Of a DNA stretch of 64,000 nucleotides, positions 1 to 64,000 are shown piece by piece. Location: positions 930,001 through 994,000 of the forward strand of contig WION01000005.1 of assembly GCA_015039365.1 (NCBI GenBank), in the 5' to 3' direction. The notes below the pieces were generated by a model, which had not been told where the DNA came from, made no database searches, and saw nothing but the letters and a program-made list of their open reading frames with translations. Position numbers and translations under genes: made by a program. This DNA comes from Amanita rubescens. Its lineage: Eukaryota > Basidiomycota > Agaricomycetes > Agaricales > Amanitaceae. Every line of letters starts with the position of its first letter. The stretch's first letter is position 1.

Positions 1-978
1 GTATCGACGATGCGCATCATTCTTTCAGTCAATATAAGAAACGTCTTCCACCTTCATCTCGCATTCTTATTATGCATTGTCGCTCTGACTCATTGCTGCA
101 TCTGATCACTTACTTCAAACATATCATCAAGATCGTTTGAGTCGGCTGCGTGTCATTTTCATCAGGGCCGAGGTCTCCAAGTTACTCATCTCAATGCAAA
201 TAAAACATGTATCAAACGTCAAACGTTTTCTTTTTCTGTATTGCACATACGGCGATCCCGGTCGAAGTGCGTCTCGCACAACTTTCTTCGGGCAGGATGT
301 TAGGTAAACCATGGAGATTCGGAATGGCGCGCTGCAGAAGATCCCGTCCAATCTGTGACTGAGGATCTGAGAGGCGTTGATCTGTTCCATGTGTTCGAGC
401 TAAACCGAGAACCCAGGAGAGTGGTACTTGTTGCCCCCTGAAGGGATTCTCACCGAAGTAATATAGGTGGCGTGTGTGAAGCAGATATTTGCGAATGGAA
501 CGCATGTTGCAAATCTTCCAGCCTATCTGCGGGTGTGTTGCTCTAAGCGAATTACTAAACCCAAAACGCTATCGCTTACTTCGCGATCACAACGCGCAAG
601 CGTAGCGCGCCCCACTTTACCGCTCATTTTCGTCCCTCAAGTTGTGCTTCAAGTTGCCAGTCCTGTACACACTAAAGCAGACATGTCAGTAATGGCAACG
701 ACTTATTGCTAATGTGACAAGTTGCTCTTTTCTGCCAAGATTTCACTTCACTTAGAACTGAGATGGCTGGGATGCAGAACATACATATCATAGCATTAGC
801 AATGCTCATAGAGCAAAATAAGTGCCTATTTTCGTATCCTTGTCATTGGAAGGGTAAAAAATCAAGCCAATCATAAGATACCTTAAACCAACGTCTCCTC
901 GCTATCGTAGCTGGCCAGGCATTTAAGGTCGGGACGTCAAACTTCCCAACTTTACCTTGAGTCGCTGTGCGAGTCTCT
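1..978. other. Left-end stretch without a recognisable gene
   Basis: Short open frames on both strands carry no motif or plausible splice chain. No repeat or RNA gene was recognised. The right part (about 843-978) may hold decayed sequence 3' of the sirtuin relic. Confidence 0.4.
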
Positions 979-1755
979 CTACAGGCTTGACAGTCTTTGG
1001 TCGCGCAGTCGTGAGTTGCGTCGTGTTCCACAGCTCAAGCAACTCGTCGTGCCATCTGAATTCCTTTGATAGTCGACCATGGGTCCGAGTAATAATACGT
1101 CGCCCGGTTTAGAACCTAGGTTGTCGACCCTTTCGAGGTTGATAAGGACGCGGGGGAACCTCTTGCTGACTTGCTCGTGCAACTCGCAAGGTCAGCGAAC
1201 GGGTAAACTGCGAACGATGTACCAGCGATGATGAGCAGATCGGCTTTCTCTAGGTAGTCGAGTGATGCAGAGAATTTATCTGGGAGGTAGGGTTCCTCGG
1301 AGGCTAAGAAGCATGTGGGAAAGTAATGTCATGCTATAGACTTGAGTGCATCTAATGAACAGGTTTTACAACGCCCTCATTGCAACTCCGACATCGATAG
1401 CGTCCATCATGGTCATATTTTGCATGGCATTCAATGCAATGGTGCGTTGCGAAACTACCATGTGCTTCAATCAGTTTAGTTTCGGGAACACCGGCTCGAC
1501 GCTCTAGCACATCGAGATTTTGCGTGAAGCACGCGAGGAGAAGACCCTTTTCGTGGATGAGCCGTACGAAAGAGTGCGTAAGCGTCGGTCTAAATTTTCT
1601 AAATTTGAACTTCTGAGCTAGGGCGTGGAGGGAGGAAAGGGGCAAAGCAGGGGCATACATGGCTTAGGATTGGATTTGAAGTATGAAATATCGAATATGG
1701 CCTTTGGTGAAAGTAGGAACGGTGGCGCAGGGGAGTGCTCAGTTGAAACCGTCCT
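979..1755 (-). pseudogene. Sirtuin (Hst2-like NAD-dependent deacetylase) relic
   Basis: Read on the minus strand, successive pieces match a class I sirtuin: PKAIFDISYFKSNPKP, then FRPTLTHSFVRL, FTQNLD, the catalytic-His block EAHGSF, one zinc-type CIEC pair and a later CRSC pair, then KADLLIIAGTS, then RVLINLERV and DVLLLG. An intron-like gap (about 1300-1360) separates the zinc region from KADLL. The N-terminal NAD-binding GAGIS block is absent, the join before FRPTLTH is out of frame, and a one-base shift separates PFADLA from the HEQVSKRFPRVLIN stretch. Sirtuins remove acyl groups from lysines using NAD. I see a degenerating 5'-truncated copy, not a working gene. Another fragment of the same gene lies at 7071-7212. 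Confidence 0.7.
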
Positions 1756-2420
1756 CATCGCACTCGGTTATGGCCGCAGCTCCTCTCCTCTGATGCACAC
1801 CGTGAATGTGTTCTTCTCCATCATGCTCCTTGCCGAAACCTGCCCAGCAAGAGACAGTATCCCAATTCAATATGTTCATCTAGGACTCGCGCAACATGCC
1901 ACGGAGGTAAACCAGAACCTACCAGAACTCAGCCAACTCCAAGATCGTCATGACAAGGACACACTTGCAGTCATCGGGATATTCGATTAGTGATAAGCGC
2001 TTAAGCACAAATGAAGGCTATTGATTCTGGAAGTCGGAAAGGCATAGACCTCAGAACTTCGTCACCGCAAAACTTGGCGACGCAACACGTCAACGCGTCA
2101 GCGCAAGACACCTGGTGGCCTACAATTTAGTCTACAAGTACTCAAGCCCCGCGCACACGATGAAGCTGCACGCCAGTCTACGCGCCCTACATGCGAGTCA
2201 TAGGCGCTACTTGCAATACCTGTAGATATTGACACCACATTCAAGTCTCCATCCACAAATCACACGTAGTCCTCGCAGCCAGTTCAGAGGATTGGCCATT
2301 AATTCCAGCTGCCACACACGAGGACCTCATGCCCTTTCCTTATATACGTATCGTTGAACACCTCCGGCTACGTGGGGTTGCTCCCGCTACCTGCTCCCTC
2401 CCCTTACAACACGTGCAGCC
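1756..2420. other. Intergenic, upstream of the coiled-coil gene
   Basis: Contains a stretch near 1795-1862 that resembles 6895-6955 (shared ACCTGCCCAGCAAGAGACAG-type core), so the two flanks of the coiled-coil gene are related. It presumably holds the promoter of the plus-strand gene at 2421. No gene was seen. Confidence 0.45.
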
Positions 2421-5400
2421 ATGAATTCCCTATTCAATGGCTTCCTCGAAGCCGTCCTCCACCAAATCCCCGTCGACCTTTCAGTGGAGAACAGCCGTCT
2501 CAAATATCTAGCGCTGCAAAAGGACCAGGAAACCCTTCGTCTCAAAGCCGATTTTCAAAGGAACAAGGACGATTTCGACACTCAGGCATCAAAGATATCT
2601 GATCTCGAGCGTGACATTGTCACCGCAAGGGACGATATTCGGGTCAAGGAGCGACAACTTGCTTCTTTAAAGGGGCAGATCAAGGTCATTGAAGATCGCA
2701 ATAAGTTCAAGAATGACAATACTGTTTCTCTACAGAAGGAAATCAAGGACATTAAAGATAGTTTGCGCGCCCGCGAGGAGCGTATTGCGTCTTTGACGAA
2801 GATTTTAGAGGAGCGCAGACGTGCTATTTCGAAGGATGATTGGGTATCGAAGGTGGAGAAGAGGTTGAAGGAGATGTCGGAGGTGGAGAAGAGGTTGAAG
2901 GCCGAGTAAAAGTAACGATTAGCGACGCGGTTGGAGGAGCAAGACACCGAAATGAAGAATAAATTAGCGGATCGAGAAGCTTCTTACGAGATATTGCTTC
3001 ACGCGAAGGAGGAACTGGTGGAGGCACAGAGAGCCCTCGAAGAGCAGTTGGAGAACAATACCGAACGGAAAGACAGGGAGATCGGTCACCTCCGCAGTTC
3101 GTTCAGTGCCTCTTATAACGAGCTCGATGGCTCGCTAGTGACGTTGCGACAGGAACTGAACAGGCTAACGTCTAGCCTGGAGGTATCACGCAAACAGAAT
3201 GGGTCTCTAGAGGAGAAGATCAAGGTCAAGACGACAGAGGCGGAGTCGACGTATGCTGAGCTTCTGAAACTCAGAGCTTCACTTGCCACAGCGGAGAAAA
3301 AAGCGGCGGATGATCTCAAAGATGCACAGAGAGAGAACGAGAGGCAATCCTCGCAGGTGACGATGCTCCGCAAAAACCTAGACCGTTCACGCTTGGAGGA
3401 AAAGGCGAGGGATGACGCCGTTACGGAGCTGAAAAATCAACTCAAGGAAGCTGGGGATGAGCGGAGAATGAAGGAGAACGAACTACAGGCGTCGGCTTCT
3501 AGACAGGCCGAGCTCGAGTCTCGTCTGAGCAAGCAGATTGAAGATGCTGAGGGGTTGGAGAGAGAGCTGACGGATACGAAGGGTAAACTCGTGCAGCTTA
3601 CGATCCTTTCCCAGAAAAGGGGGCTCGAGCTCGTGTCCACACAGAAACAGTCGGACGACATGCGTAGTGACATTACCAAGGTGAGAAACTCAGCTTCAGC
3701 GTGACCGGCACGGTACTCATGAACTGCCATTTTTAAAGGTAAAGGATCACGCGGCGAAATTAAACATCGAGATGCTGCAGTTAAAGCTGCAGTTGCGAGA
3801 CTCGAACGAGGAATGTTCTATGCTCGAAGGGAAGGTTAGGAGGGGCGAGACGGAGGCACAGGTGCTAGAGGAGCGAATTGATACACTGCAGAGGGAGCAT
3901 CGGGAGATGCAGGAGATGGTTTTCACTCGAGGGCACGGCTTGGAGGAATCTAAGAAGGCCCTCGAGGCTGCAGTCTGAGGAACATTACAAACTTCAAAAC
4001 CTCCTTGATGGCGCGAACGATGACATTTATCAGAAGACTGAGGCTATCACTTTCTTATCTTCGTCATTACAACACTCGCAAAACGTTGTGGAGGAGCTGA
4101 AGAAGCAGAAAGAGGTGTTGGAGCAGCAATCGGCAGAGAGGCAGGCGACCATGGAGAGGCAGAGAGACGAAATCAAGGGGAATGCTCGACTCCACGGGCG
4201 CTGAACGTGACCAGCTGCGAAATTTGCTTGACGATACACGCAGCGACATTTCTCAGAAGTTCGAGACCATACTTTCTCTGACTTCGTCACTGCAACACGC
4301 ACAGAACATCGTGAAAGATATGGAGACGCAGAGAGAAGCATTGGTCGGCCAGTCCTCGGAGATGCATGAGACGGTGAAGAAGCAGATGGAGGAAATCGAG
4401 AAGATTAAGCGGGAACTTGCCGAGCTGAAGAAATCCTACCAGACCGTAACCGAACAATTAGGCCTGGAAACGAAGCGTACCAAGGACAAGGACGATAAAC
4501 TCTCCGAGACGGTGGTTCGTTTGCAGATAGCGAATTCCACCCTCGCGGAACGGGAGCAAGCAATTTCTGTGGCACTCGGGGATTTCGAACAAAAAGAGAT
4601 AGAGATGAATCACCTCCGCGGTTCGCTCAGTGACTCCCGCAACGAGCTTAGCGTCAGAGATAGCTCATTAGCAAAGTTGCAACAGGAATTCAATAGTTTA
4701 TCGTCGAACTTGAAAGGGTTGCGTCACCAGAATAGCTCTCTTGAAGAGACGATCAAGGTCAAGACGATGGAAGCGGAATCAGTGTACGCCGAGCTTCAGA
4801 ATATCACGAGTTTGCTGTCGAGAGCAGAGAAGAAGGCGGCGGATGATTTTCAGGACGCTCAGGGAGAGATAAAGAGGCAATCGTCGCAGGTGACGGCGCT
4901 TCGCCAAGACTTAGACCGTTTACGTTTGGAGGGAAGGTCAAAAGATGACGAAGTCAAGGAGTTGAAGAACCAACTCGGGAAGGGCGAAGATGAACGGAGG
5001 AGGAGGGATATGGAGCTACAAACGTTGACTTCTCGGCAAACTGAGCGCCTAAACAAACAGTTCGAGCATGTGAAAACGCTGGAGAGAGAGCTGACGGATA
5101 CGAAGGGTCGACTCACGCAGCTTACTGCCGTTTCGGAAAAACGAGAACTGGAGCTCGTTCGCACGCACAAAGAGTTAGACGGCATGCGTGACGGCATCAC
5201 TAAGCTTCGTCAGGAACTCAGCTCATTGAAGAACGACCACGGTTCTATTGAACAGTCGTTGCGCACGGCCGAGGAAAACGCGACGAGTTTAACCGACGAG
5301 GTTCTGAGGCTGAGGTTGCAAGTACGTGACTCGCACGAAAAGTGTTCTGAGCTGGAGGAGACAATGAAGCAGGATGCAGCGGAGGCCCAGTTGCTGAAGC

Positions 5401-6749
5401 AGAGGAATGAGACGCTACAGAGGCTGTGCGAGGAGACACAAGAGATGGTGTTTACGCGAGGACATGACTTGGAGGAGATGAAGAAAGCTCTTGAATCTAC
5501 AACTGCCCAGCGCTATGAGCTGCAAAGCGTCGTTGACGATGCGCGCAATGACGTAATGCAAAAGACTGAGACGATCAGCTCCTTGTCATCATCGTTGCGA
5601 GACCTAAAGTGCGTCGTGGAAGGGCTGAAGAAACGGAAGGAGGTATTGGAGCAACGGTCAGCGGAGATGCAGGAGACCATGGAGAGGCAGAAAGACGAAA
5701 GCAAGGGAACGACCGCTGAACGCGACAAGTTGCAGAGCCTACTTGACGAAGCACGCAGCGAGATTGCCAAGAAGCTCGAGACTATAGGTTCCCTGACTTC
5801 ATCATTGCAACAGTCGCAGAGTGTCACGAAGGATATGGAGACGGAGAGGACAACATTGATCGGCCAGTCCTCGGAGATGCAGGAGACGGCGAAGAAGCAG
5901 GCGGAGGAAATCAGGAAGATTGAGGGGGACCTTGCCCAGCTGAAGAAATCCTACGAAACCGTAACCGAGCAGTTGCGTCTGGAGATGGAGCGAACCAAGG
6001 ATAAAGACGTCAGACTCTCCGAGGCGGTGGTTCGTTTGCAAACGGCAAATTTCACGCTTGAGGAACGGGAACAAGCACTTTCCGTGGCTCATGGAGATTT
6101 CGAACGGAAAGACAAAGAGATCAATCACCTCCGTAGTTCACTCAGTGCCTCCCACAGCGAACTTAACGTCCGAGATAGCTCAATGGCAACATTGCAACAA
6201 GAATTTAATACTCTATCGTCTAACTTGGAGGGGTTGCGTCATCAAAACAGCTCTCTTGAGGAAATGATCAAGGTTAAGACGGCGGAGGCAGAATCGTCGT
6301 ATGCTGAGCTTCAGAAAATCACGAGTTTGCTTGCGAGGGCGGAGAAGAAAGCGATGGACGAACTTCATGATGCTCAGAGAGAGACTAAGGCACAGGCTTC
6401 GCAGACGACGGCACTTCGTCAAGAACTGGAGCGTGTACGTTCAGAGGAAAGGGCGAAGGACAATGCGGTAAAGGAGTTGGAGAACTTACTTAAAGAAGCT
6501 TGGGATGTGCAGAGGAGGAAGGAGGAGGAGCTACGGGCGTCGGCTTCCCGACAGACTGCGCTTGAGACTCGCCTGAACAAGCAGTCTGAGGAAGCCAAGA
6601 AACTGGAAGGAGAGCTCGCGAACACGAAGGATCGACTCTCACAGGTTACGGTCCTTTCGGACACAAGAGAAGCCGAACTCTTGAGCACGCGTAAAGAGTC
6701 GGACAGCATGCGCGAAGGCATCATCAATCTTCTTCAAAAGCTCTCTTGA
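2421..6749 (+). pseudogene. Long coiled-coil protein gene made of 1.5-kb repeats, frame broken
   Basis: Begins MNSLFNGFLEAVLHQIPVDL and then is almost wholly heptad-patterned, rich in E, K, Q, L and R, like myosin-tail or golgin-type rods; no catalytic domain is visible. Two in-frame stops (2907 and 2913) interrupt the first open stretch, which then continues in the same frame to about 3690. An intron is possible at 3681-3738. Shifts occur near 3970 and near 4180, after which 4182-6749 is open for 855 codons. The shifts can be placed because later repeat copies give the expected frame. An expressed product would be a scaffold-type rod. Alternatively the first third has decayed and only a shortened protein from 4182 is made. 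Codon usage looks normal, so the decay is recent. Confidence 0.6.
3061..6749 (+). repeat. Tandem coding repeat, period about 1.52 kb, roughly 2.4 copies
   Basis: The block around SLEE.IKVKT.EAES.YAEL recurs at about 3197, 4731 and 6244, and the block MVFTRGHDLEE recurs near 3915 and 5445. Spacing is 1513-1534 bp. The period stays close to a multiple of three in the copies that are still open, so the protein has a roughly 505-residue superrepeat. Copy 1 carries the frameshifts; copies 2 and 3 are open. Confidence 0.75.
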
Positions 6750-7518
6750 GCTACTACTACGCGGCACCCCTACCAGGACCCCCGAAAGTTTCGGCGGACG
6801 GAAGGGATAGTACACTATAGTTAGTCGTAGTATCTCTATATTCTTACTCTCTCCAAATACACCAAAATGCCGAAGAACTACCATGCCTACACGCTCGAGC
6901 TGCACACGGTGAATTGGTTCTTGCTCCTTGCAGAAACTTGCCCAGCAAGAGACAGTGTCTGGAGCCTACGCCGCATAGGTTCTACTATGTGGTTTTGACG
7001 GTCTGATTAAACCAGTGGCGAATACTAGTCTCGTTCCCAGCCGTTCCACGAAACACGTCGAGCGGACTCGGGGGCATACATGGCTTAGGATTGGGTATGA
7101 AATATCGAAAATGGCCTTTGGTGAAGGGGGATCCTCAGGGAGATCCTCGTCTTGTAGACTTTCCTAAAGTTGAATGTTCAAGTAGGAACGACGGCGCAGG
7201 GGAGTGCTCACGTATAGTCCTTGCGGGACTCGTCGTTGGCACGTTTAGTTGATAAATGACAAAGCAGAATCAGCCGTCTGGTGATATGAAATTGGGTACA
7301 CCTGGCTGATGTGTTCACACCTTGAATATTGTATGAATAATTCAGGCGTGTGGGCTCACCAGCGCCTAACTGGGAGGAAAGCAATTCAGAGACCTGTGAC
7401 AGGGTCGCTACAAGACTAGTATTCCAGTTACAGTAATTGTCGTCATTCGTCATTCAGCACAAGATAAAAGCAAGTATATATCGGCCATCGAAATCTGAGA
7501 TATACTGCTATCGATAGG
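6750..7518. other. Intergenic with duplicated sirtuin fragment
   Basis: Holds the fragment listed separately at 7071-7212 and the 6895-6955 similarity to 1795-1862. Otherwise nothing was recognised. Its right end is the 3' flank of the minus-strand peptidase. Confidence 0.5.
7071..7212 (-). repeat. Second copy of a sirtuin fragment
   Basis: Positions 7071-7120 and 7180-7212 repeat 1648-1745 with few changes (for example GGCATACATGGCTTAGGATTG and GCGCAGGGGAGTGCTCA cores). On the minus strand it reads PSPKAIFDISY. About 60 bp in the middle are absent from the 1.7-kb copy. The two copies flank the coiled-coil gene as direct repeats. Confidence 0.7.
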
Positions 7519-9793
7519 CTATGACGGCGCCTTCCAGTCCTTCAACCACTCCAATACGAAGGCGATCATCTCCTCATGAATCTTCAGAATTTCTGGCGGC
7601 TCCTGGGACATATTTCGGAGCCCGTACTCGTCATAGTGGTGTACAGCATCTATAGTATTCAGGATCATTAACGGGATACAGAGCTTAGGGCAAAGCTTAC
7701 GAGGGATTAACTTGAACGGTCTTAGTATGGTATCTTCACGTTCTGGGGCATACACGCTGTGAGGGGTATTTGGCCGCCATGGATCAACTAGTTCGAAAAA
7801 AGATGAGGAAAACGGCATAAAAATAGTAGAGGAACCTTACTTTCCCCGTCAATGAAGGCCAACCTGTCTGCAGCAATGCCAAAACTGCCCAATGCATTGA
7901 CGGCCGTAACGTTGGGCAGAGCAGGAACCTGGAAATATTTGCCAGGGGGAAATGCCTGCAAAGTAGATTTCAGCGTGAGTCGTCTTGGAGCAAGTAAACC
8001 ATCATAACCTGTTTGCACATCTTGGCTGCGTAGTCAACTGTTAGCAGCTTTGAGACTATCCGTGGACGGTAACTGGGAGGTGCGGTCTACGTGTAAAGTA
8101 TTAGACTACAAGAAGGCATGGTGTACGAAGTGCACATACCGCAAAGTAACCCCACTGAGTGCAAACTTGGAATTGCCACAATCTCCAATCTTGATCGAGA
8201 TTCGTATCTTGGTATTTGGTATCATTATACGTTCCGAAGCACTAACGCAACGTTGATCAGCCCATCGACTTCAGCAAGCAAGTGCTACGTACGTCTTCCT
8301 GCGTGAAGCTGGGTGGACATTGCGATACAACGTGCTATATGCAGTCATAAGTAATCGCAGGAACGCATATAGCAATGGCCCACCCACGTCTTTTATCCAG
8401 CTTGCATATTTAAGAATCGAGAAATCTAGTATGAGCCCCGAACTTGACACCATCCTATCAGGATGTCCATATTCCAGATCCTGTGCATCTACGGACACTG
8501 GGAAACCCCAAGCGCTGTTCAGCAACGCACAGAATTCGTCGAATGCTTTGCTGCCCACTTTGGGGTCCCAGACTTTGCCTTGCCAGGTATCAAGAGGAGC
8601 CTGTTCGATGTAAGCAACCGCAATTACTCGTACAAGAGCTAGAACAAACCTGTAATAGCGATGCAAAGTCCTCGTTATGTGTCAAGTTAGACAATCCAAA
8701 TACTCCCTTGATTATGTTGGCAGTGAAAGGGATTTCCAACAGGAAATCAATGGTCTTGATGCCTTCCTGAAGACGGCCGGAGCATTTGGAGTCAGCGGCG
8801 GTCCTGATGATCTCCATATATTGCCAGTTCTCGATCGCAGCATGCGTAACAGCTAATGATATTTAGAACGAGCACACGAATGGTAGTACAAATAACACTA
8901 ACCACTGGAAGCAATTGCACCGTAAACAAGTTCGGGGTACAAGATCCTCATATGCGCTGACCGAGCGCCAGCGTATGATCCCTAATGACGAATTAAGTTA
9001 ATGTACGTATAGTCTGACAGGCCGAACTTACACCATAGTAAATCCACGGGGTTCGCGGTGCCGTCAAGTCTTCCTCGATTCCATCAAACTTAACATTGGC
9101 CATAAAGTTTGCGCTGTCAGCAGCAGCTTGTTCATTGTTTAGCCAGCTATTACCTTGGGTAAGCTTTAATACAAAATAAAACTGATATTCTTACCGAAGG
9201 GAGTCAGTGCTAAAGTTCGAAACAGGGACGGATTGGCCTGGCCGTGGTTTATGAATAAGTCGAGAGCTTTGTAGGGAGCCGTACCATAATAACGGTGCTC
9301 CAATACAATTCCGAGCCCACTGGTAGCCTTGGAAAGTATCTCAACGATACCGGTATCCAGGAAAGGTAACCTGTCCTTGAAGAAGATGGGGAGTAGTTCA
9401 ACCGCGGTTCAACGGATTACTTACCTCTCCGCTCGTCTCGCCTCCATCAAGAACAATGACAGGTCCGCGAGAGCCTGGCTTGTAGTGTCTCTTATTGACC
9501 CAGTAACGCTGACGCCAATGGTGTCCACTGGACGAATTGAAGTGGTCCAGCGGTTGTTCAAACCACTGTTCTTCGAACGCTGCCGTGGACGCGGGCATTT
9601 CAAGTTGACCATTATTGCCTCCATCCTGCACTTGGAACGTGAACCGAGATTGGGCCGCATCACCCTGCAACTTCTCCAGCTTCCGCAGGTTCACACCCTG
9701 AGGTCCCAGAAGATGAAACCGCCTCGATGTTTGGCCTGCATAAGCAATGGCTGATGTGAGGAGGAGTAGCCAGAGAAAAGTAGGCTTGAGCAT
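7519..9793 (-). CDS. Secreted serine carboxypeptidase, family S28 (PRCP-like)
   Basis: Starts MLKPTFLWLLLLTSAIAYAG, a clear signal peptide. Exon 1 (9425-9793) contains the family mark WFEQPLDHFN followed by PVIVLDGGE. Exon 2 begins at 9370 and has LEHRYYGTA. The minus strand near 9060-8950 reads PWIYYGGSYAGA, the catalytic-Ser nucleophile elbow. Further exons give VCTQWGYFA, PNVTAVNALG, AADRLAFIDGE joined to DPWRP (catalytic Asp region) and AVHHYDEYGL (catalytic His). It stops with TAG at 7519-7521. S28 enzymes cut Pro-X bonds at chain ends in the vacuole or outside the cell. All triad regions are present. Exon borders in the middle were not all resolved, but introns of about 50 nt with GTAAGT-type donors are visible. 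Confidence 0.88.
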
Positions 9794-10402
9794 TGCGATT
9801 AATGGTGTTCCTCGGCTCCCGTCCGTTCAGCTGCCTCGGCAGCGCAGGATCACTGGCACGCGATCACGTGATGATGACTTTTAGCATATTTTCAAAATTG
9901 TCCGATCAAACGCGTCAAAATGCATTTGAATGGCGGCCAATGACCGCCGCGCATTTGTGACCGACATCACCGCTGGCAAGTTACAATTTATACATCAGTG
10001 CGGCAATCCGCAGGCCATATGTCGATAGCTACTGTTCACCGCTTGCCTTTTCGCAACGGCCGCATTAATGAACAGACCAATCAGGTTCTCTGATCATGAC
10101 ATGAGAAGTCAAAAAGACGTTGGGTACATGTGGCGCAATCCCGGAGGAAGAAGTGTTGCGATGTCAAACACTGTGAGCAGACTGACGCGCCAGGAAGCGC
10201 CACGTCTCCAACATCATGATCGCCCTAAGGATCGTAAATAACTGTTTGCCGATGCCATCATGTACCTCCCCCAAACAAATCCCAAGAAAAAGGTATAAAA
10301 GGTGGGCATAAACGAGTTACATCTCATCCCACTTTTTCTGCTAGAAGCTTGGTTATTCGCAGCCTTCTCATCATCCTCATCTTTCAATCTAACTTTGTCA
10401 AC
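9794..10402. promoter_or_regulatory. Divergent intergenic region between peptidase and duplicated-gene pair
   Basis: About 610 bp between the minus-strand ATG at 9793 and the plus-strand ATG at 10403. It should hold both promoters. TATAAAAGG near 10295 lies about 105 bp before the downstream ATG and is the best TATA candidate. Confidence 0.5.
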
Positions 10403-11296
10403 ATGTTCACCGAGTTCTGGCTCACATACCAGTTCACTTCTCGTGTTCACCTCCCTCCTACTACTCAGCTCATTGAGCTTGAGAACCCAGAGCACAAGCT
10501 CACCGACTTGGAAGACGTGCTCGCTCACGGTACGTCCAGGATTGGTTGCGCGTCGTGTAACTCACTAATGGTAGCTGGATTATTAGTGTTCCGCCAAGGC
10601 TTCATCGAAGCAAAGTACCGCCCCGCCACCTGGTGGGAGAAGAAGGACGGTGTCAAGGTTAAGACCTGCACCACTATCGATGTCCTTCTTATTGAAGGTA
10701 TCGGCAGATGCCCTGACACTGCTCTGAAGCTCGTCATCGGTAAGCACCGAATGAATAGAAATGTATCGCGTACTGACGCTCGCTTTGAAACAGAGGACAT
10801 GCCGACGAACTTGTGGTTCAGCTATATCTATATCCACAATCCGCCCGTGCAGGTCGTTACCCAACGCGTTAAGTTCGCCGGTTTGCCAAGGCGTTTCGAG
10901 AAGCTCGCACACGTTACCAACTACGTGTTCGCACAAGGGCTTCTTGCCGTCCAAGTACCGCGGTGTTGTGTACTGGCAAAGCCCGTGTGGCAAACGAATC
11001 AGCGAATGCAGCCACTGTTGACGAGATCTTGATCGCTGGTGAGGGTATCAGCGAGGAGAAATCGTTGCGTCTTGTGATTGGTTAGTATCTTGCAACTAGC
11101 TCTTCGTGACGGCGAGTATTCACCGTCGGTATTGTAGACGATAAACTTCCTCACGAGTCATGTGGCGGTGAGCGCGAAGATTAATCACCATCACCACCAT
11201 GAGTCCTACGAGCATCACCACCATCATCACACTTCCTGCCCTTCGACTCCGACTTTGGCGGGTTCCCCCCTCAAGATTGTGTCTCGTTTCCACTGA
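10403..11296 (+). pseudogene. Paralogue 1 of the two-domain protein, broken by three +1 shifts
   Basis: Exons 10403-10529, 10587-10739 and 10794 onward line up with the gene at 11831. The start MFTEFWLTYQFTSRVHLPPT and the first domain are intact. Then three one-base insertions relative to paralogue 2 break it: near 10935 (after YVFAQG), near 11013 (after ISEC) and near 11180. The His-rich tail is recognisable out of frame (HHHHHESYEHHHHHH, ending LKIVSRFH at 11294-11296), so the loss is recent. With no repair the product would stop at 11032. An assembly error is the alternative explanation. Confidence 0.7.
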
Positions 11297-11830
11297 TTCG
11301 GACGACGCCCATCTTTGTGGCATAATCTTGGCATAGTGTGGCACATTACAACGTTGATTATCCTCTTCGCCGTGGTTTTTAAAATGTTTTCGTTGTAGTT
11401 ATTGGAAAAACTAGATATAATCTCAATTCGTAGAACAAATAATTATCAACAATCCCCTGTCGGCATCATTTAGTCGGCATTATCCACCTTAGAGTTTTGT
11501 TGGCAGTCTGACGTTCCACCTGTTCCCCGTGGACGGCCAATAGCCATGAGATTTTATTACGACACGCCCAATCACGTGTGGTACGGTGAATATATTGGTG
11601 GCACAATCTAGCCAAAGTTGTTACAAGCATCAAGTTGGTCCTGACAGGAGACTTGGTCACGTCAAACGGCAAAAGAGGCCGAAACTTCAAAATCATGATA
11701 GCCCTACCGTGATTGAAACCCCACGACTTGTGTGCCTAGCCTAAGGCAACAGCATAAAAAGCGGGCCTTGAACGACGTATCTCTCCCACCCAACTTTTCC
11801 CATCGAAGGTTTGGAGTAACACCCGACATC
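11297..11830. other. Intergenic between the two paralogues
   Basis: Contains the promoter of paralogue 2. No further gene or repeat was seen. Confidence 0.5.
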
Positions 11831-12863
11831 ATGTCCACCGAGTTTTGGATCACGTACCGCTTTACTTCTCAATTTCACGTCCCGCCCACTACTCAGCTCG
11901 TCGAGCTCGAGAACCCAGATTACAAGCTCACTGATCTGGAAGACGTGCTCGACCACGGTACGTTCAGGGTTTTTTGCACGTCGTGTAACTCACTGATGAT
12001 AGCTGGATTATTAGTGTTCCGCCAAGGCTTCATTGAAGCTAGGTACCGTCCCGTCGTCTGGTGGGAGAAGAGGGATGGAGTTCCAGTCAAGGCTAGCACG
12101 ACTATCGCGTTTCTTCTCAATGAAGGTATCGGCAAATGTCCCGATAACGCTTTGCAGCTTGTCATCGGTAAGCATTGAGTGCCCCCCGAACTGGAGTGCT
12201 GACGCTGACTTGGAAACAGAGGATGCGCCAACGGGCTTGTGGTTCAGCTATATTTACATCCACAATCCGCCTGCCGAGGCTGTTACTCAACGCATCAAGT
12301 TTTCCAGCTTGCAGAAGCGCTTCGAGAAGATCGCGCACGTTACCAACTATGTGTTCGCGCAAGGCTATTTACCGGCCAAGTACCGACCTCATGTGTTCTG
12401 GGAGACCCCTTGTGGCAAGCGAGTCAGCGAATGCGCCTCCGTTGATGAGGTCCTGGTCATTGGTGAGGGCGTCAGCGAGGAGAAACCGTTGCGCCTTGTG
12501 ATTGGTTAGTATCTTCTGACTATGTCTCCGTGGCCGTGAATACTTATTGTTGCTTGTGTAGACGATAAGCACCACCACCATGGACCGTGCGGCGAGCGCG
12601 AGTTTCCTCACTGGCACCATCAACATGAGTGGCCCTTTGAGCGCCATCACCATCATGAACCCTTTGACCATCATCATCGTCCCCACCATGAACCTTTTGA
12701 GCATCACCACCACGAACCTTGCGAACATCGCCATCACCATGAACCCTTGGAGCATCACCACTGGCGCCACGAGTTCCGTGAACATTCCCGCCGCTGCTCT
12801 TCTTGCCCTTCTTCTCCGACTTTAGCAAGCAGCCCCCTCAAGATCACCTCCCGTTTTCACTGA
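11831..12863 (+). CDS. Two-domain protein of unknown function with histidine-rich tail
   Basis: Four exons (11831-11957, 12015-12167, 12220-12504, 12562-12863) give 288 residues with all phases matching; introns are 52-57 nt. The protein has two related domains of about 90 residues: the first holds RQGFIEARYRPVVWWE and ends LQLVIG, the second holds AQGYLPAKYRPHVFWE and ends LRLVID. The shared pattern is QG[FY][IL]xA[RK]YRPxVx[WF]WE. Exon 4 is a tail of clustered histidines (runs such as HHHHEPFDHHH) with interspersed E, P and F, ending in CSSCPSSPT and LKITSRFH. Such tails can bind zinc, nickel or copper, but that is inference. I do not recognise the family. A tandem broken copy lies just upstream. 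Confidence 0.8.
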
Positions 12864-13934
12864 TGTAAAACAAATGTGGCGTACCCTGTGGTGCTTGCTA
12901 ATGATGGTGGTCCTCTTTATGGCATTTCTATTCTTACAACTCGTGAATTTTTTTTTATCGATTGTAAAAAAGGATACTTCTGATTGCGTTGACTGCAAAA
13001 AATCTGATAAGTACCGTGTCTTCAATAAAGCTCAATAAATGTGTCTTTTTTGTCTTGTTTATCGACTCGTGTGAATGAGATTAGTGTTTTGTTCCCATCT
13101 TGTGCGTCGAAGTTGCAAGTATCGTTGTGGATATTCGTTGAAAAATGTGCATTGTGGGCGAGTTGGAACCCATATCAGTTCTAGTCACCTGGTCACAGAT
13201 TTGCGTTGGTGATATTCCCACGATATCTAGGACAGGTATTGGTATGCTTGGTATCCATTTTTCGGTATACTACTGGTTGGCTGACCCAACTACTCTTCTT
13301 GGTTCAACAATCTTGTTGTTCCTTCGCAAATTCTGTCTCGTTGCCCTCTTCATTATTCCGTTACTATCTTTGTAATGTTTATCGCGCGTGGTCGTTCGCT
13401 AAACACTATGACAAAGTTTGGAAGCGTTTCCGATGGCATCGAAGCCGAAGCCATACGGTGAATTGATGAGATCAGTCTTCTGCGCTGTTCGTGTCATCTG
13501 GTCGGCAGTCTCTGCCTGATTAGGTGGCGGCGGACGCCAGGCGGCCGTACGAGTACCATGTTTATTACACACGGATGACTTGACGTCGAGCTTCGGTGTC
13601 GGATTATATAAACGGAAGGCTAATCTAATCGCTGCGATCTGTTCGGCGAAAGTATGAGCAGGACCGAGTTTTTTGTTTATGGGAAGAGGACATACGGTTC
13701 CTGGGTAAACATGACCGAGGCCGAGGGCAGCGTATGGTCGTGGGTGTCCGTTGGCCGGCATTGATATCGCGTATGGAAATAATGGGGGGGGTATGTAATA
13801 CAAGTGGGAACACTAGTATAGAGGACGGGATATTATTATAAGCCGTAACTTCGGTCATCGGGCATGCCCGAGGGTCTGACTAGAATCGAGTGTGAACATG
13901 AGGTAGTAAGGTCGTGGGCTTGACTAATACTTAC
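12864..13934. other. Intergenic with one doubtful ORF
   Basis: An open frame on the minus strand (13399-13803, 134 codons) contains FAEQIAAIRLAFRLYNPTPK and a Pro-rich stretch but has no family resemblance and no supporting splice chain. It could be a 3' UTR or a separate small gene. The rest is featureless. Confidence 0.35.
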
Positions 13935-14390
13935 CTAGTCGTCCTCACTAGTGTCTTTGTCGACGGCGTGCATGACGCAAGTCTCTGGTTCAGAGACAGT
14001 TTCCAGAATAAGGCTAATGATTTTGTAGGCCTCGTCGTATCGAATGGTACAAATGAGGTCTTCTTGCCATCGATGACGACTCCTACGCCATGTCCAGATG
14101 ACGGTTGCATCTGCAGTGACGGAAGACGTTTCTGCATCTGCCTCGAGGTGATTTATGACGAGGGGTGCGCGAGTGAAATGGGCAGAGATGAGGTCGAAAT
14201 ATGAACGGACAGCGTTTGGCCCGGTCATGCGACATAATCGGGAAACACGGCCGTCTGGAAGGAGCGCAGGTGTATGCTGGAGTTGGATGAGGTGTGTAGT
14301 TGAGAAGTGAGAGAGCATGCGTATTGGCGCTGCATTCTTTGAAAAATCCGCGAAAAAGGCGGTTGCAGCGTCAAGGAGTGGGTTTGACAT
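13935..14390 (-). CDS. Small NTF2/SnoaL-fold-like protein
   Basis: Single exon of 151 residues from MSNPLLDAATAFFADF to TSEDD. The layout fits the SnoaL/NTF2 cone fold: an N-terminal helix followed by LSHFSTTHLIQLQH, GPNAVRSYFDLISAHF, then strands HLEADAETSSVTADATVIWTW and LICTIRYDEAYKIISL. This fold is widespread in small cyclases, isomerases and uncharacterised stress proteins; substrate cannot be told. The first ATG in the longer open frame lies further upstream (14540), but the 14390 start gives the normal family length. A GTAAGT follows the stop codon directly, so an intron in the 3' UTR is possible. Confidence 0.65.
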   Translation of the reverse strand: MSNPLLDAATAFFADFSKNAAPIRMLSHFSTTHLIQLQHTPALLPDGRVSRLCRMTGPNAVRSYFDLISAHFTRAPLVINHLEADAETSSVTADATVIWTWRRSRHRWQEDLICTIRYDEAYKIISLILETVSEPETCVMHAVDKDTSEDD

Positions 14391-14890
14391 GGCCTCAGTT
14401 TCATAATGCGCGGAGTGGCAAAACAAAATATGAATTACGTAATTGATTCCGAGGCAAGCTTCAACTATCTCACACATTCGGATCTTGCGAAGCGTGCGCT
14501 GTACAACAAGCCCCTGGATAACCAACCCAATTTCCCGCATATATATACGGCGCCGGTAATAAGGACTTGCATATTGGATACACAGACTATCCGGCGGCTA
14601 AATACGACGTTGTCGTTCCGGCTTAGGCTGGATACGGAGTGATATCACTGTATGCGTATGATTAGACCCCAGTTGGAGAATGATAAACCTTGGTACTGTC
14701 CGTCTCTAGACGTTCGCTTTTAAGCCTACGACCCTCCTGAGCTTAGGGGTACGACGGAACATGAGGGGTCATTATGGGTCATGATCTTTGACGGCAGTGA
14801 GACGACAGGATGCATTACACATAAATATGGCCTGGTCCGTCCCAAGGTATCTAACACCACTTCCAACCATGACAATGCGCCAGGCACCGT
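14391..14890. other. Intergenic holding the left copy of a 110-bp repeat
   Basis: Positions 14717-14830 repeat at 15687-15800. Both begin GTTCGCTTTTAAGCCTACG and continue with alternating identity through GACGGAACA and GACAGGATGC. Nothing else was recognised. Confidence 0.55.
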
Positions 14891-15800
14891 TCAAACAAAG
14901 ATCGCTTTCCATTTACCATTTCCAAAGTCTCTAAATCCAAAGCTGTTTTGAGTTAGACTATAGCAAAAACGTTGGTACTACACCTCCCGTGAGTCGAACG
15001 AATGCACTCACCAGGCTAGTTCAGGTGTGTAATCTGATCTAATCTTTGACCTAGCATATGTACGGACGTAATTCGCCTTTATATAGTTGGGCAGGGAGGC
15101 TTCCTTTTGAGGAAAGTACTCTGGGTCATCGTTTTGTATGATAAAAATGACGTTTGGTAGCACGTTATCTTCGCTCGGGCCCTCGTTGATCGCAAGTCTA
15201 AGTAACCTCTTCGTATCTCTGAGATAGAAGCCCTCGTGGACGACTTCCATCTCAGGCTGCATTGTTGTCCAAATTCCTTTGATGATGGCCTTGTGACCCT
15301 CGTATTCACCAACGTATCTGTATGAGGGGAAACCCATTTTGCCGATGATGGGCTCCACATTGTCTTGGGGATGGGCCCGACGATGCTCCCAGAGTTTTTT
15401 AAAATCGCTTGAACCAAGTTGATGTATCAAATCAGTGCCATGAAGTTGGGATTTAAGTTCATCCATGCTCATTGGTAGTTGCTTCGGTGGAGCCCTCTAG
15501 ATAAAACTGGTTAACCGTACGTCGAGAGGTGCAAGGTATCAAGAGACGTACTGGGGGTTGGCCTTTCGCGCGTACGTTAGAGACGAAGAGGAGGAGGAGG
15601 ATGGGAATTATACTAGAGAGTAGCATTGCTAGTTGTGAGTCTTTCGTTTTGAAGCTGAAGGCCTGCCTGGATTGAAAGGGTTCGCTTTTAAGCCTACGGA
15701 CCCCCCGAGTTTCGGGATATGACGGAACACGACAAGTCGTTATGGATCATGATCTTGATTCAATATGATGGCGACAGGATGCTTCAGAATGACCTAATAT
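14717..15800. repeat. Direct repeat pair bracketing the secreted-protein gene
   Basis: Copies at 14717-14830 and 15687-15800, same orientation, estimated by eye at roughly 75-80% identity. No target-site duplication or terminal inverted repeats were seen, so a transposon cannot be claimed. Confidence 0.6.
14891..15626 (-). CDS. Small secreted protein, unknown family
   Basis: Three exons on the minus strand (15552-15626, 15012-15496, 14891-14942) give 203 residues with all phases matching. It starts MLLSSIIPILLLLFVSNVRA, a strong signal peptide with a likely cut after VRA. The mature part has no Cys-rich pattern; it holds GFPSYRYVGEYEGHKAIIKG and VIFIIQNDDPEYFP and ends CFGFRDFGNGKWKAIFV. I recognise no enzyme motif. 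It could be a small secreted effector-like or cell-wall protein. It is flanked on both sides by copies of a 110-bp direct repeat, as if the gene had moved or duplicated as a cassette. Confidence 0.7.
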
Positions 15801-16261
15801 GGATCGTGGCTGTTGCATTGACCAGCAGGGTAGACGCAAGTGACAGGACGTTCGCACTCCTACCAAAAAACAGGTGATGAGATACTTTTTCCAAACCGTC
15901 GCGATATCTGCCCCGCTAGTCCACTGGCTGCTTGCCGTCTCATATATCTAGGGCCTATCTTATCAACACCGCTTGCTTGTCGTGCCCGTCGCCGTGCTTT
16001 TTGTGACTCGCCGACGAGCACTATTTCCTGGCCGCGGGCCTTTCCAGCGGTGCAACAAGTTTTGGCTGAGCACGTCCGTTTCGCGTTTTTGACGCATACA
16101 TGCATGTCAGTTTCCCGTATAGAGTACAGCAACGGTGATGCTATGTATAGAAGATATCATTAGTCAGCTTAATAATCAAATTCTCATTCACCGTTACGTA
16201 AGCGATAAACGACCCTTTCTGTTTGTCGTCGTCGTCGATGCTCAGCTGAGAGTCTACTCAA
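15801..16261. promoter_or_regulatory. Upstream region of the Ser-rich protein gene
   Basis: No supported gene. It lies directly before the ATG at 16262 and should contain its promoter. CT-rich and GTCGTCGTC runs precede the start. Confidence 0.4.
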
Positions 16262-19200
16262 ATGCCACTCCGCTCATCCATCAGCATACAGCATGATAGA
16301 CCTTCTTCAGCCATTTATATAGGGAACTCCGCTCTCAATCCTACCACATCCACTTCTGCCACCACATCAACTCAACGGCGACCCCCAAGTATCTCCAGCA
16401 TCCCCCCAAGTCTGCCAGACCTCCCAGAACCTCCCAGTCCAGTCCTCAGCAGTAGCTCTGGCCTTCCATCACCACCAGCAACAAATTCGACAGGTAGCGG
16501 TAGCGCGGGTGATCCCATCAGTGCAACGAACACAGGTCCGCGCCGTCCACTCACTTACACCACCCCAAACACGCGAAAAAACCCAACTGGTCGTATTTCG
16601 CGTCATTCTATTAGTTCGGTCGGAGACCCGGACGTAGAGGGTGATGGCGACCCATTGGATGAGGACCACACTGCCCGTTTTCGCTCCGCGGCCCTCGGAA
16701 GACACGCCAAAACGGCGGCGGCGTCAGGCGAGAACGTTGTCGCATTACAGAGAGTTAAGAGTCTGGCAGAAAGAAACAAACTAGTGCGTAAACTCAATTC
16801 GCTTGGTTCCCAACACTGATCATGGCAACGCCCAGGCACTCGACAAACTGACCGTGATGGCCCGTTTGACGCCCCCATCGACTAGAAACTCACAAGCATC
16901 TTCTCCTATATCTTCACCGTCTTCGCCTTCTTCATCCGGTCGCTCTCGCAACCGTACTTCTCTTCCACCACCTCCTCAAGAACAACCTTTGTCGGGCTCT
17001 GAGACCGAGCGAGAATCATTTTACACGCACCATACCAACATTTCCAGCCCCTCATTGTCCCACATGGCCAACTCGGCCCAGACATCCACTGCCACGTACC
17101 AAACGCCGCCCCCACGCTCAAACCACCACCGCATTGCTTCCCTTTCCTCCGCTTCCTTATCAACGCCCTACCTCCCATCAACTTCGCGAGTGTTTCAAAC
17201 GCCACCTCCCCATGCACAGCCCCTTACCAAAACGCGGTCGACAGGGGGTGCTAATACCACACCTAGCAGCGGTTCAGGTAGCCGGACAAGATTAACGCTA
17301 GCATCCACCTCTAGTTCCAGCACTAGCAAGAGCAAAGAAGACAAACCCACTACTGGCAGCCCGAAGAGGAGGCGGATAAGCGGATCGGGTGGAAGCGTAT
17401 TGACAACACCGAGTGTGGCATCTACAAGTTCCGAAGTCAACGGCGAAGACCCGCGTAGTCAAGTTAGGAGAAATAATGCGATCAGGGAGGAAGAAACTGA
17501 CGTGGTGCAAGCCGCTCTAGCGGCTGTCGCGTCTTCTCGGTCGGGGCAACTCGTTGGACGTGAAAAGGCGTCACGTTCTACCTAGGGAGCACTGCAGAGA
17601 CGAAGTGGTAGTTGAAGATGACGTGAGCGTGTTTTATTTTTCCCTTTTTCACGCATTGTTGACGCGCATATATGTTAGTATCCTGCTGATCCCGTCACGC
17701 CCTATCGTTATGGGGGTACGGCAAGTCAGTTGCGAAGTATTGATAGAGAAAAAGCCGAACGCGGAAAAGGGCAAAGAGAGGCGGGAGATTCCGCGTGGTG
17801 GTAGTGCCGAGAGTGCTCTTGCCTCGTCTGATCTTCCAAGGAGGATCACGGTCGGGGAAGCGCTCAAAGCCCTTGGATTCAGCCCAAAAAGGAATAGAAC
17901 AGCGGGAGAGAAGAGAAGCGAACGAGGGGGGAGAGAGTTCCTCGATGACGATGTGTTCGAGGAGAGGGCGCGGTCAGGCGAGCTTGTAGGGAGAAGACCC
18001 AGTTCCAAGAGAGCAGGAGAGAGACCCAATGGGGTTGAGGTCGGCGACGTCCTTGTCCCACAGGAGATATTCCAGTCGGAGCCGGAGTCGTACGGCCAAT
18101 ATTTCGGATGACGAAGACAGCGATGGCAAAGAAAACGATATTATGAGAACAGCCCCTGCGGGCTTGCGCTCATACAGGCATACTTACATCACCCCTCAAG
18201 AACCCGAACGCGATTCAGTCCACCTCTCGTTGATGAAAAAAGAAAGGGAACGGGAACGGGAGAGGGGCCGAGATATAATTACCGGACGGTCAATGACTTC
18301 GCTCAGCAAGTATACGGCAATGTCGACTCCAGTGCATGTTCATCAAACCGGTTCTTCCTCCTCTGTCGTTTCCGGTAACCTGCCGCAACAAGGCGCAGCG
18401 TCATATAGCAGTCGGCGGGGCTCGACTCAGATCATGTCGAACCATACGGGAAATACTGCCGGCGGAGATAGCGAGCGGGCAGCCTCCCGCCTCAGCGCTC
18501 TCGTACCCATCGAGCGAACGGAACACGCACGACTCATGGCAGACTCATTCTCCATGTTTGAAGGACACATGGCTCGGATGTTGTCCAGTGAGGGCTCCGC
18601 CCTCAACTCCGTTTATATCTCCGAACTTGTCAGAGCAGCGCAGGGCGTTGTCTCTTCTGCAGATCGGTTGAATGCACTGCTGCGTAGTGCGAGTAAGAAC
18701 GCCGTCGACATGGAGATTGACGCAGAGGTCGCGGATGATATCGAAGCGGAGACTGGGGGTAGAGGCAATGCCGGGATGTACAGCGCAAAAGACATGGTGC
18801 ACGTGTGGAAAAGGGTCAATGCGGATTACAAGGATGGTGTCAAGGCGAGCGACGAGCTGGTTCGCGGGATTACGAGCTTTTTGCTCGGAATTGGCAAGGT
18901 GTTGAGGGATGTTGGTTCGGATGGTGCTTCCGTGGCGTCGTCAGCCTCCGTTGCCAGTACCAGCTCGCACATGCGGAGCGTTAGCTTGAACGATGAAGAC
19001 ATCATCAGGTCGAGTCCCTCGTTGAGTGGTAGCAGCGGAGCTGGTAGAAGGAGCGTGGATATTGGGAGGAGGACATGGGAAACTTCACCTCACGTCACAG
19101 CGGTGGCAGCAGCCGCAGCAGAAAACCCGAGAGAGGAAGCATACAGGCGGCTGACGATGATGCGGCCTTCGTCATCAAGCCGTCCGAGGGAACGTGATCA

Positions 19201-20137
19201 AGACGTGCGCTATGAAAGTCCGCTGACGGCTTATCCTTCTCAGCACGAGTTTGTTACTCCTGCATCTTCAAAAAGCTTGCGACGGTTACTCATGCCCCGC
19301 GAACAGAGGGAGCAAGAACGGGAAGAACGACTTAGTAGGATGTCATCCTCAGAGGATCTGGTCGCATCGACGTCTCAAGATACCATTGTACCGTGCGACC
19401 CTTCACCTTCTCCGGCGCCCCGGATACGTGATTCATACCACAAGCCCTTGCCGCCTCTGTCAATCCCAAAAGCACTACCAAGTCTGCCATCAGCTACCTC
19501 GTCACGTCAACAGAACAGGTCACCTGAGCAAGATTACAACGATCTATTAGAAGAAGCGAGCGGTCGCGGTCATGAACGAAGGAAAGCATCCAACGCTTCG
19601 CTTTCCACCATTCGCGCGGCTTCCATCCATTCTTCTTATTCCACCTATCCCGCCGTGTTGAACCCCAGTGGCGGAGGGGCAACGACAGCTGTAACCGCTC
19701 ATACCGTTTCGAATTCGACACCTGAATCAACACCTAGCATCAGTAGCTCGTCGGTATTGTCTAGTGCAGAGTCGAGGAGGAACCTCCGATCTATTATCAC
19801 GTTCTCAAGGCCCTCAACGGAGAGCGTGCCCACTTTGGCAGGGTTGCAACAACAGTACGAGGAGCGACAAAGATCGACAACGAATGAGGTGAGGACATCT
19901 GTCCCCCCTCCCTCCTCCACGCCCATGTCAGGTTCTGAGACGGAAAGACCACCGAAACGGCAAACGTGGGGTGCGAGAACGGGACAATTAGCCAGAGGGA
20001 TGTCCATGGCTGATGCGGGGAGCGTTGACGATTTCGGTCGAATGTCGCTGGGACGAGCGGCTGACCGAAGTGCTGCATCATCATTTTCGACGAGGAAGGA
20101 GAGGAGGACGGTGACGGAGCTTTTTCAGAGGAGCTGA
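16262..20137 (+). CDS. Large Ser/Pro-rich, mostly disordered protein, gene model uncertain
   Basis: Exon 1 (16262-16783) opens MPLRSSISIQHDRPSSAIYI; an intron at 16784-16835 (branch CACTGAT) joins ERNKL to ALDKLTVMARL. The frame then changes near 17560 and again between about 17990 and 18029; a probable intron starts at 17625 (GTGAGCG after VVVEDD). The last open stretch 18029-20137 holds an ordered part with LVPIERTEHARLMADSFSMF and DMVHVWKRVNADYKDGVKAS between long Ser, Arg and Pro-rich tracts, and ends ERRTVTELFQRS. Low-complexity tracts suggest a phosphorylated regulator or scaffold; no enzymatic motif is seen. One gene is likely since tract style and frame continuity persist, but two adjacent genes or single-base errors are possible. 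Confidence 0.5.
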
Positions 20138-21068
20138 GGTGATACTTGTTTGCTTGCTTGGTGTGTTACTTTTGGGTGTGCTGTGCGCATGTTTGTGGAA
20201 GGTGAGTTGGTTCTATTGCATTGGGTTTTTTTGCAGGTCTGATGATCGGAGAAGCCAGGTTTGGGGACGAATCTGTTATGGTTTGCCCGTGCCCGTTGCG
20301 GGTGACAGGACTGTTGGCTGCGGCACGCGACGTGCTGCCGTCACAAGCTTTACTGGCCGTTAGTGAAGTTCCAAAACGCTCTTTGATGCTTTTTCAACTC
20401 TTGTTATGTGTTCCTTTTTGTCACTCTTTTTTTTCATTCTTGATGGCTTCACGACTGCACGCGCGTAAATTATGGCCACGACTTGGCATGCCATGATGAT
20501 GACCAATACCTTGTTCACGCATCTCTCTCTCTTTATTTGTCTCTTGCAAGCATTTTGTGCTAGACCCATCATCGCTAGGCGTGTCTGTTGTTGATACGTT
20601 GGGCCTGGAGTCGATCTTCCTCTCTCTCACTCTCTTGTCTCTCAGTCCCTTGTTTGTACATATCATGCCGCAACATGATAGAAAGCATGCATCATGTATT
20701 TGTTCTCCTTCCTCATCATTGTTTACGATTTGGACTATGGTGTATATCGTAAGAATAATTAATCGCAATTCCGTAAAAAATACAGTCATGGTCATGTGTG
20801 TTCGGTTCGTGAAGTGAAACTGTGCTGCCTCGCCTTTGATTAGCGAGGGCTTTGCCTAGTCTGCTAGTGTTATTCCATCAAGCTCGCCTTGGACGTTCCT
20901 CCTGTCGTTCAATCTGCTCGTATCAATAGCCCACCACCAACCAATCACTTAAATCCATGACCCGTCCATCTAACCGATGAACCTTGCCCGCATACGTTCT
21001 ATGACACTACGCACCAAACATTGGCAATGTGTGAGCTTCTTTCCAATTATGGCGCGCTATAAGATGTT
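20138..21068. other. Intergenic
   Basis: CT-rich and T-rich tracts follow the stop of the Ser-rich gene. No coding or RNA gene was supported. The right end is the promoter side of the gene at 21102. Confidence 0.45.
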
Positions 21069-21101
21069 ATGACATCATTGTCGGTTTCAGGTCTCCAGAG
21101 C

Positions 21102-22474
21102 ATGAACAAGCCCGCAGAAGCAGAAGTTGAAGAACCTGCTACCGGCCGAAAGAGAGCAGGTAGCACGCTAACTAGGAAGCCGCGGGTCACAAGCACAAAA
21201 GGAAAAGCGAGAGGAAAGAAAGCCGCGAAGCAGGGGGAAACTGAAAAGACAGAGGAGGGGGAGAAGGAAGTCAAAGACGAGGAAGCGGAGACGGAACCAA
21301 ACGTTGGCAAAAAAAGAGGAGCTACGGGAGGTGATCCTGAGACTGAAGGAAAGGAAAGGCCGAAGAAGAAAGGGAGAAGAGGGCCGAGGAGGAAAGAAGT
21401 GGAGGTTGTGTACAAAGAGGGTGCGCTGAACGAAATTTCTGGATGTTTTGCATTCATCAAGCGTGGAGGCTAATAGGCACGATTGAACGTGGTCATATCT
21501 ACTTTTTTTATCGCCCCAAAGTGCAGAAGGAAGAAGTAGAGTCATTGGAGGACGTCCGAAACTTGAACATGCTGCTTATCCCACGACCTGCGGAATGGAT
21601 GACATCTGTCGAGGCTGCAGCTCAAAAAGCACAAGAGGGAACAGTCGAGAAGGCAGAACCACCTGAGGCAGAGATGAAAGTCTTGGCTCCAGGGGCAGAT
21701 GTCGTGCCCGCACCTGAGTCAGTTGATACTACCGAAAAGCGCTATAGGACGATTATCGTTGGGAGGAAACATCTTCCGACGGAGGAACTGATGAAGGGTT
21801 CTGGTAGTCGCAAGCGACCCGTGTTTTGGGCAACGGTAACCAGCGTGGGTGACGATCTTGAATCACTGGAGAGAGGTCTGGGAGAAAAGACATATGAAAC
21901 AGCGACCAGAGGAACCAGACACGAGGCTTCTGCAAGATTGGCAGCCAGAGGAGTATACGCGATCGTAAACAAAGAAGCCCCTCACGTTCCCTCGAAGCGC
22001 GAAAGCCACTTTGCGTATTGCATTTCTCATCCATCGGCGGACTCGTTCGGAGATGTACAGCATGAATTGGGTATTTTGCCCGCTGCAGCATTCATTCTTC
22101 AGGTCAAGAATCCGTTGGCGCCCGCGGTGGGACCGCGTCAGGTTCAAACGTCCATGAAGGGGGAGTATTCTCCAGAATTGATGCGTGCCGTATTTGGGGC
22201 GGCGACAGGAGGCAAAGGCAGGCACGATTACGGTTTACGTTTCGCGCCTTGCGAGACACCTGAGTTATTGAACTACACCGGTTCTCAGTTACTTTTCATC
22301 GCAGCGAGGGAGGGTCTAGAAGGAGTGGAAGAAACTATTGGTGAAGAGAGAGGAAAAGCATTAGCAGAGGCCGAGGAAAAGGACGAAAAGGAATCTGTTG
22401 AGAAAATTTATCGAGAACTGGGCTTCGACATGGAGCAATTTCCTGCTGAACCGTTAAAGGGGGAGTGGATCTGA
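21102..22474 (+). CDS. Conserved fungal protein with Lys-rich N-terminus
   Basis: Two exons (21102-21420, 21477-22474) with a 56-nt intron (GTGCGC donor, GCTAATAG end) give 438 residues; the junction reads VVYKEGTIERGHIYFFYRPK. The N-terminal third is a disordered, highly basic and acidic stretch (KGKARGKKAAK, KKKGRRGPRRK), typical of nuclear proteins. The conserved part includes LLIPRP, RTIIVGRKHLP, RPVFWATVTSVGDDL, HFAYCISHP and LLFIAAREGLEG. I recall fungal relatives often carried under the name BTB domain transcription factor, but no BTB fold is evident here. An in-frame ATG at 21069 would add 11 residues. Confidence 0.75.
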
Positions 22475-22930
22475 ATGATGCAAAATGTATTGTACGTTAC
22501 AATAATGTAAGCGACATGACATATGCAGATGTGCAAGTCTGAGCGACGCGTCTGCGAGATTGGATCACAACAGATACCTGCAACCAATTGGATGGCTCGA
22601 CGCACTTGGATCTTTGATGGTACACCTTTAAGCATCGCGTGCCACAAGTGACGCCATAAATCAAAGCTGATCACCCTGAAAAGGCGAAACAAAGCCAGGT
22701 GCCTCTGCGTCTTCGCGCAAAAGATTGACAGACGCGATGAGGGGAAATACAAAAGATGGCCCGGTTTTCATTTCGCTTGCTTTCATGGGCACAGCAGCAA
22801 CGAGAGGCAAGATCAGAGAACGCCAGCGTATAAGTACAGCGCTGGTGCTGTGTCTTGAGTACATTCGACAGCACTCACTTCGCGTCTTTTAGTAAGATCC
22901 TTCCCTAGTTTTCAAGGCGCTGTATCTAAC
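22475..22930. promoter_or_regulatory. Intergenic, promoter of the 22931 gene
   Basis: No gene was seen. GTATAAGTACAGCGCTGG near 22830 is a possible TATA region about 100 bp before the next ATG. Confidence 0.4.
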
Positions 22931-23551
22931 ATGGCCACTGGGCACGCTTTCCAGAACGACTTTTGTCACTGCCTCGATATCACCATGTCCGACGAAAAAA
23001 ACAAGAACCGTCTTTTCATCACGCTCCAGTACCGCTTGGAGAGACCCGGTTTCCACTGGGGTTTACTCCTTTCGCCCAAGTCGGAAAGCGAGGATAGAGA
23101 GGAAAGGGACTCCCACCTCTTCCATGTTATCAACACCTTTTCGCCTGGAGTGCCTGTCGGTTCAAAGCAAAAACCGGGCTGGCGTTACGAGGAGAAACCA
23201 GTAAATGTGCTAAGGAGCCATACTATGACGGCGCGAGTTCTTATCGCCAAGCTAACTGGTACCGAGTCAGTCAAGGTGCAAGCGCAGCGCATTCATCGCG
23301 TTCTACGCAATATGCTGCTAGTTCAGGACGACGAGCGGTGGACTTGTAGAGTGTGGGTTGAGCAAGCGTTGACGGCGCTAAAAGCATTGGGCGGTGAGTT
23401 TGGCGCGATTCCAGACATAAAAGAAGGAGGCAGCTTGGAGCAGGAGGTCAAGGACTTTGCGGAGAAGGCAAAAGCGAGTATCCTGAAGGGAAAGATGATT
23501 ATAAGCCCAAAGGATCTTGCTCAGCTTGATTTGAGGGGCCGACGATGTTAG
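22931..23551 (+). CDS. Intronless 206-residue fungal protein of unknown function
   Basis: Uninterrupted frame from MATGHAFQNDFCHCLDITMS to LDLRGRRC. The core pattern GFHWGLLLSPKSES, then LFHVINTF, then GWRYEEKPV and a C-terminal helical part with VWVEQALTALKALG, is found in a basidiomycete-expanded family of small proteins that I recall only as a domain of unknown function. The layout (HW.LLL.PK, F.V.N, W.YE) resembles NlpC/P60-like or papain-like small folds in order of elements, but the catalytic Cys is not evident, so no activity is claimed. Confidence 0.7.
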   Translation: MATGHAFQNDFCHCLDITMSDEKNKNRLFITLQYRLERPGFHWGLLLSPKSESEDREERDSHLFHVINTFSPGVPVGSKQKPGWRYEEKPVNVLRSHTMTARVLIAKLTGTESVKVQAQRIHRVLRNMLLVQDDERWTCRVWVEQALTALKALGGEFGAIPDIKEGGSLEQEVKDFAEKAKASILKGKMIISPKDLAQLDLRGRRC

Positions 23552-23824
23552 AGACTTCAGTTTCAGTATTAAAAAGTTCTAGATGTGATTAATACATTGT
23601 TTGATTAATTGGAAATGTGCACTCACTCTTCATAAATGTTTTCCGAGGGCTGGCATTTCACAGAGCGGGCATGGAGAGCGTGGTTCACGATAGATGAATA
23701 GGATGCGGACGACAAAGGCTGAGAAGAACGGTTGCAGAAGCTACTCGCCCAGAAAACCCAAACCCAGACCTTATATTTCTAGATTGGTTACGCGTTAGCG
23801 AGCAGAGATGTTTACTTACTAGGC

Positions 23825-24202
23825 TTAACTCGGAGATCGAGAGTGTACATCCCTATTCCCTTGGTCTAGTTTTTTGCTGCCCCCATTATTGGGATGGCCA
23901 TCCTCGTTCATCCCCAAATACCCGCGGATCTTGGCCATCGAGGCATTTGATTTATCCGACAAACCCAAGGAGCTGACAATGGGGGCGAGGCTGCCGTCCT
24001 GTGTATACAACGTATGCGCTACGAGGGTCTTGGGCAACAGTCCTATCTCCCCAAAATCCAAGAGAACCGTCTGATCCTGGTCGTCGACGCCAAAGTTGCT
24101 GAGGTCCATATCGGACTGCGTGAACATCAGGCGATCCTTTCTGATCGTGACAGGAGACACCTTATTCTTGATCTGAGGCGGGAGCGGAAGCATCTTGTAC
24201 AC
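23825..24202 (-). pseudogene. C-terminal fragment of an aminoglycoside-phosphotransferase-like kinase
   Basis: The minus strand reads RLMFTQSDMDLSNFGVDD then TVLLDFGEIGLLP. This matches the catalytic loop (normally H.D...N) and the metal-binding DFG-like segment of the APH/choline-kinase-like family common in mushrooms. The usual His-Gly-Asp is degenerated to QSD, and the N-lobe is missing on either strand nearby. It abuts the broken F-box copy at 24330. I read it as a truncated relic; an expressed short protein is possible but unlikely. Confidence 0.55.
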
Positions 24203-24329
24203 CTGTCCCAGATTACACGTTACCTAGTCGATAAAATGCAAGCATGGGACGCACTGTCTCCAAATACCGCTCTAGTGGCATCGACGCTCGGGAAAGGCAG
24301 AGGCGCCTTGAAGTCCTGAAAGTATGAAG

Positions 24330-25000
24330 CAAGGTGGCTATGCCATCATCATCGAACCCATTTACATAGCCAGCTACCAGCAATAGATGCATCTCCAGCA
24401 CTACTGCATAAAACTCCAAGGAATCGGAGGTTAGGCTGGTTGGCGAGGATTCCTTTGAGATCGTGGGCATCTCCTAGCCATAGCGTATGAAGCTGGAAAT
24501 GACCGCCCCTGCATCCGTGATGACAGATTGGCTTTCAACAACGTAGCTCTCGGGATTAAATAAGGACGAACCTGATTTACTTAGGCATCCGGAATGATAG
24601 CCCGACCAGTCGAGATAAATTCGTAAATCCACCAGGTTTGGCAGTTTTTTTAGTGTGTCGGAAATGTGTACCATGATGAGATCCATGGCACCACGCCAGG
24701 AATCCCCGTTCGAAAAAATTATGTAGAGTTTGTTAACCATCCCCGCTTTCCGCGCGCTCGTGCTTAACGTGTGGAGTAGTGACCCATCCTTATTCAGCTT
24801 CGATGGATTTCTTTCCGAGTCCCGGTCTTGTATAAAGTCGGAGGGGTGAGCGGGGAAGTAGATGCGACTATAGAGCGCATGTTGTGCAGGGTCACGCAGC
24901 GAAGTATGCGCCCTGGATAGAGAAGCTAAATCACGCGGAGTACAAAATTGATTTGTAGTACTTCGAGCTGTAATTCTGGAGTAATTTCGCAGAGATTCAT
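24330..25000 (-). pseudogene. Broken F-box/LRR-like gene, copy A
   Basis: Begins MNLCEITPELQLEVLQ exactly as the intact copy B at 30511, then a net 5-nt insertion near 24950 shifts the frame and gives an early stop. Downstream pieces still match copy B: ARKAGMVNKLYI, TLKKLPNLVDLRIY, LGDAHDLKGIL and QPNLRFLGVL. The copy ends near 24400, where an unrelated phosphotransferase fragment follows. F-box proteins recruit substrates to SCF ubiquitin ligases. Confidence 0.7.
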
Positions 25001-25337
25001 GTCGCTCGCTAGTGCAGGCAGACTCTACTCAGTCCCTGTGTGTGAGCTTGACTCGACGATGTTCAAGTTAGGATTGCCGGCGCTTCGGACTTTGAGATAG
25101 TTGGCACTCGTCCAACTCTCGTCCAAGATGAAGAATTTTAGATCCTAGAGCACCAAACCTGTCTCGTCGGCCCCCTCTGTTTAAATGCGCGAGAGGAAGA
25201 CGAGAGCGCGAAAACAATGATTCCGCCTGTTATCATCTGTGTATTAGGTCAGCCACGGAGACAGCATCCAGCGCCAAAAGTAGCTTTTTGCACTTACCTT
25301 CATCTTTTCCGCCAAGACGCATCCGCTGCGCCAATCC

Positions 25338-28300
25338 ATGTCCACGTTTCTCGATGCCATCCCCCGAAACAGGCAAGTTCCATCCATTCAGGCTTCGCAG
25401 TACAATTACTCTCAACTTAGGCATGCTGCTCGCCGCATGGCTGAGAGATGTCGACACATGTGTATGGTTCTAGAGCAGCACAAGAAAATACATGTCCCTG
25501 ATCGGATGGTTAGGTCTCGGGATGATATCTTCCGGTCAGATCTCGGTCCTTGAACGACAGATGGATTTCGCTGATGACTAACTTTAGGGCTCTCAAACAG
25601 GTGGAACATAGGATGATAAGCTGGTCAGCGAAAGGCTATTCTTACATGCTTGTGCACCAAGGAGAAATCGAGATAGAACTGGAAAATTGCAACACAATCT
25701 TGTTTGACTCTTTTTTGTTCTTCATTGTCAGGATCGTTTGTTTCAACGAATCTTATGCATCTCTAACAGAATTTCAGACTGCTGCCCAAATAGAATTGCT
25801 GGCATACGTGAGGGAAGACCAAAAGGTTCTTAACGAAAGTCAGTTCACGGAAAGCCAAAATGACTCAGACTTGAGGGCGATCTCAACGATGATGCAGGCC
25901 GTACGTTGGATACAAATAATAACAACCTCCTTAACTTAACATCGGGGATTAGGTCTTAGCGAGCAAAAAGATCATGCCACAAGATGAACGCACACGTATG
26001 ACAATGGATTTATATAGTTCACTTCTGTCATCTGATCAACTTTCGCCCGAGTATCAGTTGCTCCCTGGAGATATCGAGTGGTTGGGGGAAATACCCACTA
26101 TGGGGGACAAGAACATTGATGTATACAAGGGCAGATTCATTCAGGGCGAAGTTCTGAAGATCAAGGTCATCCGTTTCGTCGATACAAAGAATAAGAAGGT
26201 TATCCAGGTACCTCATTTTGACCTCAGATCCCCGTCCGTGACTCGCGTACCTTCAGAGGATTAAGCACGAGGTTGAACTTTGGGCAAAGATAAATGAAAT
26301 AGATCAGGGAAGGCATACCGTACTATTCTATGGTTTTTTCATGCCGGACGGCCCTCATCTGTGAGTCTTCTCGACATCAACATCCGCTGATCACAAGTGA
26401 TGTCGTTCAGAGCTCTAGTTAGCCCATGGATGAATAACGGAAGCGTATTGGAATATGTTAAGAAACATGACAAGGATGTCGACTACCAAAAGCTCGTGCG
26501 TTGCTTTGTATCATGCCGAAATTTTGATTGTATCGCTATAGATCCTCGGCATAGCGGAAGGGATTAAGGTCCTTCATTCTATGGTTCCTCCTGTCGTCCA
26601 CGGGAATTTGAGAGCAGTTTGTGACTTGCATTTTAGAAGTATCATGAAGAACGCTAATATCTTTACAAGGAAAATGTACTTGTTGGAGATGAAGGCCAAC
26701 CGCTTATCTCGGACTTTGCACTTACCAAGGTATGCAATATCAATCTCGAGTAATTCGTAATACAGAGCCACACCCTCGTAGCATGAAGGGACCTTAATCG
26801 CCCAAACCGTTGGTGAGTTGGATGGTTGTAGATGGTGTGCACCAGAGATGTGCGAGGGAGAGGATGTTGTGTCAGCCAAGAGCGATATTTATAGCTTTGG
26901 CATGACCGTTTTGGAGGTCGGTCTAATCTGGACGTGATATCCGGATGCTGAATTTTGCTCAGTTGTTTACGCATGAGATACCGTACGCCAATATCAGGAA
27001 CAGTTTCCAGGTGATTAATAGGAAGTTGAGCAACGGCGGACTGCCCGATCGCCCGCGAGATGAGAGTGTCATCGAGCGCGGGTTGGATGACAATGCTTGG
27101 GAGTTTCTCTGTCAATGTTGGTCCAAGGACCCGAAGGACAGACCTTCGATGTCTCAAGACCGTGTAGACGAAATCATCCACAAGTTTCGTTCTTCAGACA
27201 GTAGAACAAGTGTTGATAAGATTGAGTCATTGGCAGATGGAAGTAAGGTACGGATATGATGCCTTGGCATCGACTTGGAACTAAATGTGCTTCGCATCAT
27301 TGCTGCGTTGTAGGTATCCAAGCGCCAAATTAAACTTTTCCTCCAATCACTACTTACAATCCTGAAACTAAAGGTGTGGTTCCCGAGACATGTTCGCAGC
27401 GTCGCTAATAACTGCTAGCCACTCACGGAAGGCCACGCGCTTATCCTTGACCTTTTGTGCACATTGTTAGATTTTCCAGATTATGGTATGATTGTTGCAG
27501 AGATGCAAGATCCTTCAGATGTCGCATTACTACTTGATTTCATTCTCGGCGTACGTGTATCTTCATTCCATTTGTTTGGCATCATTACTCACTCCATGTA
27601 GCTATTGCGTGATGGTAGACTGTCTCATTCCAGCATTCAGGACGCAGGCCGAAAAGCCAGAAGGCTGATGTTCAGACTAATATCTAAGACTGACGTGGTT
27701 CCAAAATCTCTTTTCATTACGGGCGTCACAATTGAAGCAGATCGTGGGGTTGTAGGATCTGGAGGCTTTGGACGTGTTTTCAGAGGCGAATACCAAGAGC
27801 AGCAGGTAGCACTGAAAGTGATGGACAAGGGTCACCACAATGTGAGGGACTTACCCTGTCTAGTTAGAAGCACTGATTTCTCGGGTAAGAGATCTCTCAG
27901 AAAACAGTTTTGCCGGGAAGCCCTAGCATGGCGATCCTTGACGCACCAGTTTATCCTCCCCCTCTTGGGAATATTTGAAGAGAAATCACAGCTTTTTCTT
28001 GTGTCTCCGTTTATGACAAATGGAACTTTGGCCGAGTGGAGGGAGAAGAACCGGTCACCAAACATAGTTGGGATCCACCAGCTGGTAAAATTTCAATGCT
28101 TGCCAGAGAGGTCGAACTTGAGTGACTAATGCTTGTTAGTTGCTGCAGGTAGCGGAGGGCGTTCGGTATCTTCACTCAGAAGGAATCGTGCATGGCGACT
28201 TGCACAGCGTAAGTATTTTGATATCACAGTTTTTCAATCATTTCATCCCCGTTATCTATTAGGGAAATGTTCTCCTCGACGAGGAACTTCGTTGTCAAAT

Positions 28301-28779
28301 CACTGATTTTGGATTAACTCGACATTCTGATGCTCCCTTTACGCAGACCACGACAGCATTTTCGTATCATTTTGCTGCGCCGGAACTCTTTGGCTTTTGC
28401 CCCGAGTGTGCTCATCCCGACTGTCACGGATGTGGAGAACAAATCAGAACAAAAACAATGCCAACAGACGTGTATGCTTATGGTTGCCTTTATTATGCAG
28501 TGCGCTTCACGGGTCTCTCATCTTGTTCAGCGCACTAAGGGGTGACCTGTACAGATGTTCTTTGATGTCAAGCCTTTTCACGGGATGAACCACTACCAAA
28601 TTATGCGCTCCGTCACAAGTGGATTACGCCCAGAGCGATTAGAAAATCCGAGATTGGAGGACGACGCATGGAATCTCATCCAAAGCTGTTGGAAAGCCGG
28701 ACCATCTGAACGTCCGACAATGGAACAAATATTGCAGACAAGGCTTGTTGAGCTGTTTTTAATTGAGATAGTTAATTGA
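25338..28779 (+). CDS. MLKL-like helical domain + pseudokinase + protein kinase in one 904-residue protein
   Basis: Fifteen exons keep phase throughout: 25338-25534, 25588-25900, 25953-26207, 26257-26360, 26411-26495, 26542-26616, 26670-26729, 26782-26916, 26963-27247, 27314-27373, 27419-27550, 27602-28084, 28140-28208, 28263-28499, 28555-28779. Residues about 1-170 are helical, with QLRHAARRMAERCRHM and LKQVEHRMISWSAKGYSYML, resembling the MLKL/HeLo-type four-helix bundle. Residues about 195-500 form a first kinase domain (VLKIK; VVHGNLRAENVLV about 336-348; SDFALTK; CAPE) in which the catalytic-loop Asp is Asn and DFG is DFA, so it should be inactive. Residues about 619-904 form a complete kinase: GSGGFGRV, VALK, VHGDLHSGN, ITDFGLTR, APE. 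A CPECAHPDCHGC insert after APE may bind zinc. TKL-like. The start could lie further upstream. The domain order recalls JAK and RIPK3-MLKL. Confidence 0.85.
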
Positions 28780-29285
28780 TCTACTTGTCTATCCCCTGTG
28801 CCGCATGTATGAGTAGCGTACGATGTGTATGTCATGTAAATTTGGCGGCGATACTTTAACTGTAGTCATTCAAAGTTCACTAGTCACTCCAGCGTGTTGA
28901 CTTCGACCACTAACTTAAAAGGCTTACTATACAAAATTACGGACCAGTGATTAGTTGGACAACAAAGTACCATCTGACCATATCATCGAAGGCTGCTAGG
29001 CGTAGGGACAAGAATAGCGTATATCGCGGCTAAAATTGGATCCGATGCAGACTCCCGGGCGGGCTTGACGTTAAGTAAGCCGTGTTGCCAGCGGGCGCGC
29101 TTTTCTTTCGCTTCTTCAGATAATGCTTACCATAGGTTGGATACCAGAATCCGACTTGGGTCCAGCACAAGTATTGATCAACAGAAAAGGAATGAGTCTA
29201 TGTCGCGTCCGCCGCCGTCAAGGCACTCAATGCTTCGAGGATGAATCGTGACTCACTAAAACTAAAGGCGTATTCGGTGACGACT
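28780..29285. other. Intergenic, 3' flank of the kinase gene
   Basis: Positions 28780-29045 are repeated almost verbatim at 33300-33625 as part of the kinase-gene duplication. No gene was seen. Confidence 0.6.
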
Positions 29286-30511
29286 TTACAGTTGAACCAC
29301 ACGCATGTGGATGGTCCGCGAGACAAACCTAACATGCTGTACCAAGCTCCATTCTTTTCCCAACTCCCTCACTAATAAATGTGCATCTGCGATGAATAAA
29401 CGCCACCTGTCCTCTGTTATGTCGGGAAAATGGAAAACGACATCCTTTACAGTTTTAATGAGCGGCAATGGCAACGATTTGGTAAATTGTGGGAAATTCC
29501 ACGACTGTGAGGGGGATAAAATAAACATTTAACTTGGGTAAATTTTAATAGTGAAGAGCGCCGTACCTGTGTCGTCAAGTCACGGATCATGATTTGGAGG
29601 CGCTCAACTTTTAGATGTGGAGAATAAGTCTGAAAGCAAGTTGCAATCCCTTTCATCACCTCGCTGAATAAATCAATATCTTCCCCCAACAAAAAATTGA
29701 ACGTGAGATTGAGCACATGGAACTCTTTTGGGAATTCGCCAAGAGATCTTGTAATCTCTCGACATTCTCCAAGGACCTGGCCAGGACGATGAGATGAAGG
29801 AAATATTTGTAGTGCACCGAAAGAATCGAAAGAATGGTTCAGTGTAACGATCGTCGGAATTATGCAAGACGAAGAAGCCCTTTGAATGAGCCCCTTAATT
29901 TTTTCCGAAAGATGTCCAGCACTATTGTATAAAACTCCAAGGAATCGAAGGTTAGGCTGGTTGACGAGGATTCCTTTGAGATCGTGGGCATCTCCTAGCC
30001 ATAGCGTATGGAGCTGGAAATGACCGCCCCTGCATCCGTGATGACAGATTGGCTTTGAACAACGTAGCTCTCGGGATTAAATAAGGACGAACCTGATCGT
30101 TTCACTTAGGCATCCGGAATGATTGCCCAACCAGTCGTAAAAAATTCGCAAATCCACCAAGTTTGGCAGTTTTTTTAGTGTCTCGGAAACGTGTATCATG
30201 ACGAAATCCATCATGGCACCACGCCAGTAATCTTTTTTCGAAAAATTTATGTGGAGTTTATTAACCATCGCCGCTTTCCGTGCGCTCGTGCTTAACGTGT
30301 GGAATAGTGACCCGTCCTTATTCAGCTTCGATGAATTTTTTTCCGGTATAAAGTCGGAGAGGCGAGCGAGGAAGTAGATGTGACTATAGAGCGCATGTTG
30401 CGCAACGTCACGCAACGAAGTGTGCGCCCTGGATAGAGAAGCTAAATCACGCGGTGAACAGAATTGTAGTACTTCGAGCTGTAATTCTGGAGTAATTTCG
30501 CAGAGATTCAT
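29286..30511 (-). CDS. F-box-like protein, intact copy B
   Basis: Three exons on the minus strand (30093-30511, 29567-30029, 29286-29504) give 366 residues with matching phases. The start MNLCEITPELQLEVLQFC followed by SPRDLASLSRAHTSLRDVAQ is a clear F-box (LP.EL...I...L....L..L..V.....). The rest has the loose Leu pattern of mushroom F-box proteins: TLKKLPNLVDLRIF, LWLGDAHDLKGIL, QPNLRFLGVLY and PHLKVERLQIMIRDL. It likely serves as an SCF substrate receptor. The intron between exons 1 and 2 has the donor GTTCGT, so the junction is a prediction. The start is fixed by the identical N-terminus in copy A. Confidence 0.75.
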
Positions 30512-30963
30512 TCGCTCGCTAGTACAGGTGGACTCTACCCAGTCCCTGTGTGTGTGAGCTTGACGATGATGTTAAGATTGCCAGCACTTCGGACTTTGAA
30601 ATAGTCGGCGCAATGAAGAATCTAGATGATGATGATCATGATGATCATAGAGCGTCCGTTGGTGCAAGTATACCATCTACATCAATCGTACTCCCTCTTC
30701 CTTCATTTGATACTGCTCGCGTGCGGATAACCATCGACTGCAGGGTCATTGGTGCTACGATGGCGGAGGCAACCTAACAATTGATCTAGTACGCAGTTAG
30801 TACGGTCGCCAGTGTCGATCGTGCCGACAGTACAAGCTCATGAACAATATGGATGTCAAATGAAGAGGAAAGAGTTTTATATACACTCGAGTTAATAATA
30901 AAATAGTATAACATGTCCGTTGATTATTCCCTATTATCCCTGCACGGAAAAAGTGATCTAATC
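30512..30963. other. Intergenic
   Basis: The left third belongs to the segmental duplication; a GATGATGATGATCATGATGATC run near 30625 is simple sequence. No gene was seen. It holds the 3' end of the HNH gene and the promoter of the F-box gene. Confidence 0.45.
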
Positions 30964-32475
30964 TCAGGCTGTCGCGGGACCCTCCAATGATTGTAACCAC
31001 ATCTTAACGCCTTCGTTGCGAAGACTCGAAGCATGAACATCTTCCGGCTTTGGCTTGCCCACCCTCGAAGACCGCATCCACAGCGCGCTTACGCCATCCA
31101 TCAAATCAGCGAGGCGCCTCTCTTTCGGGGGAATGTTTGACGTTTTGTTTCTGCTACGTAGAGCGTAACGTCCAGATCCAGATTGTCCTGTTGTTTGATC
31201 GCCCATCTGTGCATCGACATAACTTGATCCACTACTATCCGACGCATTATCATTATCTTCAAAGTTGTCATCGTCGTCGTAATAAGCATCCCGTGACTGT
31301 TCTCGAACATATTTGACAAAGGGTTTTGGACTCCATGCATTGATAGCAGCCACGGCATAGAAGAGATCAACAATGATAGCAGGTGGCCATTCGCTGGTGT
31401 CTTGTGGCTGCCGTGCATCAGAGTTATGGGGGGCAATCTTGGGGATCGTGATGCCAAGCAAAGGTAAGTCGACGAAATAGTGCAACGTAAGGCGACTGGC
31501 CGGGCTCTCTTCATCGGCTTCTTTTGTTGGGTGGTAAGGAATATCATCGACAGTCAAAGCGAAATTGGGAGTCTGAGATACCTAAGTTTCAGAATAGCCC
31601 TGGATGGAAATAAACAGCAAACCTTCAGAAATGCTAATTTACCAGCTCCAAACGGGCGATGGAGTAGGCTGAGCAGCAAAAGTCCATTCCGAGTGTCGTT
31701 GATGTCGTTGAAGTCATCGGCGGAATCATATGCTCCACCTCGGTGACGGACGACGTTCGAGATGTACTTGATTAGAGTGAGAAAGTCCCTATAGAAGATT
31801 CGTAAGGACGAACACTGCTTCCCTTCGCATGGGGGAGGATATGGCATGCAATGCAATATTCGTCTATATCACCCGTTATCACGCAGGTCCCATCTCGCTC
31901 AATTATGTTGGTCCTAAAATCTTTTCGGCGGGTAGTCAAATCTGAAGCATCCGATGTCCTGTCTTCCACTGCATCGACATCGACAAGGCAAGCTTCACCT
32001 GAAAAGGTCAACAATGTTAGCGAGGTTTCATCGTACGCCAGTCCACCTTACCCTCTGATACGAAATAGTATGGACGGTCCTCTATATCTGTTGTATAATC
32101 GTCGATTTCTGGGCCAGCTTTCGATGTGGAGAGGTAGCCTTCTCGTCCATAGATGGAAAACCCTAGAAATTGCAGCCATTTGAGAGGGTTAACAGCAAAG
32201 GTGCCGCATTTATCAAGTGGGATCGACAGCGCAAGCCTGTACCCTACATCGCCGAAAGACAACCATAACTCAACTTTGGGCGTGATTGTAGACATGATAT
32301 ATAAAGAAAGGAACAAACCGCGACTCGGGCAGGAAGCGAGTGATACTGATAAAGTTGTTTGTCCGATTTGTTGTGGATGTTTGGCACACCCAATCGGGGA
32401 CTCCATCAACTTGATCAAGTGTATTTCAGCACCAGCATTGTCCCAAACAGTTATCGCTCCAATTCCTCTTAGCAT
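30964..32475 (-). CDS. HNH-nuclease-domain fungal protein
   Basis: Four exons on the minus strand (32052-32475, 31814-31998, 31623-31766, 30964-31581) give 456 residues, phases matching. The HNH-type core is FRTNIIERDGTCVITG, then CIACHILPHAKGSS and YISNVVRHRGG, and the closing N-containing part NDINDTRNGLLLLSLLHRPF. Many mushrooms have dozens of such genes of unknown role. Residues after the core hold an acidic stretch (YYDDDDNFEDND) and a basic end. The HNH fold cuts DNA in other systems; whether this family does is not known to me. The start may lie at a later Met (MSTITPKVELW), as the first 60 residues look less typical. Confidence 0.75.
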
Positions 32476-32761
32476 CTATGACACAAAGTCGAGCGCTTTC
32501 AAAAATTTCAGGCGTTTTTTACGCTATACTACTATTCAATATACGATGCCCAAGCTGTGATGCTAGGCGTCGCCGACTCGCCGTGTCAGCGCTAAGTTAT
32601 GGTTGGCCATGTCGCGGGATCGCTGGGAATTTTCAATTAGCATCAGCCCGACGACGAAGGCCAACGTCTGGTGGGATGTTTGGCCTGGCGGATGGCCGAG
32701 TAAGCCTGGCAAGGGCACGCCTGGCCGGTAGATTCCAATTTTTTTTTTCGACCCGGCTGCA
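32476..32761. other. Short spacer with T-tract
   Basis: No coding signal. A run of 9-10 T lies near 32741. Confidence 0.4.
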
Positions 32762-33152
32762 GACTTTTTGTAGATGTGAATTTTCTAATTGATCTGGGCG
32801 TAATCCAGTCGTGACGGAGCGCATAATCTGGTAGTCGTTAATTCCTTGAAAAGGCGGCGTAACATCAAAAAATATCTGTACCGATCACCACTTAGTGCGT
32901 CTTCGTGAAGCGTACTGCATAATAAAAGCAACAATAACCATACACGTCTGTCGGCATTGTTTTTGCTCTGCTTCGTTCTCCACATCCGTGACAGTCAGGA
33001 TAAGCGCGCTTGGGGCACAAGCCAAAAGGTTCCTGCGCAGCAAAGTGAGATAAAAATGTCGTCGTGGGAGCCTCGGAATGTCGAGTTAATCCAAAATCAG
33101 TGATTTGACAATGAAGTCCGAATTCCTCATCGAGAAGAACATTGCCCTAATC
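32762..33152 (-). pseudogene. Inverted fragment of the tandem-kinase gene (C-terminal exons)
   Basis: The reverse complement matches 28258-28650, including the GNVLLDEE and ITDFGLTRHS segments, in the order of the source gene but on the opposite strand. It is immediately followed by the direct-orientation piece 33153-33625. Confidence 0.75.
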
Positions 33153-33625
33153 ATCTTTTGTCGGAGGACGATGCACGAAATTGAAATCTCATTCAAAGTT
33201 GTTAGAAAATCAAACCATCTGAACGTCCGGCAATGGAACAAATATTGGAGACGTTTTCCAAACTTGATCTGGAACACATAATGGCGAATTTTCCCAAACT
33301 TGATCTACTTGTCTATCCCCCTGTGCCGCATGTATGAATAGCTGTGTACGATGTATGTCATGTAGATTTGGCGGCGATACTTTAATTGTAATCATTCAAC
33401 GTTCAACGTTCACTAGTCACTAGCTAGTCACTACTGACCTGTGCTGGCACACATTCAGCGTGTCGACCCCGACCACTAACTTAAAAGGCTTACTATACAA
33501 AATTACCAGAGATTGGTTGGACAACAAAGTACCATCTGACCATATCATCGCCATTGATTTCTAGTTCCTCGAGACCGAAGGCTAGGCGTAGGGACAAGAA
33601 TAGCGTATATTGCGGCTAAAATTGG
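33153..33625 (+). pseudogene. Direct fragment: end of kinase gene plus 3' flank
   Basis: Matches about 28655-29045 with several indels: GGAGGACGA, CCATCTGAACGTCCG and TGGAACAAATATTG (end of the kinase) followed by the 3' flank GGCGGCGATACTTTAA and TTAAAAGGCTTACTATACAA. Together with the inverted piece it is one duplicate of the gene's 3' end, of which the first 390 bp have flipped. Confidence 0.75.
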
Positions 33626-33716
33626 ATCATGCGTGATCCTCATGAACAAAAAAAAACACTGGGTGATATTATGTACATGGTATAGATATCCGGTAATACC
33701 CACCATTTAATCTATC

Positions 33717-34759
33717 TTAAATACCCATAAGACCATGAACCGCCCACTCGTATACCCCCAGGAATACAGCCCCTCCAGCAGATATCCATAACGTCCGTGG
33801 CACCGCACCTGCGAACAACGCTTTGCATCCCTCCTCGGCGTAAATTGTTCGAGCTCGCTCAAGAAGAGCAGGCATGGCATTCTTGGATGTATTCTGTACG
33901 GAAGTCAGGCTCGGAAAAGCTGAGACAAAGGTAACGCACTCGAAGATCGAGCATCACCCTTGTTTTCAACACGTCCAAGTGGAGTAGTCAAGGCCGCGGC
34001 CACTCCACCTGCGATACTCCCAGCATACCGCAGCTTCATGCGCATACAGTGGCTTTCTGCCGACTCGGATAGATAACTGTTGCTTCAGAAACTCATATAG
34101 AGGGAACTGAAGCTGATGTAAAAGGTATCTCGCGCATGACAGTGATACGGAAGCCTTGGTACAGCCCGCGGAAGCCTTGGGTGCGCAACACAAGACGGAG
34201 AACGGAGAACGAAGACTGAGCAACGTTCCCGTACGAAGAGGTTTGCATGCGCGTTTTGATGACTTCAGTTGGCACTCGGATTAAGCAGGCGGCCTGGGCA
34301 CAGAAACCTGATGTGAACGTTTGGACCGGGACGAATAGCAGGGAGACGAATCCTCACGATTTCGCCAACGGAAGCGGACGTCATGTGTGTTATCGGCGCG
34401 TACTCTGGTGGAAGTGGAGAATGTTTTTTTCAGGGTGTCGTACTGTAGAAAAGAATGCAGCAGCTGTTAAGCGAATGTTTTAAAAAAGGAGAGAGAATCG
34501 TTTGATAGTATGCTCACCTCCTGGAGCACTTCCAACAACGACACTTCCGACGCCTTGGTAAATACCTCTAAAGGCGCCGGCTTTGACGAATCCCTGCTGA
34601 TGACTGGAGGCGCGTTTTGAGTGTGTCGATGGGAAAGAAGAGAAGGTCGACGGCGGTGCCCGCCATTGCGCCAGCCTACGACAAGAATTATAAGCTCGTT
34701 TTACGTTGAGATGATTGAATGTTTACCAGTAGAGACTGAACAAACGTCGGGTCGGGCAT
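33717..34759 (-). pseudogene. Mitochondrial carrier, S-adenosylmethionine-transporter type, with frameshifts
   Basis: Exon 1 is 34727-34759 (MPDPTFVQSLL) and exon 2 starts at 34675 with AGAMAGTAVDLLFFPIDTLKTRLQ, the first carrier signature PxD.LKTR. The Pet8/SLC25A26-type blocks follow: VKAGAFRGIYQGVGSV, THMTSASVGEI joined to LIRVPTEVIKTRMQT, FRGLYQGFRITVMREIPFTS, LTTPLDVLKTRVM and LWISAGGAVFLGVYE. All three repeats are present, as in import of SAM into mitochondria. However, an extra base is needed at about 34592, at about 34443 and near 34112 to keep the frame. Either the gene is newly dead or the assembly has errors here. An essential single-copy function makes errors or a second genomic copy worth considering. 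Confidence 0.75.
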
Positions 34760-34806
34760 GGCGGACGTGACTCAGAGTCAAAGAGTGAGAGTCACAGTTG
34801 CTTGCC
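34760..34806. promoter_or_regulatory. 47-bp divergent gap between two start codons
   Basis: Only 47 bp separate the minus-strand ATG (34759) from the plus-strand ATG (34807). The two transcripts' leaders must overlap or be extremely short, or one of the start sites is further inside its gene. Confidence 0.5.
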
Positions 34807-35884
34807 ATGTATCCAACCGCCAACCTGCTCTATAATCGTACGCCCTCAGATTCCCACTAAAATCAATTTACTGATCTTGTACAAGTTGGCAGGAAATGGC
34901 TCACAGTCTCGTCTGTGATAGTGTTTCCCCTCACGTTTTTTGTCAATGCACCATTTGGCCGATTCAGCCCGACTAGCGAGAGTTGGATGTTAGTGGATGG
35001 TACGCAATCATTCATTCCCCGTTTGACCTTCGTATTTACTCTTCTGCAAAGGTATCAAGTCGTGGATTGTAATGGAGCTCGTCTCCCCAGTTGCATTCCT
35101 CTACGCCTATATCACCTCTCCTGTATCATACTACGATCCTCCCTTTCCCTCATTAACCAGTCCTCAATCCCTCCTTGCCGGACTTTACCTCGTGCACTAC
35201 GCCAACCGTGCCATAATCAGCCCTTTGCGCACGCCTTCTCGTTCCAAGTCACACATCGCAGTTCCCCTAGCCGCAGTATTTTTCAACATTATCAACGGCC
35301 TACTCCAGGGATCCTACCTCTCCTCGCCCTACGCGCGGATGTACCTAAGCAACACATACACGTTCCAGCGAACGTCCTTCTACGTCGGATTGGGACTCTG
35401 GTTCATAGGCTTTGTAGGCAACATCGCGCACGACGAGATCCTGCTCAACATCCGAAGAAAGTCCAAAAACAAAGGCAAAGGAAAGAAAGATGACGGAGAC
35501 TCCAAAACAAACGGACCTCGAAACAAGGAACATTACGCAATTCCCTGCGGGTTGTTGTACAAGTACATCTCCTATCCAAACTACTTTTGCGAGTGGATCG
35601 AATGGTTTGGATTCGCGTTGGCTGCTGCTCCGCTACCTATCGAGCCTTCGATAACCGGGCTGATCAAGACCATATTGGACATCTTCTCCATAAAGACTAT
35701 CAAGTCGATTTTATTTGATCCAGCGCACTGGTTTGCTCCTAGTTTGTCACCGCCGTACATCTTTTTCATCTGCGAGGTTTTACTGATGTTGCCCCGCGCA
35801 TACAATGGGCACAAGTGGTACAGGGAGACGTTTGGTGATAGCTATCCTAAAGAGAGGAAAGCTGTCATCCCTTTCGTGCTGTAG
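34807..35884 (+). CDS. Membrane enzyme of the steroid 5-alpha-reductase family
   Basis: Exons 34807-34837, 34886-34999 and 35052-35884 give 325 residues with matching phases. Early blocks read WLTVSSVIVFPLTFFVNAPF and VMELVSPVAFLYAYITSP; then come an HYANRAIISPLR block, a hydrophobic FNIINGLLQGSYL, GFVGNIAHDEILLNIRR, and the C-terminal signature YKYISYPNYFCEWIEWFGF followed by YRETFGDSYPKERKAVIPFVL. These mark the NADPH-dependent 3-oxo-5-alpha-steroid 4-dehydrogenase domain (SRD5A, Tsc13, DUF1295 relatives), with several membrane spans in the ER. The exact substrate (sterol, polyprenol or enoyl-CoA) is not determined; length and FSP/YPNYF favour the SRD5A1-like group. Confidence 0.85.
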
Positions 35885-36511
35885 GACGTCTGCAGACTGG
35901 TGCTCCCCTATTTCTTTTGTACGAGGACGGACATACGAATGTGTGATATACAAATGTGGATAGGAGGAAAAGTTATATATATATATCATTCTTGGTTACT
36001 GTATCTCGAACGAGCGGAGAAGGTACTCGTGCTGGGAGTCCTGGCGATAGCCCAGTTTACGGAGCCCAAGCCTGGTACATACAATCTATACCAAGACGTG
36101 TAGTACCGTGACAGGATGTCGTACCGTGCGATGAGACAAGTCGAGGCGATTGTTGAAGCGGGTCACGGAATAAAGGCATTAGTATTGACGAGCTCAGCTT
36201 TATCACTCCTTCCCTACCTATTACCTACAATACAAGGATATATATCCTACCTTTAATTGTCCTCACCCAACATCCTCGCGGTGGAGATAGAAGTTCGGCG
36301 CAAGTTCCCGGGGTCCGTCACATAACTTCATGATCTTGATTCGCACGGCATTCCTTCCACGCACTCATCATCTCTGAGCCCTACACAGCACACATTCTCC
36401 TTAAACGGAATCAACTTGCCATCTCTATCAGTGCCTCACACATTCATCTCTACTATCATCCTTCATCAGCAAATCCTGTTTGATTGGAGTGCACTTTATT
36501 AGATATTAATA
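35885..36511. promoter_or_regulatory. Intergenic, 5' flank of the GTPase gene
   Basis: AT-rich near 35970 (TATATATATATC). C-rich leader-like sequence (CATCTCTACTATCATCC) precedes the start codon at 36512. No gene was seen. Confidence 0.45.
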
Positions 36512-39500
36512 ATGGCAAACGTTGCTGATGCTCCGAATGCTTCTGGTATGTCAAGGACAACTTGATCAAAATTTGATGTTTACATGACAGGTGCAGATGC
36601 TGATGTTGGAGACCATGACATTGCTGTTCTCAGGGAGCAATTCAGATGCCCCCACTTTCGTATTCTTGTCATAGGAAGGGCTAATGCTGGCAAGACTACA
36701 ATCCTTGAGAAGGTATGTGGGGTAGCAAAAGGAACAAAGTCGATCACTGTGTATGATGAGGAGAGTAAGTTTGACACCAAAACCCAATTGACTTCAAATC
36801 CTTAGAACTTTTAAGATAGACAACTAAGACCTGATGAGACCCATGCAACCCCATCAATTGAGGTGAGCTAAATCATTCAGTAAAGGTGTACTCACTATGA
36901 CACATGTAACAAGAGAGGCATTCATGATATTGAACATCAAATTACATATCCAGGGAGCAACTTTATCTTCCATGACTCTCAAGGTTTTGAATCTGGTGCA
37001 AGGGAGGAGTTAGAGGTTGTTTGGGATTTCATTAAAAAGAGGTCTGCTGCAGCTGAGCTCCAAGATCAGTTGCATGCAATTTGGTATTCATGTCTATGTG
37101 TTTTGAATGAATGACTAACCTACATATATCTTAACAGGTACTGTATACCTATGGACAGTGCTCGCCCCATGCTGCCTTCAGAACTGGATTTCTTTGATAA
37201 AGGGACTGTTACAAACGTACGTCATGGCCTATCTTTTCTTTATCTTATCATCTATGTCATTCCTCCTATGTCATTATTTGCATATGCGTTCCTTCCGGAA
37301 CATTCGTCGTTTATCATATGCCAATTACTTTTATCACATGTATGTCGTTTTCACATGTTAACCGTTTCATTATCACATGTAACCGTTTTCATTATCACAT
37401 GTGTATATACTTACCATATTTGCGTATGTACTTTGTACTATATAAATCACGCAAATATACGACTAGACCTCAGTCTAGTTTTTGACGAAGATACGCCCAG
37501 CAGCGCAGCGTCTAAGTGTTAAAGTGAATACTTACTTAGAGTGGAGTGTAGAGTGGCGGTTACGACCTCGAACGATAAGTCACTATCCTATGGATATAGG
37601 ATAGGGTGGTAAGAGGAGAAGGAAGGTTCTTTTTTGTACCTACATACAGGTAGTCTTATATACTACTAGTATCCTAATAAGTACAATGTATAGTAAATAG
37701 AGGAAGAGCTGTGCATGACGTATGATATGACGTCTAGTGCAGCTATGACGCGTCTACCGCAGTAATGGGATGACGCAAGCGACTATAGGATATTCCAGTA
37801 TCCTATGTATGTATGTATATGTACATGTATATATGAATATACATGTATGTACATCTAATCTGTATATCCTAATCTATAGGATAAGATATGATGTGTTTAT
37901 CTTATATGAGATAAGATAAGATATACGTTATCTTATATGATTAGATAAGATAACTTTAACACACCCCCTCGCTAAGTTATCCAGGAATATATGAAATATT
38001 TTTATACGAGTCACCGGAATTGTAAGACTTGAAAGTCTTCACGGAAGATCTCTCGTTTCGTGTACAAGTATGGGGATCCAGACTATATGCTGCTTTCACC
38101 TTAATCCCTTGTATATATATTTCTTTGATATTCCTATAATACTTGTTGTATACGTTATACAATATTTATCATTGTTTGATCCTAAAGGTATAGGATATGA
38201 CTTTATCGAAAAGCCAATACAATGACGTATATTGTTTGAATTGATTTATCAAAAATCAAGTTTCCTGTCGTATTGATAATATCCATTATAAAAGCACCCC
38301 CAGGCTTCAAGCCTTTACAAAGTGTGTGAAATCATATTTATCAAGAAGGGGCTTGTTCTACTGCCTTCGCTGTCTCTGATATGATTTATTACTTTGTTTG
38401 ATAAAGGATAAGAATATATCCTTAAGTGCTAAATGAATATTTTTGGCAGGTAAACGATAACGTTTAACAACTTGCATAAATATCAAGCTATATAAATAGC
38501 AAGATATATGATGATGATTCTTTGTGTGAAAAGAATCCTCTGATGGATATGCGAGTGTGTATATGTCGCATCATCAAGTAAAAACTTGATATGTCTTCCT
38601 AAATAAACTATTTAGACGAGTATAGTATTTCTTCAAGGGGAGCTTCCTCCCTTGCAAATACTCTTTGCTCGTATGTGTGACGAGTGCAATAATCATTCCT
38701 TGTTTCTTTACAAGTTCTGATTATGTACGCTGACTCGTGTGTTCTCCTATTATATTTAAAGGCGTCCAACGCCTTATGTGGTGTAAAGGTGACTAGCACC
38801 TTAAATCGTAAAGGAGTATATATTCTCTTTGCACAGCAATACGAGAATATTATGTGGCGTGTTCACTTGATCGGCAAGTTGCACGCGTGACAATTTTACT
38901 TGTAACAACAAGTGTAATTGTATGTTTTATGGTCTAGTATAATTGCTCGTCCTTGTAAATACAAGTGTGACGACAAGCGAATTATGTTATAGACAGTTGC
39001 CCAGATAATTCTTATACATCATGGTCTACATCTCTGTTATATCGATAAAAACTCCTTTTTAAATTTCGATAAAGAGTTCAACCATGTGTCTTAAAGAATA
39101 TCTTCGTTATCCAGCAGATCGAAGTCCTTGGGTCTTTTTAAAGGACTTATACTTGTATAAGCATTTTGACCCGTCTGCTATTGAATAACAACTGTTCCCT
39201 TCTATAGATATGTGTGTATATCTTGTCTTTTGTAAATGATGATAATCCGTCTGGTATGATGATTTGCATATCATTAAATTCTTTATAATCACTTTCGTAA
39301 AAGATTGTATTTGGTTGTGATTCCATATATCCCTATTTTGGTAGGAACGCACAACACCAGCGGGGAGACGAATCTCCTGATTTCGTAATAACGAAATGAA
39401 CTTCATCATTATCCGATTCCTGAGCATGTGTGACGATTATTAAACATGAGCTTATATGTGACAAGCTTTCTTGTTTTAATCGTGTAAGTGAATCCAGATA

Positions 39501-42500
39501 CATTTTACTGGATGCTCATACAGATATGATTCCCTACTTGACTTATACGTGGTGGTCATCCACATTTGCAATATATCTTGGTAATCATTATAAAAGGGTT
39601 TTACCATATATGATCAGCAGTGAGAACTGCTATAAGTGCCCGGCGCATTTTATCTTAATATAAAGATAATTTGCTGGCAGTATTGTGTCTGCCGTACCCG
39701 ACGATCATTAATGATGTAATCCTTTATTGGACACTGTATACAAGATTTATTTGATCTTGTTTTGTATATATGCTATATTTATTGTATCTTGTGTATGGAT
39801 ACAAGATACGAATATGACTTTAAAGGTCTACACCCACAGGGATACGACCGTTGTCATGACAAGTTTAATTGAGGATCCGAGAATGATCGACATTCCGCAT
39901 TCACTCATACTTGTATATTTGGGGATTTGCGCAAGGCAGGCGCCACCCCATTATAGCATATTGAATCTATTTTTGATATAGATTCTCTATGACGAAGAGG
40001 ATATACTTGTATTACAACAAGTATAATTATAAGTGTTTGTATAGAAGAACAAACACTTATATAATATCTCGTATGAACGAGATTTTGACCTCTAAGTCAT
40101 TTGAGTGTCAATGACTATCTTTTTGGACGATATATTCAACATGAACACGTCTACTGGGAAGGTATAACTGCGACGTTATCCGATATAGGTTTCCTTTTCA
40201 GTACAGCCTATATTAATCCTTAAACAAGGATTATTCCTCTGTTACGTGTAGTCCGTTGGCAAGCAATGTCCTCTTAACTCTGTTAATTCTTGTTCTGCCC
40301 TGATTCTATTTTATCTTTATGCATTATCCAGATGCAATAAGAGTATAGAACTCGAATGGGGAAGTTTCGTCGAATGATCTTGAATATCCTTTTTGATGTT
40401 CAACGTATAATGACAACGCTAAACCGAAATTCGTTATTTATAAAGATCCTCCTTATGAGTTGGCCGAAGCTCATTCATATACGGTATATTTTGGCAATGA
40501 CAACATGTCCTTGCTAATACCGCCAGGAAGATCATAACGATATTTCGAAGTCATAACAGTATTGGGTCTGTTGTGCCCCTGAATAACCCACAATATATAA
40601 ATATTGCTACTTATTCAAAGGTTGACTTGTACAAGTTTATATTCGTAGCAGTATTGGGTCTGCTGTATCCCCAAGTGATTAACAATATTTAAATATTGTT
40701 AACCAACCTGAAAACCGTCAAAACTTGTGTAAGGAAATTCTCCATTGTTCGGATGAAACCAAGAACTAGAGTTAATTAAAGAGGGTGTTGGATTATACGC
40801 AAGGTGTTCCTATCTTTCGCTTTTGAGGGCTAAGATCTGTGCAAGGAACTAAATGTATTCCAACAATCCAACCGTGATATCGTATAAACGATATTTGGGA
40901 ATCTGTATTTTTAAAGGAACTGGCGCAAGATTAACATAATCTATTTCTTTGTTTTTAAGCTACCATTGATTCTTATAAAGAAATACTGTTATATGTATGG
41001 AGAGGATATGTGAGGTTATTTGCGATAAGCCATAAGACAGGCTTATTTGAGATATGCATTAACCTGGCATTCCATATAATACACGTTCCTGACTAGGATA
41101 TTTGTCAGGAGTGTAATGTCATATTTGTAAAGACGAGACGCTTTCAAGACCGTATAAGTTTCAACGGCAAGGAGCCTTCTCTATACAATAGACGGGGATA
41201 AAACTCCAATACATATATTTGTTCGTGTTCAGGCATCTGTATATTATCGAGGGAGCTTCCTCCTCTAATACAGTTGATGACCATTATAATTATGGGCCTA
41301 TGTTTAATACGCAACCATAATGTACAATATGGGCCTATATTTAATACGCATCCATGATTGTATAAGTTTACAAGTTATATCGAATACTTGTTTTGATTGG
41401 TCATTTATACAAGTCGTAATGGACTTGTTTATTTGCAATGATTCCCCCTCAATCAAGACAGGGATTGTTATTGCGTTATTTAGCCTGATAGAATCATGTA
41501 TATTTTTGACATGATCTATTTATCACGTTTTAATTATATACGTGATGTGAACAGTATTCTTATTTAACATGTGATGATTTGTAAAAATCATCTTCATGTA
41601 TTAAAGAAATCAATGATTTCGTCAATTTATCATCTTTATAAAAAGATGTAACCGTTCTTGTGTTTCACACAATACATTATCCAACATAACGACGTTGGTC
41701 AACGTATATGGTCATGGTACATGTATTTCACTCAAGGATGATCTGGTTCCTATAGATAATCATTTAGAATTATAATCCACAATTCTTAAAGCTATAAGAA
41801 GTATTTTAAGGTATTTTTGGTTACGTCTGTCCTGTTATTGGAAAACCTATTTTTTTTAATATGAAGAGGGGATGAGCGTTAAGACGCCGCCGAACAATTC
41901 AATTTATAGGTTGAGTACAGAAATACTCTGGACGTTTATAGATGCTTGTAAAGACAAGCATAGAAGTCTATTCTTATACAAGTGATCGAAATTCCCTTGT
42001 ATGCGACAGTATTCTGGCAATGATGATAAATCCTTGCTAACGTCATTAAAGAATGACGGTATTTATACCAAGAAATTTGTTATCTCCAACAGATAATGTT
42101 CAGCAGTTTGAAACTGCTATTGCGACTACAGTGTTATGAGACACTTTCAAGACTGTGCTATTTCAACAGCAAGGAGCCTTCTCAAGTGTAGGAAACCATA
42201 TTATGAGACGTTTTCAAAACCGTATAAGTTTCAACGGCAAGGAACCTTTCTCAAAGGTAACACATTACTGTTATCTGCAAATAGATTATAGCCGTTTATA
42301 GGCTATAGATATCATTTTGCATTTGTGGAGAGCTTTTAAGGATATTGTTTTTATAGTGTAGATTTTATAGATATTTCTGAATGACGAAGATAATATGTGT
42401 TGATGCTTGTATATGATGACAAGCGTGATGATCTTTCTTCAAGTGATCGAAATTCCCTTGAACGCGGTATATTTTGGCAATGATAATGATCCTTGCTTAA

Positions 42501-45500
42501 TACCACCAGAAAGATTTTATATATATAAGTAATCGGGATTGCAAGGTATATACCTTCACGATTTCCTTATTTTTGAATATAAATTGTGTGACAAGTAATT
42601 GGATTTATAAGGAGTGATCCTTCACAATACTCTTGTTTTGATGACAATTTATATACTACATATATTTCTTCCAGAAATAATCTAAGTCTATGCTATATTG
42701 TTCTTCTACCCATTGATCATAGCTATTTATAGCCATGAAATTTCCATAATGACGCTCGAAATCTTCATGAGTATCATAAAATTCCTCCTGGGAATTTGTT
42801 ATTCTTATGTTCAACGAGTCTGTCAAAGGCTCGTGTGACAAAGGTGAAGGCGTGGAAAAATTTGATTTACATGATTTAAATGAATCATGTGTGGAATCTG
42901 ATTCCGGATCAGATTCGGGCTGTTTGACTAATAGTGGAGATCCTCCCCTGATGTAATCAGGCTTGCTACTATTTTTAAAGTCTTCCCAGCGCAAATGTGT
43001 AGGCTGTGGATGCGGCGAGCATCTGCAGCGGCCTTTGCCTTTGTTTGTTAAGGAGGCTTGGGCTAAACAATGTTCCGTATGCAAGTTAGGGTCTTGCGTT
43101 GACGAAGGTGATTGTTTTATAGCCTTATGCCGTGACGACCATGCCGAACGAATTTCACTAGCAAGTTGCTGGACTCTGATTGGTCCAACTTGTGTGGCAG
43201 TGTTTCCTGAACGTACTGCCGTAGGGCTAGAGTAATTCGTATTGATAGCGGTAACAGATGATGTAGCCGCTGTTTGGTTGATCCATTTTAATGGAACAGC
43301 CCTAATGGTCGTAAGTGCTTTATTTAAATGAGCAGCCGGGAATTGATGTCCCTGTGCTGCTATGTGTCTGTAACGAGTGATGATTTTATTTATAGATCGA
43401 TCATGATCTATTTTGTCCAGTGATCCGTCAAGGATTGCTGGCGAATCATCTTTGTAACGTTCTTGCAAGAACATCCATAGGAGTCTTGCATTGTAAACGT
43501 GTTGATAAAGCTCAAAGATTGTAAAGGACAATCTGAGCTTAATGGCGTGTAACGCCTTCTCGTTTTGTACAAGCTCATCAGCTTGTATGATGATTGCTGC
43601 CTTATTGGTGGCAGTGATCGGCGCAATTACTGCTTTAAGGTGAGCAGGGATTGCATTTGGAATAACGGGACACATGAATACCATCAGATTTGAGATCTGA
43701 AAGTATGCCGTTATTTGTCGTGTCCAGGCACGATAATTGTTTCCTTGTAATTCAGTGACAAGGGAACATAAAGCGCTGTCTTCTTCTTTGGTAAAAGAAG
43801 ACATAACAAGAATGTTGATAAAGGTTTATATTTATATAAAACCTTATGGAAATGTCGGTAACAAGGTTTGATAGCCTTGTATTGAAGTGGGTGAGCGAGA
43901 AATGTTATTTCTTGCTTCTTGATGATAGAACGATTGATTGAGATGAAATCAATTGATCGTTTGATGGATTATTTATAAATTCAATGATTTATATCTATTT
44001 AAGGATTTTATTAATGAAGGTGTCATTACATAAACGACAACAACTTCATAGGCAAGGGTGTCATAACGAATACGACAACAACCTTGCGTGCAGCGTTATG
44101 AGCTACAGCCAAGCATGATAATGCCTAGCACCAGGATCGATCCGAGGAACATGTACCAGACTTGTGTGCCTGACCTGTAAACGAGTATGACATGCATAAG
44201 GTCCGCGGACTGCAGTGCGCCTGCGGCAACTGCCTGGTCCCAGAGGTACCAGTCGTCTTTGGAAAAAAAAGAAAGGTGTCCGGTCCATAAACCGTCCGTG
44301 ACCACCTTTATAAGCACTCCCAGTAACAATATGAAAGTATACGTGGATGCCTTTTGAGCAGAGCCAACGGCTAATCTAAGGCGCTCTCTAGGAGTGGACG
44401 CCTAATAGTCTGCGTGTATGGTCCACAATGGGACCCCAGCACGACCTTTATACTTTGTGAAAGTTACTACGGGCCATATGATCTACATACGGTAACTAAA
44501 GGCACTAAGGGCCTTATAATGGAATATCGTGCATGAATACCCCAGTCACATCATGGAGGGCAAGTATAACTCCATGGGGGTCAAGGTTGCCATGCCAGCC
44601 TTGAGAAACATAGGTGGTACCCTAATCCCTGGGTGCAAGGAGATCCCCCTAAAGCCCTAGGGTCCGGGCGCATGTCATAAGCTCGTATGTCAGGTACAAG
44701 AACTCAGTTAAATTGACGGATGCCACTCAGGTCTCCGACCCGCACAATACTATACCTGTTCACACATCTTGCATGGTAACATGCCTGGAGGCGATGGTGA
44801 TGCAAGCAATACCATGTCGGGGCCCATAACCTGACGAAGATACGCCCAGCAGCGCAGCGTCTAAGTGTTAAAGTGAATACTTACTTAGAGTGGAGTGTAG
44901 AGTGGCGGTTACGACCTCGAACGATAAGTCACTATCCTATGGATATAGGATAGGGTGGTAAGAGGAGAAGGAAGGTTCTTTTTTGTACCTACATACAGGT
45001 AGTCTTATATACTACTAGTATCCTAATAAGTACAATGTATAGTAAATAGAGGAAGAGCTGTGCATGACGTATGATATGACGTCTAGTGCAGCTATGACGC
45101 GTCTACCGCAGTAATGGGATGACGCAAGCGACTATAGGATATTCCAGTATCCTATGTATGTATGTATATGTACATGTATATATGAATATACATGTATGTA
45201 CATCTAATCTGTATATCCTAATCTATAGGATAAGATATGATGTGTTTATCTTATATGAGATAAGATAAGATATACGTTATCTTATATGATTAGATAAGAT
45301 AACTTTAACAGTTTTAACAGTCAAAATCTGTCTCGTTATCGTCTAAATTCCCTTGAGGATTTATCCGATAACACTCTTATTCTTTGAACGTTCTTAAGTG
45401 CCGGAACTCCCTTGAGGAACCTACGGTACCTGATAAGCTCGACTTATCAGTGAACGAACGAACGTAACAATAAAACTAGACTCCTCTCCGAGCACGATAG

Positions 45501-48500
45501 CTTTAACGCTCTCACCTCCCATCATTCACCATTGCTCCACGACAATCTAAAAGTACCCCTCCGAATAACGCCAAACGAAACCCCCTTAACCATCTCTACT
45601 ATCTCGACGAACATTCCATTCATTGGGATAAACGAGAAAACGGCTGGTGTTATACTGCTTCAGGAAAACCCGTACCAGGTCACCAGTTTTGGGTAAAACA
45701 AAAACTTGGAAGACCACCAAATCAATCCTTCCCATTCGAAGGAGGATTATATCTAAACGAACGCAAACTTGCCTTTCACGAAGGAAGTAAACGTTGGTAC
45801 GCCACTGAATCGGAAACAGGAGAAGAACCGTACTTTATTAGAGACGAATACTTTGAAGGAGAACCCTTCATAGGAGGAAAAGAGGAGTTAACACGAACTG
45901 CGCTACAACGTTGGAAGAAAGCGAACGAACCAGAAACCTTAACCACTAGCCAAGAAACTCCCGTTGCATCACCACACGTTCATTACAGAGAAAGCGCTGA
46001 ACCGTCAGGAGAGTCCGATAAAGAAGACAATAAAGATTCCTTCTCTGAACAAGAGAAAGAAGAAGAATCCCAAGATAAACTTGAATACGCACCTGGAACC
46101 GAAGACGTTGTTATACCCACAGTAGAACAACGAGTTGAAGACGAAACCTCAGCTCAACTCATCGCTTCCTTATCCCTTGCAACCGAATCTAAACTCGAAG
46201 CTACACGACCCGCACCATCACCCCCTGTTGTATTTCCATACTTGTTTGCCCCACCAATCAACCCATTTCCTTCTAGAAAAGGAAAAGAACGAGATATGAG
46301 TGGATCAGGACCCCGGACCGAACCAAGGTCAGATCTACCGAAGATCAAACCTCCTAAACCGTTCGAAGGAGACCGAAAATATCTCAATCCGTTCATAGCG
46401 AAAGCCGAATTATTCATGAAAATGAATAAAATGACGGATGCTCAAGATAAGATACAGTTCATTATGTATCATATTGATGGCAACGCTCAACAATGGCGCG
46501 ACAACAAAATAACTGAATATGACGCCGAAACGACAAAATACGCCAACTATGACGCTTTTATTAAAGAACTGAAAGAAGATTGGGGACAAGTAGACGAAGC
46601 AGGACTAGCCATGCACAGATTACTCACATGGAGAAAACTCCCAAAGCAATCAATTAATCAATATATCGCGCGCGTCGATCGAGACATCAATTTAGCCAAA
46701 ATCACTGACGATACGACGAAATGTCATCTCCTAGTTTTAGGATTACCAAACACATTACGAGAAAAACTACGACTAGGAGGTGCCCCGACAACCTATAAAT
46801 CATTACGAACTCGTATCCTTGACATAGAAGTGGCAAACACCTTATTCTCCACTTTTGGCCAAGTAAAAGAGTTTGATGACAAAATGGAAGTCGACGAGGC
46901 TGTACTAGAATTAAACCGACAAGCACGACAAATGCAGATTGCTGAAACCTCCATGGAATGGGTAAAAACCGCTGTATGCTATGGATGCGGAAAAACAGGA
47001 CATTTAATCTCGGACTGCCCTAATCCCAAAAAGAAACGACAAAACCTTGGGAATTCACGAGGAAGGACAGCCCCTAGAGGACAATTTCGAGGAAAACCAC
47101 GCGGCCGAAATAATAACCGCAACAAAGGGAAAGGAAAAGGAAAAAGAATCAGAGTGCTGGATGCGGATAGCGATGAAGACGACAGTGGCTCGTCAAATGA
47201 AGAATCCAACAGTGAAAACGACGAAGACCAAAGAATCGCCGTCATACGAGAAATGGCGAAAACATTACCACGTAGCGCCCGCCGAAAATTGAACAAAAAG
47301 GGTTTTTAGAACGAGACGACGATGAATCAGCGACCGTCGTCTCTGAAGACGAACAACTATGTATAAATGGTGTAACAGTATCTTCTATATCCAGAAATAA
47401 AATCACCATTCCCATTACCAAATGTTCGAATCTAAAAACCGCTGAAACCAAAGCCCTTATCGATTCAGGCGCACAAGGAAAATTCGTCGATAGCTCACTC
47501 GTCAATTGGAACGAAATCACTCGCTTAAAGAAACCCATCCCAGTGCGAAATGTGGACGGAACAAATAACAAGTCTGGAGATATACGGTATAAAATCCAGA
47601 TAAGCTATAACATCGAAAACAACCGGTTTAAAGACTGGTTTTATGTCACACGACTAGGCGATCAACGACTGATACTAGGATTACCTTGGCTCCGAGAAAT
47701 CAACCCCAGAATAGATTGGTCTGAAGGAACAGTTAGATTCCCCGACGAAAGGAAGATCAATCCGGAAGAAGAAACTACGTTTGATTACGACGAAGAAACC
47801 GAAATGTACCTTCGGTATATCCAAAAAGAAGAAGAATTGAACGCAGATGAAGACGAAGATCTCGAGACTGATCACCTTTGGATCCAAGCAAAAACATCAG
47901 CGTCTCAAGCGCTCGCACATGAACATGAAGATAAATCTACGAAAGTAGAACTACCCCCTGAATATGACAAATGGAGAAAAGTTTTTGATAAACAGACATC
48001 AGAACGATTTCCCATTTCACGACAATGGGATCATGCGATAGATCTAAAAGAAGGATTTAAACCTAAAGTGGCAAAGAACTACCCGTTATCAATCCACGAG
48101 GAACAGCTAATGAATAAATGGGTCGACGAACAGCTCAAAAAAGGCTACATCCGACCATCACAATCTCCGCAAGCGTCTCCTTTCTTTTACGTTGCAAAGA
48201 AAGAAAAAGGAGAGTTGAGACCTTGCCAAGATTACCGATACATCAATAGCTGGACGAAACGAAATGCCTATCCCCTTCCTTTAGTATCCGACTTATTATT
48301 AAAACTAAGAAAAGCAAAATACTTCTCCAAGTTAGACCTCCGATGGGGTTACAATAATGTGCGAATAAAGAAAGGCGACGAATGGAAAGCCGCGTTCACG
48401 ACGAACCGTGGTCTCTTCGAGCCTACTGTAATGCTCTTTGGATTATGCAATTCACCGTCAACATTTCAAACGATGATGAACGAATACTTCCGTGACATGA

Positions 48501-51500
48501 TAGCCGAAGGATGGCTAGTCGTCTATATTGACGATATGTTGATATATGGAGCGAACGAGGAAGAAACGAGGGAGCGCACTAAGCAAGTCTTGCAACGGCT
48601 GAAAGAAAACGATCTATTCCTGAAACTGGAAAAATGTAAATTCGTCGCCAAGGAAGTTGAATTCCTTGGGATGATCGTCAAAGAAGGAAAGATCATGATG
48701 GACCCCATAAAACTCGCTGGAATCAGCAAATGGCCCGAACCGAAAACTGTTAAACAAATACGGTCATTTCTAGGGTTCGCGAACTTTTACAGGAAATTTA
48801 TAGGAAATTACGCCGAAATAGTAGCTCCGCTCACGGAACTGACGAAGAAAACAGTTCCCTTCCGATGGGATGCAGAATGTCAGAAAGCATTTGACACGTT
48901 AAAGGAGAAATTCCTAGAAGAACCGGTTCTAGTTATGCCAGATCCGACGAAACCGTTTTTATTAGAGACCGATGCGTCAAACTGGGCGGTAGGAGCCGTC
49001 CTGAAACAACGGGGATCTGATGGAGAACTGCACCCATGCGGATTTATCAGTCATCGGTTAAGTGATACCGAACAAAGATATCAAGTATACGATCGCGAGT
49101 TATTAGCAATAAAGAAAGCGTTTGAAACCTGGAGACACCTTCTTAAAGGAAGCCCACATACGATTATGATCCACTGTGATCATAAGAATTTATCATACTA
49201 CAAACATCCGCAGAAGATGACCGCCAGACAGTCACGCTGGTGGCAAGAAATCACGGAGTTTGATATCAAGTTAGAACATGTCCCTGGATCAAAACTTATT
49301 CAGGCAGACGCTTTATCGAGACGCCCTGACCATATTAACGAAGAAGAGGCAAAAGCAAAAGAAATCCCACAAACCATGATCTCTGATGACATGGTTATCG
49401 CAGCGATCAATGTATCTTGGGCAGACAAAATCACCGAATTATTGCCACAAGATAAATTTGCTAAAGTTGTAATCGACGGTCTCAAACACGGAAAACTACC
49501 CCTCCGATCAAAGTTTAATGACTGGAAAAATGATAACAACATCATTCGTTATCAAGGACGCGTTTATGTTCCTCAAAACGAAGAATTACGAAACGAAATA
49601 ATCAAGTCACATCACGACCCCGTAGTTATGGGTCACCCTGGAAGATTGAAGACACTAGAGCTTATCCGCCGCGACTATTATTGGCCTGGAATGACAACGA
49701 CCGTATCTAAATGGGTCGAAGGCTGTGCCTTATGTCAACAAATGAAGGTTAATACACATCCGATCACACCGGGTTTGATGCCTATTAAATCCCACGCCAC
49801 ACGCCCATTCGAACAAGTTTCAATGGACTTCATCACAGATCTACCAATTATCGACGGTTTTGATTCTGTTTTGACCGTGGTCGATCAAGGCTTAACAAAG
49901 GGCGTAATATTCATACCATGCAAAAAATCTTTTACCGCTATGGATACCGCCAACTCTTACATTAACGACGTTTATAAACGATACGGGTTACCGACAACCC
50001 TCATCTCCGATAGAGGACCACAATTTACCTCTAAAGTTTTCGAAGAAATCTGCAAGATCTTCGGAATTAACCATAGAAAGTCGACCGCCTTTCATCCGCA
50101 AACTGACGGAGAATCGGAACGACTCAATCAGGAGCTAGAAACCTACCTCCGGTTATACTGCGTTGATCATCCAAAACAGTGGAAAGATCACCTGCCATTA
50201 GCAGAATTCGCGCACAATCAACGGATACATCAATCTACCAAGATGACGCCGTTTGAAATTATGTTTGGAATAGAGCCTGTGGCTATCCCCACAGCATTCC
50301 CGCGAATCAACGTACCCGCTGCTGAAGACCGCTTCAAGGTCTTAACACAAATACGAGACGAAGCTCTCGCCGCACACGAATTAGCTAGACAGCTAATGAC
50401 TCAACGTGTCAAAGGGAAATCTCCTGCATTTAAAGAAGGAGACTTGGTATGGCTAGACTCACGAAACCTGAAAACTGGACAAATAAGAAAATTCTCGCCT
50501 AGACGAGAAGGACCGTTCAAGATCGAAAAAATCTTAGGACCTGTCACCGCTAAACTTGAACTTCCCCCAAGATGGAAGATTCACCCCGTTTTTCATGTTT
50601 CACTCCTTACCCCTTATCATGAAAACGAAACACATGGTCCAAACTTTACTAGACCAACCCCAGACCTTATAGATAACAAAGAAGAATACGAAATCGAGAC
50701 AATTGTCTCGCACCGAAGAAAAGGAAACCAATGGCAATTTTTAGTCAAATGGAAAGGTTATCCGACATCTGACAATTCATGGGAAACCGAGGAAAACTTA
50801 GAACACTCCGAGGAGACCTTAAACGAATATAAGGAACAACATGGAATTACAGCAATTGTCCCCACTACTCGTAAATCACGAAAACACCGTTCTTGAAACC
50901 ATGTCTTCCCCCACTAACAACCCATCCGCCGCTACTACTCCAGCCGCTTCAACAGTCGTTGAGGAAATTGTCCCTCCGACCCCTTCTAGGGAGGAATCGC
51001 CCGCACCATTGCCAATTCCTCCTCCTACCTGTATGTTACATTATACATCAATCGGTATAGAATGGTTCCCTATAATTCCTTCTGACGAGGAATTTGTACC
51101 CCGAAATGAAGATTCTTCATCTTCTGACTCATCCTATACCTTCCCATCATCGAACACTTCTACAATAGAAGAACTAATGCGAAACGTCACAGATATGGGG
51201 AACGCTATTCTCCCTAACACTCCTGTGCCACCTGAAGTGCAGGAAATGGTAACTCAAGTATTCGCCACCAGAGACCAAATGGTCATCACCTACGCACGCG
51301 GACCACGTCCTGACACCACCCCTGAGGATATCCGGATCATGCGAGAAGGACTACTCATGTTCAATGCCACCGCTTTTACCCTGGGAGTTCCTCCCATTGA
51401 TGAAGAACTCGTCGACGACTACCTTGAAAGGGCAAGAACTATCGCCGCCACCAATGCTGCAACCACCGCCGCCATCTCTGCCGCCGCTAATGCTGTTGCC

Positions 51501-54500
51501 GCCGAAATCGATACCATCACCATTAATGCTGCTATCGATGACGAGATCAATGAAAGACTCGTCAATCCCATCTCGATCCCTATTGTCTTCCCAGAAGACA
51601 CTCCATCGCCAAGGCCCCTTTACACCCCGTTGGATTTAATGAGGGAAACCCACGCTCGATCCATGAGCCCAGTACCTAGACTCCCTGCCGAAGGACCTAT
51701 TCCTAGGTTCTATTTCCAGCACGCCTCTGTCAATGACGACAATTTTAACGTGCCCGCACCCGACATTCCCGCTATAAACGTCATCTTGACACATTACGCC
51801 ATCCCCTCCTTCATCGATCCAATAATACGACGAGCCTTTTTCCGAATCTGGACGCTCTTCACGTCCTGGACCTTTGCCAACAACTATCTATTCATATTAA
51901 ATAGATATGTTCGCCCTGATCTGATGGCCCTCGTTAACGTCATCATTAATCTCACCCGTCGATTCCGAGAACCACAACGTAACCGCTGGATCACTTTGAT
52001 GATCTGGAATAATATTCATTGGTTTTGCGACCTACGAGGAGACGTATACCTCGAAGAAGCAACCCGTCTTACCACCGCCGGACATCGTCACCATTTCATC
52101 CAACCGACACGACAACCCGCTTTAGACACTGGCATGGCCTGGATGCACGGACGCCCTGTATTTCCCCGCACTCCCGTCAATGCCACGTTCGAACGAATTC
52201 GAACCCTTAGTGACCGACTCAACCCGATGATGACCCCTGATGGTTGGGACATAACTATATTACGACAACTACAAACGACGATTAACAATCTCGTGTGGAG
52301 GCACGATCGTAACCCTAATAGACCCAATGTCAATAACGAATACCAAGACGCCGCCGTCATCGCACTCCAAACAGGACATACAATTGAAGGACGCGATGTC
52401 CCTATCCTTGAAAACCCGACACGTCGCACCATCTTTCACCTGCACGGACCTGATCCCTCAGCCGAACGATTAGTATCATTCGAACCGAATAACCTAGCCT
52501 TCGAGGGAGAAGACATCCCTGGAACTCAAGGTTGTTACATGTGCGGAGCCCCGCATCACACCACCGAACACCATCAACGACGAGAAATACGCCGAGGACC
52601 GGTACATGAGGAAACCCCGCCTCCCACTTATCCAGACGCTATAACACAATTATCGCTGCCCACGCCATTTGAACAAATCCCTGAAAGACGAATTTCTACC
52701 GCTTCGCCTGCTACTACTATCGATTCCGCCCAACTCGAACAAGGCGAACCTTCCCCGCTTATCGAAAGAACACGACGAGGGACAAATACTCGTCCTCCAG
52801 GCAACCGCTTCACTACTACTACTACTGGACCTCCACCATCACGACGAAACCTTGGAAACCGTCGAGGCCAATCCACACGAGGACAGTCGACACGACATGT
52901 CGCCACTATGACCGCCTCGAATACACGAGAAGAGCGACCGACTCTTCAAGAACGACTTACTGACAACCGCCGCCGCCGTCGTCATCCCTGGCAAGGAAAT
53001 GAAGACTCTTACACCTACGACAGCGATGCTGAACACAATCGTGACACGTAGTCACAAGTAAATTCAATATTCGGCGAATATTGGACTTCGTATGTAGGAG
53101 AAGGGCTATGTTACAAACGTACGTCATGGCCTATCTTTTCTTTATCTTATCATCTATGTCATTCCTCCTATGTCATTATTTGCATATGCGTTCCTTCCGG
53201 AACATTCGTCGTTTATCATATGCCAATTACTTTTATCACATGTATGTCGTTTTCACATGTTAACCGTTTCATTATCACATGTAACCGTTTTCATTATCAC
53301 ATGTGTATATACTTACCATATTTGCGTATGTACTTTGTACTATATAAATCACGCAAATATACGACTAGACCTCAGTCTAGTTTTAACAGTCAAAATCTGT
53401 CTCGTTATCGTCTAAATTCCCTTGAGGATTTATCCGATAACACTCTTATTCTTTGAACGTTCTTAAGTGCCGGAACTCCCTTGAGGAACCTACGGTACCT
53501 GATAAGCTCGACTTATCAGTGAACGAACGAACGTAACAGGGACAGGAAAAGGTAAATGAATCCAATCAATATTTAACTGTACTGGAAATTAGCTATTCTC
53601 TCCACAGTTCCTTTGGTGGTTGTATTCACCAAATTTGATGGTCAAGTCATCCAAGAATCTGGAAAATTGAATGACATTCAGGATGATGGAGCTAAGTGGG
53701 ACATGGCCAGGAAGAATGCTGAAATCACTTTTCAGAAAACTTATCTTCCTAAAGTCTTGAATGCTCAATATCCACCAAAGTGCTATGTGAGATTGGAAGG
53801 TAAGAATGAAGCTACTCCCTCCTTTTACAGAGATATCATATTTTACTAGATATGGATATACCAGAAAATGATTGTCCTGAATTGAGTGAGAGGACAGCTT
53901 ATGCAATTGATGATGCCAGTCTACAAGAACTATTTGTTTCAACACAAAAGAACAATCTTAACCTTTGTGTTAAATTTGGACTTGAGTGAGTATCACACTC
54001 TGATGTTGTTTTGCTTTTAATAAGTTGAATGTGGCTAGACATGTCTTTCAGAGACAAAAGGGAACCTCATTGGAAGCTGCCTTTATCATAGTACTCAGCA
54101 AGTTTCCACATTACTGGGTACTTACAAAACAAGGCTCACATCATGGTTATGTGAAAACTAAGTTACAATCAGATTGCCAAAGTAAGCATATTTTGAAATG
54201 TTAGTCATGATGATTGTATATCATTGGAAGGTCAATGTGAGTATCACAAGTTATTTTTATTTCATGGTTGCTTTGACTAAATGAATAAGGATGATGTACA
54301 TGTATGTACATACATATGTTGACTTTAATTTACCCATCATGTTTAATAATTTCTGTTGTATCAAGAAACACAACAACATTGAAGTGAGTAAGACAGAAAA
54401 AAAATTGCAGTAAATCTGATGCCTTTGACAAAGTGGGCAAGTGATTTCAGATCTTTAATCACTATTGGTCTCACAGCAGATAGTTTGTGAGTGATGCTAC

Positions 54501-57195
54501 TCATATGTATATTGAGTGAATATTACAATGGGCAATAGCATGTAAGTGATGGTGCACATTTTTGTGAAAATTTCATTATATGCCACCTGATACACAGAAA
54601 GTAATTTAAACCCTTCTCTGGGGCATAAAGTATCTCATCCCATAATCAACAGGCAGTGAGTGACAACTCTATTTGTCTGGGAGGTAACATCTCCTGTGAT
54701 ACAGGATGTAAGTGATGGAATATTCACAATTGCAAGAAGTGTCACAATGTTATATCACTGATAGAAAGTATGTCATATTGTCTTTTTGCATCTCAAATCA
54801 TCAGATGGCTTACAGAGTGTGAGCAACAATGTGATATTCATTGTGGCAAGGAGTCTCATCTTGTCTCAATTTGTGGCCAACAGGCTGTAAGTTACACTGT
54901 ATCTCTTTTGCAGTAGAGCCATCTCAATATACCACAGAGAGTGAGTGAAATTGCATAGAAATCTGCAATGATTGTCTCAATATTGCATGTCTGGCAGGAA
55001 GTGAGTGGAAGTGTTTGTGCTTCAATTACAGTCCATCAATGACCAACAGGAAGTGAGTGCCAATATTGCACCTATATTTTTGGAATATTGTCCTAATACA
55101 CACAAAACAACAAAGAGTGAGCAATTTCATTATTTATTGTATTATATCAAATGAGGGTCATCTTAACAACAGGAGGTTTGTGTTCACAGTGCTGTTTTGT
55201 TAATAAAAGTGATTAATGCATTTTCCTGTCACACAGTGAGTGCATAGTGAAGCATTTGGTGCAACCTGCCAAACTGATTACATTTTATAACAGGAAGCAA
55301 GTGATACTACATTTGTTTTCTTTACCATGTAGTCTCATTGCATTTCACCTTATGACCAACAGTATGTGAGTGACACTGCATTTTTTTCCTTTACCATGCA
55401 GTCCCATTGCATTTCATCCCATGACCAACAGTATGTGAGTGACACTGCATTTTTTCCTTTACCATGCAGTTTCATTGGATTTCATATGATCAACAGGGAG
55501 TGAGCACAATGTATTTTTCCCCTTTACCATGTAGTCTCATTGCATTTAGCCACCCCAGGACCAACAGTATGTGAGTGACACTGTATTCAAGTATTCCTTT
55601 ATCATGCAGCCTCATTGTATTTCATCCCATGACCAACAGGAAGTGAGTGACACTGCATTTTTTCCTTTACCATGCAGTCTCATTGCATTTCATCCCATGA
55701 CCAACAGGAAGTGAGTGACACTGCATTTTTTCCCTTTATCATGCAGTCTCATTGTATTTCATCCTATGACCAACAGAGTGTGAGTGACACTGCATTTTTT
55801 TCCTTTACCATGCAGTCTCATTGCATTTCATCCCATAACCAACAGTATGTGAGTGACACTGCATTTTTTTCACCATCCGGCCTCATTGTATCCCATCCCA
55901 TGACCAACAGGATGTGAGTGACACTGCATTTTTTTCCTTTACCATGCAGTCTCATGGTATTTCATCCCATAATGAATAGATTGTGAGTGATACTTTTTTT
56001 CCCTTTACCATGCAGTCTCATTGCATTTCATCCCATGACCAACAGAGTGTGAGTGACACTGCATTTTTTTCCTTTACCCTGCAGTCTCATTGTATTTCAT
56101 CCCATGACCAACAGGATGTGAGTGACACTGCATTTTTTTCCTTTACCATGCAGTCTCATGGTATTTCATCCCATAATGAATAGATTGTGAGTGATACTTT
56201 TTTTTTCCTTTACCATGCAGTCTCATTGCATTTCATCCCATGACCAACAGTATGTGAGTGACACTGCATTTTTTCCTTTACCATGCAGTCTCATTGTATT
56301 TCCCATGACCAACAGAGTGTGAGTGACACTGCATTTTTTTCCTTTACCATGCAGTCTCGTTGCATTTCATCCCATAACCAACAGTATGTGAGTGACACTG
56401 CATTTTTCCTTTACCATGTAGTCTCATTGCATTTCATCCCATGACCAACAGGGAGTGAGCACATGCATTTTTTTCCTTTACCATGCAGTCTCATTGCATT
56501 TCATCCCATGACCAACAGTACAATGTAAGTGACACTGCATTTTTTCCTTTACCATGCAGTCCCATTGCATTTTGTCCGATGACCAGCAGAAAGTGAGTGA
56601 CACTGTACATACATATTTACCATGTGGCCTCATTGCATTTTCATTCCATGACCAACACAGGAAGTGAGTGACACTGCATTTTCTCAAAACATGCATTCTT
56701 ATTGCATTTCATCCCATAATGAACAGATTGTGAGTAATACTTTGGTTTTTTTTCATCATACAGTCTCATTGCATTTCATCCTATGACTAATAGTCTGTGA
56801 GCAACACTACATCTTCTTTACCATGCAGTCTCACTCCACTACAAACAGTATGTGAGTGATATTCATTTGCATTTCCCTGACTACCATCTCATCACCTCTT
56901 GCCATATGGCTAACACATAATCCACAGCCTGTGAGTGATGCTATTCTTGTATCTGCTTGTAAATGTAGGCAAGCCTAATGCTCAATGATCAACAGAAAGT
57001 CAGTGAAATTTTACTTGTACCCAAACCAAGCAAACATAATCAAAACTTCTCTTAACCAACAGAGAGTGAGTTACATTGTCTTTGTGAACATTTTATGACA
57101 CCCAACATCATGTGTCACAGGATGTAAGTGATTTAGCAATTTCTTGCAACAGACAGTTGGAATAAATTTTATTGTACATGTACAACAAATAGAAA
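36512..57195 (+). CDS. P-loop GTPase with a codon-sized-exon tail; split by a retrotransposon
   Basis: Ordinary exons 36512-36545, 36591-36764, 36816-36862, 36914-37083, 37138-37206 continued at 53544-53551, 53608-53799, 53850-53985 and 54054-54117 give 298 residues in one frame. G1 is GRANAGKTT (40-48), G3 is HDSQG (D106 to G109), and G4 is TKFD (175-178); between them lie TPSIERGIHDI and FIFHDSQGFES. This is the GTPase family of unknown role that is expanded in mushrooms. Exon 5 is interrupted after GGGAC by the chromovirus at 37207-53538; removing it and one GGGAC restores KGTGKVPLVVVF. The acceptor at 54053 was chosen over 54051 because only it keeps the frame (SLEAAFIIVLSKFPHYW). Downstream follow micro-exons of 9, 6, 6, 18 and then mainly 3 nt. 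The end is lost in the element at 57251. The present allele is probably not functional. Confidence 0.75.
37202..37206 (+). repeat. Target-site duplication GGGAC, left copy (outer chromovirus)
   Basis: GGGAC directly precedes the LTR start TGTTAC and recurs at 53539-53543 directly after the LTR end GTAACA. Joining the flanks restores the GTPase exon. Confidence 0.95.
37207..37482 (+). repeat. Outer element 5' LTR, first part (U3 to R start)
   Basis: Contains four CACATG motifs (37335, 37352, 37374, 37396) in a repeated TTATCACATGT context, a TATATAAA box at 37439, and the R-start AGTCTAGTTTT at 37472-37482. The spacing of TATA to AGTCTAG is about 31 nt, as expected for a start site. The nested element begins right after GTTTT. 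Confidence 0.9.
37483..37961 (-). repeat. Nested element LTR (3' LTR in its own orientation)
   Basis: 479 bp. Contains hairpin-forming ATGTACATGTATATATG / ATATACATGTATGTACAT and several TATCTTAT/ATAAGATA inverted motifs. Followed on the plus strand by CACCCCCTCGC, which read on the minus strand is a purine-rich tract GCGAGGGGGTG directly before the LTR. Confidence 0.92.
37962..42655 (-). other. Non-coding interior of the nested element with dispersed short repeats
   Basis: AT-rich. Recurrent phrases include a CAAG(A/G)CCGTATAAGTTTC block followed by AACGGCAAGGA(G/A)CC at about 41145 and 42205 (variant at 42140), TTTTGGCAATGA...TCCTTGCT..TA at 40490, 42015 and 42475, and GTATTGGGTCTG at 40560 and 40650. 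These may be packaging or structural elements. No ORF above about 106 codons is convincing. Confidence 0.6.
42656..43804 (-). CDS. Gag of the nested copia-type element
   Basis: 382 residues. The N-terminus MSSFTKEEDSALCSLVTELQ leads into GNNYRAWTRQITAYFQ, the mark of copia-type Gag (DUF4219/UBN2 style), followed by KLRLSFTIFELYQHVYNARL and WMFLQERYKD. No CCHC knuckle is visible; the C-terminal third is Ser- and His-rich and acidic. An intact frame in an element without pol suggests that Gag is still used for packaging. Sequence between its stop and the LTR is non-coding. Confidence 0.8.
   Translation of the reverse strand: MSSFTKEEDSALCSLVTELQGNNYRAWTRQITAYFQISNLMVFMCPVIPNAIPAHLKAVIAPITATNKAAIIIQADELVQNEKALHAIKLRLSFTIFELYQHVYNARLLWMFLQERYKDDSPAILDGSLDKIDHDRSINKIITRYRHIAAQGHQFPAAHLNKALTTIRAVPLKWINQTAATSSVTAINTNYSSPTAVRSGNTATQVGPIRVQQLASEIRSAWSSRHKAIKQSPSSTQDPNLHTEHCLAQASLTNKGKGRCRCSPHPQPTHLRWEDFKNSSKPDYIRGGSPLLVKQPESDPESDSTHDSFKSCKSNFSTPSPLSHEPLTDSLNIRITNSQEEFYDTHEDFERHYGNFMAINSYDQWVEEQYSIDLDYFWKKYM
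44096..44329 (-). CDS. Possible small membrane protein upstream of gag (nested element)
   Basis: 77 codons on the transcribed strand between PBS and gag: MLLGVLIKVVTDGLWTGHLS, then WDQAVAAGALQSADLMHVI and a hydrophobic end MFLGSILVLGIIMLGCSS. One C-terminal membrane segment is plausible. No homologue is known to me; it may be chance or leader sequence. Confidence 0.3.
   Translation of the reverse strand: MLLGVLIKVVTDGLWTGHLSFFSKDDWYLWDQAVAAGALQSADLMHVILVYRSGTQVWYMFLGSILVLGIIMLGCSS
44820..44831 (-). promoter_or_regulatory. Primer-binding site matching the anticodon arm of initiator tRNA-Met
   Basis: Directly inside the LTR the minus strand reads GGTTATGGGCCC. This is complementary to the GGGCCCATAACC of eukaryotic initiator tRNA-Met around its CAU anticodon. 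Copia and Ty5 use a half-tRNA primer from this arm, so it agrees with the Gag type. Confidence 0.8.
44832..45310 (-). repeat. Nested element LTR (5' LTR in its own orientation)
   Basis: Same 479 bp as 37483-37961, no difference found by eye. The element's transcript starts here on the minus strand. Confidence 0.92.
45316..45469 (+). repeat. Outer element 5' LTR, second part (R-U5)
   Basis: 154 bp that continue the LTR after the nested element and match 53385-53538. Ends CGAACGTAACA. Confidence 0.92.
45471..45482 (+). promoter_or_regulatory. Self-priming primer-binding site (outer element)
   Basis: TAAAACTAGACT, one base after the LTR, is the exact 12-nt complement of AGTCTAGTTTTA at the presumed R start (53374-53385 in the 3' LTR, about 31 nt after TATATAAA). 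Tf1/sushi elements prime reverse transcription this way, with the folded 5' end of their own RNA, not a tRNA. No tRNA-type TGG site is present. Confidence 0.8.
45507..46295 (+). CDS. AUG-less open frame fused in frame to Gag (outer element)
   Basis: 263 codons open between TAA (45504) and the Gag ATG (46296), with no ATG in any frame in the whole leader. Its translation shares YxLD...W...G.PV....FW(V/I).QK..RPPN.S and LYL.E....F.....RW.A.E......(Y/F)...EYF with the second chromovirus, although the DNA is well diverged, so selection acts on protein. Two halves of the domain look alike (LD/LNE...W..S). A Glu/Ser-rich linker leads to Gag. It could be an N-terminally extended Gag started at a non-AUG codon, analogous in logic to retroviral glyco-Gag, or use a spliced start. 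Confidence 0.65.
46296..47309 (+). CDS. Gag of the outer chromovirus
   Basis: 337 residues from MSGSGPRTEPRSDLPKIKPP. The capsid part has FEGDRKYLNPFIAKAELFMK and RLLTWRKLPKQSINQYIARV. The knuckle CYGCGKTGHLISDC (CX2CX4HX4C) lies near residue 230, followed by basic RGRTAPRGQFRGKPRGRNNN and an acidic stretch, and the end is NKKGF. The start at MSG is the first ATG of the transcript and matches MSG in the second chromovirus. The stop sits inside the slip site. Confidence 0.88.
   Translation: MSGSGPRTEPRSDLPKIKPPKPFEGDRKYLNPFIAKAELFMKMNKMTDAQDKIQFIMYHIDGNAQQWRDNKITEYDAETTKYANYDAFIKELKEDWGQVDEAGLAMHRLLTWRKLPKQSINQYIARVDRDINLAKITDDTTKCHLLVLGLPNTLREKLRLGGAPTTYKSLRTRILDIEVANTLFSTFGQVKEFDDKMEVDEAVLELNRQARQMQIAETSMEWVKTAVCYGCGKTGHLISDCPNPKKKRQNLGNSRGRTAPRGQFRGKPRGRNNNRNKGKGKGKRIRVLDADSDEDDSGSSNEESNSENDEDQRIAVIREMAKTLPRSARRKLNKKGF
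47300..47306 (+). promoter_or_regulatory. -1 frameshift heptamer GGGTTTT at the gag stop (outer element)
   Basis: In Gag phase this is G GGT TTT, a canonical X XXY YYZ slip site, immediately followed by the TAG stop. After a -1 slip the ribosome reads GGG TTT TTA GAA and continues in the open Pol frame, which has no ATG near its beginning. Confidence 0.8.
47306..50896 (+). CDS. Pol polyprotein of the outer chromovirus
   Basis: In the -1 frame from the slip site: aspartic protease LIDSGAQGKFVD (47456-47491); reverse transcriptase with ASPFFYVAKKEKGELRPCQD, LDLRWGYNNVRI and YIDD (48524-48535); RNase H LETDASNWAVGAVL; integrase zinc region HPGRLKTLELI...CALCQQ, then DFITDLP and LISDRGPQFTSKVF; the GPF-type module PRREGPFKIEKILGP; and a C-terminal chromodomain with FLVKWKGYPTSDNSWETEEN. 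Chromodomains direct integration to marked chromatin. All catalytic residues look intact. The first internal Met (47543) lies after the protease, so frameshift expression is required to include it. Confidence 0.92.
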   Translation, partial: LERDDDESATVVSEDEQLCINGVTVSSISRNKITIPITKCSNLKTAETKALIDSGAQGKFVDSSLVNWNEITRLKKPIPVRNVDGTNNKSGDIRYKIQISYNIENNRFKDWFYVTRLGDQRLILGLPWLREINPRIDWSEGTVRFPDERKINPEEETTFDYDEETEMYLRYIQKEEELNADEDEDLETDHLWIQAKTSASQALAHEHEDKSTKVELPPEYDKWRKVFDKQTSERFPISRQWDHAIDLKEGFKPKVAKNYPLSIHEEQLMNKWVDEQLKKGYIRPSQSPQASPFFYVAKKEKGELRPCQDYRYINSWTKRNAYPLPLVSDLLLKLRKAKYFSKLDLRWGYNNVRIKKGDEWKAAFTTNRGLFEPTVMLFGLCNSPSTFQTMMNEYFRDMIAEGWLVVYIDDMLIYGANEEETRERTKQVLQRLKENDLFLKLEKCKFVAKEVEFLGMIVKEGKIMMDPIKLAGISKWPEPKTVKQIRSFLGFANFYRKFIGNYAEIVAPLTELTKKTVPFRWDAECQKAFDTLKEKFLEEPVLVMPDPTKPFLLETDASNWAVGAVLKQRGSDGELHPCGFISHRLSDTEQRYQVYDRELLAIKKAFETWRHLLKGSPHTIMIHCDHKNLSYYKHPQKMTARQSRWWQEITEFDIKLEHVPGSKLIQADALSRRPDHINEEEAKAKEIPQTMISDDMVIAAINVSWADKITELLPQDKFAKVVIDGLKHGKLPLRSKFNDWKNDNNIIRYQGRVYVPQNEELRNEIIKSHHDPVVMGHPGRLKTLELIRRDYYWPGMTTTVSKWVEGCALCQQMKVNTHPITPGLMPIKSHATRPFEQVSMDFITDLPIIDGFDSVLTVVDQGLTKGVIFIPCKKSFTAMDTANSYINDVYKRYGLPTTLISDRGPQFTSKVFEEICKIFGINHRKSTAFHPQTDGESERLNQELETYLRLYCVDHPKQWKDHLPLAEFAHNQRIHQSTKMTPFEIMFGIEPVAIPTAFPRINVPAAEDRFKVLTQIRDEALAAHELARQLMTQRVKGKSPAFKEGDLVWLDSRNLKTGQIRKFSPRREGPFKIEKILGPVTAKLELPPRWKIHPVFHVSLLTPYHENETHGPNFTRPTPDLIDNKEEYEIETIVSHRRKGNQWQFLVKWKGYPTSDNSWETEENLEHSEETLNEYKEQHGITAIVPTTRKSRKHRS
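50901..53051 (+). CDS. Extra third ORF after pol (outer chromovirus)
   Basis: About 716 residues from MSSPTNNPSAATTPAAST; the frame is open from ATG 50841, inside pol. The start at 50901 lies 4 nt after the pol TGA, suited to termination-reinitiation. The middle is Ala-rich helix (AATNAATTAAISAAANAVAA) and a structured part with FRIWTLFTSWTFANNY and RWITLMIWNNIHWFCD. A knuckle-like CYMCGAPHHTTEHH (CX2CX4HX4H) precedes a basic Arg-rich end (RRNLGNRRGQSTRG, DNRRRRRH). It looks like a nucleic-acid-binding, second Gag-like or envelope-position protein; no membrane span is evident. Ordinary chromoviruses lack it. Confidence 0.75.
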   Translation: MSSPTNNPSAATTPAASTVVEEIVPPTPSREESPAPLPIPPPTCMLHYTSIGIEWFPIIPSDEEFVPRNEDSSSSDSSYTFPSSNTSTIEELMRNVTDMGNAILPNTPVPPEVQEMVTQVFATRDQMVITYARGPRPDTTPEDIRIMREGLLMFNATAFTLGVPPIDEELVDDYLERARTIAATNAATTAAISAAANAVAAEIDTITINAAIDDEINERLVNPISIPIVFPEDTPSPRPLYTPLDLMRETHARSMSPVPRLPAEGPIPRFYFQHASVNDDNFNVPAPDIPAINVILTHYAIPSFIDPIIRRAFFRIWTLFTSWTFANNYLFILNRYVRPDLMALVNVIINLTRRFREPQRNRWITLMIWNNIHWFCDLRGDVYLEEATRLTTAGHRHHFIQPTRQPALDTGMAWMHGRPVFPRTPVNATFERIRTLSDRLNPMMTPDGWDITILRQLQTTINNLVWRHDRNPNRPNVNNEYQDAAVIALQTGHTIEGRDVPILENPTRRTIFHLHGPDPSAERLVSFEPNNLAFEGEDIPGTQGCYMCGAPHHTTEHHQRREIRRGPVHEETPPPTYPDAITQLSLPTPFEQIPERRISTASPATTIDSAQLEQGEPSPLIERTRRGTNTRPPGNRFTTTTTGPPPSRRNLGNRRGQSTRGQSTRHVATMTASNTREERPTLQERLTDNRRRRRHPWQGNEDSYTYDSDAEHNRDT
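53096..53105 (+). promoter_or_regulatory. Polypurine tract (outer element)
   Basis: AGGAGAAGGG three bases before the 3' LTR start at 53109. It primes plus-strand DNA synthesis. Confidence 0.7.
53109..53538 (+). repeat. Outer element 3' LTR
   Basis: 430 bp, TGTTAC...GTAACA, uninterrupted. TATATAAA at 53341 and R start AGTCTAG at 53374. It matches the split 5' LTR. Followed by target duplication GGGAC (53539-53543). Confidence 0.95.
54118..55296 (+). repeat. Codon-sized exon array, diverged 5' block
   Basis: Intron-like units whose interiors share almost nothing except splice signals. Candidate micro-exons: 54173-54181 (9 nt), 54231-54236 (6), 54290-54295 (6), 54366-54383 (18), then triplets TGG 54434, TTT 54484, CAT 54539, AAA 54598, GCA 54653, GAT 54705, AAA 54765, AGT 54816, GCT 54884, AGA 54938, GAA 54998, GAA 55050, GAG 55173, GAA 55294. 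Two units are unclear: AGA 55114 (acceptor AA instead of AG) and TGA 55237 (weak donor, or GTGAGTG starting at 55236). Donors are GTGAGTG, GTAAGTG, GTAATTT, GTATGTC, GTTTGTG and GC-type GCAAGTG at 54437 and 55297. Branch-like CTGAT, CTTAAC and TGACC lie 3-10 nt before the acceptor. Introns are about 45-75 nt. Confidence 0.75.
55297..56729 (+). repeat. Codon-sized exon array, homogenised core of 65-72-bp repeats
   Basis: Near-identical units with the order donor GTGAGTGACACTGC, T-rich tract, CCTTTACCATGCAG, TCTCATTGCATTTCATCCC, ATGACCAACAG. Micro-exons: TAT 55363, TAT 55432, GGA 55497, TAT 55568, GAA 55640, GAA 55708, AGT 55777, TAT 55846, GAT 55911, ATT 55980, AGT 56046, GAT 56115, ATT 56184, TAT 56251, AGT 56316, TAT 56385, GGA 56452, TACAAT 56519 (6 nt), AAA 56590, GAA 56661, ATT 56727. 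The internal CATGCAG is lost or altered in some units (55880, 56620), whereas the terminal CAG/TAG before each triplet is kept, so the latter is the likely acceptor. Repeats of triplet order (GAT ATT AGT, GAT ATT TAT AGT TAT GGA) show expansion by unequal exchange of multi-unit blocks. Confidence 0.8.
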
Positions 57196-57250
57196 GTGAG
57201 TGGATTTTCACATTCATTTTGCATGAATATCAATCATATTTACAACCAAC
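56730..57250 (+). repeat. Codon-sized exon array, diverged 3' block
   Basis: Units again lose interior similarity but keep the splice frame: TCT 56794, TAT 56849, CCT 56928, AAA 56996 (donor GTCAGTG), AGA 57063, GAT 57121, AAA 57193. The last donor, GTGAGTG at 57196, opens an intron that is cut at TTTACAACCAAC by the second chromovirus at 57251; the missing acceptor (AACCAAC followed by AG) probably lies beyond that element. Confidence 0.75.
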
Positions 57251-57701
57251 TGTTACAACACGGTACGGACTCCCGCATTATGCTTACATGATACGTCGGA
57301 CATGTTATTTTCTTTATGCATACCTTATCTGTCTTACCCTTTATGCTCGATTCGTACGGACAAGCTCATTTACTTACTCATACCATTCCTTATCTCATAT
57401 ATGACGCCGTCCTTATACCTACATTCGTACTTACCTTTATTCATTAATTAGTACGTCTCTTTGTACTTACTCGTATAAATACCGCATGTATTCTAGAGTC
57501 GAACCCTAAGTTCGACTTAGCTGTTTATTGTCGTCTGGCAATATAACCGTACTCTTAACTCAATTACCACAATCGTCCTCAGATCCTAAGTCAACGTCTT
57601 GACTTAGTATTGAACTTATAATCTTAACGTTTGACTTAAGACTTGTAATCGTGACTAGAGTTGCCGTTGCAACTTAAGTTGAGATTAACGAGTTCGTAAC
57701 A
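57251..57701 (+). repeat. 5' LTR of the second chromovirus
   Basis: 451 bp, TGTTACAACACGG...TTCGTAACA, sharing the 6-nt ends of the outer LTR. TATAAAT at 57474 and the R-start AAGTTCGACTTA at 57508-57519. Confidence 0.88.
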
Positions 57702-57703
57702 AT

Positions 57704-57715
57704 TAAGTCGAACTT
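57704..57715 (+). promoter_or_regulatory. Self-priming primer-binding site (second chromovirus)
   Basis: TAAGTCGAACTT, two bases after the LTR, is the 12-nt complement of AAGTTCGACTTA at 57508-57519, which lies 34 nt after the TATA box. This has the same logic as at 45471 with a completely different sequence. Confidence 0.8.
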
Positions 57716-57792
57716 ATCAATAAGCCTGAACATCGATTCATTGGCATTTGATAACATACACTTCGACGAACTTCCGGAAAGCCAGCCCGTAG

Positions 57793-58470
57793 GTTACTGG
57801 CCACGTTGTCAAAACGGATTGGAGAGCTCCACCGAATAGAGCTACACGAGATCGTAAAGGGAATTACATTCTTGACGGATACTACGTCAGACTAAACGGT
57901 GCAAAACGAATCTGGGAAGATACAGGAGGAAATCCAGTTAAAGAACAAGAATTCTGGATACCACAAAAAGAAACTAGACCTCCGAACGAATCATATTATT
58001 ATTTCGCAGATCTATATCTTCAGGAACAGCACATCAGATTCGATCACCTCACAGAACGTTGGATAGCATCCGAAACACAAGAATTTGTCCCTAACGAATA
58101 CTTCAACACCCCCATTTGGATAAAGGGGACTGTTGACGCTCTACCAGAGAACTTAAGACTGAAAACTCTCCTGTCCGAACAGACAAAAGGCAAAAAGAAA
58201 GCAAAATTTGGCCTAAACGATAGTGAATCCGAGAAAGAAGGAGAAACAGATCAAACACCCGATCTATCCCTTGATTTTCTCAGTGATCTTTCAGTTGGAA
58301 CGACACCAACACCTGCCCAACAATCGACCAATCCCGAACCAGGTCCTTCGAACCCTAAAGAAGAAAAGGACGAAGAAGACCCGTTTGACTCTGACAGAAT
58401 CGAAGTAGACGAACCTAAACCCGACCCAACTCCACCACGCAGAGATCCATCACCCCCACCATCACCAAGA
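57793..58470 (+). CDS. AUG-less open frame fused in frame to Gag (second chromovirus)
   Basis: 226 codons between TAG (57790) and the Gag ATG. No ATG occurs in any frame from the presumed R start (57508) to 58470. Aligned with the outer element: YILDGYYVRLN, GGNPVKEQEFWIPQK, ETRPPNESYYY, LYLQEQHIRFDHLTERWIAS and EYFNTP; a Pro/Glu-rich linker leads to MSGGS. A short upstream stretch in another frame (57744-57836, IHFDELPESQPVGYW) also looks coding, so an old shift or a spliced start may lie near 57790. Confidence 0.65.
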
Positions 58471-59529
58471 ATGTCTGGAGGAAGTACAGACCCTATACCC
58501 AACCCACGAACCCCTAGTCTCATCGGAGATCTCCCTGAATTCAAAGGGAAGCGAAAGGATGCCAATACGTTCATAGAAGATATCGAAATCTTCTTTGACA
58601 TGAATCCTGAACGGATGAATACAGACCGTTTAAAGATCCTTGCTGCCCTGAATAAGATCTCAGATGGAGCTAGACAATGGAAAAAGAATAAATTAGCGGA
58701 ATTACGAAAATCACGCGCTACCGTTGAAGGAGGCGTCACAAAACCCGCTTTATTCGATGACTGGGAAGCATTCAAACTATCATTCTTGACAGATTGGGGA
58801 GAAGTCGATCCAAGTGGAAATGCATACACGAAAATTCTCAATCTACAAAACAGATCGTCCATGAAAGGAAAGAAACAGATGACCTTACCTAATTATGTCA
58901 ATCAGTTCAAGGAACAAATCACGAAAGCAGGAATCGAAGGAGAAGCAGCATTCCATATGTTCGGAAAAGGACTTACAGCACCCGAGTTCGAAAAGGCAAT
59001 GCTCATGAACCCAAAAACATTACAAGATTGGTACGACATTGCTATCAAACTCGACAACATCCGAACCCGTTCATACGCTTATTCCCCCCGATCCGGAAAT
59101 GGTCATTCATCATCCTCTCATAACGACGAATCATGGGCTATGCAGATCGATCATAAATTTCTAGAACAAGAAGAAGACCCGGAGTTAGAACTTATGATCA
59201 GATCTATGTCCAAAGAAGAAAGAGAACGCTACATCAAAGAAGGTTTATGTTTTATCTGCGGAATCAAAGGACACATGTCAGGGCAATGCCCGAAAAAGAA
59301 AAGAAACAAAGGGAAAGGCCGATTTAAAGGAGGAAGGAAAAGAGGATTCACGCCCAAACGTCACATTCGAGCCACATCAAATGATGGTGACGGAAATTGG
59401 GAAGAAGAAGAAGTCCGAGAGTCTAAACCAAATTACACCAAGAACATCCGAGCGCTGATGAAAGGGATGTCAACCGACGAAAAGAACGATCTATTACTAT
59501 CTCTTGCCGATGATAACGAGGATTTTTGA
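58471..59529 (+). CDS. Gag of the second chromovirus
   Basis: 352 residues from MSGGSTDPIPNPRTPSLIGD. The capsid part has FKGKRKDANTFIEDIEIFFD and MTLPNYVNQFKEQITKAGI; the knuckle is CFICGIKGHMSGQC; then come basic KKKRNKGKGRFKGGRKRGF and the end LADDNEDF. Same order as the outer Gag. Confidence 0.88.
   Translation: MSGGSTDPIPNPRTPSLIGDLPEFKGKRKDANTFIEDIEIFFDMNPERMNTDRLKILAALNKISDGARQWKKNKLAELRKSRATVEGGVTKPALFDDWEAFKLSFLTDWGEVDPSGNAYTKILNLQNRSSMKGKKQMTLPNYVNQFKEQITKAGIEGEAAFHMFGKGLTAPEFEKAMLMNPKTLQDWYDIAIKLDNIRTRSYAYSPRSGNGHSSSSHNDESWAMQIDHKFLEQEEDPELELMIRSMSKEERERYIKEGLCFICGIKGHMSGQCPKKKRNKGKGRFKGGRKRGFTPKRHIRATSNDGDGNWEEEEVRESKPNYTKNIRALMKGMSTDEKNDLLLSLADDNEDF
59520..59526 (+). promoter_or_regulatory. 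-1 frameshift heptamer GGATTTT at the gag stop (second chromovirus)
   Basis: In Gag phase this is G GAT TTT followed by TGA. It resembles the GGAUUUA slip site known from the mouse mammary tumour virus pro-pol junction. Pol frame is -1 and open across it. An in-frame ATG at 59541 offers reinitiation as an alternative. Confidence 0.6.
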
Positions 59530-62500
59530 CAGTGGGACTCATGACAGTGGATGAAGTCTCAGAAATACCAGATTCAACTCTCGATATATCTCATGTAACA
59601 GTACAATCTATTTCGAAACGAAGATTATCTGTCCCTATCAAAGTTGAAACTGAAAACGACACTGAAAACCTCGTTGCCCTTGTCGACTGCGGAGCCGAAG
59701 GGATATTTATCGACAAAAGGATAGCACACAAATGGAGAAAACGAAAAACTCTACGACCAATTAGAGTTTATAACGTCGATGGCACCATAAATAAAGAAGG
59801 AGAAATTGATGAACAATGTCTAATCACCTTCGAAATGAACGGAAAACGCATGACTGAATGGTTTTACGTATCAGCAATAGGAAAACAAACGGTTATACTG
59901 GGGCTTCCTTGGTTAGAGAAGCATAACCCAGACGTAAACTGGAAGGAAAAGACTCTAGAGTTCCGAGACTCTGAACAGGATAAGATCAAGGCATCACTTC
60001 GGAGCATCTGTCAACAGATTGATAGAATAGCTATGCCTGAAAGGGAAGAAGATCTCGTCATCGGATATTTGATGTCACACAAAGGATCACAGACGACAGA
60101 TCACAGATGGAACGCGCATACATTTGAGGATGTAGGAAGCTGGTCAGAAGACGAATACGATCAAGTAACAATCGCACGATATACGCCAGCTCAACAAATG
60201 GAACACAAATACCATCAAATAGAGGAGGTTTACACGCTCCCTCCTGAATACTCGGCATGGAAAGATGTATTCGAGAAAAAAGCAAGTGAACGATTCCCGG
60301 AAAGCCGATCTTGGGATCACCAGATAGAACTTCGCGATGATTTCATACCAAAAAGAGGAAAAATCTATCCCTTATCTCCGAAACAGCAGAACACACTGGA
60401 TGAATGGATCAAAGAACATGTTGAAAAAGGCTACATCAGACCATCGAAATCGCCGCAGGCATCACCTTTCTTCTTTGTAGAAAAGAAAGAAGCACAAAAA
60501 CTACGACCCTGCCAAGACTATCGATATTTGAACGAATACACTAAACCAAACGCATATCCATTACCCCTTATCTCCGATCTTATGATTAAACTCAAAGATT
60601 CGGAATACTTTACGAAATTGGATATCCGTTGGGGATATAATAACGTTCAAATCAAGGAATCTGACAGATGGAAAGCCGCCTTTATCACCAATCGAGGTTT
60701 ATTTGAACCTAACGTCATGTTCTTTGGATTACGAAATTCACCAGCAACGTTCCAAGCTATGATGGACGATTATTTCAGGGATTTTACAGAAAAAGGATGG
60801 CTTGTCATCTATATGGATGATATGCTAATACACGCGCGCACTAAAGAAGAACTCGAGATTCGAACAAAACAAGTACTTGAACGATTACAGAAACACGATC
60901 TTTACCTCAAGCTTGAAAAGTGTAAATTCGCTGCCAAAGAAGTTGATTTTCTAGGCACCGTCATATCCAAAAATACAATAAAAATGGATCCGATCAAACT
61001 TGCCGGAATTAGGGACTGGCCAACCCCTTCTACCGTTAAACAAGTTAGATCCTTTTTAGGATTCGGGAATTACTATCGAAGGTTTATTTTCGGATTCGCC
61101 CACCTTGCACGACCCCTGCACGACCTAACAAAGAAAAACAAAATATGGACATGGACCGCAGAATGCCAAGTCGCGTTTGATCTATTAAAAGAACGTTTTA
61201 CATCCGCACCCGTCTTAATGATGCCCGACGTTAACAAACCTTTCATTCTACAAACAGACGCATCAGACCGCGCTATCGGAGCAGTTCTTATGCAGAAAGA
61301 TGACAATGGCGACTTACACCCATGCGGATACCTATCCCACGCTTTAACACCGACTGAAACACGATGGCAAATCTACGACCGAGAATTATTCGCCATTTAT
61401 TACGCTCTTTACAACGAATGGAGATACCTGCTTGAAGGAGCAGAACACCCTGTCATTATTCATTGCGACCACAAGAATCTACTCTATTATCGAGAACCAC
61501 AACGTCTTACGAACCGCCAAGCACGATGGTGGAACGATTTGTCTCGATTTAATATTAAATTAACCCACATCCCCGGAGCAAAACTAATAATAGCAGATGC
61601 ACTATCCCGCCGACCCGATCACATGACAAAAGACGAATCAGAAGAGTTAATAACGATGCTCCCAAAAGAACTCTTTGTTCGCACAATCGCCGAAGATCTC
61701 CGTGACAGAACAATGGAAATAACTGTCAAAGACGACTTCGCTCAATCAATCAAGAAATGTCTAAAAGAAAAAGGAATACCACCTTTACGCACTGCCCTTT
61801 CTGATTGGACTCTTGACGATGAATTAATCCTGTACAAAGGGAAATCTTTTATTCCCCCTGATACCGATCTTCGCCGAGATATTATTAGAGATTTTCATGA
61901 ATCACCGACAAGCGGACACCCCGGTTTCTTCAAAACACTCGCCTTATTAAAGGAACATTACTGGTGGCCATTGATGTCTAAAATGGTTAAACAATTTATT
62001 GACGGATGCACGGCATGTCAACAAATGAAATCAAACACTCACCCTACCGCCGCACCTTTGATGCCAATCAAGTCTCACGCACACCGACCCTTCCAACAAA
62101 TAACTATGGATTTCATAACCGACTTACCCATAAGTGACGGTTTTGATTCTATCTTCATCGTGGTCGATCAAGGACTTACAAAGGGAGTAATTCTCATGCC
62201 TTGTAATAAAACTATCACCGCCGACGAAACCGCCGACCTCTACATTCGGAATGTATTCAAAAACTTCGGATTACCCGACACTATGATCTCCGATCGAGGA
62301 CCACAGTTCGCATCACATGTCTTTAACGGCATAATGGACTCATTAAAGATTAAACACAAAATGAGTACCGCCTTCCATCCACAGACTGATGGACAAACGG
62401 AGCGATATAACGCCGAATTAGAAGCTTATCTCCGAATATTCTGTGCCTATGAACCAGATACTTGGAACAAGATGATACCAATAGCACAATTCGCGCATAA

Positions 62501-63137
62501 TTCACGCACTCATGAAGCATTGAAACAATCGCCCTTCCAATTGATGTATGGAACATCCCCGGTTGCACTTCCCCTTGTCTCAAACAAGACAAATACACCA
62601 ACCGCCGATAACCGCATCAACTTCTTGTTCCGCGCACGAGAAGAAGCACTCGCCGCACATGATCTAGCACGAGCTAAGATGATGGAAAGAACAACGAGAA
62701 AGACTAAACCGTTCAAAGTCAATGACAAAGTATGGTTAGAATCTAGGAACCTGAAGATTCCTTATCAGAGCAGAAAGCTCGCACCTAAACGAGAAGGTCC
62801 CTTTTCCATCAAAGAAGTCTTAGGACCAGTGACATATCGTCTCACACTACCAAGACAATGGAAAATTCATAACGTATTCCACGCCGCCTTACTAACGCCG
62901 TTCAAAGAAACTTCCTTTCACGGAATAACAGAAACAAGGCCCCCTCCCGATCTGATCGAAGGAGAAAAAGAATACGAAGTAGAAGCACTGCTTGCACATC
63001 GCAAGTTTAGAGGGAAATTACAATTCCTAGTAAAGTGGAAAGGCTATGACACCAGCGAAAACACATGGGAACCAGAAAACAACTTGACGCATATGGAAGA
63101 CCTCCTTCTAGAATATAAAAGACGAAGGAAACTCTGA
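59526..63137 (+). CDS. Pol polyprotein of the second chromovirus
   Basis: Protease LVDCGAEGIFID (Asp at 59685), with Cys where Ser or Thr is usual; RT with ASPFFFVEKKEAQKLRPCQD, LDIRWGYNNVQI and YMDD (about 60810-60821); RNase H LQTDASDRAIGAVL; integrase HPGFFKTLALL...CTACQQ, DFITDLP, MISDRGPQFASHVF; GPF module KREGPFSIKEVLGP; chromodomain FLVKWKGYDTSENTWEPENN. Complete and uninterrupted. The stop TGA (63135-63137) is followed after one base by the ORF3 ATG. Confidence 0.92.
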   Translation: MTVGLMTVDEVSEIPDSTLDISHVTVQSISKRRLSVPIKVETENDTENLVALVDCGAEGIFIDKRIAHKWRKRKTLRPIRVYNVDGTINKEGEIDEQCLITFEMNGKRMTEWFYVSAIGKQTVILGLPWLEKHNPDVNWKEKTLEFRDSEQDKIKASLRSICQQIDRIAMPEREEDLVIGYLMSHKGSQTTDHRWNAHTFEDVGSWSEDEYDQVTIARYTPAQQMEHKYHQIEEVYTLPPEYSAWKDVFEKKASERFPESRSWDHQIELRDDFIPKRGKIYPLSPKQQNTLDEWIKEHVEKGYIRPSKSPQASPFFFVEKKEAQKLRPCQDYRYLNEYTKPNAYPLPLISDLMIKLKDSEYFTKLDIRWGYNNVQIKESDRWKAAFITNRGLFEPNVMFFGLRNSPATFQAMMDDYFRDFTEKGWLVIYMDDMLIHARTKEELEIRTKQVLERLQKHDLYLKLEKCKFAAKEVDFLGTVISKNTIKMDPIKLAGIRDWPTPSTVKQVRSFLGFGNYYRRFIFGFAHLARPLHDLTKKNKIWTWTAECQVAFDLLKERFTSAPVLMMPDVNKPFILQTDASDRAIGAVLMQKDDNGDLHPCGYLSHALTPTETRWQIYDRELFAIYYALYNEWRYLLEGAEHPVIIHCDHKNLLYYREPQRLTNRQARWWNDLSRFNIKLTHIPGAKLIIADALSRRPDHMTKDESEELITMLPKELFVRTIAEDLRDRTMEITVKDDFAQSIKKCLKEKGIPPLRTALSDWTLDDELILYKGKSFIPPDTDLRRDIIRDFHESPTSGHPGFFKTLALLKEHYWWPLMSKMVKQFIDGCTACQQMKSNTHPTAAPLMPIKSHAHRPFQQITMDFITDLPISDGFDSIFIVVDQGLTKGVILMPCNKTITADETADLYIRNVFKNFGLPDTMISDRGPQFASHVFNGIMDSLKIKHKMSTAFHPQTDGQTERYNAELEAYLRIFCAYEPDTWNKMIPIAQFAHNSRTHEALKQSPFQLMYGTSPVALPLVSNKTNTPTADNRINFLFRAREEALAAHDLARAKMMERTTRKTKPFKVNDKVWLESRNLKIPYQSRKLAPKREGPFSIKEVLGPVTYRLTLPRQWKIHNVFHAALLTPFKETSFHGITETRPPPDLIEGEKEYEVEALLAHRKFRGKLQFLVKWKGYDTSENTWEPENNLTHMEDLLLEYKRRRKL

Positions 63138-63138
63138 A

Positions 63139-64000
63139 ATGTCATACCAAGTTATTATGCAAGATGGAAACAACACCACCGACGCCGTTCAGCATTTCCC
63201 CTGGTCTGAATTCTACGCTGGAGAGAACACCGACACCCGACTCACCACTGAACCCCACCGACCTCGACTCGTTCTTCATACCACCGACACCGACGAAGAA
63301 GACACTGACCCGAACGACTTCGTTGATGTTCCCTACAGATCTCCCGATCAGACCTCGTCTCAAACGATCCCGGTCACTCCCACCGAAACCCAGGAAACCC
63401 ACCACAGAACATCAGAAACTCTGGCTGTACCTGGACGAATTACGGAAGATCGCAATAGCCGACCGATCCCACCTAGAAACGCTGAAGACATTAGCGTTAC
63501 CTTACATAGAGAGACGGTATCTGCCGGTCACGCTTCGACTCAATCTCATAACGAATCTATTCGAGGCAACGACCAGAGTCACGGTACAGATGGGACTAAC
63601 CGCGATATGGTTGGCTCCATCATACGAACCACCCCCGATCTCTATCTCAGTTATCACGGAATTACTACTTACACCAAGGTTAGAGACCGCGTCACTCTGA
63701 TCTGTAATGCCGCTAGACTACAAGTCGACGTCTTTGACCAAGAAAGGATAGCTCGAGTCTGGCGACTTCTCATGGACTTCCGAACCGCCACTACCCTTGC
63801 CGGTCAAGCCCGAGATCAGTACAACTATCATTGTGCCGATTTAATCGAAACGTTTGTAAACGTTACGTCACTATACTGGGAAGACGTTCATCCGAAAGGA
63901 GGAAACCTAGATCAACTGGCGATAGATCTATTACGACGACTCCTCACAGCTGACATCGAACGTTACATCATCCTTGCTATAGAAAGCATTGACGATCAAA
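63139..64000 (+). CDS. Third ORF of the second chromovirus, cut by window end
   Basis: Frame open from ATG 63139 (MSYQVIMQDGNNTTDAVQHF) to the window end (287 codons), including ARLQVDVFDQERIARVWRLL and NVTSLYWEDVHPKGGN. Position and MS start mirror ORF3 of the outer element (1 nt versus 4 nt after the pol stop). A second frame, 63164-63700, is also open and has LWLYLDELRKIAIADRSHLE and VQMGLTAIWLAPSYEPP, which looks at least as protein-like; either the two overlap or a -1 shift near 63690 joins them. The 3' part is clearly in the 63139 frame. Confidence 0.6.
   Translation, partial: MSYQVIMQDGNNTTDAVQHFPWSEFYAGENTDTRLTTEPHRPRLVLHTTDTDEEDTDPNDFVDVPYRSPDQTSSQTIPVTPTETQETHHRTSETLAVPGRITEDRNSRPIPPRNAEDISVTLHRETVSAGHASTQSHNESIRGNDQSHGTDGTNRDMVGSIIRTTPDLYLSYHGITTYTKVRDRVTLICNAARLQVDVFDQERIARVWRLLMDFRTATTLAGQARDQYNYHCADLIETFVNVTSLYWEDVHPKGGNLDQLAIDLLRRLLTADIERYIILAIESIDDQ

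Follow-up and report, generated by a model that had tools for sequence, protein, structure and literature searches.

Schistosome micro-exon genes have exons that are mostly 6–36 nt in length and unlike each other. They are the nearest kind to the genes described here, which resemble them in that a variable protein middle is predicted to be encoded by many tiny, symmetrical exons located between ordinary end exons, but differ in that each exon is one codon and the introns of the middle form a homogenised family. A single 3-nt micro-exon is present in Drosophila homothorax, as reported in a paper that also cites the micro-exons of troponin T and NCAM (PMC7392893), and micro-exons of 1–15 nt occur in plants (PMC8831610). 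In these reports, exons of one codon or less can be spliced precisely and are overlooked by annotation, as predicted for the array, but they are isolated, or two are adjacent, in otherwise ordinary genes, whereas the array has dozens in a row and there are thousands of units.

Introners occur one at a time, scattered over many unrelated genes, and the array introns are unlike them in being arranged in tandem with one codon between. Introners and introner-like elements are families of similar introns within a genome (PMC9860276, PMC4457414) and introns can be gained by tandem duplication (PMC4974935); introners, stwintrons and duplication-born introns are like the array as families of similar introns and in having duplication as an intron source. 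The WD repeats of het-d and het-e are kept alike both inside each gene and across the gene family, with diversification at a few specificity residues (PMC1805685, PMC2873952). Homogenised repeats, a changing repeat number and varied residues are common to both systems, but the het-d/het-e repeat is a protein WD repeat whereas in the arrays the intron is homogenised and a whole one-codon exon is varied. If the triplets are spliced as predicted, variation in such a repeat falls on the exon and homogenisation on the intron. The literature searched, drawn mostly from papers outside subscription, describes 3-nt exons that stand alone, micro-exons of plants, and both introners and stwintrons; an array of one-codon exons was not found in it.

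We describe here, from a 64,000 nt stretch of the Amanita rubescens genome (the window), a run of one-codon exons that are very probably spliced singly into a protein linker, the run evolving by gain and loss of units while its codons diversify. If spliced as predicted, the 3-nt exon is a building unit, present some 40–80 times per gene, and no rare curiosity. Such genes would challenge models of minimum exon length, would offer a natural system in which to test intron definition and would allow a protein to vary one residue at a time with its frame kept safe.

The window gene and its array

The array is on the + strand, within a GTPase gene whose preceding exons were located by reading the sequence and by comparison with relatives. 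The first coding exon (36512..36545), beginning with ATG, was placed by analogy with locus L041, which also has a counterpart of the next, P-loop exon (GRANAGKT; 36591..36764). There follow a short exon ending in RPDETHATPSIE (36820..36862), its boundaries inferred and comparable with P0053, and an exon beginning RGIHDIEHQITYPGSNFIFHDS (36914..37083), its boundaries read off the sequence, that is listed among the exon matches as C439:966887-967090. The next exon (37138..37206) is broken after GGGAC by LTR element 1, an insertion of ~16.3 kb (37207..53538, not assigned to a strand) that has 276 bp of terminal repeat with 100% identity and a target-site repeat, GGGAC, on both sides (37202-37206 and 53539-53543). 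The remainder of the broken exon is read at 53544..53551, followed by an exon that contains TKFD, presumably the G4 motif (53608..53799), and an exon beginning DMDIPENDCPELSERTA (53850..53985), both also supported by exon matches. From the sequence and from family comparison, the last ordinary exon 5′ of the array (54039..54117) ends in SKFPHYW, its last codon being TGG, in phase 0.

Four predicted exons of 9, 6, 6 and 18 nt come next. The first encodes I-A-K (54173..54181), where the C410 paralogue has V-A-R-E in 12 nt, and is followed by V-N (54231..54236, read off the sequence), D-D (54290..54295, compared also with the C410 paralogue) and K-H-N-N-I-E (54366..54383), for which the protein P0049 has DDKHNEIDWF. 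A conserved segment of 17 predicted one-codon exons (54434..55499) then reads W F H K A D K S A R E E E E Y Y G, and aligns without a gap to WFESADDAAGKEREYYD of P0049. Fourteen further predicted one-codon exons (55568..56454), with similar introns of ~65 bp, constitute a variable segment that reads Y E E S Y D I S D I Y S Y G. In the unit listing, a predicted 6-nt exon, Y-N (56519..56524), separates these from ten more predicted exons of one codon each, which read K E I S Y P K R D K (56590..57195), the last being AAA at 57193-57195. The lengths of the 6- to 18-nt exons are those given in the earlier note.

LTR element 2 (57251..64000 and on to L045:1375, also not assigned to a strand) is inserted in the next intron of the array, which it splits, and has 451 bp terminal repeats that are 100% identical and the target repeat CCAAC on both sides. 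Past position 57250, beyond this element, the array continues with ten further one-codon units (L045:1383-1979) and is closed by an ordinary exon at L045:2033. With LTR element 1 in a coding exon, where the reading frame is broken, and LTR element 2 in an array intron, the window copy is probably non-functional, whatever the family does. No insertion-free allele of this copy is present among 41 genome matches, the nearest paralogues being 89% identical.

The window therefore has 41 AG-N3-donor units (54434 to 57195), chosen from 59 raw AG-N3-GT/GC places of which the remainder are register ghosts or weak sites, together with five exons of 6–18 nt. In 54118-57200, AG-N3-GTRAG occurs 36 times, as compared to a mean of 0.32 and a maximum of 3 in 500 dinucleotide shuffles. 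All other spacings from AG to GTRAG, from 0 to 12, occur 0–3 times each except for spacing 1, with seven cases that are AGA or AGT codons read one base late plus one place that lacks an AG. The central part of the array is a tandem repeat of ~69 bp, but the spacing is also kept in the diverged blocks, as originally proposed, with nine places at spacing 3 in 54384-55290 and five in 56800-57200, versus 0–3 at any other spacing. The 3-nt units, so far above the shuffles, thus stand as first described, but their number falls from 43 to 41 because two donor-like places, at ~55116 and ~55237, have no fitting AG and are probably skipped. None of the 41 chosen triplets is a stop codon, consistent with the earlier observation; the one TGA taken by the automatic chain for the window is at the AG-less place at 55237.

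Location of the arrays in GTPase genes

The genome searched is the assembly that contains the window (75.7 Mb, 786 contigs). Paired linked units have 1,506 + 1,524 = 3,030 matches in it and the reversed control pattern has none; genome-wide unit counts include presumed haplotypes, since the assembly has near-identical contig pairs. The array is real, but it is a feature of a genome-wide gene family and not confined to the one locus at which it was noticed. Exons of the GTPase family have at least 241 matches in the A. rubescens genome and, by hand count among the matches listed, at least 32 of the 44 array clusters have a same-strand GTPase exon no more than 12 kb away on their 5′ side. For 12 of the 44, no GTPase exon is among the matches listed, and these, with clusters on C107, C154 and C403 among them, may have a GTPase host outside those matches or other hosts.

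The two GTPase exons that precede the window array match exons located 5′ of the arrays at L039, L041, L042, L043 and L044 (53–69% identity), and at these same loci the sequence 3′ of the array codes for the C-terminal region of the proteins P0047, P0049 and P0072. The C-terminal region of the window gene is encoded likewise, in L045, where the end of the array is followed by PELLSLF. Both ends of an array are visible in 8 of 11 sequences (five independent genes and three near-identical copies); L065 and the window have only the start, and L040 has neither end. In all eight, the exon before the array ends with FPHFW in phase 0, the phase that had been assigned to the last ordinary exon of the window gene at 54117, and the exon after it starts with [DGH]ELF, behind an AG and also in phase 0. 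As a GTPase exon precedes and a conserved C-terminal exon succeeds the array, both in phase 0, the array encodes an internal linker and not, as had been suggested, a C-terminal tail. The public gene models examined miss the one-codon arrays. Of seven A. rubescens protein models, five end 8 to ~55 residues past FPHxW and one ends before it, and in model P0084 FPHYW is joined straight to the C-terminal region.

With GRANAGKT present, the encoded domain has the features of a P-loop GTPase (G domain). The Pfam model MMR_HSR1 (PF01926) gives the L041 core 20.4 bits, versus a cut-off of 21.9, and P0047, P0049 and P0119 16.1–19.6; some relatives are annotated with PF01926. An AlphaFold2 model of P0049, based on 27 sequences, has a mean pLDDT of 78, with the G domain confident and the helical C-terminal part mostly so. 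Residues 315-359, between these two parts, have low pLDDT, and few sequences cover this stretch. In both Foldseek and VIA-align searches, GM4951 and the immunity-related GTPases (IRG) are at the top, tied with other G domains, and among the families listed by VIA-align there is none that settles the function.

Splice signals, exon length and avoidance of stop codons

A unit consists of a codon and an intron of ~50–75 nt, and the gene layout is that of a micro-exon gene, with tandem tiny exons, their lengths multiples of three, between ordinary exons. The trained splice signals are GTGAGTG for the donor and TGACCAACAG for the acceptor and, with GT...AG ends and a branch-like motif ahead of the AG, the introns fit the U2 type, to which we assign them. 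Given a flat prior for exon length, the window and six loci, among them the near-identical L043 and L044, together gave 377 exons of 3 nt out of 396 internal exons. Parsing end to end, from ordinary exon to ordinary exon, gave 350 exons of 3 nt out of 390 in five loci, the rest mostly mis-parsed, although this outcome depends on the threshold: 0 of 5 loci were parsed at the strict setting and 4 of 5 at a looser one, and the loosest retains mis-parsed stretches. With exon length fixed at K = 1 to 9 in nine sequences, K = 3 scored 202–1,827, K = 7 scored 49–597, as a register ghost in which the same places are read to the second GT (NNNGTGA), and every other K scored 59 or less. It had been set beforehand that AG-N3-GTRAGT periodicity be sought in GTPase paralogues, and that a spacing kept no better than random in their arrays would speak against the proposal; the periodicity is present in many arrays and length 3 was the best in all nine sequences.

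Two kinds of place depart from this pattern. One unit in L006 has only two bases (AG-GA-GTGAGTG), and AG-GTGAG with no intervening base occurs at one place in L045, close to position 1930, as well as in the C410 paralogue. The latter, and the location of a donor very close behind each acceptor, would be expected if the units were ratchet points for the stepwise, recursive removal of one long intron, the triplets usually being left out of the mRNA. Ratchet points, however, need neither three bases nor the avoidance of stop codons, and the decoded triplets match contiguous proteins, as documented below. On these three grounds recursive splicing was set aside as very improbable, and the predicted joining of the triplets themselves is retained.

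Stop codons are avoided throughout the genome. There are 871 + 830 = 1,701 occurrences of ACAG-VRA-GTGAGTG, versus 0 + 2 = 2 of ACAG-TRA-GTGAGTG (TAA and TGA; control counts 0 and 5). If first bases were equally frequent ~567 of the latter would be expected, and ~190–210 if T were first in 11% of triplets (binomial probability ~1e-82 at 11%). No stop is present in the 283 triplets that precede GTGAGTG, and nine automatic chains contain two in 471 units, one each in L043 and the window.

Codon use is also restricted, with most amino acids in array triplets having one or two codons each. In 535 triplets, a count from which any TGA before GT is dropped, the third base is A in 312, T in 200, G in 23 and C in none. 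Without that filter there are 566 triplets and 31 TGA; in 30 cases the TGA overlaps a normal unit that lies four bases upstream, and the remaining TGA belongs to the two-base unit of L006; the single TAA in the unfiltered count is outside the L041 array. NTA codons are rare, presumably because NTA and the G of the donor form TAG, a second acceptor.

Were the run a satellite within a single long intron, or else an untranscribed tract, with AG-N3-GT spacing a side effect of tandem duplication, this would account for the ~69 bp repeat of the central part and for the omission of the array from the A. rubescens gene models examined. This rival we consider extremely improbable and have set aside, given two stop versus 1,701 sense triplets, the spacing kept in diverged blocks and splice positions that change less between copies than do intron interiors (see below); decoded triplets, moreover, include conserved protein residues. 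The same evidence, with the preference for length 3 over all K from 1 to 9 and the agreement of decoded units with proteins from transcript-like contigs, supports the view that the spacing results from splicing constraint and not from the drift of a satellite.

Decoded residues and the turnover of units, codons and introns

Five proteins from sources other than A. rubescens (P0002, P0032, P0047, P0049 and P0055) continue uninterrupted past FPHxW; P0002, for example, is an uninterrupted 386 aa on a contig of 1,446 nt. As genes of the GTPase family also have several ordinary introns, these contigs, judged by their shortness, are very likely spliced RNA. P0002 and P0027 are probably not transcripts of the A. 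rubescens genome, because they are only 58–90% identical to its exons among the matches listed. When searched against the protein collection, residues 278-345 of P0002 found only P0002 itself, and residues 280-461 of P0047 found only itself and P0055.

The one-codon chains read WFEQGKETDETKYDG / WFEQGKETD at L039, WFEQGKEADR at L041, WFERGKDD at L042 and WFAKGKETNEIEF / WFAKGKETN at L043, and their contiguous counterparts are WFEKGKKESDREIEYDGG in P0002 and WFEHGKKDTDKQIVYDG / WFEHGKKDTD in P0032. Six of nine chains have a WF stretch and were tested (L063 and L065 fall short of WF, and the window chain starts after the W). Of 3,000 shuffles, with the best of six proteins taken, 0 were as good for L039, 4 for L041, 6 for L042, 0 for L043, 0 for C410 and 21 for L040, in which WF is deep in the chain and may be a chance match. 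With incomplete decodes, shuffles as good out of 2,000 numbered 47 for L039, 45 for L041 and 1,344 for the window when compared with P0002, 35 for the window with P0049 and 0 for L063 with both P0002 and P0032; for several further pairs the match was weak or did not exceed that of shuffles. The window segment WFHKADKSAREEEEYYG aligned without a gap to WFESADDAAGKEREYYD of P0049 has 9 of 17 residues identical, matched by 0 of 100,000 shuffles. Units beyond LTR element 2, R-Q-Q-F-V-K-K-K-I-I followed by PELLSLFG, align to RRDFVEREILPGLLSLF with 4 of 10 identical (32 of 100,000 shuffles). Both odds are flattering because the two AG-less units to be skipped were picked before the test.

Near-identical copies (L043/L044, L042/L062 and L063/L064) were aligned within their arrays. 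Changes were found at 4 of 2,140 splice positions and 84 of 11,772 positions in intron interiors (Fisher p 0.003), so that splice positions vary least, and at 5 of 642 codon positions. Codons change at least as often as introns in this comparison, which therefore gives no sign of constraint on particular residues. This, and the disruption of the window copy by an LTR element, could indicate that the arrays are relics, once spliced and now unused, in dying genes. Stop avoidance over more than 1,000 units and the low rate of change at splice positions point instead to recent selection; we consider relics improbable and set them aside, and arrays that are still spliced remain the preferred interpretation. 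In two of the three pairs one copy has a unit of 65–66 bp that the other lacks, in agreement with the gain and loss of units, residue by residue, that had been proposed.

The likeness of introns shifts along the array. In four paralogues, a comparison that excludes L063 (the chain of which starts later), each of the first six introns is 0.71–0.84 alike with the intron at the same position in another gene and 0.42–0.58 alike with the next intron of its own array. From about the fifteenth intron the next intron is equally or more alike than the same-position intron of a paralogue, and likeness to the next intron is 0.76–0.87 at positions 14-20 and 30. This shift indicates that the one-codon exons begin with an old, fixed run, after which comes a younger one that is homogenised and hypervariable.

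In the mechanism that we propose, the spliceosome likely joins the triplets residue by residue, to form a linker between the GTPase domain and the conserved C-terminal region. Each unit would act as a cassette complete in itself, the gain, loss or skipping of which would change one amino acid and leave the frame intact. At the start of the array, and in the two genes read there also at the end, codons are conserved, the first introns being old and specific to their positions; in the middle, introns resemble their neighbours and codons are strongly varied.

Codons and introns are decoupled in the arrays, as documented mainly in two of them. In eight arrays, 435 pairs of introns are less than 3% divergent (mean 0.8%), yet their codons are 52% divergent per site, with the codon equal in only 77 pairs and different at two or three sites in 232; 247 of these pairs are from L041 and 170 from L006, units are shared between pairs, and pairs with more than 10% gaps were left out. 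Codon difference has little dependence on intron distance, increasing from 0.52 to 0.64 between the closest and the most distant intron class. Plain tandem duplication copies the codon with its intron, and therefore either codon variety may be selected amid the homogenisation of introns or a separate process may act on codons or on introns. Tentatively, and with rather less confidence than for the splicing itself, the arrays could be a codon-level generator of diversity, in which thousands of one-codon cassettes with interchangeable introns, turning over faster than introns change, provide hypervariable GTPase linkers, possibly for self/non-self discrimination. If so, the exon has become the codon. 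A variable linker might serve in recognition or in the choice of partners and, by analogy with het-d and het-e, non-self recognition would be the most attractive role.

Unrelated codons flanked by near-identical introns, and a conserved segment of the same length as its contiguous homologue, would also result if introner-like introns had been inserted between codons in a coding stretch that was older and once continuous, with no duplication of codon and intron together. We consider this origin unlikely, as third bases in ordinary codons would differ from the 0 C and 23 G found in 535 triplets, and the introns of the conserved part are unlike each other. Whole units, codon included, are also gained and lost, and exact copies of a unit are adjacent, as exemplified by the CAA units of L041.

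Arrays omitted from public gene models

The seven public A. rubescens models examined all omit the arrays. Five of them (P0001, P0016, P0053, P0075 and P0120) stop shortly past FPHxW, the end of the ordinary GTPase exon 5′ of the array, P0069 terminates upstream of FPHxW, and P0084 skips straight to the conserved C-terminal region encoded 3′ of the array.

Variation among arrays and their host genes

Arrays are present at both L004 (contig C45) and L006 (contig C57), and the L004 array resembles that of L006. In the L006 array, the intron is nearly identical (0.3% divergence), the codons are 56% divergent, and there is a single two-base unit. The L004 array adjoins a divergent GTPase with 26–33% identity to the eight proteins searched. 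Closest to this GTPase is P0119, a protein of 458 aa from a 1727-nt contig. His, Glu and Tyr are abundant in its linker, which may also be array-encoded.

The sequence GCTAGGTGAGAAATAC is common to L045 (near 1930), the continuation of the window gene, and the array-bearing paralogue on C410. In both, the donor abuts the acceptor with zero bases between them, making this a possible recursive splice site.

For 12 of the 44 array clusters in the genome (C57, C107, C154, C155, C190:118496, C231:12603, C313, C372, C403, C485, C662 and C777), there is no GTPase exon among the matches listed. Some of these clusters contain other intron families and may belong to different host genes.

LTR elements in the window gene

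A young LTR element, flanked by the target repeat CCAAC, occupies window positions 57251–64000 and L045:1–1375, within one array intron; its 451 bp terminal repeats are 100% identical. An LTR element of ~16.3 kb (37207–53538; target repeat GGGAC) lies inside a GTPase coding exon. The terminal repeats of this element are identical across 276 bp, and the 5′ repeat is truncated near 37483, as if by the entry of another element.
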